Assembly (NCBI GenBank): GCA_026988315.1
Contig: JALSLJ010000086.1
Span: 1 to 40,304 of the forward strand
Origin: Sulfurimonas sp.
GTDB taxonomy: Bacteria > Campylobacterota > Campylobacteria > Campylobacterales > Sulfurimonadaceae
DNA length: 40,304 bases
Reading direction: 5' to 3'
The position numbers and the translations under genes are program-made. Numbering within the stretch: the stretch's first letter is position 1; every line of letters starts with the position of its first letter. A model generated the notes under the pieces. It was given only the letters and a program-made list of their open reading frames with translations. It was not told the origin of the DNA and ran no database searches. This document shows, in pieces, positions 1-40,304 of this stretch.

Positions 1-752
1 TTAGTGTTGTAAATAAGTTTTCCAAATGCAAAAGTAAGCCCGTAGAAAGTAGCTACAGCAAAAAATGTTTTAATAAATAGTAAGCCTTCAACCTCAAATA
101 AAACCTTAGAATTTTCTAAAGCAAAAAGATAAAATACAATTAAAAAGATAGTAACATTACTTATGCTTGCCCTATAATCTTGCATTATTTTTGGGATAGC
201 AGGTATAAACTTCAGAAAAAAACGGCTTGCTATAAACGGAAAAAGAACTAAAAACAAAAATGCTCCAAACCAAGGAATATGCCCTGATGTATCTACTGCA
301 TAATTATTAAGTTCATAATATGGTGCAAGATAGATAGCAAAGTATTTAAACATTAAAAAAGAAACTGATAGTAGCAATATATTTAAGCTAAAAAGTATAA
401 AACCTATCTTTGTATTTGCATTTGAGTCCCTTATCCAGTGCATCACCATCCCACCTCCTGCCATAACGGAAAGTAAAAATAACCCAGCAGCAATACCAAA
501 ATCCCCACTTAAAAGACCAATGCTTATTGCAATGATTGGGAGTATGAAAAAGTTAGCAAGAAGATTTTTGCTTATGAGAACTTTATGAGCAGTGATTACT
601 TTAAAATCGCTAAGTTTTGTTTTAAATAGCGTTGGCATAACCATAAAAAGACCAGCAAAAATACAGATGGCTGGTTTAAATGCAAATCCTGCATAATTGT
701 AGTTATACAACAACCCTAAAAACATGGCACCTAAGACAAAAAAAACTTGCAT
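1..752 (-). CDS. ACR3/bile-acid-symporter-like permease (3' end cut by window edge)
   Basis: Reading the minus strand from an ATG at 752-750 gives 250 open codons that run off the left edge, so the C-terminus is missing. The start has an AGGAT ribosome site a few bases upstream. The product begins MQVFFVLGAMFLGLLYN and is very hydrophobic, with about seven membrane segments separated by short charged loops. A loop with the motif GGGMVMHWIRDSN followed by NTKIGFILFSLNIL resembles the discontinuous-helix region of the ACR3 arsenite / bile acid:Na+ symporter (BASS) superfamily. The family is inferred from fold pattern and this motif, so the substrate cannot be named. It is divergent from the sodium channel gene, with 107 bp between the two starts. 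Confidence 0.7.
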   Translation of the reverse strand, partial: MQVFFVLGAMFLGLLYNYNYAGFAFKPAICIFAGLFMVMPTLFKTKLSDFKVITAHKVLISKNLLANFFILPIIAISIGLLSGDFGIAAGLFLLSVMAGGGMVMHWIRDSNANTKIGFILFSLNILLLSVSFLMFKYFAIYLAPYYELNNYAVDTSGHIPWFGAFLFLVLFPFIASRFFLKFIPAIPKIMQDYRASISNVTIFLIVFYLFALENSKVLFEVEGLLFIKTFFAVATFYGLTFAFGKLIYNT

Positions 753-823
753 AAAATATCCTTTAATTAAAACTATGTAAGTATATTTATAAATAGTTAC
801 AAATATATAAACAAATAAATGAT

Positions 824-829
824 TATAAT
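824..829 (+). promoter_or_regulatory. Probable -10 box (TATAAT) for the sodium channel gene
   Basis: TATAAT lies 31 bp before the ATG at 860, which predicts a transcript start near 836. A GGAG ribosome site at 848-851 follows at normal spacing. No clear -35 hexamer is visible, which is common for sigma-70 promoters in this phylum. Confidence 0.5.
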
Positions 830-859
830 TCTCCAAATAAAATAAATGGAGATTAACTT

Positions 860-1657
860 ATGTCTGAGAAAATAGCTTTATTAGTAGAATCTAATAAGTT
901 TAAAAATTTTATTATCTGGTTGATTGTCATTAATGGTGTGATTTTAGGTGTAGCTACATCTAAAACAATTATGAGTAGTGATTACGGCTATTTAGTTACA
1001 CTGATTGATAATATAATTATCGGAATTTTTACCGTTGAGATAATTTTGCGTATTTATGTGCATAGGCTTTCATTTTTTAAAGACCCATGGAGTCTTTTTG
1101 ATTTCTTTGTTGTAGTTATCTCTTTAGTACCTGCAAATGATGGACTTTCTGTTCTTCGTGCTCTTCGTGTATTGCGTCTGTTTAGACTTTTAACTATAGT
1201 TCCTCAGATGCGTGTAATTATAGCTGCACTTGTCAAAGTTATACCAGGAATTGGCTCTATATCTATGGTTGTGTTACTGTTTTTCTATGTATTTTCAATT
1301 ATGGCTACACATCTGTTTGCAGAAGCGTTTCCTGTATGGTTTGGAGATTTAGGGAAGTCAATGTACACACTCTTTCAAGTTATGACACTAGAGAGCTGGT
1401 CTATGGGGATTTCACGCCCTGTAATGGATGTCTTTCCATATGCGTGGATATTTTTTCTCATCTTCATTCTTTTAGTCACTTTTATTATGATTAATCTTTT
1501 TATAGGTATTATTGTAGATGCGATTTTTACTATTAAAGAGGAAGAAAAAGCAAAAAATCCGCAAAAAGATGAAGTAACGATGGAGTCTTTGCAAAAAGAG
1601 CTAAGTGAATTAAAACTGCTTATGCAAAAAATAGATAACAAACTAGAAGGAAATTGA
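860..1657 (+). CDS. Voltage-gated sodium channel, BacNav family (NavAb-like)
   Basis: This 265-residue protein has the single-domain six-helix layout of bacterial Nav channels, which assemble as tetramers in the inner membrane. The S4 voltage sensor carries arginine at every third position (R100, R103, R106, R109). The selectivity filter is TLESWSMG (residues 176-183), identical as I recall it to that of NavAb from Arcobacter butzleri, and the S2-S3 stretch [24 protein letters not shown] also matches NavAb closely. After S6 ([13 protein letters not shown]) comes a charged neck and a short C-terminal coiled coil (residues 241-262), the usual tetramerisation element. The start has a GGAG site eight bases upstream. 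The thioredoxin-like gene begins four bases after the stop, so the two are probably cotranscribed. The family call is very secure; the physiological role is not known. Confidence 0.95.
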
Positions 1658-1661
1658 TATA

Positions 1662-1892
1662 ATGAAAATAGAGATATTAGGTACTGGATGTACAAAGTGT
1701 ACGGCACTTGAAGTTGCAGCAAAACAGGCTATTGCAAAAATTGGTGGATTTCATAGTGTAGAAAAAGTTGACGATATTCAAAAAATTATGGATTATGGAG
1801 TTATTAGCACACCTGGTTTCGTTGTTGATGGAGAGGTGAAGAGTAGTGGAAAGCTTTTAAGTGTAGATGAGATAGTCAATATTATCTCATAA
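1662..1892 (+). CDS. Small thioredoxin/glutaredoxin-like protein with CTKC site
   Basis: This 76-residue protein has the compact fold pattern of the small archaeal/bacterial thioredoxin-like family (MTH895/TM0996 type). The N-terminal strand MKIEILGTGCTKC gives a redox pair C10-C13, and a cis-proline-type loop VISTPGFVVDG follows near residue 49. It lacks a signal peptide and should act in the cytoplasm as a thiol-disulfide carrier. It starts four bases after the sodium channel stop, with an AGAAGGA ribosome site inside the end of that gene, so it belongs to the same transcript. Its 3' end overlaps the convergent recO gene by six bases. The electron donor and target cannot be told from sequence. 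Confidence 0.85.
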   Translation: MKIEILGTGCTKCTALEVAAKQAIAKIGGFHSVEKVDDIQKIMDYGVISTPGFVVDGEVKSSGKLLSVDEIVNIIS

Positions 1893-2504
1893 ACCCTCAA
1901 GTAAGACATACCAAAGTCTATCTACCTCTTTATCGCTTAAAAATAGAGTTGACTTATTGATAAAGAGTTCATGTAAAGCATCTTTATTTATACTAAGCGT
2001 GTGAGAGCACTCTGGATGTGTTGGAAGATATGCTCTTATAAGTGAGACTTCACCTACTATTTTTTGTGAGCACAAAAAACAACTCATCTCTTTATGAAGT
2101 CTTCCCTCATGCTCTAAAAGCTTTACATACGACTCTATAGCTACGCGCTTAGGGTTTTGTTTATTCCACTCTTTTGATGCTTTATCTATAAGAAGGAAAT
2201 AAAAATCATCTAACTCCTCTGCATCGCGTAGGTGAGCATGAAATAGTGATGTGAAATCTTGCCAAAAACGAAGCAGTTTATTATCATTTATCCACTGAAA
2301 ACCTATATGAATGACATCTTTTAATCGTAATATAGTAGATTTTTGAGAGCTCTCTTTCTCATAATCTAGTTTAAACCCAATATTTATAGTTCCATGCCTT
2401 GCTCCATAAAACCTATAAAGAGTATCTAAGCTATCCTTTGTTATTATTGTGACAATTAAATCTTCATCTTTCACTTTGTTAAGATTTATGATGTAACCTT
2501 GCAT
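1887..2504 (-). CDS. recO: DNA repair/recombination protein RecO, short Campylobacterota form
   Basis: This 205-residue protein begins MQGYIINLNKVKDEDLIVTI, the N-terminal OB-fold pattern of RecO, and carries the family's helical C-terminal half. A partial zinc-finger-like cysteine set (SCFLCSQKI with a later HPEC) is present around residues 141-169. Family members load RecA onto SSB-coated single-stranded DNA together with RecR. RecO in this phylum is about 200 residues, shorter than the roughly 240 residues of Escherichia coli RecO, so the length is normal. It converges on the thioredoxin-like gene and overlaps it by six bases, with no terminator between them. The recO and gltB starts are divergent. 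Confidence 0.8.
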   Translation of the reverse strand: MQGYIINLNKVKDEDLIVTIITKDSLDTLYRFYGARHGTINIGFKLDYEKESSQKSTILRLKDVIHIGFQWINDNKLLRFWQDFTSLFHAHLRDAEELDDFYFLLIDKASKEWNKQNPKRVAIESYVKLLEHEGRLHKEMSCFLCSQKIVGEVSLIRAYLPTHPECSHTLSINKDALHELFINKSTLFLSDKEVDRLWYVLLEGL

Positions 2505-2545
2505 TTTTCGCTTCTTTTATACACATATTTGAAATTTACTTAAAA

Positions 2546-2563
2546 ATTATTCTCATTATTATA
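2546..2563. promoter_or_regulatory. Fur-box-like sequence between recO and gltB
   Basis: Read on the minus strand, the stretch ATAATAATGAGAATAATTT lines up with the Fur-box pattern ATAATGATAATCATTAT with about three mismatches over 17 positions. It lies some 42 bp before recO and about 120 bp before the chosen gltB start. AT-rich DNA produces such matches by chance, so this is only a candidate for iron control of the iron-sulfur enzyme GltBD. Confidence 0.3.
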
Positions 2564-2682
2564 CTTTCTTAAACCTTTAAATAGTACAATACATGACTTT
2601 ATCTCTAAATAGACTAAGTTTCTTTAAAAAGAGATTAAATTTATATAAATTTAGTAACAAATTCACAAATTTTGGAGTGATT

Positions 2683-5600
2683 ATGACAAAACATCATGAT
2701 TTATTAAGATCATTTAAGGATAACTGTGGTTTTGGTCTTGTTGCCAACATTAAAAACAGAGCATCTCATAAGGTTCTCAACGATGCAGTTACTGCCCTAG
2801 AGAGAATGATGCACCGTGGTGCAGTTGCAGCAGATGGAAAAACTGGTGATGGTAGTGGTTTATTGCTTTCTATGCCTGAAGAGTTTATCAGAAAAGAGGC
2901 ATTGGCAAATAATGTAGAGTTACCTAAGCAGTTTGCTATAGCTTCCATTTTCACGAAAGATATATCTCACTTATCGGTAGTGCAAGAGATTTGTGCAAAC
3001 AATGACTTGAAAATTGTTTTGCATCGTGATGTGCCAGTTAACACAAATGCACTTGGTGCTCAAGCTTTAGAGTCACTGCCAAATATAGTGCAACTATTTA
3101 TTGTGCCAAACTCCATTATGGCAACAAATAGATTTGATGCACTTTTGTATTTGAGTCGTAAAGAGAGTGAACACAAATTAAAAGATGATAGAGATTTTTA
3201 TATCGCTTCAATGTCTTCAAAAGTTCTTTCTTATAAAGGTCTTGTTATGCCTACGCATATTAAAGAATTTTATAAAGATCTTCAAAGTGAAAATTTTAAA
3301 ATTTCATTTTCACTCTTTCATCAAAGATTTTCAACAAATACTCTTCCTGAATGGAGACTTGCTCAACCTTTCCGTGCAGTTGCACACAATGGCGAAATTA
3401 ACTCTGTAGAGGGTAATCGTATCAATGTTGAGATAAAATCTGAATCTATCAAGAGCGAAGTGTTTACGGAAGAGGAGATTAGTAGAATCCTTCCTATTTT
3501 ACAATTAAATTCTTCTGATAGTGCATCTGCAGATAACTTTTTTGAATTTCTTATTGTTAATGGTATGGATTTCTTTAAAGCTGTTCGTGCAGTTATCCCT
3601 TCTGCTTGGCAAAATGCCCCACATATGGATCCAGAACTTCGTGCATTTTATGAGTACCATTCTACAGTGTTTGAAGCCTGGGATGGTCCAGCGGCATTTT
3701 CTGTAACAGATGGTCGATACATCGGATGTGTTCTTGATAGAAATGGTCTCCGCCCTTCAAAATATATAGTTACTAAAGATAACAACTTGCTTATCGCTAG
3801 TGAGTATGGAGTTGTTGATATTCCAGAAGATGAGATAAAAGAAAGAGGTCGTCTTCAATCAGGTGAGATGTTAGGACTTGATTTGAAGTTTGGAAAACTT
3901 CTTAAAAATGAGCAGATTAATGATTATTTAAAAAGTTCAAACCCTTATATGAAGTGGTTAAATGAACATATGATTTATCTTCAGGAGCATGTTGAAGTTA
4001 ACTACTCTACTAAATGTGAATTTGAAAGAGAAAACTTTGTAAAAAGACAAAGATTTTTTAATATCACTCAAGAGGTTGTTGAACAAGTAATTGAACCGAT
4101 GGTTCTTGACGGTAAAGAAGCAGTTGGTTCTATGGGTGATGATACTCCTCTTGCAGCATTCTCAAACAAGCAAAGAAATTTCACTGATTATTTTAAGCAA
4201 AAATTTGCTCAGGTTACAAATCCACCAATAGATCCGATTCGCGAAAAAGTTGTAATGAGTTTAAATACTGGTTTTGGTGAAATTCACAATATGTTAGATG
4301 AACTCCCAAGCCATGCTTATCGTCTTAAATCAATAAGTCCAATTATTACATTTGAAAAATTGGAAGTGCTAAAATCATTTGGAGATAAAAGGTCACCTCG
4401 TTATCAAGCTTTTTATCATAACAATACATTCTCAACAGCTTATACAGGTTCTCTAAAAGATGCTTTAGATGCTTTGGTGGTTAAAGTTATAGATTCAGTT
4501 GAAAAAGAAGGGACAAGAATTATCATCCTTGATGATTTTGAGCTTAGTATTAACAACAAAGTTATCCCAATGGCTATGGTTGTTGGCCGTCTTAATTTTG
4601 CATTATTAAAAGCTAAAATTCGTCACCTTGCATCTATAATTTGTATCACTGGTGAAGTTGTTGATTCTCACAGTGCTGCTGTACTTATTGGTTATGGTGC
4701 TAGTGCAGTTTACCCTAATCTTCTTTTTGCTACAGTTATTGATAAGATAGAAACATCAAGAATGATGAAGATGGATTGTAGTGAGGGGATAAAATCAGTA
4801 CATAGTGCACTCAATGCAGGGCTTCTTAAAATTATGTCAAAAATGGGAATAGCGACAATTGCATCTTACCGTAATGCAGGGTTATTTGATGTTCTTGGCC
4901 TTAACGATGAGATAGTCAAAGATTGTTTTCTTAGTTCAAACTCAGAGCTTGGTGGTCTTAATTATGAAGATATTGATGAAAAAATATCTTTATACCATAA
5001 AGAAGCATTTATAGAAGATGGATTTAAGAAAATCTTTCCATTAAATATTGGTGGTTTTTACAAGTTCTATAGTGGACAAGAGCATCATGACTTTGGTCCT
5101 GCTGTTATTCATGCTATCCATACGGTGGCAAATAGTGGCAAAAAAAAGGATTTTGATAGACTGAAAGATTTAGTAAATAAGCGTGGATTAAAATTTATTC
5201 GTGACTTTTTTGAGCTAAAATCTGATAGAGTTGCCATAGATATTTCTGAAGTTGAACCAAAAGAGGCAATTTTTAAAAGATTTGCATCTGCTGCAATGAG
5301 TCTTGGTTCTATTAGTCCAGAAGCACATGAAACTATTGCAATTGCGATGAATAGAATAGGCGCTCAGTCAAACTCTGGAGAGGGTGGAGAAGATAAAGAG
5401 AGATTTGGAACTGAAAGAGTATCTAAAATCAAGCAAGTTGCGTCTGGTCGATTTGGTGTAACTCCAGCTTATTTGAGAAGTGCCGAGGAAGTTCAGATTA
5501 AAGTTGCTCAGGGTGCAAAACCGGGTGAAGGTGGTCAACTACCAGGACATAAAGTAACGCCACTTATTGGTAAGCTTCGTCATACGGTTCCAGGTGTTAC

Positions 5601-7122
5601 GCTGATTTCACCTCCACCACATCACGATATCTATTCTATAGAAGATTTATCACAGCTTATTTTTGACATTAAGCAGGTTAATCCTAAGTCAAGAGTAGCT
5701 GTTAAGCTTGTTTCAACTATTGGCGTTGGAACAATTGCGGCTGGTGTTGCTAAAGCGTATGCTGATAAAATCATTATCTCTGGTGGTGATGGTGGAACTG
5801 GTGCCGCTCCACTTACATCTATCAAGTTTGCGGGTAATCCGTGGGAGATTGGTTTAAGTGAAGCTCACAATGCTCTTAAGGCAAATAATCTTCGCTCTCT
5901 TGTTGAAGTTCAAGCCGATGGTGGTCTTAAATCAGGCCTAGATGTTGTAAAAGCTGCGCTTTTAGGTGCTGAATCGTACGCATTTGGTACAGGTGTTCTT
6001 ACGATTGTTGGTTGTAAAATGCTTCGTATTTGTCATGTCAATAAATGTTCGGTAGGTATTGCAACTCAAAACGATAAACTTCGTGAAGAGTTCTTCAAAG
6101 GGCATGTAGATCAGGTTATAAATTATTTTACTCTTTTAGCTGAAGATGTTCGTTCTATTATGGCTGAACTTGGATTTACAACAATGGAAGAGATGATAGG
6201 ACGCGTTGATATTCTTAAAGTTATTGATGATAAATTTGCACAAAAATTTGATTTTAGCTCTATTCTTCATGAAGAGCATGGTGTAAATACTCATCAACAA
6301 AAATTTAACCATCCATTTGACGATAATGCTTTTGAAAAAGATGTTTTAAAAGAAGCGATGATAGCAATCAAACATCCTGAACAGCCTATTAGAATTGTTA
6401 GAGATATTAAGAATATTCATAGAAGTTTTGGTGCTTTAATATCTGGTGAAATTGCTCAGTATTATGGTGATGCTGGATTAAAAGCAGATACTATTAAAAT
6501 CAATCTAACAGGTATTGCTGGTCAAGCTCTTGGGGCTTTCTTGATTAATGGTGTTTCTATATATGTAGATGGTGTGGCAAATGATTACATCGGTAAAGGG
6601 ATGCATGGCGGTAAAATAATTATCACTTCAAAAAATGAGGGTGAAGAATTTAGTGCTGGTGGTAACACTTGTCTGTATGGTGCAACTGGCGGTAAGCTTT
6701 ATATTTCAGGAAGTGTTGGTGAAAGATTTGCAGTTCGTAACTCTGGTGCATTAGCTATAGTTGAGGGGTCAGGAGATAATGCTTGTGAATATATGACAGG
6801 TGGTATCGTTGTGATTCTTGGTCGCACTGGTATTAACTTTGGTGCAGGTATGACAGGTGGAGTTAGTTTTGTATATGATGCTGATCATAGTTTCGTTGAA
6901 AATGTTAACCGTGAGTTAGTTGAAGCGATTAGAATCGATACAGATGAGGGTGCTGATGCTAGACACCTATTGAAAAAATTATTAAAAGATTATGTTGTTG
7001 AAACTGAGAGTGTAAAAGCAAAAGAGTTACTTGATAACTTTAGAGTAGAGGTGAGAAATTTCTGGCTAATTCGCCCTAAAAACTTAACTAAACTACCTCT
7101 TAACCTAGAGAATGGAGACTAA
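2683..7122 (+). CDS. gltB: Glutamate synthase, large (alpha) subunit
   Basis: GltB makes two glutamates from glutamine and 2-oxoglutarate, using electrons passed on by GltD. Domains are visible in order: a class II glutamine amidotransferase whose nucleophile is C15 in DNCGFGLVAN after a short propeptide, a central domain, the FMN-binding synthase barrel (GQLPGHKVTPLIGKLRHT, ISGGDGGTGAAPLTSIKFAG), a 3Fe-4S cluster motif CKMLRICHVNKC, and the C-terminal glycine-rich beta-helix (YGATGGKLYISGSVGERF). I chose the ATG at 2683 over an in-frame ATG at 2593, because 2683 has a GGAG site and leaves a normal propeptide. The protein is then 1479 residues, normal for the family. gltD follows after two bases, so the pair is one operon. 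Confidence 0.97.
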   Translation: MTKHHDLLRSFKDNCGFGLVANIKNRASHKVLNDAVTALERMMHRGAVAADGKTGDGSGLLLSMPEEFIRKEALANNVELPKQFAIASIFTKDISHLSVVQEICANNDLKIVLHRDVPVNTNALGAQALESLPNIVQLFIVPNSIMATNRFDALLYLSRKESEHKLKDDRDFYIASMSSKVLSYKGLVMPTHIKEFYKDLQSENFKISFSLFHQRFSTNTLPEWRLAQPFRAVAHNGEINSVEGNRINVEIKSESIKSEVFTEEEISRILPILQLNSSDSASADNFFEFLIVNGMDFFKAVRAVIPSAWQNAPHMDPELRAFYEYHSTVFEAWDGPAAFSVTDGRYIGCVLDRNGLRPSKYIVTKDNNLLIASEYGVVDIPEDEIKERGRLQSGEMLGLDLKFGKLLKNEQINDYLKSSNPYMKWLNEHMIYLQEHVEVNYSTKCEFERENFVKRQRFFNITQEVVEQVIEPMVLDGKEAVGSMGDDTPLAAFSNKQRNFTDYFKQKFAQVTNPPIDPIREKVVMSLNTGFGEIHNMLDELPSHAYRLKSISPIITFEKLEVLKSFGDKRSPRYQAFYHNNTFSTAYTGSLKDALDALVVKVIDSVEKEGTRIIILDDFELSINNKVIPMAMVVGRLNFALLKAKIRHLASIICITGEVVDSHSAAVLIGYGASAVYPNLLFATVIDKIETSRMMKMDCSEGIKSVHSALNAGLLKIMSKMGIATIASYRNAGLFDVLGLNDEIVKDCFLSSNSELGGLNYEDIDEKISLYHKEAFIEDGFKKIFPLNIGGFYKFYSGQEHHDFGPAVIHAIHTVANSGKKKDFDRLKDLVNKRGLKFIRDFFELKSDRVAIDISEVEPKEAIFKRFASAAMSLGSISPEAHETIAIAMNRIGAQSNSGEGGEDKERFGTERVSKIKQVASGRFGVTPAYLRSAEEVQIKVAQGAKPGEGGQLPGHKVTPLIGKLRHTVPGVTLISPPPHHDIYSIEDLSQLIFDIKQVNPKSRVAVKLVSTIGVGTIAAGVAKAYADKIIISGGDGGTGAAPLTSIKFAGNPWEIGLSEAHNALKANNLRSLVEVQADGGLKSGLDVVKAALLGAESYAFGTGVLTIVGCKMLRICHVNKCSVGIATQNDKLREEFFKGHVDQVINYFTLLAEDVRSIMAELGFTTMEEMIGRVDILKVIDDKFAQKFDFSSILHEEHGVNTHQQKFNHPFDDNAFEKDVLKEAMIAIKHPEQPIRIVRDIKNIHRSFGALISGEIAQYYGDAGLKADTIKINLTGIAGQALGAFLINGVSIYVDGVANDYIGKGMHGGKIIITSKNEGEEFSAGGNTCLYGATGGKLYISGSVGERFAVRNSGALAIVEGSGDNACEYMTGGIVVILGRTGINFGAGMTGGVSFVYDADHSFVENVNRELVEAIRIDTDEGADARHLLKKLLKDYVVETESVKAKELLDNFRVEVRNFWLIRPKNLTKLPLNLENGD

Positions 7123-7124
7123 TT

Positions 7125-8510
7125 ATGAGAGAATTTTTAACAACAGAAAGAATCGATCCTGCTAAAAGATTAGTGGTTGAGAGAATAAAAGATTTTGGTG
7201 AAATTTATGAGGTATTAGAACGCAGTGATGCTGCTACTCAAAGTGAGAGGTGTATCCAATGTGGTGATCCATTTTGTTTAAATAAATGCCCACTACATAA
7301 CTATATACCACAATGGTTAAAATCGATTGCTGAGAAAGATTTGGAGTTTGCATTTAAACTCTCAAATGAGCCATCACCATTCCCAGAAGTTATGGGAAGA
7401 GTGTGTCCTCATGATAAGTTATGTGAAGGCGACTGTACTTTAAATGATGGTCATGGTGCTATCACAATTGGTTCTATAGAAACTTATATAACAGAAGCTG
7501 GTTTTAAAGCTGGTTTTAAGCCAGAGTTTCCAGGTGTGACAACTGATAAAAGTGTTGCAGTTATTGGAAGTGGTCCTGCTGGTCTATCAGTTGCTACTTA
7601 TCTTTTACGCTCTGGAATAGCAGTAACAATGTATGAAAGAAGTGATAGAGCAGGTGGACTTTTAACATATGGAATTCCAAGTTTTAAGCTAGATAAAAAG
7701 ATAGTAGAGCGTCGCGTGAAATTACTTAAAGAAGCTGGTCTTAAACTTGTACTCGACTGTGAAGTTGGTAAAGATATAGCTTTTGAAGAGATTGCAAATA
7801 CTCATGATGCTATGTTTATCGGTGTTGGAGCGACTAAAGCAAAAAGAGCTTCACTTGTTGGTGAGAATGCTCCAAATGTTTATGATGCTATGGATTATTT
7901 AACCGCAATGCAGAGAAAAAACTTTAAATTATCATATGATAAAAAATTTGACTTTAAAGACTTAAATGTTGTAGTAATCGGTGGTGGTGATACTGCTATG
8001 GATTGTCTAAGAACTGCAAAAAGAGAAGAAGCTAAAAGTGTAAATTGTTTGTACCGCAGAGATGCACACAATATGCCAGGAAGTAAAAAAGAGTACAAAA
8101 ATGCTATGGAAGAGGGTGTTGATTTTACTTTCTTTGCATCTCCAAAAGAGATAGTACAAGATGAAAGTGGCAATGCTATTGCTGTTGAGATTGTAAAAAC
8201 AACTCTTGGTGCTAAGGATGAAAGCGGTCGTCAAAGAATGGAAGAAGTCAAAGGTAGTGAAACAAGAGTGAATGCTGATGTTATCATTATGTCTTTAGGT
8301 TTTGACCCTGAAGTACCATCATTTTTAGCAGAAAATGGAATAGAAACAAATGCTTGGGGTGGAGTTGTTATAAATGAGGAGACCCATGAAACAACTACTT
8401 CAGGCATTTATGCTGGTGGTGATTGTTTTAGAGGTGCTGATTTAGTTGTAACAGCTACATATGATGGTCGTGAAGCGGCTAGAAGTATTGCAAAAGCTTT
8501 ATTAAAATAA
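7125..8510 (+). CDS. gltD: Glutamate synthase, small (beta) subunit
   Basis: GltD takes electrons from NAD(P)H through FAD and 4Fe-4S clusters and hands them to GltB. The 461-residue protein has an N-terminal cluster domain with cysteines in ERCIQCGDPFCLNKCP and CPHDKLCEGDC. It then has an FAD dinucleotide fold at AVIGSGPAGLSVATYL, a pyridine-nucleotide fold at VVVIGGGDTAMDCLRTA, and a C-terminal FAD contact at GIYAGGDCFRGADLVV. The ATG follows the gltB stop by two bases and has a GGAG site inside the end of gltB, which implies translational coupling. Length and motifs are all normal. A weak hairpin and a T-run follow the stop. Confidence 0.97.
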   Translation: MREFLTTERIDPAKRLVVERIKDFGEIYEVLERSDAATQSERCIQCGDPFCLNKCPLHNYIPQWLKSIAEKDLEFAFKLSNEPSPFPEVMGRVCPHDKLCEGDCTLNDGHGAITIGSIETYITEAGFKAGFKPEFPGVTTDKSVAVIGSGPAGLSVATYLLRSGIAVTMYERSDRAGGLLTYGIPSFKLDKKIVERRVKLLKEAGLKLVLDCEVGKDIAFEEIANTHDAMFIGVGATKAKRASLVGENAPNVYDAMDYLTAMQRKNFKLSYDKKFDFKDLNVVVIGGGDTAMDCLRTAKREEAKSVNCLYRRDAHNMPGSKKEYKNAMEEGVDFTFFASPKEIVQDESGNAIAVEIVKTTLGAKDESGRQRMEEVKGSETRVNADVIIMSLGFDPEVPSFLAENGIETNAWGGVVINEETHETTTSGIYAGGDCFRGADLVVTATYDGREAARSIAKALLK

Positions 8511-8523
8511 ATTTTTTTACAAA

Positions 8524-8577
8524 AGAGTAAAGAGAAAAACTCTCTCTACTCTAGTGGTTCGTCTGCTGTTTTTTTTT
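8524..8577 (+). terminator. Possible terminator after gltBD
   Basis: An 11-bp stem with one mismatch (AGAGTAAAGAG at 8524-8534, CTCTCTACTCT at 8542-8552) closes a seven-base loop 13 bases after the gltD stop. A nine-base T-run at 8569-8577 lies about 17 bases beyond the stem, farther than in a classic intrinsic terminator, so the call is weak. Confidence 0.35.
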
Positions 8578-8757
8578 CATTTTATCTTACTCCTGTAGAT
8601 AACTTTTCCCATAGAGGATTATCACACATCCTATTTTAAAAGATAATTGTTTTCTACTGATAATATATATCATACAATTAGTTATGTTTTAAATCTATTT
8701 AGTTTTGTTTATTGTCTTGTTTTAGATAAAATTTCGAAATTTTTTTAAGGTATTGAG

Positions 8758-9051
8758 ATGATTGTACATATTGTAATGTTCAAATTTAAAGATGAAAACA
8801 AAGCTTTAAATATGGCAAAAGTTCAAAATAAACTGATTAAGCTTGAGAGTAAAATTGATGGCTTAAGATCGATGGAAGTTGGGATTAATTTCAATGAATC
8901 TGATAGAGCATTTGATTTATCTTTATATAGCACCTTTGAAACTCAAGCAGATTTAAAAGATTATGCAGTGCATGAAGAACATCTCAATGTTGTTAGCTTT
9001 ATAAAAGAGGTAGCTACTGAAACTAAAGTTGTTGATTACATTTTAGAGTAG
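8758..9051 (+). CDS. Dabb (stress-responsive alpha/beta barrel) family protein
   Basis: This 97-residue protein begins MIVHIVMFKFKD and continues with a helix, a GLRSMEVGINF strand, a DLSLYSTFETQADLKDYAVH strand-helix and a final KVVDYIL strand. That order is the signature of the Dabb dimeric ferredoxin-like barrel. The family binds small hydrophobic ligands or acts as dimeric stress proteins, but most bacterial members have no known reaction. An AAGG ribosome site precedes the ATG. It stands alone, with a hairpin after its stop and a convergent permease gene beyond. No catalytic residues can be assigned. Confidence 0.85.
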   Translation: MIVHIVMFKFKDENKALNMAKVQNKLIKLESKIDGLRSMEVGINFNESDRAFDLSLYSTFETQADLKDYAVHEEHLNVVSFIKEVATETKVVDYILE

Positions 9052-9076
9052 TTTATTTGATATATTCAAGAACTAG

Positions 9077-9110
9077 ATTCCAGGTCAATCCTGGAATGAG
9101 AATAGTTTTT
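9077..9110 (+). terminator. Hairpin terminator between convergent genes
   Basis: A perfect 8-bp stem (ATTCCAGG at 9077-9084, CCTGGAAT at 9090-9097) closes a five-base loop. A TTTTT run follows at 9106-9110. It lies between the Dabb gene stop and the stop of the convergent permease, and most likely ends the plus-strand transcript. The stem is more GC-rich than the surrounding DNA. Confidence 0.5.
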
Positions 9111-9118
9111 ATAAAAAT

Positions 9119-10063
9119 TTAGAGTATAAAGTTAAATAGATAACCGACACCAATTATCCCTATCCCTACAATCCCAAAAAATAGAGCAATGAGTTTTACA
9201 TCTATAATTCGCTTAAGTATCATAGCCTCAGGAAGACTGAGAGCCGTCACAGCCATCATAAATGCAAGTGCTGTCCCAAGTAACATCCCCTTATCAACAA
9301 GTACTTCTACTAAAGGCATCACTCCCGCAGCATTACTATACATTGGTATCCCCATCAAAACTGCGAGTAAAACTGCAAAAGGGTTATCCGCACCAGTATA
9401 TGTAGCTATAAAATCTGCTGGAATATAACCATGAATAATTGCTCCAATCCCTACACCTATAAGTACATAGATATAGATTTTTTTGAATATATCAACCGTA
9501 TAATCAGAAGCCTCTTTTACTCGCTCTTTAAATGTAAGTTTTATCTTCACCTCGTCCAACTCTCCATCCATAGGTGTAACATCAAGTAAAATGTATTTCT
9601 CCATCTTCATCCGACCAATTAAATATCCGCCAAGTATGGAAACAAGTAAGCCACATCCAATATATATGGCTGTAATTTTCCAGCCAAATATCCCAAAGAG
9701 AAGGGCTATGGCTATCTCGTTGTTTAAAGGGGAACTGATAAGAAAGGAGAAGGTTACACCAAGAGGTATTCGTGCTTGGATGAAGCCTAAGAACAGAGGT
9801 ATGGCACTGCAACTGCAAAATGGTGTTATGATACCAAAAAGTGAGGCTAGAACATTACCGAAGAATGGTGGTTTATCTTGCAGGTAAGCTCTTACATATT
9901 CGGTATTGAAATGTGTTCTTAAATACGATACGACAAAGATAATAGTTATAAGTAAAAACCAGATTTTAATCGTGTCATAGATAAAAAAGTTAATTGCCTC
10001 ACCCAAATGACCCTGCATATTAAAAACATCATATATGAGATAATCTACACTCTCTTTCCACAT
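9119..10063 (-). CDS. ArsP_1/UPF0718-family permease
   Basis: This 314-residue protein has about eight membrane helices. Its diagnostic motif TPFCSCSAIPLFLGF (residues 80-94, cysteines C83 and C85) is followed by a second half-repeat ending in GIPMYSNAAGVMPLVEVL and an aliphatic helix with SLPEAMILKRI. These are the hallmarks of PF03773 permeases, which include ArsP of Campylobacter jejuni, an exporter of trivalent organoarsenicals. Many members have unknown substrates, so arsenic export is only a possibility. The ATG has a GGAG ribosome site. The gene lies 27 bp downstream of a small membrane protein on the same strand, probably in one operon. No arsenic regulator is next to it. Confidence 0.85.
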   Translation of the reverse strand: MWKESVDYLIYDVFNMQGHLGEAINFFIYDTIKIWFLLITIIFVVSYLRTHFNTEYVRAYLQDKPPFFGNVLASLFGIITPFCSCSAIPLFLGFIQARIPLGVTFSFLISSPLNNEIAIALLFGIFGWKITAIYIGCGLLVSILGGYLIGRMKMEKYILLDVTPMDGELDEVKIKLTFKERVKEASDYTVDIFKKIYIYVLIGVGIGAIIHGYIPADFIATYTGADNPFAVLLAVLMGIPMYSNAAGVMPLVEVLVDKGMLLGTALAFMMAVTALSLPEAMILKRIIDVKLIALFFGIVGIGIIGVGYLFNFIL

Positions 10064-10090
10064 TATTTTGACTCCATTACTTACTTATGT

Positions 10091-10279
10091 TTATTTATTA
10101 TTTTTTCTTTTATACATATCAATAAAGTCTTTTATTATTAATCCGATACAGACAAACCATAATCCATCAAGTATAAAATTTTGATTTAAACCATTTAGAT
10201 ATAGATATGGAAAACCTATAAAATAAGGCCATTTTAAAAAATAAAAAAAGAGTATAGCACTTCCAAATAAATCTTTCAT
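10091..10279 (-). CDS. Small membrane protein of unknown function
   Basis: This 62-residue protein has two hydrophobic stretches (about residues 5-27 and 35-52) and a basic tail, MYKRKNNK. I do not recognise the family. It lies directly upstream of the ArsP-type permease on the same strand with a 27-bp gap, so it may be a partner or leader-type accessory protein of that permease. Its ribosome site is weak (GAAAG), which lowers confidence in the exact start. Confidence 0.55.
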   Translation of the reverse strand: MKDLFGSAILFFYFLKWPYFIGFPYLYLNGLNQNFILDGLWFVCIGLIIKDFIDMYKRKNNK

Positions 10280-10354
10280 AATTTTAGTACTTTCATGTTA
10301 CTTGTTTCATCTATGAGAAGTTTTCCCTCGCTGTTAGTATTTTACATCTGTTAT

Positions 10355-10371
10355 TTTTGACTCAGGACTTA
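10355..10371 (+). repeat. 17-bp direct repeat, copy 1 (second copy 11075-11091)
   Basis: TTTTGACTCAGGACTTA occurs here and again at 11075-11091 in the same orientation, 720 bp apart, flanking the cytochrome c gene and the palindrome. A 17-bp exact match within 1 kb is unlikely by chance. It could be a relic of mobile-element ends, but no inverted copy was seen in the window. Confidence 0.6.
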
Positions 10372-10410
10372 CACTTTACTTGCATAGGTATTAAAAAATT
10401 ATAAAAAACC

Positions 10411-10815
10411 TTATTTAAACTCTACACCCTCATATCTATCATATAACCACTCTGCAACAGCTTGCTTTTCATCTTCACTTATCTTCACAGCTGGCATAGT
10501 GCCAAATCTCTCTAGTGCAGCAGAATGGCACATACTGTTTTGTAAGTTTGGATTTTGAATATAGTCTTTTACAAATAAAACAAATAGATAGCGGTGCACA
10601 TCGTCGTCATCATCTTTAATAATTATATTTTCACGCAAGCGGTCTGAAACTTCAAGCATAGGTGGGGCTTTAAGAGTTTTAAACTGTTTAACAACTTCAC
10701 TTTTTGCCATCATCTCAACATGGCATGACATACAGTTCTTTTTATATACTTCATACCCATTAGCACTAAATAAAGTAGATGCAAGAAGAATTGAACTTAA
10801 AATTATTTTTTTCAT
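10411..10815 (-). CDS. Periplasmic monohaem cytochrome c
   Basis: This 134-residue protein has an N-terminal signal peptide (MKKIILSSILLASTLFSA, cut probably near residue 18) and one haem site, CMSCH at residues 28-32. The methionine in RFGTMPAVKIS is the likely sixth iron ligand. It has the form of a small class I cytochrome c that carries electrons in the periplasm. An acidic run of aspartates (KDDDDD) lies in the middle. I set the start at the ATG at 10815 because AGGA lies about nine bases upstream; a TTG further up would swallow that ribosome site. The partner oxidase or reductase is not nearby. Confidence 0.85.
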   Translation of the reverse strand: MKKIILSSILLASTLFSANGYEVYKKNCMSCHVEMMAKSEVVKQFKTLKAPPMLEVSDRLRENIIIKDDDDDVHRYLFVLFVKDYIQNPNLQNSMCHSAALERFGTMPAVKISEDEKQAVAEWLYDRYEGVEFK

Positions 10816-10921
10816 ATCTATCCTTAATTCCAAAATTTATAACCGATTATATCCAAAATCACAATTAAACAACCATTTAGTAAATCAAAGATAGCGATAA
10901 AATGTATAATTTTAGTCACTT

Positions 10922-10967
10922 AACTGATATAATAACTATATCATATGATATAGTTATTATATCAGTT
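10922..10967. repeat. Perfect 46-bp palindrome
   Basis: Two 23-base arms meet at 10944/10945 with no spacer. The left arm starts AACTGATATAATAAC and the right arm ends GTTATTATATCAGTT. It lies in the 450-bp gap between the cytochrome c gene (minus) and the antitoxin gene (plus). The arms contain TATAAT-like hexamers in both directions. It could be a dimeric regulator site, a divergent promoter, a cruciform or a mobile-element scar. Confidence 0.85.
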
Positions 10968-10997
10968 GTTTACAAAAAATCTCTTTATTAAATTTTT

Positions 10998-11162
10998 ATG
11001 TGTTTTAAAAGTCTTTTTTTACTAAAAAAGCCTCCTTATTGGATGTTTGGCTATTTTGGAACCATTTTTATTAGTTTTGACTCAGGACTTAAGTGGTTGC
11101 ATCATAAAAAAAGAAGACCAGACCAATTTTTAACAGCAGTTAGAAAAGATAGAAGAAGATGA
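10998..11162 (+). other. Unrecognised 54-codon ORF or gene relic
   Basis: An ATG at 10998 opens 54 codons ending in TGA at 11162. The product has an aromatic-rich half (KPPYWMFGYFGTIF) and a very basic tail (HHKKRRPDQF, RKDRRR). There is no ribosome site before the ATG, and the second copy of the 17-bp repeat lies inside the frame. It may be the tail of a decayed gene. This is the only coding-like stretch in the gap between 10834 and 11263. Confidence 0.2.
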
Positions 11163-11238
11163 TAATATATGTAAGAATTGCAAATTGACATATTTTTTAT
11201 TAAATCAAAGATATGTTATACTTATTTAGACAAACATA

Positions 11239-11266
11239 GGGGTACAGTTATGGGGGTACAGTTATG
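11239..11266 (+). repeat. 14-bp tandem duplication at the antitoxin start
   Basis: GGGGTACAGTTATG occurs twice head to tail (11239-11252 and 11253-11266). Each copy holds a GGGG ribosome-site-like run and an ATG. The second ATG (11264) starts the antitoxin. The first (11250) is out of frame and reads nine codons to a TAG at 11277, overlapping the antitoxin start. Confidence 0.9.
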
Positions 11267-11518
11267 CAAATATCACTAGATATTCAAGATGATGTATATA
11301 AAAAGTTAGTAAATGCTGGTGTAGATATGCAATCAAAATTCAATGAATACCTTACAACTCTTAGCAATAAAAAAGATACTTATAGCAACTCCCAACAGTT
11401 CCAAGATGATAAAAAATACTTTCACGATACATTAAAAGATATTGAAAGTGGCAAAGCTAGACTTGTATCACATAACGAAGTATGGGAAGAGATAGAAAAA
11501 CATACGAGTAGCCATTAG
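11264..11518 (+). CDS. Antitoxin of a type II toxin-antitoxin pair
   Basis: This 84-residue acidic/basic protein begins MQISLDIQDDVYKKL, a strand-helix pattern like the ribbon-helix-helix N-terminus of RelB/ParD antitoxins. Its C-terminal half (KKYFHDTLKDIESGKARLVS, then HNEVWEEIEKH) looks like the extended toxin-binding tail. The stop TAG shares one base with the GTG start of the toxin gene, the usual antitoxin-first arrangement with translational coupling. The start lies inside a 14-bp tandem duplication that doubles the ribosome site. The family is inferred from length, order and partner; I cannot assign a named subfamily. Confidence 0.75.
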   Translation: MQISLDIQDDVYKKLVNAGVDMQSKFNEYLTTLSNKKDTYSNSQQFQDDKKYFHDTLKDIESGKARLVSHNEVWEEIEKHTSSH

Positions 11519-11790
11519 TGCAAATCATTTATGAAGAAAACTTCATTAACTCCTTTAATGCAATATGGGACTATATCTCACTTGATAGTAAAAAACAAGC
11601 TAACAATTTTAAAAGTAATATAAAAAAAGTTATTGAAGATATGCCTTATAAATGTAGAAAATCAATCTACTTTGAAGATGATAATATACGAGATTTAATA
11701 TTCAAGGGTTATACAGTTGTTTATAAAGTTGATAAAGCTCAGAAAACAATAATCATTATAGGAATTAAAAAGTATCAAAATGAATTGTAG
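11518..11790 (+). CDS. RelE/ParE-superfamily toxin
   Basis: This 90-residue protein has the RelE/ParE fold pattern: a first strand (MQIIYEENF), two helices (NSFNAIWDYISLDSKKQA and NNFKSNIKKVIEDMP), and C-terminal strands (RDLIFKGYTVVYKVDK, KTIIIIGIKKYQN). ParE members poison gyrase and RelE members cleave mRNA at the ribosome; sequence alone does not tell which applies. The start is GTG, overlapping the antitoxin stop by one base. The pair sits between a 17-bp repeat and an IS3 transposase remnant, which suggests arrival by transfer. Confidence 0.8.
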   Translation: MQIIYEENFINSFNAIWDYISLDSKKQANNFKSNIKKVIEDMPYKCRKSIYFEDDNIRDLIFKGYTVVYKVDKAQKTIIIIGIKKYQNEL

Positions 11791-11868
11791 TCACTTTGAT
11801 TTTCAGATAACGATATCAGGATAGATAGAGACTCTGAAACTATTTACACAACCTCTAAACTCCCAACA

Positions 11869-11955
11869 TTAGTAAACCACTACTGGTGTTTTATACTCAA
11901 TAGCTGAGTGTAATCTATTGGAATTGTAAGAATTGATATATCTTTCAATAGCTTT
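11869..11955 (-). pseudogene. C-terminal remnant of an IS3-family transposase (OrfB)
   Basis: The minus strand encodes a 27-28-residue tail ending in TAA at 11871-11869. Its core, NSNRLHSAIEYKTP, is the typical end of the integrase-like OrfB of IS3-family elements. No upstream transposase sequence or intact ends remain; beyond 11955 the DNA becomes the promoter of the amino-acid permease. This is the stump of a deleted insertion sequence. The base run ACTATTTACACAACCTCT just outside may be part of an element end, but that is a guess. Confidence 0.8.
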
Positions 11956-11959
11956 TTTG

Positions 11960-11965
11960 TATAAT
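11960..11965 (+). promoter_or_regulatory. -10 box (TATAAT) for the amino-acid permease
   Basis: TTTTTTGTATAAT precedes the AAGGAG ribosome site (11974-11979) and the ATG at 11984. The same TTTTTTGTATAATC block occurs before glyA at 13340-13345, which supports it. It abuts the transposase stump, so the transcript leader is very short. Confidence 0.5.
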
Positions 11966-11983
11966 CTTGCAACAAGGAGTTTT

Positions 11984-13273
11984 ATGGCTAGAACTATAAC
12001 CTTACTAGGTGCTATTTCCATAGGTGTTGGTGGGATGGTTGGCGGTGGTATATTTGCCGTTTTAGGAGAAGCTGTTTCTCTAGCACATAGTGCAACAACA
12101 TTTGCATTTTTAATTGCAGGTATTGTTGCACTACTTACATCTTATTCCTATGCAAAACTATCAGTAGCCTTTCAAAGCAGTGGAGGAACTGTCACTTTTA
12201 TAGATGAAGCTTTTTCACACAATCTTTTATCTGGTTCTATAAATCTTATGCTTTGGCTTAGCTATCTTATCACCATATCTTTATATGCAGTAGCTTTTGC
12301 CTCTTATGCTGAGACTTTTTTTTCAAATCAAAATCAATTTTTAAAACATTTATTAATCTCAATTGCCATAGTTTTACCAGCACTGATTAATTTAGTTAGT
12401 GCATCTTTTGTTAGTAAGTCTGAGACCATTATTGTTTTTACTAAAGTAATTCTTCTTGTTATTATAATTGTTAGCGGTGCTTTTTATGTTGACACTACAA
12501 GACTAGAAATACCATCAACAATTTCCATAAGTTCTGTAGTTGTAGCTGGTATGATAATCTTTGTCGCTTATGAAGGGTTTGAGCTAATCGCAAATGCAGC
12601 TTCAGAGATAAAAAATCCAAATAAAAATTTACCCCGTGCTTTTTACATATCTGTAATATCTGTCGTAATCTTATATATCCTAATAGCACTCATCAGTGTT
12701 GGAACAGTCGATGAAGCACAACTCTTAGAAGCAAAAGATTATGCTCTAGCAATTGCAGCAAAACCAGCACTTGGTCAAATAGGGTTTACTATAGTATCTA
12801 TTGCAGCACTTTTAGCAACTTTTTCAGCTATAAATGCTACCATTTATGGAAACGCAAGACTTGGATACATCATAGCATCTGAGGGTGAACTTCCAAAACT
12901 ATTAACAAAAGAGAAGCAAGACATTCCATTTATAGGGATTGTTGCTATCCTTTTTCTTAGCTTGTTACTTGCAAACAGTATAAATTTAAATGAAATTGCC
13001 ATCATTGGAAGTGCAAGTTTTTTACTAATATTTTTCATAGTAAATCTAAGTGCATATAAATTAAAAAAAAAGATAAATGCAGATAAATATATACTAATCG
13101 CATCTACATCTTCTACTTTTTTTGCACTTATTACACTTTTATATCACACATACACATCTAACCCAAAAGCTATAATAATATTTCTACTTTTTATAATTGT
13201 ATCTATATGTTTTGAATTTATATATGGTAGATTAATTAGAAGGCATATATTTAATCGTAAATATCTACAATAA
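11984..13273 (+). CDS. APC-superfamily amino-acid permease
   Basis: This 429-residue protein has about twelve membrane helices. The first contains ISIGVGGMVGGGIFAVLGE, the unwound-helix substrate-binding glycine motif of APC transporters. A later segment, FVAYEGFELIANAASEIKNPNKNLPRA, is the conserved helix-loop motif of the family. It probably brings in an amino acid by ion symport or exchange; the substrate is not readable from sequence. The ATG at 11984 is chosen because it has a perfect AAGGAG site; an in-frame start at 11933 would lie inside the transposase remnant and before the promoter. glyA follows on the same strand with its own promoter. Confidence 0.9.
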   Translation: MARTITLLGAISIGVGGMVGGGIFAVLGEAVSLAHSATTFAFLIAGIVALLTSYSYAKLSVAFQSSGGTVTFIDEAFSHNLLSGSINLMLWLSYLITISLYAVAFASYAETFFSNQNQFLKHLLISIAIVLPALINLVSASFVSKSETIIVFTKVILLVIIIVSGAFYVDTTRLEIPSTISISSVVVAGMIIFVAYEGFELIANAASEIKNPNKNLPRAFYISVISVVILYILIALISVGTVDEAQLLEAKDYALAIAAKPALGQIGFTIVSIAALLATFSAINATIYGNARLGYIIASEGELPKLLTKEKQDIPFIGIVAILFLSLLLANSINLNEIAIIGSASFLLIFFIVNLSAYKLKKKINADKYILIASTSSTFFALITLLYHTYTSNPKAIIIFLLFIIVSICFEFIYGRLIRRHIFNRKYLQ

Positions 13274-13288
13274 TTGTTTTTTAATTTT

Positions 13289-13322
13289 CTGAATACTTAT
13301 TAAACATAGCTATTCAGTCTTT
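13289..13322 (+). terminator. Weak hairpin between the permease and glyA
   Basis: A 7-bp stem (CTGAATA at 13289-13295, TATTCAG at 13311-13317) closes a 15-base loop and is followed by TCTTTTG. It could partly end the permease transcript. The long loop and short T-run make this a weak call. Confidence 0.25.
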
Positions 13323-13339
13323 TGTTATCATATTTTTTG

Positions 13340-13345
13340 TATAAT
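13340..13345 (+). promoter_or_regulatory. -10 box (TATAAT) for glyA
   Basis: TATAAT preceded by a T-run lies 30 bp before the chosen glyA ATG. The longer in-frame glyA start at 13322 would sit upstream of this promoter, which supports the start at 13376. Confidence 0.5.
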
Positions 13346-13375
13346 CCAGACAATTTTAACAAGGAATTATTTGCC

Positions 13376-14623
13376 ATGAGTTTTTTAAAAGAGTACGATA
13401 GTGAGATTTACGATTTATGTGAAAAAGAGTTAGAACGCCAAACAGACCACTTAGAGATGATTGCATCTGAGAACTTTACACTTCCAGCAGTTATGGAGGC
13501 TATGGGTTCAGTGTTTACAAACAAATATGCTGAGGGTTATCCTGGAAAGCGTTATTATGGTGGTTGTGAGTATGCTGATGGTGTTGAGCAGTTAGCAATA
13601 GATAGAGCTTGTGAGCTTTTTGGATGTAAATTTGCAAATGTTCAACCACACTCAGGTTCTCAAGCTAACGGTGCTGTTTATGCTGGTTTACTTAAAGCTG
13701 GTGATAAACTTCTTGGTATGGATTTAAGCCACGGTGGTCACTTGACACATGGTTCAAAGCCATCTTTTTCTGGTAAAAATTATCACTCTTTTACTTATGG
13801 TGTTGAACTTGATGGTCGTATAAACTATGAAAGAGTTATGGATATTGCTCAGATAGTACAACCAAAAATTATTGTATGTGGTGCTTCTGCTTACGCTCGT
13901 GAGATTGACTTTAAAAAATTTCGTGAAATTGCTGATGCTGTTGGCGCAATTTTATTTGCTGATATCGCACACATTGCTGGTTTAGTTGCAGCTGGTGAAC
14001 ATCCTAGCCCATTCCCTTATGCTGATGTTGTAACAACTACAACCCATAAAACTCTTGCAGGACCTCGTGGTGGTCTTATTCTTACAAATGATGAAGATAT
14101 TGCTAAGAAAATGAACTCTGCAATCTTCCCAGCACTTCAAGGTGGTCCACTTGTTCATGTTATCGCTGCAAAAGCTGTGGGTTTTAAATACAACCTTTCC
14201 CCTGAATGGAAAGAGTATGCAAAGCAAGTAAAAGCAAATGCTAAGGTTCTTGGTGAAGTATTAGTTAAGCGTGGATATGATGTAGTTTCTGGCGGAACAG
14301 ATAACCACCTAATTCTAGTATCTTTTGTAGGAAAAGAGATTTCTGGTAAAGATGCAGATGCTGCTCTTGGAAATGCAGGTATCACTATCAACAAAAACAC
14401 CGTTCCAGGTGAAACAAGAAGCCCTTTTGTAACTTCAGGGATCCGAGTTGGTTCCCCTGCCCTTACAAGCCGAGGTATGAAAGAAAAAGAGTTTGAACTT
14501 ATTGGCAACAAAATGGCAGATGTTCTTGATGATATAAACAATACTGAACTACAAGCAAATATCAAAGAGGAATTAAAAGCTTTAGCTCAAAATTTTGTAA
14601 TTTATAATCAATCAACTTATTAA
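13376..14623 (+). CDS. glyA: Serine hydroxymethyltransferase
   Basis: GlyA interconverts serine and glycine with tetrahydrofolate, the main source of one-carbon units. The 415-residue protein contains the PLP-lysine motif [14 protein letters not shown] and the N-terminal [15 protein letters not shown] and [17 protein letters not shown] blocks. It also has the folate-site region HLILV and the C-terminal [21 protein letters not shown]. Length is normal. I chose the ATG at 13376 ([14 protein letters not shown]) with an AAGGA site; a longer reading frame lacks support. The DUF1882 gene follows after nine bases, a neighbour pair I recall from Helicobacter and Campylobacter. Confidence 0.97.
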
Positions 14624-14632
14624 GGTGAAAAA

Positions 14633-15175
14633 ATGACTGCAATGGATTTAAAACTTATTAAAATAGTGAGTGACCATTACTGGATTAAAAGAGATACAGT
14701 AGTAAACAAGCTAACATTTAAAGGTCGTACTTTTTATAATAAATTTGAAAAAATAGATGCTCCTTTAACGCAGTCGCTTATAAACCAGCATATTAAGGGT
14801 GACATAACTATTGCTCATTCAATTGTGAACAAACATACAAAAGTTGAAAATATAGTTATAGACTATAATGGTAGAGATCCCGAAAGGTTTTACCATAAAG
14901 CACAACTTCTTCTTCGTGAAGAGGGCTACATAAATTTTACAGCTTATAAGACAAAAACAGAGGGTCATCTTCATGTTTACATCCATAAAGGTCACACAAC
15001 CTTACAAGAGGCTATACAGCTAGGAAAGATGCTTTCCATGAAACTAGCAGCAAAGCAACCTAAACAATGGAGAATGTTTCCAAATAACGATATGCCTGAT
15101 GAGTATAATATTTTAACTTTGCCATATGCTGTTTATGCTAAAGAGCGTGGAGCTTCTTGGTCAAAGCACATGTGA
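14633..15175 (+). CDS. DUF1882 family protein
   Basis: This 180-residue protein matches the DUF1882 family of the Campylobacterota, which lies next to glyA in many of these genomes. There is no signal peptide or membrane helix. Recognisable blocks are [26 protein letters not shown], a central [24 protein letters not shown], and the C-terminal [24 protein letters not shown] helix-sheet pattern with [10 protein letters not shown] in the middle suggests a small cytosolic alpha/beta domain, possibly nucleic-acid binding, but the function is unknown. The ATG has an AAGG site 11 bases upstream. It shares the glyA transcript and is followed by a strong terminator. Confidence 0.85.
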
Positions 15176-15184
15176 GAAGCGTAA

Positions 15185-15210
15185 AAAAACGCCAACTGCT
15201 TGGCGTTTTT
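15185..15210. terminator. Strong intrinsic terminator after glyA-DUF1882
   Basis: AAAAACGCCAA and TTGGCGTTTTT form a perfect 11-bp stem around the four-base loop CTGC, ending in five Ts. The A-run on the left makes it bidirectional. An outer GAAGC at 15176-15180 can also pair with GCTTC at 15212-15216, lengthening the hairpin. Confidence 0.85.
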
Positions 15211-15211
15211 A

Positions 15212-15253
15212 GCTTCGAATCAAGGTCGAAGTACAAAGTACCGACCGCGAAGC
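15212..15253. repeat. Nested stem-loop downstream of the terminator
   Basis: Three nested complementary pairs are visible: GCTTCG (15212-15217) with CGAAGC (15248-15253), GGTCG (15224-15228) with CGACC (15242-15246), and GTAC (15231-15234) with GTAC (15238-15241). It lies between the terminator and the SPOR gene and is more GC-rich than its surroundings. Its outer arm competes with the extended terminator stem. Confidence 0.5.
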
Positions 15254-15323
15254 AAAAGCTCAAAGCGAATGTGAATATTTTTTTAGCTATGATAAAGCAA
15301 ATAAAGTTTTGGAGATAACAATT

Positions 15324-15986
15324 ATGGAAGAAAAAAACGAACTTAATGATATCATTTTAAATAAAGGTGATGGAGCAAGCGCTAATAAAAAAATCTTACT
15401 AGCAGTTGGAACACTTGGTATTATTTTAATAGTAGTTGTTTTATTAATGAATACTCTTACATCTAGTGGAACAAACAATTTACCTCAAGCAGTTTTACCC
15501 CCAGAACCTACATCACGAGTAGTTTCACAAATTGAAAATGAGCCTCTTTTTGAAGAGGTTAATGTTATTCAAGAAGAGGCTGAGACGAACAATAACCTAG
15601 ATAAAATCGCTCAAAGACTCAAGCAAGAAAGTATAGAAACTAAAAAATCTTCACAAGAAACTAAAAAAGTTGAGAAGCAAGTGCAACAAACTAAGGCAGT
15701 TCAAGCAGTAGCTACTCAAAAATCAGAGCTACCAAAACAGAAGACTGCTGTAGCAAAAGCTTACTATATCCAAGTTGGTTCTTTTTCAAAATATCAACCA
15801 AACAAAAAGTTTTTAAAGTCTATCACTGATAGAGGGTTTACATATAAATACCATAAGGTAGTCAAAAACGCTAAAACACTCAACAAAGTTTTAGTTGGAC
15901 CCTTCAACAATGAAAGAGAAGCAAGAGACGCTTTAAGAGAGATAAGAAGCAGTGTTGAAGCTGGTGCCTTTTTAGTTAAAATATAA
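15324..15986 (+). CDS. SPOR-domain membrane protein
   Basis: This 220-residue protein has a short acidic cytoplasmic head, one membrane helix (KILLAVGTLGIILIVVVLLM, near residues 24-43), a long polar linker rich in glutamine and lysine, and a C-terminal SPOR domain. The SPOR domain shows the usual opening YYIQVGSFSKYQPN and closing KVLVGPFNNEREARDALREI. SPOR domains bind denuded peptidoglycan at the division site, so a role in cell division or wall maintenance is likely, comparable to FtsN or DedD. I chose the ATG at 15324, which has GGAG 12 bases upstream; a TTG at 15309 would include that site. trpE follows after 20 bp. Confidence 0.9.
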   Translation: MEEKNELNDIILNKGDGASANKKILLAVGTLGIILIVVVLLMNTLTSSGTNNLPQAVLPPEPTSRVVSQIENEPLFEEVNVIQEEAETNNNLDKIAQRLKQESIETKKSSQETKKVEKQVQQTKAVQAVATQKSELPKQKTAVAKAYYIQVGSFSKYQPNKKFLKSITDRGFTYKYHKVVKNAKTLNKVLVGPFNNEREARDALREIRSSVEAGAFLVKI

Positions 15987-16006
15987 ATTATTCATAAGGT
16001 TTTCGT

Positions 16007-17425
16007 TTGATATACTCTAAACAATTTTTTCTCGATCAGTTAGCACCTATTGCCGTTTACTCTAAGCTCAAAACCCTCTTCCATAATGAGATAACTTACC
16101 TTTTTGAGAGTGCTGGACAATCAGAGGGTAACTATAGCTTTATCTGTATCGGTGCTCGTGAGAGACTTCAATACATAAATAATCAAACTATATATACAGA
16201 TGCCAATGGTGTCAAACATACACAAGAAGAAAATCCTTTTACTTTTTTAAAACACTACTACAAAAATATCGACACTTCCATATATAAAGAGGCCACAAAA
16301 AAATTAAAAGTTGGTTATGTTGATGGCTTTATTGGCTATATAGGCTATGACATGGTGAAAGTATTTGAACCAAAACTTGGCTCTAGTATGGATAAATTAG
16401 TAGATGAATTAAATACTCCTGATTTAGATTTAATTCTTCCTAAAATGATTTTAGTGTATTCACATAAAAATCACCAAATAACTCTTATATCTACACTCAG
16501 AAAATATGAAGATAAATTTGTGTCTATTCATGATGAGTTAAAAGGCTCATATACATACCAACATAGAGTCCACAACATTGGTAAGGATAAAGGAAGTTTT
16601 GCACATTCTAAGGAAAAATTTTTCAAAATGATAGATGACTCTAAAGAGATGATAAAAAGTGGTGATGTTTTCCAGATTCTTATGACAAATCGTTTTACTC
16701 GAAATATCAAAGTTGACCCTTTTAGTTTTTATCGTATCTTAAGAACGAAAAATCCTTCACCATATATGTTTCTAATGGAATATGAAGACTTTAACATCGT
16801 TGGCTCTTCACCAGAAGTTATGGTGAGACTAGAAGATGGTAAACTTCTGCTTCGCCCCATAGCAGGAACTCGTAAGCGTGGTGCCACTAGACAAAGAGAT
16901 AAAGAACTTGAAGAGGAACTTTTAGCAGACCCAAAAGAGTTAGCTGAACATCTTATGCTTATAGATTTAGGTCGTAATGATGTTGGACGAGTCGCGAAAA
17001 CGGGAACAGTAAAAGTAGAAGATATGATGCATATTGAAAGATTCTCCCATGTAATGCATATAGTCTCAGATGTTACGGCAACACTTGATGAAAAACATGA
17101 TATGTTTGACCTTTTTATGGCAACTTTTACAGCAGGAACTATGACAGGTGCTCCAAAAATTAGAGCTATGGAGCTAATAGCAGAGTACGAGGGTTTAAAA
17201 AGAGGTTTTTACAGTGGAAGTATAGGTTACTTTGGTTTTGATGGTAATATGGACAGTGCTATCACCATTAGAACTGCCATGGTTAAAGAGGACAAGGTTG
17301 TCCTTCAAGCTGGTGCAGGGATAGTTGCAGACTCTGTAAATGAGCTTGAGTATTTAGAAGTTGAAAACAAACTTGGTGCGCTAATACACTCTCTTGAAGA
17401 CTTAGATAAAGATGGAACTAAATAG
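16007..17425 (+). CDS. trpE: Anthranilate synthase component I
   Basis: TrpE converts chorismate to anthranilate, the first step of tryptophan synthesis, with ammonia from a TrpG subunit that is not in this window. The 472-residue protein has the N-terminal regulatory motif LFESAGQSEGNYSFI, which corresponds to the tryptophan-feedback LLES site and argues for TrpE over PabB. The catalytic chorismate-binding domain shows IVGSSPEVMVRLEDG, RPIAGTRKRGATR, HLMLIDLGRNDVGRVA, FTAGTMTGAPKIRAMELI and GSIGYFGFDG. The start appears to be TTG at 16007 with AAGG seven bases upstream. aroE begins on the last base of its stop codon, so the two chorismate-related genes are translationally coupled. Confidence 0.92.
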   Translation: MIYSKQFFLDQLAPIAVYSKLKTLFHNEITYLFESAGQSEGNYSFICIGARERLQYINNQTIYTDANGVKHTQEENPFTFLKHYYKNIDTSIYKEATKKLKVGYVDGFIGYIGYDMVKVFEPKLGSSMDKLVDELNTPDLDLILPKMILVYSHKNHQITLISTLRKYEDKFVSIHDELKGSYTYQHRVHNIGKDKGSFAHSKEKFFKMIDDSKEMIKSGDVFQILMTNRFTRNIKVDPFSFYRILRTKNPSPYMFLMEYEDFNIVGSSPEVMVRLEDGKLLLRPIAGTRKRGATRQRDKELEEELLADPKELAEHLMLIDLGRNDVGRVAKTGTVKVEDMMHIERFSHVMHIVSDVTATLDEKHDMFDLFMATFTAGTMTGAPKIRAMELIAEYEGLKRGFYSGSIGYFGFDGNMDSAITIRTAMVKEDKVVLQAGAGIVADSVNELEYLEVENKLGALIHSLEDLDKDGTK

Positions 17426-18216
17426 TGAAACTGTTTTCAATCTTTGGAAACCCTGTAGCACACTCTCGCTCTCCACTTATGCACAATAGTGTGTTTAAAA
17501 ACTTAAACTACAAAGCTTGTTATACAAGAACTCACTTAGAAGATGGTAAAAAACTCAAAGAGACTTTTTTCTCACTTGGTCTTAGCGGAGCAAATGTCAC
17601 AGTTCCTCATAAAGAAGATGCTTACAATGCTTGTGATGAAGTAAGAGGTTTTGCAAAAAAAGTGGGTGTGGTAAATACTCTTATAAATGAAAATGGAAAA
17701 CTTATAGGCTATAACACAGACGCTGATGGTTTTATGTATGCCATAGAGGTATTTGGTAAAACTCAAAATGTTCTTATCCTTGGTGCTGGTGGCACTGCAA
17801 AAGCCCTAGCTTCGAGATTTATGCAAGATGGTATAAAAGTTACTATTTTAAATCGAAGTGAAGGAAGACTCGCTTACTTTAAAGAGCTTGGATGCGAATA
17901 TTCAACTTGGGATGGCTATAAAACTTCAAAATATGACCTCATTGTAAACACTACAAGTGCTGGACTTAAAGATGAAGAGCTCCCTGCTCCAAAAAAAATC
18001 ATAGAAGATATACTCGCTAACACCTCACATGTAGCAGATGTGATTTATGGGAAAATCACACCCTTTTTACAATTGGCAAATGAAAACAACATCACTTTTA
18101 AAGATGGATCAGATATGCTACTCGGGCAAGGAGTACTTGCGAACGAGCTTTTTACTAACGGTGAACTAGAACTTGAAGATATACAAAAATATATGCAAAG
18201 AAGTTTTGAGCTTTAA
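17425..18216 (+). CDS. aroE: Shikimate dehydrogenase
   Basis: AroE reduces 3-dehydroshikimate to shikimate with NADPH in the pathway to chorismate. The 263-residue protein has the substrate motif NPVAHSRSPLMHN, the catalytic lysine region NVTVPHKEDAY, the aspartate in GYNTDADGF, and the nucleotide-binding loop LGAGGTAKALA. The motif VVNTLINENGKLIGYNTD is typical. The start is GTG, overlapping the trpE stop by one base. Its 3' end overlaps the convergent MMPL exporter gene by four bases. Length and catalytic residues are normal. Confidence 0.95.
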   Translation: MKLFSIFGNPVAHSRSPLMHNSVFKNLNYKACYTRTHLEDGKKLKETFFSLGLSGANVTVPHKEDAYNACDEVRGFAKKVGVVNTLINENGKLIGYNTDADGFMYAIEVFGKTQNVLILGAGGTAKALASRFMQDGIKVTILNRSEGRLAYFKELGCEYSTWDGYKTSKYDLIVNTTSAGLKDEELPAPKKIIEDILANTSHVADVIYGKITPFLQLANENNITFKDGSDMLLGQGVLANELFTNGELELEDIQKYMQRSFEL

Positions 18217-20465
18217 ACTTTTTTATAGAACAAACTTAGTAGAGCTGGAAGTAGTACCAAATCAAGCAAAAGTGCTAAATTTAAAGCTATTACTGTAACT
18301 ATCGCAAAATTGACATTAGGCATAAAACTACTCACTCCAAAAATAGCAAATGTAAATGACAATATAAAAGTAGTGAGTATCATCGCGTTTCCACTATGGC
18401 TTATTATGTAATCTATAGTATCTTCAAAACTTTTTGTTTGTATCGCGTCAAAATACTTTGAGAAAAAGTGGATGGTATCATCTACGGCAATGCCTAAAAT
18501 GACAGCAGCAGAGATGGCTACACCTATATCAATATGTATCCCTATATATCCCATAACTCCTGCTACTAAAACTATGGGAGCAATATTTGGCAATATAAAT
18601 ATCCATAACATTTTTATATTTCTAAAGATTAAAAACATAACTATGGCTACTACGATAAGGGTGATGCTGATGGATGTTATAAGGGTATCGGTTACACTTG
18701 ATTGCATATACGCAAAAATGGCTGTTTGACCTTGAACATCCGCACTATAGTTACTATTTTCATCCCACCAAGTTTTTATCCATGCAATCATCTCTAAATC
18801 TTTTGAAGCATCTACTAAGTCAATATTTATGGAGAGTCTTAAAAACTGTTCTGTTGTATTTACCTTATCATTTATCTCCATCCCCTGAGGAAGACTCATG
18901 GAGTAAAGAAGTAAGTATTGTGCTACTAAATCTTGCTCTTTTGGAATAATGTTTGGTGAAGAGGGGTTAAGCACTTTTTGCATACGAACTATAATATCTT
19001 TAAGCGAATGAGTAAATCTAACATTATTATATTTAGCTTTAAACACCTCTTCAAACTCTACTATTTTTTTTAAAAATAGTGGATTCTTAATCCCATCTTC
19101 CTCTTTAGAATCAAGGATTATTTCATACACCATAGAACCAGTTAGATTTTTCTCTATAAAATTGCTTCCACTCCTCACTACTGTATCATCTGAGAAATAC
19201 TTTATGCTATTTGAATCTACTTTCACATAGTTTAAACCATACCCAAGAACGACAAATAAAAGCATAAATATGCCTACAATTTTTTTGTCATTTTTCACAA
19301 TAAATACCCCATACCCTTTTGTATTTAAAAGATTAAAAAATTTTATGGGTTTCACCTTATAGTCATCATTTATGGTGAGTAAAATTGCAGGTGCAATGCT
19401 TATGCTAAAGAAAAAAGCGATGAATGCCCCTGTGGTAATAGCTACCCCTAGAGTTGAGATAGGCTCGATTTCACTAATGCCAAGTGAAGCAAATCCAATG
19501 GCTGTAGTAAAAGATGTCAAGCCTATTGGCAAAATATTTTTCCTCAAAGCTATGGCTACCGCTTGTATATTTGGCATCCCCTTCATCTTGTAATATATCC
19601 AAGCAAGATAAAGGTGCATAGCATCCGCTATAGCGATGGCAGTCACAAAGGATGGGATGTTTACTGTAAAATTGTTGAGTTTATATCCAAGTAACATCTG
19701 GATGCTTACAACACTTAAAAATGTAAGAACTATAACAACTGAGGGAACCAAAACTCCTATAACACTTCTAAATATTAAAAATAAAAACGAAACGACAACC
19801 ACAACAGCTAAAGGCATTAAAACAAGAGCATCTGATTGTGATATGCTAACGAGAGAGGCTGTAATAGCTGGAATTCCAGTTATGTAAAACTTATATCCAC
19901 TACTGAGCTGAGTTAGAGTTATTATCTCTTGTAGCCTCTGCATAACATAGATGTTAACCTCTTCATCCGCGCCCGTTACATTTGAGAGTTTTACGGCTAA
20001 CATTGTTGTTCGTCCATCTTCTGAGATAAGCTGGTTTAGTATAAGCTCATCTTTGAGAGCCAAAAGTTTTTTCCTTTGTATATTTGTTATATCTCTTATA
20101 AAATCTTCTATAATTATCTCATCATCTTCGGTGCTAATATACTGATAAGAACTTAGACTATCAACTCTACTCACTCCATCTATTTTATTAAACTCTTCAC
20201 TAAGATATAAAACTGTTTCTATCGCTTTTGGAGTAAAAATACCTTTCTCATCTTTAAAAGCAACTATAAAAGTATCGTCTCCACTAAAAGTGGTTCTAAA
20301 GTCATCATAATCTTTTATAATTTTCGAGTCTTTATCAAACCAAATACGATAACTTCCCTCATATGCTAAATCTTTTAAAGATATAGACAGCAAAGCCACC
20401 ATAAGAGTTAAAAGTATTATTATTTTATATTTTTGTTTATCTAAAAAGTTTATATAAGCATCCAT
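18213..20465 (-). CDS. RND-superfamily MMPL-type exporter
   Basis: This 750-residue inner-membrane protein has two similar halves. Each has one N-terminal helix, a large periplasmic domain (about residues 35-200 and 410-600), and a bundle of five helices. The helix bundles contain sterol-sensing-domain-like motifs such as VTAIAIADAMHLYLAWIYY and ILGIAVDDTIHFFSKYF, whose paired aspartates are the likely proton relay. It resembles the MMPL/HpnN branch, which moves lipids or hydrophobic compounds, rather than AcrB, and is shorter than AcrB. No membrane-fusion or outer-membrane partner is adjacent. It is divergent from a tetR gene with two operator-like sites in the shared promoter, so repression by that TetR is likely. 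Confidence 0.9.
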   Translation of the reverse strand: MDAYINFLDKQKYKIIILLTLMVALLSISLKDLAYEGSYRIWFDKDSKIIKDYDDFRTTFSGDDTFIVAFKDEKGIFTPKAIETVLYLSEEFNKIDGVSRVDSLSSYQYISTEDDEIIIEDFIRDITNIQRKKLLALKDELILNQLISEDGRTTMLAVKLSNVTGADEEVNIYVMQRLQEIITLTQLSSGYKFYITGIPAITASLVSISQSDALVLMPLAVVVVVSFLFLIFRSVIGVLVPSVVIVLTFLSVVSIQMLLGYKLNNFTVNIPSFVTAIAIADAMHLYLAWIYYKMKGMPNIQAVAIALRKNILPIGLTSFTTAIGFASLGISEIEPISTLGVAITTGAFIAFFFSISIAPAILLTINDDYKVKPIKFFNLLNTKGYGVFIVKNDKKIVGIFMLLFVVLGYGLNYVKVDSNSIKYFSDDTVVRSGSNFIEKNLTGSMVYEIILDSKEEDGIKNPLFLKKIVEFEEVFKAKYNNVRFTHSLKDIIVRMQKVLNPSSPNIIPKEQDLVAQYLLLYSMSLPQGMEINDKVNTTEQFLRLSINIDLVDASKDLEMIAWIKTWWDENSNYSADVQGQTAIFAYMQSSVTDTLITSISITLIVVAIVMFLIFRNIKMLWIFILPNIAPIVLVAGVMGYIGIHIDIGVAISAAVILGIAVDDTIHFFSKYFDAIQTKSFEDTIDYIISHSGNAMILTTFILSFTFAIFGVSSFMPNVNFAIVTVIALNLALLLDLVLLPALLSLFYKKV

Positions 20466-20490
20466 AAAAAAAACCTTGAATTATTTTAAA

Positions 20491-20536
20491 GTAAGCAATG
20501 TTAACATAAGAAATCTTAAATGTAAACACTGTTTAC
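20491..20536. promoter_or_regulatory. Two TetR-type operators in the MMPL/tetR promoter
   Basis: A perfect palindrome GTAAACACTGTTTAC occupies 20522-20536. A degenerate version, GTAAGCAATGTTAAC, lies at 20491-20505, with centres 31 bp (about three helical turns) apart. Taken with their flanks the two sites are inverted copies of each other (about 17 of 20 bases). The size and symmetry fit a TetR dimer site and both lie between the divergent starts. Confidence 0.75.
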
Positions 20537-20562
20537 TTTATATTTTATGATAAAATAAATTT

Positions 20563-21219
20563 ATGATTAAAAATGAATACCATCATGGAAACCTCAAAGA
20601 AGAGTTTTTAAAAATTGCTTTTAATTTTATAGCAAAAGAAGATATTGATAAACTAACTCTAAAAGTTCTATCGGATGCTACAGGAACATCACGCTCAGCA
20701 ATATATAAGCACTTTAAATCAAAAGATGCTTTGATAGAGAAGATAATAGAAGATGGTTTCGAGCAGTTTGATAACAGCACCTCCCCTATTCTAAAAGATA
20801 AAGATAAACCACTCATTGATAGATTTTATTTTACAGGTAAAGAGTACATAAAATTTGCAAAAGAAAACCCAAACCTTTACAGACTTTTATTTGGCAAAAA
20901 ATATGCTTATATCAGAGAAAAAATTATTAGCATCCAAGATGAGGACTGTAGTGGATTTGGAGCGTTAAAATTAGCTATACAAGAGGGTCAAGAAAGCGGT
21001 ATCTTAAAAAATGATGACAGCTATAAACAGGCTATCATTATCTGGTCATCACTTCATGGTCTATCCTCTTTAATTATTGACGGTTTTATGGATGTTGCAG
21101 AGTTATATGAAAAGCTTTATGATGATATGTTTAAGACATTGTTAGCTGGGATTATTGCAAATAAAGTAAAACTTTTATCGAGTTTGCCATTTGGGGATAA
21201 ACTGCTAAAAGTAAAGTAA
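20563..21219 (+). CDS. TetR-family transcriptional regulator
   Basis: This 218-residue protein has the TetR N-terminal helix-turn-helix at about residues 27-60 (LTLKVLSDATGTSRSAIYKHFKSKDAL), followed by a helical ligand-binding domain. The family binds palindromic operators as a dimer and releases them when a small ligand binds. Its ligand cannot be predicted. It is divergent from the MMPL exporter gene with a 97-bp gap holding two matching palindromes, so it very probably represses both the exporter and itself. It converges on the aldo/keto reductase gene with a 15-bp gap. Confidence 0.92.
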   Translation: MIKNEYHHGNLKEEFLKIAFNFIAKEDIDKLTLKVLSDATGTSRSAIYKHFKSKDALIEKIIEDGFEQFDNSTSPILKDKDKPLIDRFYFTGKEYIKFAKENPNLYRLLFGKKYAYIREKIISIQDEDCSGFGALKLAIQEGQESGILKNDDSYKQAIIIWSSLHGLSSLIIDGFMDVAELYEKLYDDMFKTLLAGIIANKVKLLSSLPFGDKLLKVK

Positions 21220-21234
21220 AATGAACTTTCTTTA

Positions 21235-22254
21235 TCAGCCCATAGGGTACATAATATCTTCTTGAACACTCCTTAACTCTGCCATTGTTTCATCACTAAG
21301 AACTAAGTCTATTGCTGCAAAAGATTCGTCCAACTGTTTGGCTGTTCTCGCACCGATAATGGTTGAGGCTACAAAATCAAACTGTTTGGAATACGCTACA
21401 GCCAAAGTAACAGGTGAAATTTCAAGTTTTTTTGCTATCTCCATATATTTTGCAGTTGTAGCTAATGTCTTCTCATTTACAAACCTAAAACTTTGAGCCA
21501 ACCCTCTTGTGTCCCCGCTTTTTACATACTCTGAAAATCTTGCATCTTCTGGTTGAAACTTTCCATTGTACTTTCCACTTAAAACTCCGCCCGCTATCGG
21601 AGAATACGGTAAAAGTGAAATTTGTTCCTCTTTACATACCTGAGCGAGTTCATCTAAAAATCTCGGATGGTTTAAAGAAAAATTGTTTTGAATAGACTCA
21701 AACCTAGTGATACCTAACCTCTTAGATGTCTCATTTGCTTTTGTGAGTCCATATGCTGTATCATTGGATGTTCCAAGATACCTTACTTTTCCCTCTTGAA
21801 CCAACTCATCAAAAGCTTTTAACGACTCTTCAATCGGTACTATTGTATCAGGCCAATGCATCTGATAGAGGTCAATATAATCGGTTCCAAGTCGCCTTAA
21901 ACTCCCCTCAACAGCTCTTTTTATATGAAAACTATCAATAGCTGTCATCCCATTACGAATAGGTGGTACAAACCAACCACTCGCCGCTCCTGCTACTTTT
22001 GAAGCTATGATAAGATTTTCTCTATTTTTACCCTTTAACCATCTACCAATTATACTCTCCGTCTCACCAGAGTAAACCTCTTTTGGAGGAACTGGATAAA
22101 GCTCGGCTGTATCGAAAAAGTTAATCCCAAAGTCAAGTGATTTATCCATGATTTTAAAGGATTCTTTCTCATCACTCCAAGAACCAAAACTCATTGTTCC
22201 TAAACAAATCGGAGTCACTCTAAGCCCTGTTTTTCCTATGTATCTGTATTGCAT
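21235..22254 (-). CDS. Aldo/keto reductase
   Basis: This 339-residue cytosolic oxidoreductase belongs to the aldo/keto reductase superfamily, which reduces carbonyl compounds with NADPH in a TIM barrel. The catalytic set is visible: aspartate and tyrosine in FFDTAELYP, lysine in IIASKVAG, and histidine in YQMHWPD. The nucleotide-binding C-terminal region includes STIIGARTAKQLDE. The sequence resembles the Tas/YajO-like branch. I chose the ATG at 22254 (MQYRYIGKTGLRV) with AAGGA upstream; a longer frame to 22299 would overlap the msr gene. It begins 17 bp after the methionine sulfoxide reductase stop, so both probably form one oxidative-stress operon. The substrate is unknown. Confidence 0.9.
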   Translation of the reverse strand: MQYRYIGKTGLRVTPICLGTMSFGSWSDEKESFKIMDKSLDFGINFFDTAELYPVPPKEVYSGETESIIGRWLKGKNRENLIIASKVAGAASGWFVPPIRNGMTAIDSFHIKRAVEGSLRRLGTDYIDLYQMHWPDTIVPIEESLKAFDELVQEGKVRYLGTSNDTAYGLTKANETSKRLGITRFESIQNNFSLNHPRFLDELAQVCKEEQISLLPYSPIAGGVLSGKYNGKFQPEDARFSEYVKSGDTRGLAQSFRFVNEKTLATTAKYMEIAKKLEISPVTLAVAYSKQFDFVASTIIGARTAKQLDESFAAIDLVLSDETMAELRSVQEDIMYPMG

Positions 22255-22271
22255 TTTTTTCCTTAAAACTT

Positions 22272-23201
22272 CTAAAATATTTTCTTGTATGTATGACAAT
22301 ATGGCTGTTTATTATGCTTTTCATAATAATCTTGATGATACTCTTCAGCCTTATAAAACTGAACTTTTTCACGCAAAGTTGTAGCCACATCAAAACCTTT
22401 TGATTCTAATATTTTAAACAAGTTTTGAACTATTTTTTTCTCTTTTTCATTCGAAGTAAAGATTGCGGATAAATATTGAGCTCCAATATCTGGACCTTGA
22501 CCATTTTTTTGAGTAGGGTCATGTATCTCAAAAAACAGTTTTGCCAAAGTCTCATAATCAACAATATTTGAATCATATACAACTTCTACAACCTCTAAAT
22601 GTCCTGTATTACCTTTAGTTACATCCCTATAAGATGGATTTTCTAGCTTTCCACCCATATATCCTGACTCAACCGACTTCACACCATCAAGCTTTTCTAG
22701 GTGATACTCCACACCCCAAAAACATCCACCTGCAAAATAAGCTTTTTTATACTGCTCAACCTTATCTGATTCAAAATTTAAAGAGATAGAGTTTACACAA
22801 TGACGGATATTTTTACTTGTAAAACCCTCGCCCTCAAAAACATGACCTAGGTGTGCATCACATCTAGCACAAACTATCTCAATTCTTCTTCCATCAGCAT
22901 CTTTAACTCTCTTTATCGCACCCTCTATCTCATCATCAAAACTAGGCCAACCACATCCACTATCAAACTTAGAACTTGATTTATACAGTGGAGCATCACA
23001 TAGCTTACAAGTATAAGTACCACTCTCTTTGTGCTTATAAAATTTTCCGCTAAACGGTCTTTCAGTTCCTTTATCTTTTATAACTCTCACCTCTTCTTGT
23101 GTTAGAGCATTTAGTGGAAATGGCTTGAGATTTTCATAGTTGATTGCACTAGCTTTTAAACTTATAAGAAGTATCGATACATATATAATTATTTTTGTCA
23201 T
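22272..23201 (-). CDS. msrAB: Periplasmic methionine sulfoxide reductase, MsrB-MsrA fusion
   Basis: This 309-residue protein starts with a signal peptide (MTKIIIYVSILLISLKASA), so it repairs oxidised methionine outside the cytoplasm. The MsrB domain comes first (about residues 25-145). It has zinc cysteines in CKLC and CARC, the block SGCGWPSF and the catalytic cysteine in RHCVNSISL, and reduces R-sulfoxides. The MsrA domain follows (about 153-305), with the catalytic motif AGGCFWGVEY, and reduces S-sulfoxides. The MsrB-MsrA order is the one seen in Helicobacter. Reducing power would have to come from a periplasmic thioredoxin-like carrier. It is followed by the aldo/keto reductase gene at 17 bp. 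Confidence 0.93.
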   Translation of the reverse strand: MTKIIIYVSILLISLKASAINYENLKPFPLNALTQEEVRVIKDKGTERPFSGKFYKHKESGTYTCKLCDAPLYKSSSKFDSGCGWPSFDDEIEGAIKRVKDADGRRIEIVCARCDAHLGHVFEGEGFTSKNIRHCVNSISLNFESDKVEQYKKAYFAGGCFWGVEYHLEKLDGVKSVESGYMGGKLENPSYRDVTKGNTGHLEVVEVVYDSNIVDYETLAKLFFEIHDPTQKNGQGPDIGAQYLSAIFTSNEKEKKIVQNLFKILESKGFDVATTLREKVQFYKAEEYHQDYYEKHNKQPYCHTYKKIF

Positions 23202-23308
23202 TATTTTCCTTAAAAATTTATTTTAGCTCAAACTTCGTTTATTATCCATAAACTTTTTTATCTCAACAACAAAAACTTTGAAGAGCATCCATAATTCGTA
23301 GTTTTTAT

Positions 23309-23677
23309 TCACAATACTCCATTAACCTCATCCTCTTTAACACCAATAGGCGGTTTTTTATTACTCTGCCAAAGTGCTTCATTTGGTTTTGGACAGGCTC
23401 TGACACACTCAGAGCAATAGATGCAAAGATATGGATTATAGTGGTATTTTAAGCCCTTCTTGTTTTTCTCATTGTTTGGTGGATTTTCAACAGATACAAA
23501 CAGTATTGCCCCTGGAGGACAGGCTTTTTCACATTTTAAACAGTAAATGCACTCCTCTTGCTCATACTCGATTAGCCCTCTAAAATCTTTATCTTTTTCT
23601 ATGGGTGTAGCAGGATATTTTATTGTCTGTGGCTTCTTAAAAAGGTTTGTAAATGCTTTGAAAAATGAGTTAAACAT
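23309..23677 (-). CDS. Ech-type hydrogenase ferredoxin subunit (EchF/HycF-like)
   Basis: This 122-residue protein carries two 4Fe-4S motifs: cysteines C43, C46, C49, C53 in CIYCLKCEKACP, and C85, C88, C91, C95 in CIYCSECVRACP. This is the two-cluster polyferredoxin subunit of group 4 hydrogenases, also related to NuoI, which passes electrons between soluble ferredoxin and the small subunit. It is the last gene of the operon, starting nine bases after the large subunit stop with a GAGG ribosome site. A 107-bp gap with only a weak AAAAACT/AGTTTTT hairpin follows before the msr gene. Confidence 0.88.
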   Translation of the reverse strand: MFNSFFKAFTNLFKKPQTIKYPATPIEKDKDFRGLIEYEQEECIYCLKCEKACPPGAILFVSVENPPNNEKNKKGLKYHYNPYLCIYCSECVRACPKPNEALWQSNKKPPIGVKEDEVNGVL

Positions 23678-23686
23678 ATCCTCTTC

Positions 23687-24772
23687 CTATTTTGCCGTAC
23701 ATGCAAGACAAGGGTCAAATGAGGCAAGTATTGCTGGTGCATCCGCATAGTTCTCACCTACAAATATATGTGAAAATGCAGGGATGGAAGAAAATGTGGG
23801 AGTTTTTATACGCACTCTCTCTAACATAGACTTGCCGCCCCCTTTTATGTAGTACATCAACTCACCTCTAGGAGCTTCTAGTCTTACAAGCACCTCCCCT
23901 TTTGGTTTCCCCTTTAGTTTTGTAAATATATCACCCTCAGGAAGTCCCTCAAGTGTATTGTTGCACATCTCAAGAGAGTTTAGTATCTCATTTAAACGCA
24001 CTAAGTTTCTTGCGTTTATATCACCATCTGTATGGGTCTGCATAACAAATCCAAGCTCAAAAAACGGCAAATAATCTATCTCATTTCGTACATCTATGTT
24101 TAGTCCCGATGCACGAGCCAGAGGTCCTATAGCATTAAACCTATACGCTTCATCTAAACTCAAAGCACCTACTCCTTGAAACTTTAGTGACAAACTCCAG
24201 TTATTTGTAAACACATCTATATATCCGAGAACTTTTTGCTTTACTATCTCAAGCTTTATTATTATCTCTTTAGCTCTACTAGCATCCAAATCTCTATTTA
24301 CTCCACCTATAGATATAAAATCAAACTGCACCCTATTTCCAGTTAGAAGCTCTTGAATCTCCATAATAATCTCTCTATCACCCATAATTCGCATAAACAT
24401 AGCTTCAAAACCTGCATTTTCACAAGTATGCGAAAGACACAGCATATGGGAGTGGATTCTATCGAGTTCTAAAAGAAGTATGCGAAGATATTTTGCCTTT
24501 TGTGTTATCTCACCACCTAGAAGTTTCTCTATCCCTGCGGTATAAGTAAGAGAGTGTGTAATTGCACAAAGACCGCAAATCCTTGCAACTACATAACCAA
24601 TACCATCAAACTTAAACTTAGTCGTACAAGCGTGCTCTATTCCTCGATGAACAAAGCCAACATCCGAGTCAACACCGATGATTTTTTCATTTTCACATTC
24701 AAACTTGAAGCGTACTGGTTCTAAGAGTGAGATGTGTTGTGAACCCAAAGGGATATCTATAGTTTTTTTCAC
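23687..24772 (-). CDS. Group 4 [NiFe] hydrogenase large subunit (EchE-like)
   Basis: This 361-residue protein binds the NiFe site. The N-terminal L1 motif is RICGLCAITHS (C66, C69) and the C-terminal L2 motif is DPCLAC (C355, C358), so all four metal cysteines are present. It ends three residues later (TAK), so there is no C-terminal peptide to remove and maturation should not need an endopeptidase, as reported for some Ech/CooH-type subunits. Length matches EchE, much shorter than group 1 subunits. Its start overlaps the upstream 72-residue coiled-coil gene by four bases and echF follows at nine bases. It should evolve or oxidise H2 coupled to ion movement. Confidence 0.93.
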   Translation of the reverse strand: MKKTIDIPLGSQHISLLEPVRFKFECENEKIIGVDSDVGFVHRGIEHACTTKFKFDGIGYVVARICGLCAITHSLTYTAGIEKLLGGEITQKAKYLRILLLELDRIHSHMLCLSHTCENAGFEAMFMRIMGDREIIMEIQELLTGNRVQFDFISIGGVNRDLDASRAKEIIIKLEIVKQKVLGYIDVFTNNWSLSLKFQGVGALSLDEAYRFNAIGPLARASGLNIDVRNEIDYLPFFELGFVMQTHTDGDINARNLVRLNEILNSLEMCNNTLEGLPEGDIFTKLKGKPKGEVLVRLEAPRGELMYYIKGGGKSMLERVRIKTPTFSSIPAFSHIFVGENYADAPAILASFDPCLACTAK

Positions 24773-24987
24773 ATCTTCTCTCTTAAATCAATTAAAAATT
24801 CTAACTCTCGTTTTAGCTCTATTTTTTTTTCTTTATTATCGGAAGTTTTTATCTTCTCTTTCATGGATACTATTTTTTTTTCTAAAGAGTTTATGAGCTT
24901 TTTTCTTTGCTTATCATTTGTGGCTTGTTCCTCTTCATCCAACTTAAAAAACTTTTCTACCTTTTTAAATAATTTCTCAATCTTCAT
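24769..24987 (-). CDS. Small coiled-coil protein inside the hydrogenase operon
   Basis: This 72-residue protein is almost wholly charged helix (KLFKKVEKFFKLDEEEQ, then long KKLINSLEKKIVSMKEKI and KKIELKRELEFLIDLR runs) and is predicted to form a coiled coil. I do not recognise a family. Its ATG overlaps the stop of the Na+/phosphate symporter (TAATG), and its 3' end overlaps the large-subunit start by four bases. It is therefore translated as part of the operon. It could be an accessory or regulatory protein of either neighbour. It has no cysteines, so it is not an electron carrier. Confidence 0.7.
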   Translation of the reverse strand: MKIEKLFKKVEKFFKLDEEEQATNDKQRKKLINSLEKKIVSMKEKIKTSDNKEKKIELKRELEFLIDLREKM

Positions 24988-26768
24988 TACTCCTCTCCTA
25001 GTTCTCGAATTTCTTTATCTTCTATCCATAAAATAGTCGATGCGTTTATAAGTTTTTGCACAATGCTATAAGCATATGCACTGTCATTGATAAGCGATGT
25101 TGTCATCTTAGACTCTATCTTATTTTCTCTAATCAACTTATCAACTCTTGTATTTCCAATAAGGTCTAACTTATTAAAATCATCTTGAAGCACTTTTATC
25201 TTTGCAAAAATTTCAAAGTCATCATCGCTATTTCTTAAAGTATGGATGCCATCTAATGTTTTTGCAATACCTTCTCTTAAAAAATTATATTCATTCCTAA
25301 TATACTCATTTTTACTCTTCATAAATCTATTTATATTTTTTTGCAACTCTTTAACATCTTTAATGGTCTCAACTATATCTCTACACGCAATTTTTAAAGC
25401 GTATATTTTTGTCTGTTCTTCAACACTCATTTTTTCTTGAGAGATGGTTGCATAATTTATAATATCGCCGTACAAAACTTTAATCTTTTGTTTATAAAAC
25501 TGATCTATGTTTGTATCTATCTGTTTTACTGAGGACTCTATAACCTTACTTATCTCATCTCCCTTGCCAATATAGGTGTGTCTATGCAGGGATAAAGCAT
25601 GAGAAAGAATCTCTGTAGCATTATCATACAGATGAATTATCTCTTTTCTTAGAGCTGCTATGGCTGCTTCTGGAACTTCTGCAACAACCTTATCTAAGTA
25701 CCTTGCTCGAGATATATCTTTGCGTTTCTCTTTAAAGAGACCTTCTAAAAATACAACAAGTTTAGCAGTAAAAGGCGCTACAACAAGAACCCCGATAACA
25801 TTAAATATGGTATGAAATAAAGCCAACTTCATAGCATAGTCTTCATCCCCAATACCTAAGCTAAAGGCTAAAACATCCACTAAATCAGCCAACTGATACA
25901 AAAAGACTATGGCAATAAAACCAGTAACCATATTAAAGATAAAGTGCGCAATGGCTAATCGTTTCCCATTAAAGTTTGAAGAGAGTGAGCCTATAATAGC
26001 TGTTACAGTAGTCCCGATATTTGCCCCGATAGCCAAAGAGAGAGCATTTATATACTCTATCTGTCCTGTAGCCACGGCTGTTACAATCAAAGCCATGGTT
26101 GCACTGCTCGACTGGATAATAACAGTTGCAATTGCTCCGATGGAGATATAAACTAAAACTCCAAGGTAACCCTCTATCGCAAATTGGGCAAGATCTAGTC
26201 CCGCTTTCATCGCTTCAAAGCCCTCTTTCATATACCCTATACCTAAAAATACAAACCCTAAACCAACTAATATATTTCCTATACCTTGATACGATTTATC
26301 ATTTTTAAATCTAAACAAAACTCCAAAAATAAGCATAGGCATAGCATAATGGGCAATTTTAATTTTCACACCAAAAGATGACACTATCCAAGCGGTGGTT
26401 GTGGTTCCTATATTTGAGCCAAATATCACACCAATAGCACCACTAAGGGTAATCAATTCTGCACTTAAAAATGATATAACTACAATGGTGAGTAATGATG
26501 AACTTTGTACAATTGCTGTAGCAATAAATCCTGTGCCTATCGCTTTTGGAACAGAGTTGGTGCTTTTTTCTAATACCTTCTCTAGTATCCCACCACTAAA
26601 AAGTTTAAAACCATCTTCCATAAAAACCATACCGATTAGAAAAATGGCAATTCCAGCGATAATAGTTTTAGCATCATTACTAAAAAAAAGTAAGTACGCA
26701 ACAGCCAATATAAATAATGGATAAACAGATCTCTTTAAGATATTTAAGTCCAAAATTTTACTTGACAT
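24987..26768 (-). CDS. Na+/phosphate symporter (NptA/YjbB type) with PhoU-like tail
   Basis: This 593-residue protein has an N-terminal membrane domain with the duplicated QSSS motif of the Na/Pi-cotransporter family (ATAIVQSSSLLTIVVISFLS and VIIQSSSATMALIVTAV). A cytoplasmic helical tail (about residues 370-585) resembles PhoU and probably gates or regulates transport. Members move phosphate or a related anion with Na+; some work mainly as exporters. It sits between hydrogenase subunits D and E, 13 bp after the D stop, and overlaps the next gene by one base, so it belongs to the operon transcript. This is not a standard hydrogenase gene, and its role there is unexplained. Confidence 0.9.
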   Translation of the reverse strand: MSSKILDLNILKRSVYPLFILAVAYLLFFSNDAKTIIAGIAIFLIGMVFMEDGFKLFSGGILEKVLEKSTNSVPKAIGTGFIATAIVQSSSLLTIVVISFLSAELITLSGAIGVIFGSNIGTTTTAWIVSSFGVKIKIAHYAMPMLIFGVLFRFKNDKSYQGIGNILVGLGFVFLGIGYMKEGFEAMKAGLDLAQFAIEGYLGVLVYISIGAIATVIIQSSSATMALIVTAVATGQIEYINALSLAIGANIGTTVTAIIGSLSSNFNGKRLAIAHFIFNMVTGFIAIVFLYQLADLVDVLAFSLGIGDEDYAMKLALFHTIFNVIGVLVVAPFTAKLVVFLEGLFKEKRKDISRARYLDKVVAEVPEAAIAALRKEIIHLYDNATEILSHALSLHRHTYIGKGDEISKVIESSVKQIDTNIDQFYKQKIKVLYGDIINYATISQEKMSVEEQTKIYALKIACRDIVETIKDVKELQKNINRFMKSKNEYIRNEYNFLREGIAKTLDGIHTLRNSDDDFEIFAKIKVLQDDFNKLDLIGNTRVDKLIRENKIESKMTTSLINDSAYAYSIVQKLINASTILWIEDKEIRELGEE

Positions 26769-26781
26769 GCAACTTCCTGCT

Positions 26782-27129
26782 TTATACTTTGCAAGAGCTC
26801 AGTGGCATCTGCAATGAGTCTTGATCCAGATAAAGACCTTTCTCACTGCCATCAACTTCAATCCCAAACATATCTACAAACTCACGCTGAGAAATTATCG
26901 CAGAGGGGACAATATCTACAATGGATGGTACAACATCTCCGCAAGCTATCTCGGCAAACATTATAACTATTTCATCAAATGCCTCGTACTGAGAAAATAT
27001 CCACTGTATTTCTGTTTTTTCATCTTCAAGTGCTACACCGTTGAGCGTTAAAAAATGCCATTTTTTCGCATCATAAAATTCTAAAATCTCTTCTCTGACA
27101 TTATTAAGAGTTACCTCAATTTTCTTCAT
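26782..27129 (-). CDS. NuoC-like hydrogenase subunit (EchD-like)
   Basis: This 115-residue protein matches the short 30-kDa-subunit (NuoC) relative found in group 4 hydrogenases. Recognisable parts are the opening MKKIEVTLNNVREEILEFYD, a middle strand EIQWIFSQYEAFDEIVIMFAEI, and the C-terminal block IISQREFVDMFGIEVDGSEKGLYLD, equivalent to the complex I motif for contact with the large subunit. The length fits EchD, which is far shorter than NuoC. I chose the ATG at 27129, preceded by GGAGG; the longer frame would include that site. It overlaps the small-subunit gene by 14 bases. Confidence 0.82.
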   Translation of the reverse strand: MKKIEVTLNNVREEILEFYDAKKWHFLTLNGVALEDEKTEIQWIFSQYEAFDEIVIMFAEIACGDVVPSIVDIVPSAIISQREFVDMFGIEVDGSEKGLYLDQDSLQMPLSSCKV

Positions 27130-27652
27130 CTCTCTCCTCCCCAACTCTCAATGCACTCTCTCTTCTACTAACTATACCTTCTCTGGATGTAGTATCTTTA
27201 AAAAGCTTCGATGGTTTTTCCATACTCTTTGTTTTTTTCTCTAATATCTCCAAGCCTTTCACAAGCCCATCAATTATCAATTCTGGTGAAGTTGCACATC
27301 CAGAGATGTAAACATCTACGGGAATATATCTATCTACTCCATCTTCAACATTGTACATACCTCTAAAAACTCCACCCGTACATGAACAACTCCCAACAGC
27401 AACCACAACCTTTGGTTCTGGCATCTGAATATAAAGCTCTATAAGTCTTTCTCTGCTTCTATATGTGACAGGTCCCGTTACTAAAAATATATCTGATTGC
27501 TTAGGATTTCCTGTGTTAATGATTCCAAATCTCTCTAAATCATACTTTGGAGAAAGAGAAGCAAGAATTTCTATATCACATCCATTACAACTTCCTGCAT
27601 TATAATGAAGTATCCAAGGTGATCTTTTTCTATACTTTTTTAGATTAAACAT
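27116..27652 (-). CDS. Group 4 [NiFe] hydrogenase small subunit (EchC-like)
   Basis: This 178-residue protein is the NuoB-like small subunit. It holds the proximal 4Fe-4S cluster through C22 and C25 (SCNGCDIE), C89 (VGSCSCTGG) and C119 (ISGCATSPE). It has no signal peptide and no extra cluster domain, unlike group 1 small subunits, so it works on the cytoplasmic side. The segment VAVGSCSCTGGVFRGMYN is typical of Ech/Hyc/Coo small subunits. It overlaps the upstream membrane-subunit gene by eight bases and the downstream EchD-like gene by 14, signs of tight translational coupling. Confidence 0.92.
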   Translation of the reverse strand: MFNLKKYRKRSPWILHYNAGSCNGCDIEILASLSPKYDLERFGIINTGNPKQSDIFLVTGPVTYRSRERLIELYIQMPEPKVVVAVGSCSCTGGVFRGMYNVEDGVDRYIPVDVYISGCATSPELIIDGLVKGLEILEKKTKSMEKPSKLFKDTTSREGIVSRRESALRVGEERDEEN

Positions 27653-28469
27653 AAGAGAGTCCTACAAGATTTAGCATCCCAAAAGTTAACCCTATCATTA
27701 AAACAATTTTTATAAGATGGTTTATTTTTATACGAGCTGTTGCGTTATCAACTAAGTTTACTAAAAAGAAAACACCGATAAAGAGTCCAAATCCAAGTGC
27801 TAGATTATCCCCTGCAAAGAGAGAAAGTAAAAGATAAACAAAAACATACTCTAGCCACTTTGCCATATATAAAAACTCAAAGAAGACACCACTAAACTCT
27901 ATCTCAACACCACCAACTATCTCTTGATGAGCCTCGGTCGCATCAAATGGTGACTTTTTGAGTTTGATTTGAATCACCATTAAAAAAGCTAAAAAAAGGA
28001 AAAATAGTTGGAGTATTTGCGGGGGATTGTCTCGTATGACACTTATATCAAAACTACCATTGATAAGATAAAAACCAACAGCCAACATAATCAAAATAGG
28101 CTCATACGCTATCACACTCATAAGCTCTCTATTTGCACCAATATGAGAAAAAATAGACTTAACACTAAAACCCGCAAGGATGAGAAATATGGAGGAAAGC
28201 AGATGTAAAAATATAACATAAAGTAAATTCTGTCCTAAGATAATAAAAGCAACCACAACCCACAAAGTGACAAAATGCATAATCCCTAAGATGGAATGAT
28301 AAGGGTTAATGATTAAGGCTTGTTTATCGATAAGTTTACCCATGTCATAAAATGGTTGTAAAAGAGGTGGTCCCTGACGGTTTTGCATTCGAGCACAAAC
28401 AACTCTCTCAAAACCGTAAATAAGACCACCGATGATAGGAGCGATAATAACTACAACAGCTTCAAGCAT
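27645..28469 (-). CDS. NuoH-like membrane subunit of the hydrogenase (EchB-like)
   Basis: This 274-residue protein has about eight membrane helices and the conserved NuoH loops: ARMQNRQGPPLLQPFYDMGKL near the N-terminus and KSPFDATEAHQEIVGGVEIEFSG in the middle, with acidic residues implicated in ion translocation. It anchors the soluble hydrogenase part to the membrane. I chose the ATG at 28469, which has GAGGAG nine bases upstream; a TTG at 28478 touches that site. It is the first hydrogenase gene after a two-component system on the same strand with a 38-bp gap. A TATAAT in that gap lies too close to the ribosome site to be convincing. Confidence 0.92.
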   Translation of the reverse strand: MLEAVVVIIAPIIGGLIYGFERVVCARMQNRQGPPLLQPFYDMGKLIDKQALIINPYHSILGIMHFVTLWVVVAFIILGQNLLYVIFLHLLSSIFLILAGFSVKSIFSHIGANRELMSVIAYEPILIMLAVGFYLINGSFDISVIRDNPPQILQLFFLFLAFLMVIQIKLKKSPFDATEAHQEIVGGVEIEFSGVFFEFLYMAKWLEYVFVYLLLSLFAGDNLALGFGLFIGVFFLVNLVDNATARIKINHLIKIVLMIGLTFGMLNLVGLSYV

Positions 28470-28507
28470 CTTTATCAACTCCTCAAATTAATTATAGTAT
28501 TTACTTT

Positions 28508-29197
28508 TTATACTTCTATAATATATCCTATTCCAAAAACATTTTTGATTACATCAGATGGTAATTTTTTTCGCAAATTTTTAACTAGTGTTTTTAAAGA
28601 AGAGATTTTTAAACTATCATAATCATACCAAAGATCAAATATTATATCTTCACTGTTTATAACTTTGTTTACATTAGAAAAAAGCAAAACTAATAACTCC
28701 CTCTCTTTTCTTGTTAGGAAAACCTCTTTATCGTGATATATCAATTTTTCTCTATCTTGATCCCAATAACACGAATCTTTTATATGAATAATTCTATTTG
28801 CATATGTTGTATAGTTTATGATTTCATCTACTGCAAGTTCAAGCGCTTCTTGAAGTTCACCTCTTGAGATTGGCTTTACTAAATATTTTGTAAGTTTTAA
28901 TTCTGAAGCATTTATCAATGTTTCAATATCATTCATCCCTGTTAGCATTATTGCTCTTATCGAATGGTTCTCTTTTCGTATAGCTCTTAAAAAGTCAATT
29001 CCACTCTGAGTAGGGAGCTGTATATCTACAAGTAATATATCTATTTTATGTTTTTTATAAATTTCATAAGCATCTTCAGCATTTGCAGCCTCATAAATAA
29101 CATCAAAAGACCTTTGAAGGAAACTAGCATAATTTGCTCTTACCTTGTCATCGTCTTCTATATATAAAATACTATACTTAAATTTATTTTTATCCAT
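28508..29197 (-). CDS. OmpR-type response regulator
   Basis: This 229-residue protein has an N-terminal receiver with the acidic pocket IEDDDK, the phosphoacceptor aspartate in LLVDIQLP (D58 from this start), and the conserved threonine and lysine in IMLTGMND and YLVKPISRGEL. The C-terminal winged helix (about 145-229: VFLTRKERELLVLL to SSLKTLVKNLRKKLPSD to VFGIGYIIEV) binds DNA. I chose the ATG at 29197 because the AAGGA site adjoins the alternative TTG at 29206. It starts five bases after the kinase stop and precedes the hydrogenase genes by 38 bp, so it is a likely, unproven regulator of that operon. Confidence 0.93.
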   Translation of the reverse strand: MDKNKFKYSILYIEDDDKVRANYASFLQRSFDVIYEAANAEDAYEIYKKHKIDILLVDIQLPTQSGIDFLRAIRKENHSIRAIMLTGMNDIETLINASELKLTKYLVKPISRGELQEALELAVDEIINYTTYANRIIHIKDSCYWDQDREKLIYHDKEVFLTRKERELLVLLFSNVNKVINSEDIIFDLWYDYDSLKISSLKTLVKNLRKKLPSDVIKNVFGIGYIIEV

Positions 29198-29202
29198 ATT
29201 AC

Positions 29203-29919
29203 TCAATCCTTAGAAAATTCTATTGTAAAACACACGCCATTATCGACATTTTTCACATATAATAAAGCATGTAGCTTTTCTTGAGTAAGTTTTTTTGCCA
29301 TATTCAGTCCAAGACCTGTTCCCTCTGAATGATGTTTAGTGGTAAATGCAGGCTCAAAAATTTTCTGCATCACACTTTTACTCATGCCACCGCCATTATC
29401 ACATACTTTTATAAATAAAGTATTAGATTCAGTAAATGCTTTTAAATGTATCTTCGGTTGATAAACATTTCTACTAATCATGGCATCCTTTGCGTTGTTA
29501 ATCAAAGTTATGACTATCTGCTTCAGCAGTTGCTCATCTCCAAAAAACTCTAAAGATTTTTCAATATCAATGATAATCTCTATATTATGTTCTTTTAGAG
29601 TATAAAAAGTGACTTCTAGGGCTTTTTTTATCAACTCATCTAAGAAGTAAGATTTTGCTTTAGCTTCACCAATATAGCCACGAAAATCATCTACACTTTC
29701 AGACATATTTTTTATAATATTTTCTATCTCTAGTAGTTGTTTTGTTAAGGTTTTATCTTCAACTCCAATTTCATAAAGTCTGTTGTCGATTGCACCAACT
29801 ATAGAATTAATCTGTGATAATGGTTGTCTCCACTGATGAGCAATAGAAGCAAAAACCTCTTGTAATTCAGATGAATTTTTCAGCTCTTTACCTAGCTTAT
29901 TCGTAACATTTGACATCAT
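29203..29919 (-). CDS. Cytosolic histidine kinase without a sensor domain
   Basis: This 238-residue protein is almost only a kinase core. The H-box is SIAHQWRQPLSQINSIVGA, a variant common in Campylobacterota kinases. The ATP-binding domain has an N-box (LINNAKDAM), G1 (VCDNGGGMSKS) and G2 (TKHHSEGTGLGLNMAKK). There is no membrane helix and only about 20 residues precede the H-box region, so it must be switched by another protein or by direct contact with a partner. It is paired with the response regulator that follows. It is divergent from the coiled-coil gene at 30038, with an AT-rich 118-bp shared promoter region. Confidence 0.92.
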   Translation of the reverse strand: MMSNVTNKLGKELKNSSELQEVFASIAHQWRQPLSQINSIVGAIDNRLYEIGVEDKTLTKQLLEIENIIKNMSESVDDFRGYIGEAKAKSYFLDELIKKALEVTFYTLKEHNIEIIIDIEKSLEFFGDEQLLKQIVITLINNAKDAMISRNVYQPKIHLKAFTESNTLFIKVCDNGGGMSKSVMQKIFEPAFTTKHHSEGTGLGLNMAKKLTQEKLHALLYVKNVDNGVCFTIEFSKD

Positions 29920-29998
29920 TTAATCCACATAATCAATATTATAAAAAATATTATATCAAATAATATATAAATTAATTAACTTGTTAACTAAAACTTTA

Positions 29999-30004
29999 TA
30001 TAAT
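29999..30004 (+). promoter_or_regulatory. Probable -10 box (TATAAT) for the GTPase gene block
   Basis: TATAAT lies 34 bp before the ATG at 30038, with a GAGGG ribosome site at 30027-30031. The 118-bp gap to the divergent kinase also holds an AATATT repeat pair and TTAATTAA/GTTAAC motifs, all in very AT-rich DNA. Confidence 0.45.
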
Positions 30005-30037
30005 CTTTAAAATTATATATCTGTATGAGGGCAAAGA

Positions 30038-30610
30038 ATGAATAAAGAGAATAAAACTAAAGAAAATGACATATCTCAACTCGGAAATGTAGATCAAATT
30101 CGGGAAATTCTTTTTGGTTCACAATCTCGTGAACTTAAAGAAAAATTTGAAAAACTTGAAAGCTCTATAAAATCGATTCATGATGAGATGCGTAAAAAAA
30201 TCGAACAATCTCAAAATGATTTCAACCTAAGAATAGACAATGAACTAGAGACACTCTCAAGAAAAATTAAAAATATCACTACTCAGCAGCAAGATGAATT
30301 TGCAGATGTACGAGATAGCGCACTAAAACAAGAAAAGCGTATCCAAACCGCTATGGATATTATGGAAGAAGAGCTCAATGCAAAAAGAGAACAACTTCAA
30401 AAACAGCAAATTGAGAGTAATACAAATATCAGAAACGAGATGGATGCACTAAAAGATGAAGTGTTAAATACACTCAACAATAAAATGTCTGAGATGAATG
30501 GGATAAAACTCTCCCGTGATGACGCGGCTGAAATCCTCATGGAAGCAGCAATGGCAATGAAAGGGACTCAAATCAACCAACAATTAGCAATAGCTCAAGA
30601 AGAGAAATAG
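30038..30610 (+). CDS. Coiled-coil protein, first gene of the GTPase block
   Basis: This 190-residue soluble protein is mostly a long coiled coil (about residues 35-155), with a short ordered head, NVDQIREILFGSQSRELKEKFEKLE, and a helical tail, SRDDAAEILMEAAMAMKG. In larger single-chain OmpA-like proteins of other bacteria I recall a comparable block (ending LL/LFG then a helix) lying directly before the region that here begins the next gene. This gene may therefore be the detached N-terminal part of that protein. It lies 10 bp upstream of the OmpA-like gene. It probably serves as a cytoplasmic scaffold or oligomerisation arm; no enzyme motif is visible. Confidence 0.75.
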   Translation: MNKENKTKENDISQLGNVDQIREILFGSQSRELKEKFEKLESSIKSIHDEMRKKIEQSQNDFNLRIDNELETLSRKIKNITTQQQDEFADVRDSALKQEKRIQTAMDIMEEELNAKREQLQKQQIESNTNIRNEMDALKDEVLNTLNNKMSEMNGIKLSRDDAAEILMEAAMAMKGTQINQQLAIAQEEK

Positions 30611-30620
30611 ACACTAAATA

Positions 30621-32258
30621 ATGTCACATGAAAAACAGCATATCAATGAAGAAGAGGCACTGCAAGAAGCCATCTCACCAATAGTCAACAGGCTCATTGA
30701 TAAAAACTTTGAAAATTCTGGTGACAAGATAGCTTCACAAATGGCGCCACTAATCGGTGGAGCGATAAGGGAACAAATAAAATCTCAAAAAGATGATGTA
30801 GTTGATGCTCTTTACCCTGTTATGGGTAATATGATTAGCAAGTTTGTTACAAAAAGTCTTGAAGAGCTACTAAACAAAATAAACACTCAAATACAAAATG
30901 GGCTCTCAATTGAAACAATTAAGCGAAAAATAAAAGCAAAATTAAAAGGAGTTAGTGAGAGCGAACTCCTCATACAAGAGAACAATCAAACGAAGATAAA
31001 AGCAGTTTTACTTATCCATAAAGAGAGTGGAACTCTTTTATCTCAGGTAGAAAACGAGCAAAGCCAACTCAACGATCCAGATATGCTAGCCTCTATGATG
31101 ACTGCTATTAGAAGTTTTGTAAATGATTGGGCTAGCAATAATGCTACCCATAGTGAACTTGGCGAGATTGAGTATGGTGGCAATAAAATAATTATAGAAG
31201 CGAGTGGATACAGTTACCTATCTGTTATCACAGAAGGAGCAATCTCTCCCCATATCTACAAAGAGATTAGAGAAGTTTTAGAAGATATAGTTCTTAATTA
31301 TGCAGATGAGATAAAAAAATTCAATGGTAATTTTGATAAATTACCAAAAGATGCAATAAAAGAAAAATTACAAACACTTATAAATAATGAAACACAACCG
31401 CAATCCTCATCAAAAAAGATGCATCCTCTTATCTTCATCATCCCTTTTTTACTTATAGGCTATCTTTGTTATGCTTTTTATCAAGATTATGTCGATTATA
31501 GAATCCAAAGTGAGATATATAAGAGATTAGAACAGGTCCCAGCCCTCTCCATTTACAAAATCAACATAGATGTTAAAGATAAAATCGCCACTATCGATGG
31601 AAAAGTTCCATTCAAATATCATAAAAATTTGCTTCAAGAGAATATACAAGAGATACAAGAGATACAAGAGATAAAAAACAACATACTTGTTACACCTACT
31701 CTAACAGACCCACTACAAGTGAGTTCAAATATCGCTTACTTTCTTGCTGGACTTAATCAAGATAAACATACAAATCTAAGCTATAGCTTTGATTATAATA
31801 CATTAACTCTTTATGGCATAGTAAAAAATACCACTATAAAAAATCAGATACTTCAAGAGTTACAAAAGATTAAAGGGATACAAAACATAAATTATGACAA
31901 TGTAACAATAGCTACTTTAACTATTGATGCAAATATATATTTTACAAAAGGTTCAAGTCAATTAAGTGCTCAAGCACAAACTATTCTTCTTGATATTATC
32001 TCAAAGATTAATAACTTTAACTCTAAAGATACTATTGTACTAAACTCTTATAGTGATATGATTGGTGATCAAATTATAAATGAGAAACTAGCAAAAAAAC
32101 GACTAAAAGATATAAGTGATTTTTTTAAAGATATGGGAAACCTTCAAAATAAAATCGGCACGCAAATACACTTCTCAGCACCTCCAAATATTGACCTAAA
32201 AAAAGAAGCTCATAAAGCTAGATGTGTAAATATCTCTTTAAAGAATGAAGAAAAATAA
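30621..32258 (+). CDS. Inner-membrane protein with BON-like and OmpA-like periplasmic domains
   Basis: This 545-residue protein has a large cytoplasmic half and one membrane helix (residues 268-287, MHPLIFIIPFLLIGYLCYAF). Its periplasmic half has two BON-like modules (about 293-425) and a C-terminal OmpA-like domain (about 430-540, IYFTKGSSQLS and SYSDMIGDQIINEKLAKKRL) that probably grips peptidoglycan. The cytoplasmic part includes MAPLIGGAIREQIKSQKDDV, a block I associate with OmpA/MotB-domain proteins encoded beside small GTPases, and a region starting KIKAVLLIHKESGTLLSQV. It therefore spans from the cytoplasm to the cell wall and could be the anchor of the GTPase system. Its stop overlaps the GTPase ATG by one base. 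A three-unit IQE repeat lies in the first BON-like region. Confidence 0.82.
   Translation: MSHEKQHINEEEALQEAISPIVNRLIDKNFENSGDKIASQMAPLIGGAIREQIKSQKDDVVDALYPVMGNMISKFVTKSLEELLNKINTQIQNGLSIETIKRKIKAKLKGVSESELLIQENNQTKIKAVLLIHKESGTLLSQVENEQSQLNDPDMLASMMTAIRSFVNDWASNNATHSELGEIEYGGNKIIIEASGYSYLSVITEGAISPHIYKEIREVLEDIVLNYADEIKKFNGNFDKLPKDAIKEKLQTLINNETQPQSSSKKMHPLIFIIPFLLIGYLCYAFYQDYVDYRIQSEIYKRLEQVPALSIYKINIDVKDKIATIDGKVPFKYHKNLLQENIQEIQEIQEIKNNILVTPTLTDPLQVSSNIAYFLAGLNQDKHTNLSYSFDYNTLTLYGIVKNTTIKNQILQELQKIKGIQNINYDNVTIATLTIDANIYFTKGSSQLSAQAQTILLDIISKINNFNSKDTIVLNSYSDMIGDQIINEKLAKKRLKDISDFFKDMGNLQNKIGTQIHFSAPPNIDLKKEAHKARCVNISLKNEEK
31644..31670 (+). repeat. Three tandem 9-bp repeats in the OmpA-like gene
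   Basis: ATACAAGAG occurs three times in a row and encodes IQE-IQE-IQE in the periplasmic BON-like region. Being in frame, copy-number change would lengthen or shorten the protein by three residues per unit without a frameshift. Confidence 0.85.
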
Positions 32259-32749
32259 TGTTCACATATAAGATAGTTCTAGTTGGAAACTTTGGAGTTG
32301 GTAAAACAAGTCTCATAAAAAGATTTGTTGAGAACTCATTTAGCGAAGAGTACCTTAGTACAATTGGGGTCAGCATATCCAAAAAAACTATAGATAATGC
32401 AACTATAATGATATGGGATATTGAGGGTCATACAGAGTTTAAGCCAATCTTTAAACAGTATCTTCTTGGCTCAAAAGGATTCATAATAGTAGCCGATTTA
32501 CTTAGAGAAGAGACTATAGATGCTATCAAAAACCATATAGAGCTTTGTCACAATGTCGTAAAAGATGCTCCAATTTGCATAGCTCTCAATAAAAGTGATA
32601 TGCCACATAAGTTAGATGAACATAATCTTCAAGCTATAAAATCACTCTCACCTACCATTATAGAAGTTGTAAAAACATCAGCAAAAAGTGGGGATGCTGT
32701 TGAGAATATATTTTTTAAGCTAAATCAAAAAATAACAAGTCAGTTATAA
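32258..32749 (+). CDS. Ras/Rab-like small GTPase
   Basis: This 163-residue protein has the full set of Ras-superfamily motifs. These are the P-loop GNFGVGKTS (residues 10-18), a switch I threonine in EEYLSTIGVSIS, the G3 motif WDIEGHTEF, the base motif NKSD, and the G5 motif TSAKSG. In G3 the position of the Ras catalytic glutamine is histidine, so intrinsic hydrolysis may be slow and depend on a partner. There is no C-terminal lipid site. Bacterial relatives (MglA, Rup GTPases) control polarity, motility or development with Roadblock partners; a Roadblock-like gene lies 2 kb away on the other strand. The start overlaps the OmpA-like gene stop by one base. Confidence 0.93.
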   Translation: MFTYKIVLVGNFGVGKTSLIKRFVENSFSEEYLSTIGVSISKKTIDNATIMIWDIEGHTEFKPIFKQYLLGSKGFIIVADLLREETIDAIKNHIELCHNVVKDAPICIALNKSDMPHKLDEHNLQAIKSLSPTIIEVVKTSAKSGDAVENIFFKLNQKITSQL

Positions 32750-32751
32750 AT

Positions 32752-33945
32752 ATGCAACAAAATCTACTTCACTTACTTTGTAAAAAAAACAACATCTCTT
32801 ATATAATTTTCGATAAACACTTTAGAGTTGTTGAGGCACACCTGATAAAAATAAGCATAGGTTCAGATATTCGAGATTTTTTATGGGAACTTGTAGGCTT
32901 AGAGGAAGATATTTTAAAAATTTACTCAACACAAAAACCTATAGAATTGCCAATGGTACTCAAAGGTACAAACTATTATGATTTGGAGCTAGAGACTTTT
33001 TTTTCAGATACAAAAGAGGAACTCTTCATTGCGTATATGCAAAAAAAATCAAAACAAACAAACCAATATGCAAATGTCATTAAAGAGATAAACAAAAAAA
33101 CACTCATATATGATACAAGCCAAGAGAAAAAAGATGGACTCTATTTTAAACAAATAAGCAAGCGTCTTATCACTTTTCATGTTGATTTAGATGGTATCAT
33201 CACACAGGTAAATGATGTTTGTACACATTTTTTTAACATCGAAAAAGAAAAAATTATAGGACAACATTTTTCATACTTTTTTCATACTCAAAAATCACAA
33301 CTGAATCAACATAGTAATATTTTTAGTGCTACAAATTCCCTTGATAAAAACATCTTTTTTCATGCCGATATAATACCCATAACAAATAATACTAATAAAA
33401 TAATAGAAAATATCATAGTGGCTCAAGATATAACCTATCTTAAACAGATAGAAAAAGAGTTGGAGTATGCAAGTGAGCATGATACTCTAACAGGTCTTGC
33501 AAATAGAAATCATCTTTTAGTATCACTTGATAAATATCTTAACGAGAAAAAAAACTTATACCTTTGTTTAGTAGATATTGATGGTTTTTCTATAATAAAT
33601 GAAGAGTATGGCTCACATGCAGGTGATATGCTCCTCAAACACCTAACATCAATACTCAAGAGTATTATTGATCCAAAAGATAGTTTATATAGGCTACACA
33701 AAGATACCTTTGCCATACTCTTTGAAGCAGAAAAAAATAAAAACTACATAGAAGATTTACTTGAAAAACTCAAAGAAAGCTTTCTCTCAAACCCTTTGAT
33801 ATATAGTGCAGATGACACCGTAGAATTTTCTTGTAGCATACTTATCTTATGGGATAAAAATGAACTTCATACATCTAAAGAGATCTTAAATCAATCTCAA
33901 AAAGAGATGCAAAAGCTCAAAATAGATAAAAAATTATCTCGGTAA
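32752..33945 (+). CDS. PAS protein with a degenerate GGDEF domain
   Basis: This 397-residue protein has an N-terminal PAS-like segment (about 10-100), a clear second PAS domain (about 140-235, FHVDLDGIITQVNDVCTHFF), and a C-terminal GGDEF-fold domain from about 245 (ASEHDTLTGLANRNHLL). The substrate part of the domain reads DIDGFSIINEEYGSHAGDMLL, but the signature site is RLHKDTFAILF instead of RxGGDEFAxxL. It therefore should not make cyclic di-GMP and may bind nucleotide or act as a scaffold. No membrane helix or EAL domain is present. It begins two bases after the GTPase stop and its 3' end overlaps the convergent SixA-like gene by 12 bases. Confidence 0.88.
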   Translation: MQQNLLHLLCKKNNISYIIFDKHFRVVEAHLIKISIGSDIRDFLWELVGLEEDILKIYSTQKPIELPMVLKGTNYYDLELETFFSDTKEELFIAYMQKKSKQTNQYANVIKEINKKTLIYDTSQEKKDGLYFKQISKRLITFHVDLDGIITQVNDVCTHFFNIEKEKIIGQHFSYFFHTQKSQLNQHSNIFSATNSLDKNIFFHADIIPITNNTNKIIENIIVAQDITYLKQIEKELEYASEHDTLTGLANRNHLLVSLDKYLNEKKNLYLCLVDIDGFSIINEEYGSHAGDMLLKHLTSILKSIIDPKDSLYRLHKDTFAILFEAEKNKNYIEDLLEKLKESFLSNPLIYSADDTVEFSCSILILWDKNELHTSKEILNQSQKEMQKLKIDKKLSR

Positions 33946-34464
33946 GGTATTTTTTATCTGTTTTGGCATATAGTATTTAAACTGATTTGGATAGATGAAA
34001 AATTCTACCTTAGCTTTTTTGGACTCTAACTCTATCCATTTATCTATCTCAAGACTAAGAGAGACTACACCCATTGTTGGTAATTTTGCTATATTTTCAT
34101 CACTAAACCAGTTTGACAACTCTATGAGATGCGGATTATGAGCTACAACAAAGATAGAGTTATCTTCATCTTCTTGAGCCATTATGATATTTAATATATC
34201 TTCATATGATGAAGAATAAAGCTCTTCAAAGAAGTATTTACGCCCCTCAAAACCAATTTTTTGAGAAAGTTCTATAGCAGTTTCTTGAGCTCTTAAAGCA
34301 CAACTAGAGAGAATAAGATCTGGTGATATATCTTGTAATGCTAAGTAAGAACCAATAGTGTTAATCTCCTTTAGCCCTTTGCCCCTCAAAGATCTTTCAA
34401 AATCACTAATGCCTTGAGAAAAATCTTCAGCTTTTGCACTTCTAATTAGGTAAATTTTTTTCAT
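33934..34464 (-). CDS. SixA-like histidine phosphatase lacking its catalytic histidine
   Basis: This 176-residue protein matches the short SixA branch of the histidine phosphatase superfamily, whose members remove phosphate from HPt-domain histidines. The opening MKKIYLIRSAKAEDF should read L-I-R-H-A/G, but the nucleophile histidine is serine (AGT codon). The other features are present: arginine and SS in ILSSCALRAQETA, a glutamate in EELYSS, and the second histidine in VVAHNPHL. It may bind phosphohistidine without cleaving it, or be inactive. It is the last gene of a four-gene minus-strand block and lies 17 bp after the Roadblock-like gene. Confidence 0.85.
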   Translation of the reverse strand: MKKIYLIRSAKAEDFSQGISDFERSLRGKGLKEINTIGSYLALQDISPDLILSSCALRAQETAIELSQKIGFEGRKYFFEELYSSSYEDILNIIMAQEDEDNSIFVVAHNPHLIELSNWFSDENIAKLPTMGVVSLSLEIDKWIELESKKAKVEFFIYPNQFKYYMPKQIKNTLPR

Positions 34465-34481
34465 TATTTAGCTTAAATCAT

Positions 34482-34871
34482 TTACAAATTTGCTAATTCA
34501 TCAGAGATAGCTTTAGATGATTTATTTATAATCATCTTTGCAAGTGCTATATTTCCATCATCACGAAATATACAAAATATATCTGCTTTTGCATTAGAAT
34601 CTTCTGCAACTGAGCCAGCACTTTTCATCAAAAATACATGCCCATCCTCTGTTTTTGTTTCCAAAGACGACACATCACTAAAGCCAACATCCAAAGACGC
34701 TTCATTCACTTGACGAAAAGAATCATTAAAGATTGCAGAAGCATATCCAACATCAGTTCCAGTATTTTCTTCATCTATATATAAAGTCTCACCTGAGTAG
34801 TTTAAAACCGCTGAACCTAAATAACCATTTACACTGCGAAGTTTTCTCATTTGTGCATCAAAATCAATCAT
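34482..34871 (-). CDS. Roadblock/LC7-like protein
   Basis: This 129-residue soluble protein has the alpha-beta-beta pattern of the Roadblock/LC7 fold. A helix opens it (MIDFDAQMRKLRSVNG), followed by the strand GSAVLNYSGETLYI, a long helix-containing middle, a GHVFLMKSAG strand, an ADIFCIFRDDGNIALAKMII strand-helix, and a final helix. Roadblock proteins such as MglB act as GTPase-activating or scaffold partners of MglA-type GTPases. The presence of a Ras-like GTPase in the same cluster supports the call, which is otherwise a fold-level judgement. It lies 12 bp after the PAS gene. Confidence 0.72.
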   Translation of the reverse strand: MIDFDAQMRKLRSVNGYLGSAVLNYSGETLYIDEENTGTDVGYASAIFNDSFRQVNEASLDVGFSDVSSLETKTEDGHVFLMKSAGSVAEDSNAKADIFCIFRDDGNIALAKMIINKSSKAISDELANL

Positions 34872-34883
34872 CTTATTTTTCCT

Positions 34884-35405
34884 TTATTTATTTAAATTTT
34901 TCATATATTCGTTAAAAGCGCTACTCTGCTCTATATTGTTGTCTTTTAAAAATTCATCAAAAGCTTTTTGAGAAGAGGCTTCCCCCTCATTTTTTTCAAG
35001 CTCAAGTAGCTGTCCATAAAGTACAGCAATCGTTTTTTTTGCTTCATTAGTAATACACTTGCGTGTTGACATATAGTTCCTAAACGACCCATCTGGATTT
35101 TTTGCCATTTTTACTGTTGCTAATACCCAATAGTATCCACCATCAGCACATAAGTTTTTCACATATGCCACAACATCTTTTCCCTCTTTTATAGTTTTCC
35201 AAAGATACCTAAAGATAACTTTTGGCATATCTGGATGACGCAGTATTGCATGTGGTTTCTCAAGTAATGATGCTTGTGAATATCCAGATATTTTCATAAA
35301 GATTGGGTTTGTGTAAGTGATGTTACCCTCTGCGTTAGATTTTGATACAATCAAATCTACACTTTTCACCTCATGTTCCACATCTATTGGTTCTGGTCTT
35401 TGCAT
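34884..35405 (-). CDS. Aer-like PAS protein
   Basis: This 173-residue protein is a single PAS domain (about residues 15-125) with a helical tail. The motifs ITYTNPIFMKISGYS, AILRHPDMPKVIFRYLW and YWVLATVKM are those of the Aer-type PAS domain, which in Escherichia coli binds FAD and senses redox or oxygen state. There is no HAMP, receptor or kinase domain attached, so the signal must be passed by protein contact, perhaps to the hybrid kinase encoded 13 bp upstream. FAD binding is inferred from family likeness. Confidence 0.88.
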   Translation of the reverse strand: MQRPEPIDVEHEVKSVDLIVSKSNAEGNITYTNPIFMKISGYSQASLLEKPHAILRHPDMPKVIFRYLWKTIKEGKDVVAYVKNLCADGGYYWVLATVKMAKNPDGSFRNYMSTRKCITNEAKKTIAVLYGQLLELEKNEGEASSQKAFDEFLKDNNIEQSSAFNEYMKNLNK

Positions 35406-35418
35406 TTAATCTCCCTTT

Positions 35419-37446
35419 TTAATGATTTAGAGCTTTTCTTATCTCGCTCACTTTAAATGGCTTACCAACATAAAGATTAAAATCTTTTCCTTGTGTTTTT
35501 AGATCCAAAGCATCTCCCGTTGTTGAGACTGCGAATATCGCACTCAAGCCATTATCTTGTTCAAACTCTCTTAGATTTCTCATAACCTCTATGCCATTCA
35601 TTAGAGGCATTTTATTATCAATAAATACAACACTATATGGGGCTTGTTTTTTATGAGAATCTATAAGCATCTCTAAGGCAATCTTACCATTTAATGCAAC
35701 TTCAAGCTTACAATACTCATTTTCTAAAATTTTCTCTATCAGCATAACACTTGTTTTATCATCATCAACAATCAACACTTTAGGAACTTTTTTTATATTT
35801 ATGAACTTATAAAGCTCAGAAGCAAAGTATCCATTCTGAGTAATAATATCCCATTCGTCTGGCATATCATTTTTTTCAATAGACAAAAATTCCTCTTCCA
35901 CAATCAAGACTTTCATAGATTTTTCATTAATCAATGACATTGTTTCTTTATCTATTTTACTTTGAAAAATTATTAGGTTTGTTGTATCCTTAGGAACTTC
36001 TGACAGAGAAGAGACTGCTATGATATTGTCTTTTTTTCCACCCATACCTATTATATATTTTGCAATATTCATTAAGCAAAATTTATTTTTTGCATTCATT
36101 AAAACAGCGATTTTTAGATTATTATTTGAGATTGTTTCAAAACATTTCTCATCTTGTATTATTTGTATTGGAATATCAAAATAAAAAGTTGTTCCTTTTT
36201 CAATTTCACTATTTAGTTGTAGTTTTCCTCCCAAATCACGAACATACTCTGCGCATATAAACAAACCTAATCCAGTTCCGCCATAAGTTTGAGATATAGA
36301 ATCATCCACCTGTTTAAAAGCTTCAAATATCTCATCTTGCTTCTCTCTTGGAATTCCAATTCCTTCATCTTTAATGGAAATACTAACGCTTTTCTTATCA
36401 GAATTATACTTTAAAGAGAACTCTATATTTTTTCCATATGGTGTAAATTTATAAGCGTTACTTAAAAGATTCATAATAGTACGCTTGAGTTTTAACTCAT
36501 CCACTGCTATCTTTTTTGGTAAAAGAGGGTCTATGTAAATATTGAAACCTATCTGTTTTGAGTACATATTTGACATAAACATATCTGTTATCTTAGAGAA
36601 AAAGCCAACTGTCTCAACATCTACAACAGAAGACTCTTGACTCTCTTTATCTAGTTTAATCTTATCAAGCATTGTTGTTGTTAATTCATTTATAAAACCT
36701 GCACTCTCTTTTGCATTTTGCAAATACTCTTTAAGTCTTTTATCGCTAATTTGATCTTCTAAAAGTTCTAAAAAACCATAAAGCGTATTTGCTGGAGTTC
36801 TGATATCATGAACAAAATTTGCCATCATATGTATAGTATTATCAAAATTCTGTTTATATTTTTTATTTTCAGACTTTCTCTCTACAAAATTACCATCTTC
36901 TATGCTCGGCTGAATTATTTTTTTTGCATGAGATGTGTGCATTTTATATAGTGTATTTATCAAAAGTGGTGATATTGTTTCAAGTATTTTTATATCTTTT
37001 TCTGTAAATTTTTTGATTTTTTTGATTGATGTATATGCAGTAATAATTCCAACTAATTCATCGTTATCCATTAGCGGGAAAATTATTTTTGATTTTATTT
37101 TTATCTTATCTGGATTGTCGATGGAAGCAACATACTCTTTTTCACTAGCGATATAATTATAAATACCACTTGTTTTACTCATAAAACATTTATATATAAT
37201 ACTCTCTTTTAAATCTAACGACAGTTCTCTGTTTTGTAAGTTTTTTTCTTCTCTTATAAGACGAAGTTCTTGCTTATCATAAAACCATAATGATGAATAT
37301 TCAGAATTTAAAATATTTGCTACAAACTCTTCTACAAGAGTATTTATCTCGATATTATTTTTTGCTAATTCAACACTCTTACTAAGAGTATCTATTTTTT
37401 TTTGCGACAATGTTACATCAAATTTTTTATTTTTCAATTTATTCAC
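35419..37446 (-). CDS. Hybrid histidine kinase: GAF, kinase core, receiver
   Basis: This 675-residue cytosolic protein has a GAF-like sensor domain (about 20-165). It has a kinase core with H213 in NFVHDIRTPANTLYG and an ATP domain with LLSNAYKFTPYG, KDEGIGIPREKQD and GTGLGLF. A poorly conserved receiver-like region (about 440-550) lacks the acidic pocket, and a good receiver (556-675) follows with IVDDDK and the phosphoacceptor D610 in FIDNKMP. It has no DNA-binding domain, so its output is phosphotransfer or protein contact. The start is GTG with a weak ribosome site. It heads a minus-strand block with the PAS, Roadblock-like and SixA-like genes, spaced 12-17 bp apart. Confidence 0.92.
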   Translation of the reverse strand: MNKLKNKKFDVTLSQKKIDTLSKSVELAKNNIEINTLVEEFVANILNSEYSSLWFYDKQELRLIREEKNLQNRELSLDLKESIIYKCFMSKTSGIYNYIASEKEYVASIDNPDKIKIKSKIIFPLMDNDELVGIITAYTSIKKIKKFTEKDIKILETISPLLINTLYKMHTSHAKKIIQPSIEDGNFVERKSENKKYKQNFDNTIHMMANFVHDIRTPANTLYGFLELLEDQISDKRLKEYLQNAKESAGFINELTTTMLDKIKLDKESQESSVVDVETVGFFSKITDMFMSNMYSKQIGFNIYIDPLLPKKIAVDELKLKRTIMNLLSNAYKFTPYGKNIEFSLKYNSDKKSVSISIKDEGIGIPREKQDEIFEAFKQVDDSISQTYGGTGLGLFICAEYVRDLGGKLQLNSEIEKGTTFYFDIPIQIIQDEKCFETISNNNLKIAVLMNAKNKFCLMNIAKYIIGMGGKKDNIIAVSSLSEVPKDTTNLIIFQSKIDKETMSLINEKSMKVLIVEEEFLSIEKNDMPDEWDIITQNGYFASELYKFINIKKVPKVLIVDDDKTSVMLIEKILENEYCKLEVALNGKIALEMLIDSHKKQAPYSVVFIDNKMPLMNGIEVMRNLREFEQDNGLSAIFAVSTTGDALDLKTQGKDFNLYVGKPFKVSEIRKALNH

Positions 37447-37549
37447 TTTACTTATTAATATTTATCGATATTGTACAAAAAAGAAGTGAACAACTAGTGA
37501 TATTTTGTTGAAAAAGTAAAACTATCATTAGGCAATACTTAAAAGTTGT

Positions 37550-39316
37550 TTATTTAACTATCACACCAACAACAAGCAAAACCATAGCCACAACCCCAAC
37601 ACCACCAATTGCCTTTTCATAAACCTCAGGAATATCAAAATAATACATACTAAGTTGCAGTTCATCTTTTTCACCACAATGGTACTCTTTGACTCTATGG
37701 GCTTTTTTAAATACTAATGTTGCAAATAGTAGTGGTACTACAGCTATTAAAACAAATGGTACAATAATCTCTGAATTACTTAATAACTCCATCTCCAAAC
37801 TTATGTATATCCCTATCACCAAGAATATCAAAAGTAAAAATGATGGTATAGTATATAGCTTAGGAATCTCTTGATGTTCTTCTTTAGATGAGTTTACATC
37901 TTTTGCAAAAAGTTTTGTAACAACTTTAAAATATAACAGCGTTAAAAATACACTTCCAAGTGCTATAAATATTAATGCTAAAACATAGATAGGATTGGCT
38001 GTAATCTCATTTGCTATAGACTCGATAGCCATAAACTTTGCTATAAATGCTCCAAAGGGTGGTAAAGAGAGTGAAGCAAAACCGATAACTATAAAAAACA
38101 CAACAAGAGGCGAGTGATTAATAAGACCATTTATGTCATCTATATACTTAAGATGATTTACTTTTTCTAAAATTCCAGCTTGGAGAAATAAAAGTGCTTT
38201 TGAGATGGCATGAAATACTATGAGAACTAAACAAGCCTTAGTAGCTTCCTCGCTTCCTATGGTTGCTAAAGCCATCATAAGCCCTAAAAGTGCAATGGTT
38301 GAGAGACCAAGTATCTCTTTGAAATAGTCCTTACTTAGAGCTAGAAGTGAAGCAGAGAAAAAAACGAATGTACCTATAAGAGTTATGGTAACAGAGACAA
38401 ATCCACTCATAGCGGGTGCAAGTTTTAACATCAAATACGGAGCTATTTTCACCATAGTTGCACTGTGGAGTATCGCACTTACTGGTGTTGGAGCTACCAT
38501 CGCACCAAGTAGCCATTTGTCAAATGGGATGCTCGCACCTTTAACAAAGGCTGCTATTGCTAAAAGAGAGATAGGCAAAAGATATGACTCGTCAATGTTT
38601 GATATAAGGATGTCAAAATAAAGCGTGTCATATTGAACTATAGAGACAATTAACGCAAGTAAGATAGCTACTCCACCTATTTGGTTCATCCATAAGGCTT
38701 TAAGTGAATTTTGCACAGAAACTTCATCTTCGCGGTAGGCAATAAGCAGGTACGAACAAAGTGTTGTTAACTCAAATAGCAAAAAGAAAATCTCGATGTT
38801 GTTCGTTGAGACAATAAAATTCATAATACTTAAAAAGAAAAATAGCATTGCGATAAATTTATTTTTTTTGCATCTGCTAAAATTTTCCTCTTCTATATAC
38901 CCTAGTGCGTAGATGATAATCACACCGCCAACTATATTTATGATAAGATACATAACAGATGAAATCTTATCCACCAAAATATCATTGGATATAAGTGTTG
39001 GTGAGAGATAGATAACTATAGAGTAGAGGATGATTTGAACTAAAGCAAAAAGCATCACAAGTTTATGTTTTTTTATAAACCCTTGCCATAAAAAGTAGAG
39101 AAGTAACACACTATCAATAAAAAGAAATATATAGTGAGATTGGTGAGGTATAGATATCTCAAGCGTATTAGGAAGTGAAAAAAAGTTTACAACACTCAAA
39201 CCCATCAATATAAAAACAGATAAAATAGCCACTACATTTCTAACCATAACTCCTCCAACTCGTACTAAAAGAGCAAAAAACAAGGGTGAGGCTATCAATA
39301 CAATAGGTGTTAACAT
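37550..39316 (-). CDS. NuoL/HyfB-like antiporter subunit of a hydrogenase (EchA-like)
   Basis: This 588-residue protein has some fourteen membrane helices and the proton-conducting antiporter motifs: FELTTLCSYLLIAY, the lysine-bearing AFVKGASIPFDKWLLGAMVAPTPVSAILHSATMVK, and HAISKALLFLQAGI. This is the Mrp/complex I antiporter family as found in EchA/HyfB. A basic C-terminal segment, YHCGEKDELQLS, resembles the HyfB/EchA tail. It begins ten bases after the group-1-type large subunit gene and lies 9 kb from the other Ech-like membrane subunit, with the signalling module between. It is either the detached A subunit or a partner of the upstream enzyme. Confidence 0.9.
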   Translation of the reverse strand: MLTPIVLIASPLFFALLVRVGGVMVRNVVAILSVFILMGLSVVNFFSLPNTLEISIPHQSHYIFLFIDSVLLLYFLWQGFIKKHKLVMLFALVQIILYSIVIYLSPTLISNDILVDKISSVMYLIINIVGGVIIIYALGYIEEENFSRCKKNKFIAMLFFFLSIMNFIVSTNNIEIFFLLFELTTLCSYLLIAYREDEVSVQNSLKALWMNQIGGVAILLALIVSIVQYDTLYFDILISNIDESYLLPISLLAIAAFVKGASIPFDKWLLGAMVAPTPVSAILHSATMVKIAPYLMLKLAPAMSGFVSVTITLIGTFVFFSASLLALSKDYFKEILGLSTIALLGLMMALATIGSEEATKACLVLIVFHAISKALLFLQAGILEKVNHLKYIDDINGLINHSPLVVFFIVIGFASLSLPPFGAFIAKFMAIESIANEITANPIYVLALIFIALGSVFLTLLYFKVVTKLFAKDVNSSKEEHQEIPKLYTIPSFLLLIFLVIGIYISLEMELLSNSEIIVPFVLIAVVPLLFATLVFKKAHRVKEYHCGEKDELQLSMYYFDIPEVYEKAIGGVGVVAMVLLVVGVIVK

Positions 39317-39326
39317 CTAAACTCTC

Positions 39327-40304
39327 TTAAATTACTTTTATTTTGTACTTACTTAACTCTTTTTTATTTGTGCCTATGACATGAACTGCACAAGCAAGAC
39401 AAGGGTCAAATGAGTGTATAATTTTTAAAACTTCAAGTGGTTTGGATGTGTCTTTTATCTTTACCCCTATCAAAGCCTCTTCATAAGCTCCCCTAATTCC
39501 ATCATGATTTTTAGGAGTTGCATTCCATGTTGTTGGTGCAATGACTGAAAAATTTTCTATTTTTTTGTCTTTTATGCTTACAAAGTGAGATAAAACACCA
39601 CGAGGCACTTCAAGAAATGTTTTCCCTTTTGCATCCTTGTTTAAAGAGTCAAAATCAAACCTTGTCCAAGTATCTACATCATAGTATTTTATATTTTGGA
39701 TTAGCCTTGAGACAAGCTTAAAAATATACTCACATATATAACTACTCTCTATTGCCCTCGCCGCATTTCTCCCAACTGTAGTAGATAAGTCCATAAGTTC
39801 TAAATCACTAGCATCCAAAAACTCATCTACAAAAGATTTTATAAGCTTATTCTCTTTTTTGTAGCTTACTAAAACTCTCGCCAAAGGTCCCGTTTCCATA
39901 ACTTTTCCATCGTATCTTGGAGCTTTTATCCACGAGTATTTATCATCGTTTTTTTCAGTTCTAAGAGTTCCATCTTCGTTTAAATCTGTATAATCTACTT
40001 CATTATCCTCAGCATCACCCTTATACCAAGCACGGTCTATCTCTTCACTTATCTTAGACTCATCAAACTCTTCTATATTCTCAAAATCATGTCCATAAAT
40101 AACGCCATTACAAAAGAGTCTCTGCTCATTCTCAAACTCATAGCCACCAACACATAAGAAGTTACCACTTGCACGACCTAATCCAGCTTTTATCTCATCT
40201 CTATAAGCTACACAAAGCAATTTAGCATCTGGCAAATAAGCACGGTCAATAAACTCTTTTGCATCTTTCATGATAAAAAGGTAATCATTAAGTCTTTGAG
40301 GGTT
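39327..40304 (-). CDS. hydB: Group-1-type [NiFe] hydrogenase large subunit (5' end cut by window edge)
   Basis: The minus frame is open to the right edge, giving the C-terminal 325 residues of a protein usually near 570. It shows YSWIKAPRYDGKVMETGPLARVLV, VPRGVLSHFVSIKDKKIENF, PTTWNATPKNHDGIRGAYEEALIG and the metal motif DPCLACAVH, all group 1 uptake hydrogenase features. After the final histidine comes a 17-residue tail, VIGTNKKELSKYKIKVI, which a maturation endopeptidase should remove. It differs strongly from the group 4 large subunit at 23.7-24.8 kb. The next gene, ten bases on, is a NuoL-like subunit rather than the usual cytochrome b (HydC). The methionine at 40271 is internal, not the start. 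Confidence 0.93.
   Translation of the reverse strand, partial: NPQRLNDYLFIMKDAKEFIDRAYLPDAKLLCVAYRDEIKAGLGRASGNFLCVGGYEFENEQRLFCNGVIYGHDFENIEEFDESKISEEIDRAWYKGDAEDNEVDYTDLNEDGTLRTEKNDDKYSWIKAPRYDGKVMETGPLARVLVSYKKENKLIKSFVDEFLDASDLELMDLSTTVGRNAARAIESSYICEYIFKLVSRLIQNIKYYDVDTWTRFDFDSLNKDAKGKTFLEVPRGVLSHFVSIKDKKIENFSVIAPTTWNATPKNHDGIRGAYEEALIGVKIKDTSKPLEVLKIIHSFDPCLACAVHVIGTNKKELSKYKIKVI

What the first reader, a model, noticed from the sequence alone, without database searches (positions are those of the whole stretch)
30038..37446. Compact GTPase-Roadblock-kinase module of two convergent four-gene blocks
Eight genes with gaps of at most 17 bp, or small overlaps, encode a coiled-coil protein, a wall-spanning BON/OmpA-like anchor, a Ras-like GTPase, a dead-GGDEF PAS protein, a hybrid kinase, an Aer-like PAS protein, a Roadblock-like protein and a SixA-like protein. 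Small GTPase plus Roadblock is the core of MglA/MglB-type polarity systems. Joining it to an envelope anchor, redox-type PAS sensing and phosphorelay parts is, as far as I know, not a described system.
Basis: partly seen in the sequence, partly recalled or inferred. Interest (0 to 1): 0.85.

Follow-up and report, generated by a model that had tools for sequence, protein, structure and literature searches.

The report
Wall-anchored Ras-switch module beside Roadblock phosphorelay
A Sulfurimonas genome carries a known but unstudied bacterial Ras-like switch module, whose wall anchor is here predicted to contain a longin domain (a fold that holds Rab-type switches in our own cells), next to a separate Campylobacterota signalling block with a real Roadblock protein; the pairing is real and arose at least twice, but it is not the MglA/MglB polarity system.

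Summary
Observation confirmed: eight tightly packed genes in two convergent quartets. Block 1 (coiled coil, OmpA anchor, GTPase, PAS-GGDEF) is not undescribed: it is the Group 1 Rup neighbourhood reported in 2014 (PMC4316618), seen here in 24 further Campylobacterota loci and on Nostoc, Rhizobium and Mesorhizobium plasmids. New here: the anchor's cytoplasmic head is predicted to be a longin domain (VIA Z 13.6), so the GTPase's likely docking platform is fused to the envelope anchor. Block 2 (hybrid kinase, PAS, Roadblock, SixA-like) is a separate conserved Campylobacterota module. Its Roadblock fold is real (MglB, E 2e-7), but 13 of 18 genomes carrying it show no single-domain Ras-type GTPase, so it is not an obligate MglB. 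Still, Rup and block 2 are neighbours in two separate GTPase clades, and in both the GTPase's output is not an active diguanylate cyclase (7/7 dead GGDEF; 5/5 histidine kinases) against 17/18 intact otherwise. Most likely function: a wall-coupled Rup-longin switch whose output was rerouted from c-di-GMP to phosphotransfer. A new variant of a known kind; the longin anchor is the most interesting part. No interaction was tested.

The parts
30038..30610 (+). Coiled-coil cytoplasmic protein of the Rup module, with conserved N-terminal motif NVDQIREILFG
   Evidence: invariant R22, F26, G27 in 9 aligned sequences; homologues directly before the anchor gene in the loci (in L024 seen on the same contig as L083) and in Nostoc, Rhizobium and Mesorhizobium.
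30621..32258 (+). Envelope anchor: helical N-terminus, predicted longin domain (aa ~122-259), transmembrane helix (aa ~268-288), periplasmic BON and OmpA domains
   Evidence: Pfam BON/OmpA; AlphaFold2 head model, pLDDT 70-90 over most of aa 121-250; Foldseek Sec22b longin E 3e-4; VIA Z 13.6 Vamp7, 13.5 Sec22b; 2 of 15 members weakly match Fuz_longin_1. Transmembrane helix read from the sequence.
32258..32749 (+). Group 1 Rup small GTPase; G3 motif WDIEGH (no catalytic Gln)
   Evidence: Ras E 1e-27; best PDB relatives Rab1/Rab35, E 3e-36 with the family profile; no Gln at the G3 position in 33 of 34 family members.
32752..33945 (+). Output protein of the Rup module: N-terminal PAS-like region, PAS, degenerate GGDEF (HKDTF; RxxD inhibitory site also lost)
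33934..34464 (-). SixA-like histidine-phosphatase protein with catalytic His replaced by Ser (IRSAK)
   Evidence: TIGR00249 E 9e-15; alignment of 62 sequences: 53 His, 8 other, 1 gap.
34482..34871 (-). Roadblock/LC7-fold protein
   Evidence: AlphaFold2 pLDDT 89; Foldseek MglB E 2e-7; VIA Z 16.7 Asgard Roadblock, 15.1 MglB.
34884..35405 (-). Stand-alone PAS protein (Aer/CetB-like by recall only), constant neighbour of Roadblock
   Evidence: PAS_3 E 8e-14; directly upstream of Roadblock in 64/78 loci.
35419..37446 (-). Soluble hybrid kinase GAF-HisKA-HATPase-REC with H-box, N-box and receiver Asp present
   Evidence: residues read; a kinase homologue lies within 1.5 kb in 51 of the 64 PAS-Roadblock loci.
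29203..29919 (-). Divergent histidine kinase of the same cassette (AHQWRQPL H-box)
   Evidence: Next to the coiled-coil gene in all nine Sulfurimonas-type loci that reach that far (L021, L023-L026, L083, L085, L088, L149; seven distinct contigs).
28508..29206 (-). OmpR-type response regulator paired with that kinase

Best explanation
The cassette is a Group 1 Rup signalling module joined, in this lineage, to a separate Roadblock phosphorelay module. In block 1 the Rup GTPase is proposed to dock at the inner membrane on the longin head of the anchor protein, whose BON and OmpA parts hold the cell wall. The state of the wall or envelope would be passed through the anchor to the GTPase and on to the output protein, with the coiled-coil protein as scaffold. 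In most relatives that output is a diguanylate cyclase, an HD-GYP phosphodiesterase, a histidine kinase or a nucleotide cyclase. In the window's clade the output's GGDEF is dead, so it would act as a binding protein that passes the GTPase state to the neighbouring hybrid kinase, whose activity is further tuned by the PAS-Roadblock pair and the catalytically degraded SixA-like protein. Shown: gene order, conservation, fold predictions, motif losses, two separate origins of the linkage. Inferred: longin-GTPase binding, the direction of signalling, and the rerouting from c-di-GMP to phosphotransfer.
For: The published Group 1 Rup neighbourhood matches part for part. Coiled coil, anchor head and GTPase are contiguous in 24 further Campylobacterota loci and on Nostoc, Rhizobium and Mesorhizobium plasmids, where the output, read in two of the three, is a hybrid kinase (Nostoc) or a nucleotide cyclase (Mesorhizobium). 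The anchor head has a longin fold with weak independent sequence support from Fuz_longin_1 and Robl_LC7. G3 Gln absent in 33/34. Linkage of Rup to the Roadblock block needs at least two gains on the GTPase tree. In both linked clades the GTPase's partner output is not an active cyclase: 7/7 dead GGDEF in Sulfurimonas, 5/5 histidine kinases in Sulfurovum, against 17/18 intact GGDEF among the remaining GGDEF outputs. The Sulfurovum clusters add HPt-like proteins beside the GTPase, as a phosphorelay needs. The whole ten-gene cassette lies at a new place in the window, between two hydrogenase genes that are adjacent in 9/9 relatives.
Against: No interaction, nucleotide state or phenotype is known for any Rup protein in the papers I could search. 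The longin head model rests on 8 sequences and mean pLDDT 62. Sequence profiles do not link the head to Roadblock or to any PDB longin. The Roadblock block mostly lives without a Rup GTPase. The dead GGDEF within Sulfurimonas is one inherited event, so the count of 7 is not seven trials. L115 keeps a second, intact GGDEF output next to its anchor gene.
Confidence: 0.5

Rival explanations
1. MglA/MglB-type polarity switch: the Roadblock protein is the GAP of this GTPase and the pair sets a cell pole.
For: True Roadblock fold, close in structure to MglB and Asgard Roadblocks; the GTPase gene lies 1.7 kb away; the linkage arose at least twice.
Against: The GTPase is Rup, not MglA (Asp kept in G3, Rab-like). 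13 of 18 genomes with the Roadblock show no single-domain Ras-type GTPase in the searches run. The four other genomes with both keep them unlinked. Roadblock is instead tied to PAS (64/78 loci).
Confidence: 0.12
2. Two unrelated signalling operons that merely abut; the shared neighbourhood is hitch-hiking with no joint function.
For: Block 1 and block 2 are each conserved on their own, are transcribed convergently so share no promoter, and most genomes have only one of them.
Against: Linkage in two separate clades with different layouts, non-cyclase outputs in both, HPt-like proteins beside the GTPase in Sulfurovum.
Confidence: 0.28
3. The PAS-Roadblock pair is the sensor of the hybrid kinase alone (redox or energy sensing), with Roadblock as a GTPase-free adaptor; the Rup module is a separate wall sensor that later came to feed the same kinase.
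For: PAS 12-41 bp from Roadblock in 64/78 loci, kinase and SixA alongside in 44; no Ras-type small GTPase detected in 13/18 such genomes.
Against: Does not explain the repeated linkage to Rup unless the modules share an output.
Confidence: 0.1

Closest known systems
Group 1 Rup small-GTPase neighbourhood (Wuichet and Sogaard-Andersen 2014, PMC4316618)
   Same: Coiled-coil protein, conserved-domain + TM + OmpA protein, Rup GTPase without the G3 Gln, and an output protein with an N-terminal region.
   Different: Anchor head here assigned a longin fold; BON domain before OmpA; output GGDEF degenerate; the output's candidate conserved Gln is Lys here; flanked by a kinase/regulator pair and by the PAS-Roadblock-kinase-SixA block, not mentioned in the 2014 text I read.
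MglA/MglB polarity module
   Same: Ras-superfamily GTPase and a Roadblock-fold protein in one locus, with two-component parts nearby.
   Different: GTPase is Rup (WDIEG, Rab-like), Roadblock lies in a convergent operon with PAS, and most genomes with this Roadblock have no Ras-type small GTPase detected.
Actinobacterial conservon (CvnA-D)
   Same: Histidine kinase, Roadblock protein and small GTPase in one locus.
   Different: Conservon has an MglA-type GTPase and CvnC; here a Rup GTPase, a wall anchor and a hybrid receiver; gene order and families differ.
Eukaryotic and Asgard longin/Roadblock platforms (TRAPP, Mon1-Ccz1, SRX, Ragulator)
   Same: Rab-like GTPase predicted to pair with a longin-fold platform held at a membrane.
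   Different: Bacterial, fused to a peptidoglycan-binding OmpA domain through one transmembrane helix; binding untested.

Membership tests
Group 1 Rup GTPase module | Ras-like single-domain GTPase lacking the G3 catalytic Gln | tested here: met
   WDIEGH in the window; 33/34 family members without Gln; Ras E 1e-27.
Group 1 Rup GTPase module | Neighbourhood of coiled-coil gene, conserved-domain/TM/OmpA gene and signal output gene | tested here: met
   definition.
Group 1 Rup GTPase module | Invariant Gln in the N-terminal region of the output protein | tested here: inconclusive
   The paper's column is only in a figure. The best candidate (Q three residues before the conserved N of the QxRNE motif) is Lys in the window and several relatives, Gln in most others.
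Group 1 Rup GTPase module | No MglB homologue nearby by the paper's criterion (Pfam Robl_LC7/BLAST) | tested here: met
   No Robl_LC7 match in the window proteins or the whole genome; a Roadblock is visible only by fold.
Group 1 Rup GTPase module | Place inside the Rup clade of a GTPase tree with MglA rows | not tested
   No MglA or reference Rup sequences were placed in the tree.
MglA/MglB | Thr in place of the G3 Asp of the GTPase (MglA Thr78, PMC3000849 abstract) | tested here: not met
   Asp54 (WDIEG) in the window and Asp in all 34 family members.
MglA/MglB | Roadblock partner travels with the GTPase | tested here: not met
   13/18 Roadblock genomes without a detected single-domain Ras-type GTPase; 15/15 Rup loci without Roadblock beside them.
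Roadblock/LC7 | Alpha-beta-beta-alpha-beta-beta-beta-alpha Roadblock fold | tested here: met
   Predicted model: topology; VIA Z 16.7, rmsd 1.9 over 119 residues to 9jue; Z 15.1 to MglB.
Roadblock/LC7 | Match above the Pfam PF03259 cut-off | tested here: inconclusive
   Best member E 0.13, below cut-off; profile to PDB Roadblock E 0.34-1.2. The Pfam model is known to miss members (PMC4316618).
Longin domain (anchor head) | Longin fold | tested here: met
   Predicted model only: Z 13.6 (rmsd 3.2, 126 aligned) Vamp7, 13.5 (2.8, 125) Sec22b; Foldseek E 3e-4.
Longin domain (anchor head) | Sequence match to a longin family | tested here: inconclusive
   Fuz_longin_1 E 0.015 in 2/15 members, Robl_LC7 E 0.019 in 1/15; none in PDB.
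SixA phosphohistidine phosphatase | Catalytic His of the RHG/RHA motif | tested here: not met
   IRSAK in the window; His in 53 of 61 sequences with a residue there.
Diguanylate cyclase | GG[DE]EF active site | tested here: not met
   HKDTF; all seven linked Sulfurimonas outputs degenerate.
Conservon | CvnA kinase, CvnB Roadblock, CvnC and CvnD (MglA-type GTPase) as one four-gene set | tested here: not met
   Families and order differ (definition).

The most novel reading that the evidence does not exclude
Bacteria from Campylobacterota to Cyanobacteria and Alphaproteobacteria encode, in one operon, a Rab-like GTPase and a wall-anchored longin-domain protein that work as a switch-and-platform pair like Rab-TRAPP or SR-beta/SRX. 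In Sulfurimonas and Sulfurovum this pair has been coupled to a Roadblock-PAS phosphorelay, so that a GTPase state drives histidine phosphotransfer instead of c-di-GMP.
Probability: 0.3. Interest if true: 0.85.

Novelty: new variant of a known kind. Interest (0 to 1): 0.6.

Why it matters
The 2014 paper that named the Rup GTPases proposes them as the source of eukaryotic Ras-superfamily members and knew of no experimental characterisation and no regulator. A longin head in their constant neighbour gives a concrete partner to test, and would place a Rab-like GTPase/longin pair in bacteria, where the papers read here credit longins mainly to Asgard archaea and eukaryotes. The repeated coupling to a Roadblock phosphorelay, with loss of the cyclase output, is a natural experiment in rewiring a signalling switch.

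Tried and rejected
MglA/MglB reading: tested by motif, PDB relatives and genome-wide presence, rejected as membership. Roadblock as a chance small ORF: rejected (54-87% identity across genera in the main family, fold confident). Sequence-profile link between anchor head and Roadblock: none. Anchor-head relatives in viral contigs: none. PDB sequence searches for head and Roadblock: no significant relevant hit. PF00025 as an MglA detector: it did not ring in the Thermus control, so its negatives were not relied on alone; most of its other hits are long ORFs of translation-factor size. PF08477 and PF00071 gave no hit in an ORF under 315 aa in the 13 genomes; two hits lie in longer Roc-type ORFs. 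An MglA too distant for all these models is not excluded. Promoter and terminator scan: no signal above shuffles. Papers naming Rup modules: only the 2014 one found in the library. G025 anchor hit: only a C-terminal OmpA match, discarded.

Full report
OBSERVATION. The eight ORFs exist as described, with gaps of 17 bp or less, and their domain assignments hold. The two quartets overlap by 12 bp at their 3' ends. The window lies in a 2.19 Mb genome whose nearest named relatives are Sulfurimonas MAGs.

BLOCK 1 IS A DESCRIBED NEIGHBOURHOOD. Wuichet and Sogaard-Andersen (PMC4316618) describe Group 1 Rup GTPases encoded with a coiled-coil protein, a conserved-domain protein that is often followed by a transmembrane helix and OmpA, and an output protein, typically a diguanylate cyclase/phosphodiesterase fusion or a histidine kinase. 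They also report that Group 1 lacks the G3 Gln. The window matches on the gene set and on the GTPase motif. Nine loci from a first set of 60 genomes and fifteen from a phylum-wide set of 397 carry coiled coil, anchor head and GTPase side by side. In L024 the coiled-coil ORF was hidden by a spurious ORF but is seen on the same contig. Three plasmid loci in Nostoc, Rhizobium and Mesorhizobium do the same. Outputs vary: intact GGDEF, HD-GYP (L027, L028), histidine kinase (Sulfurovum), hybrid kinase (Nostoc), nucleotide cyclase (Mesorhizobium). So the system is known as a gene neighbourhood, and it was functionally unstudied in the papers I could search.

THE ANCHOR HEAD IS PREDICTED TO BE A LONGIN DOMAIN. 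An AlphaFold2 model of anchor residues 1-262 from eight sequences is poor for the first 80 residues, but pLDDT is 70-90 over most of 121-250. Foldseek against solved structures returns Sec22b longin first (E 3e-4), followed by Roadblock, adaptor-sigma and Ykt6 longin chains. VIA gives Z 13.6 for Vamp7 longin, 13.5 for Sec22b, 12.0 for a TRAPP complex chain, 11.9 for an Asgard longin, 11.1 for an SRP-receptor chain and 10.4 for Mon1-Ccz1. Sequence support is weak but points the same way: of 24,736 Pfam models, Fuz_longin_1 (2 of 15 members) and Robl_LC7 (1 of 15) are among the few sub-threshold hits. Longin domains often bind small GTPases of the Rab and Arf kind (PMC3521125, PMC10933270), and the window's GTPase family has Rab proteins as its best solved relatives. 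The inference, not shown, is that the anchor carries the GTPase's own platform. This head is conserved to Nostoc at 40% identity.

THE ROADBLOCK PROTEIN IS REAL BUT BELONGS TO ANOTHER MODULE. Its model (58 sequences, pLDDT 89) matches MglB (Foldseek E 2e-7) and an Asgard Roadblock (VIA Z 16.7). Of 78 loci with this protein, 64 have the PAS gene 12-41 bp upstream, and 44 have PAS, SixA-like and kinase all together. Only 11 have a Rup GTPase within the fetched stretch, though many stretches are cut by contig ends. In the phylum sample 18 genomes have the Roadblock, 17 the anchor head and 5 both (Fisher p 5e-4, not corrected for ancestry). Thirteen of the 18 show no single-domain Ras-type GTPase in four searches of differing reach. 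The Roadblock therefore does not depend on Rup.

YET THE TWO MODULES MEET REPEATEDLY. On a tree of 34 GTPases, the rows linked to the Roadblock block form two groups, a Sulfurimonas clade of seven and a Sulfurovum clade of six, and well-supported branches force at least two changes. One of the seven (G030) is linked by inference from two contig ends. The layouts differ: in Sulfurimonas the blocks converge, while in Sulfurovum the GTPase sits 3-8 kb away, mostly with an HPt-like protein and a kinase output. In both, the output paired with the GTPase is not an active cyclase: seven of seven Sulfurimonas GGDEF sites are degenerate and five of five readable Sulfurovum outputs are histidine kinases. 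Of 18 other GGDEF outputs, 17 keep GG[DE]EF. That count includes L115's second output, which lies next to its anchor gene in a linked locus. These are few independent events, so this is a pattern worth testing, not proof.

SIXA AND REGULATORS. The SixA-like protein has Ser for the catalytic His; 8 of 61 sequences have S, D or N there while 53 keep His. It may be a pseudo-phosphatase in the window. A kinase/OmpR-type regulator pair upstream (28508-29919) is conserved beside the coiled-coil gene in the Sulfurimonas loci that reach that far and is part of the cassette.

MOBILITY. The ten-gene cassette (28508-37446) lies between two hydrogenase-operon genes that are adjacent in 9 of 9 relatives, whereas in G022 and G027 it lies between a hydrolase-like gene and a typA-like GTPase gene. 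It has moved as a block, unless the contig is chimeric.

VERDICT. Observation confirmed; interpretation partly supported. Group 1 Rup module with a predicted longin anchor, joined to a Campylobacterota PAS-Roadblock phosphorelay. New variant of a known kind.

Noticed in passing
window 28508-37446 within 23309-40271: The ten-gene cassette interrupts a group-4-like NiFe hydrogenase operon between an antiporter-like subunit (37550-39316) and a NuoH-like subunit (27645-28478), which are adjacent in 9/9 other Sulfurimonas genomes with this hydrogenase. Movement as a block or a contig join.
   Followed up: partly
window 24987-26768: A Na/phosphate-cotransporter-like gene sits inside the same hydrogenase operon, also in L181 and L183.
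   Followed up: no
L091:13254-13568, L093:14852-15175, L115:14789-15100: Small HPt-like proteins (HALKG motif; Pfam Hpt E 1e-4, under cut-off) sit just upstream of a Rup GTPase in Sulfurovum clusters.
   Followed up: partly
L152:2850-3723, L151:9977-10875, L153:4274-4663: A second, more distant Roadblock-like family without the PAS partner, often in tandem pairs or beside a distant hybrid kinase.
   Followed up: no
L026:13132-15198: G018 has the Rup module and the convergent hybrid kinase but no PAS, Roadblock or SixA-like genes, and an intact GGDEF: perhaps the state before gain or after loss.
   Followed up: partly
L149:13880-14243: Anchor gene split into two ORFs in this MAG, a real frameshift or a sequencing error.
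   Followed up: no
G376:C103:20541, G177:C25:17929: Roc-type GTPase domains in ORFs of 343 and 663 aa, possibly Roco-like.
   Followed up: no
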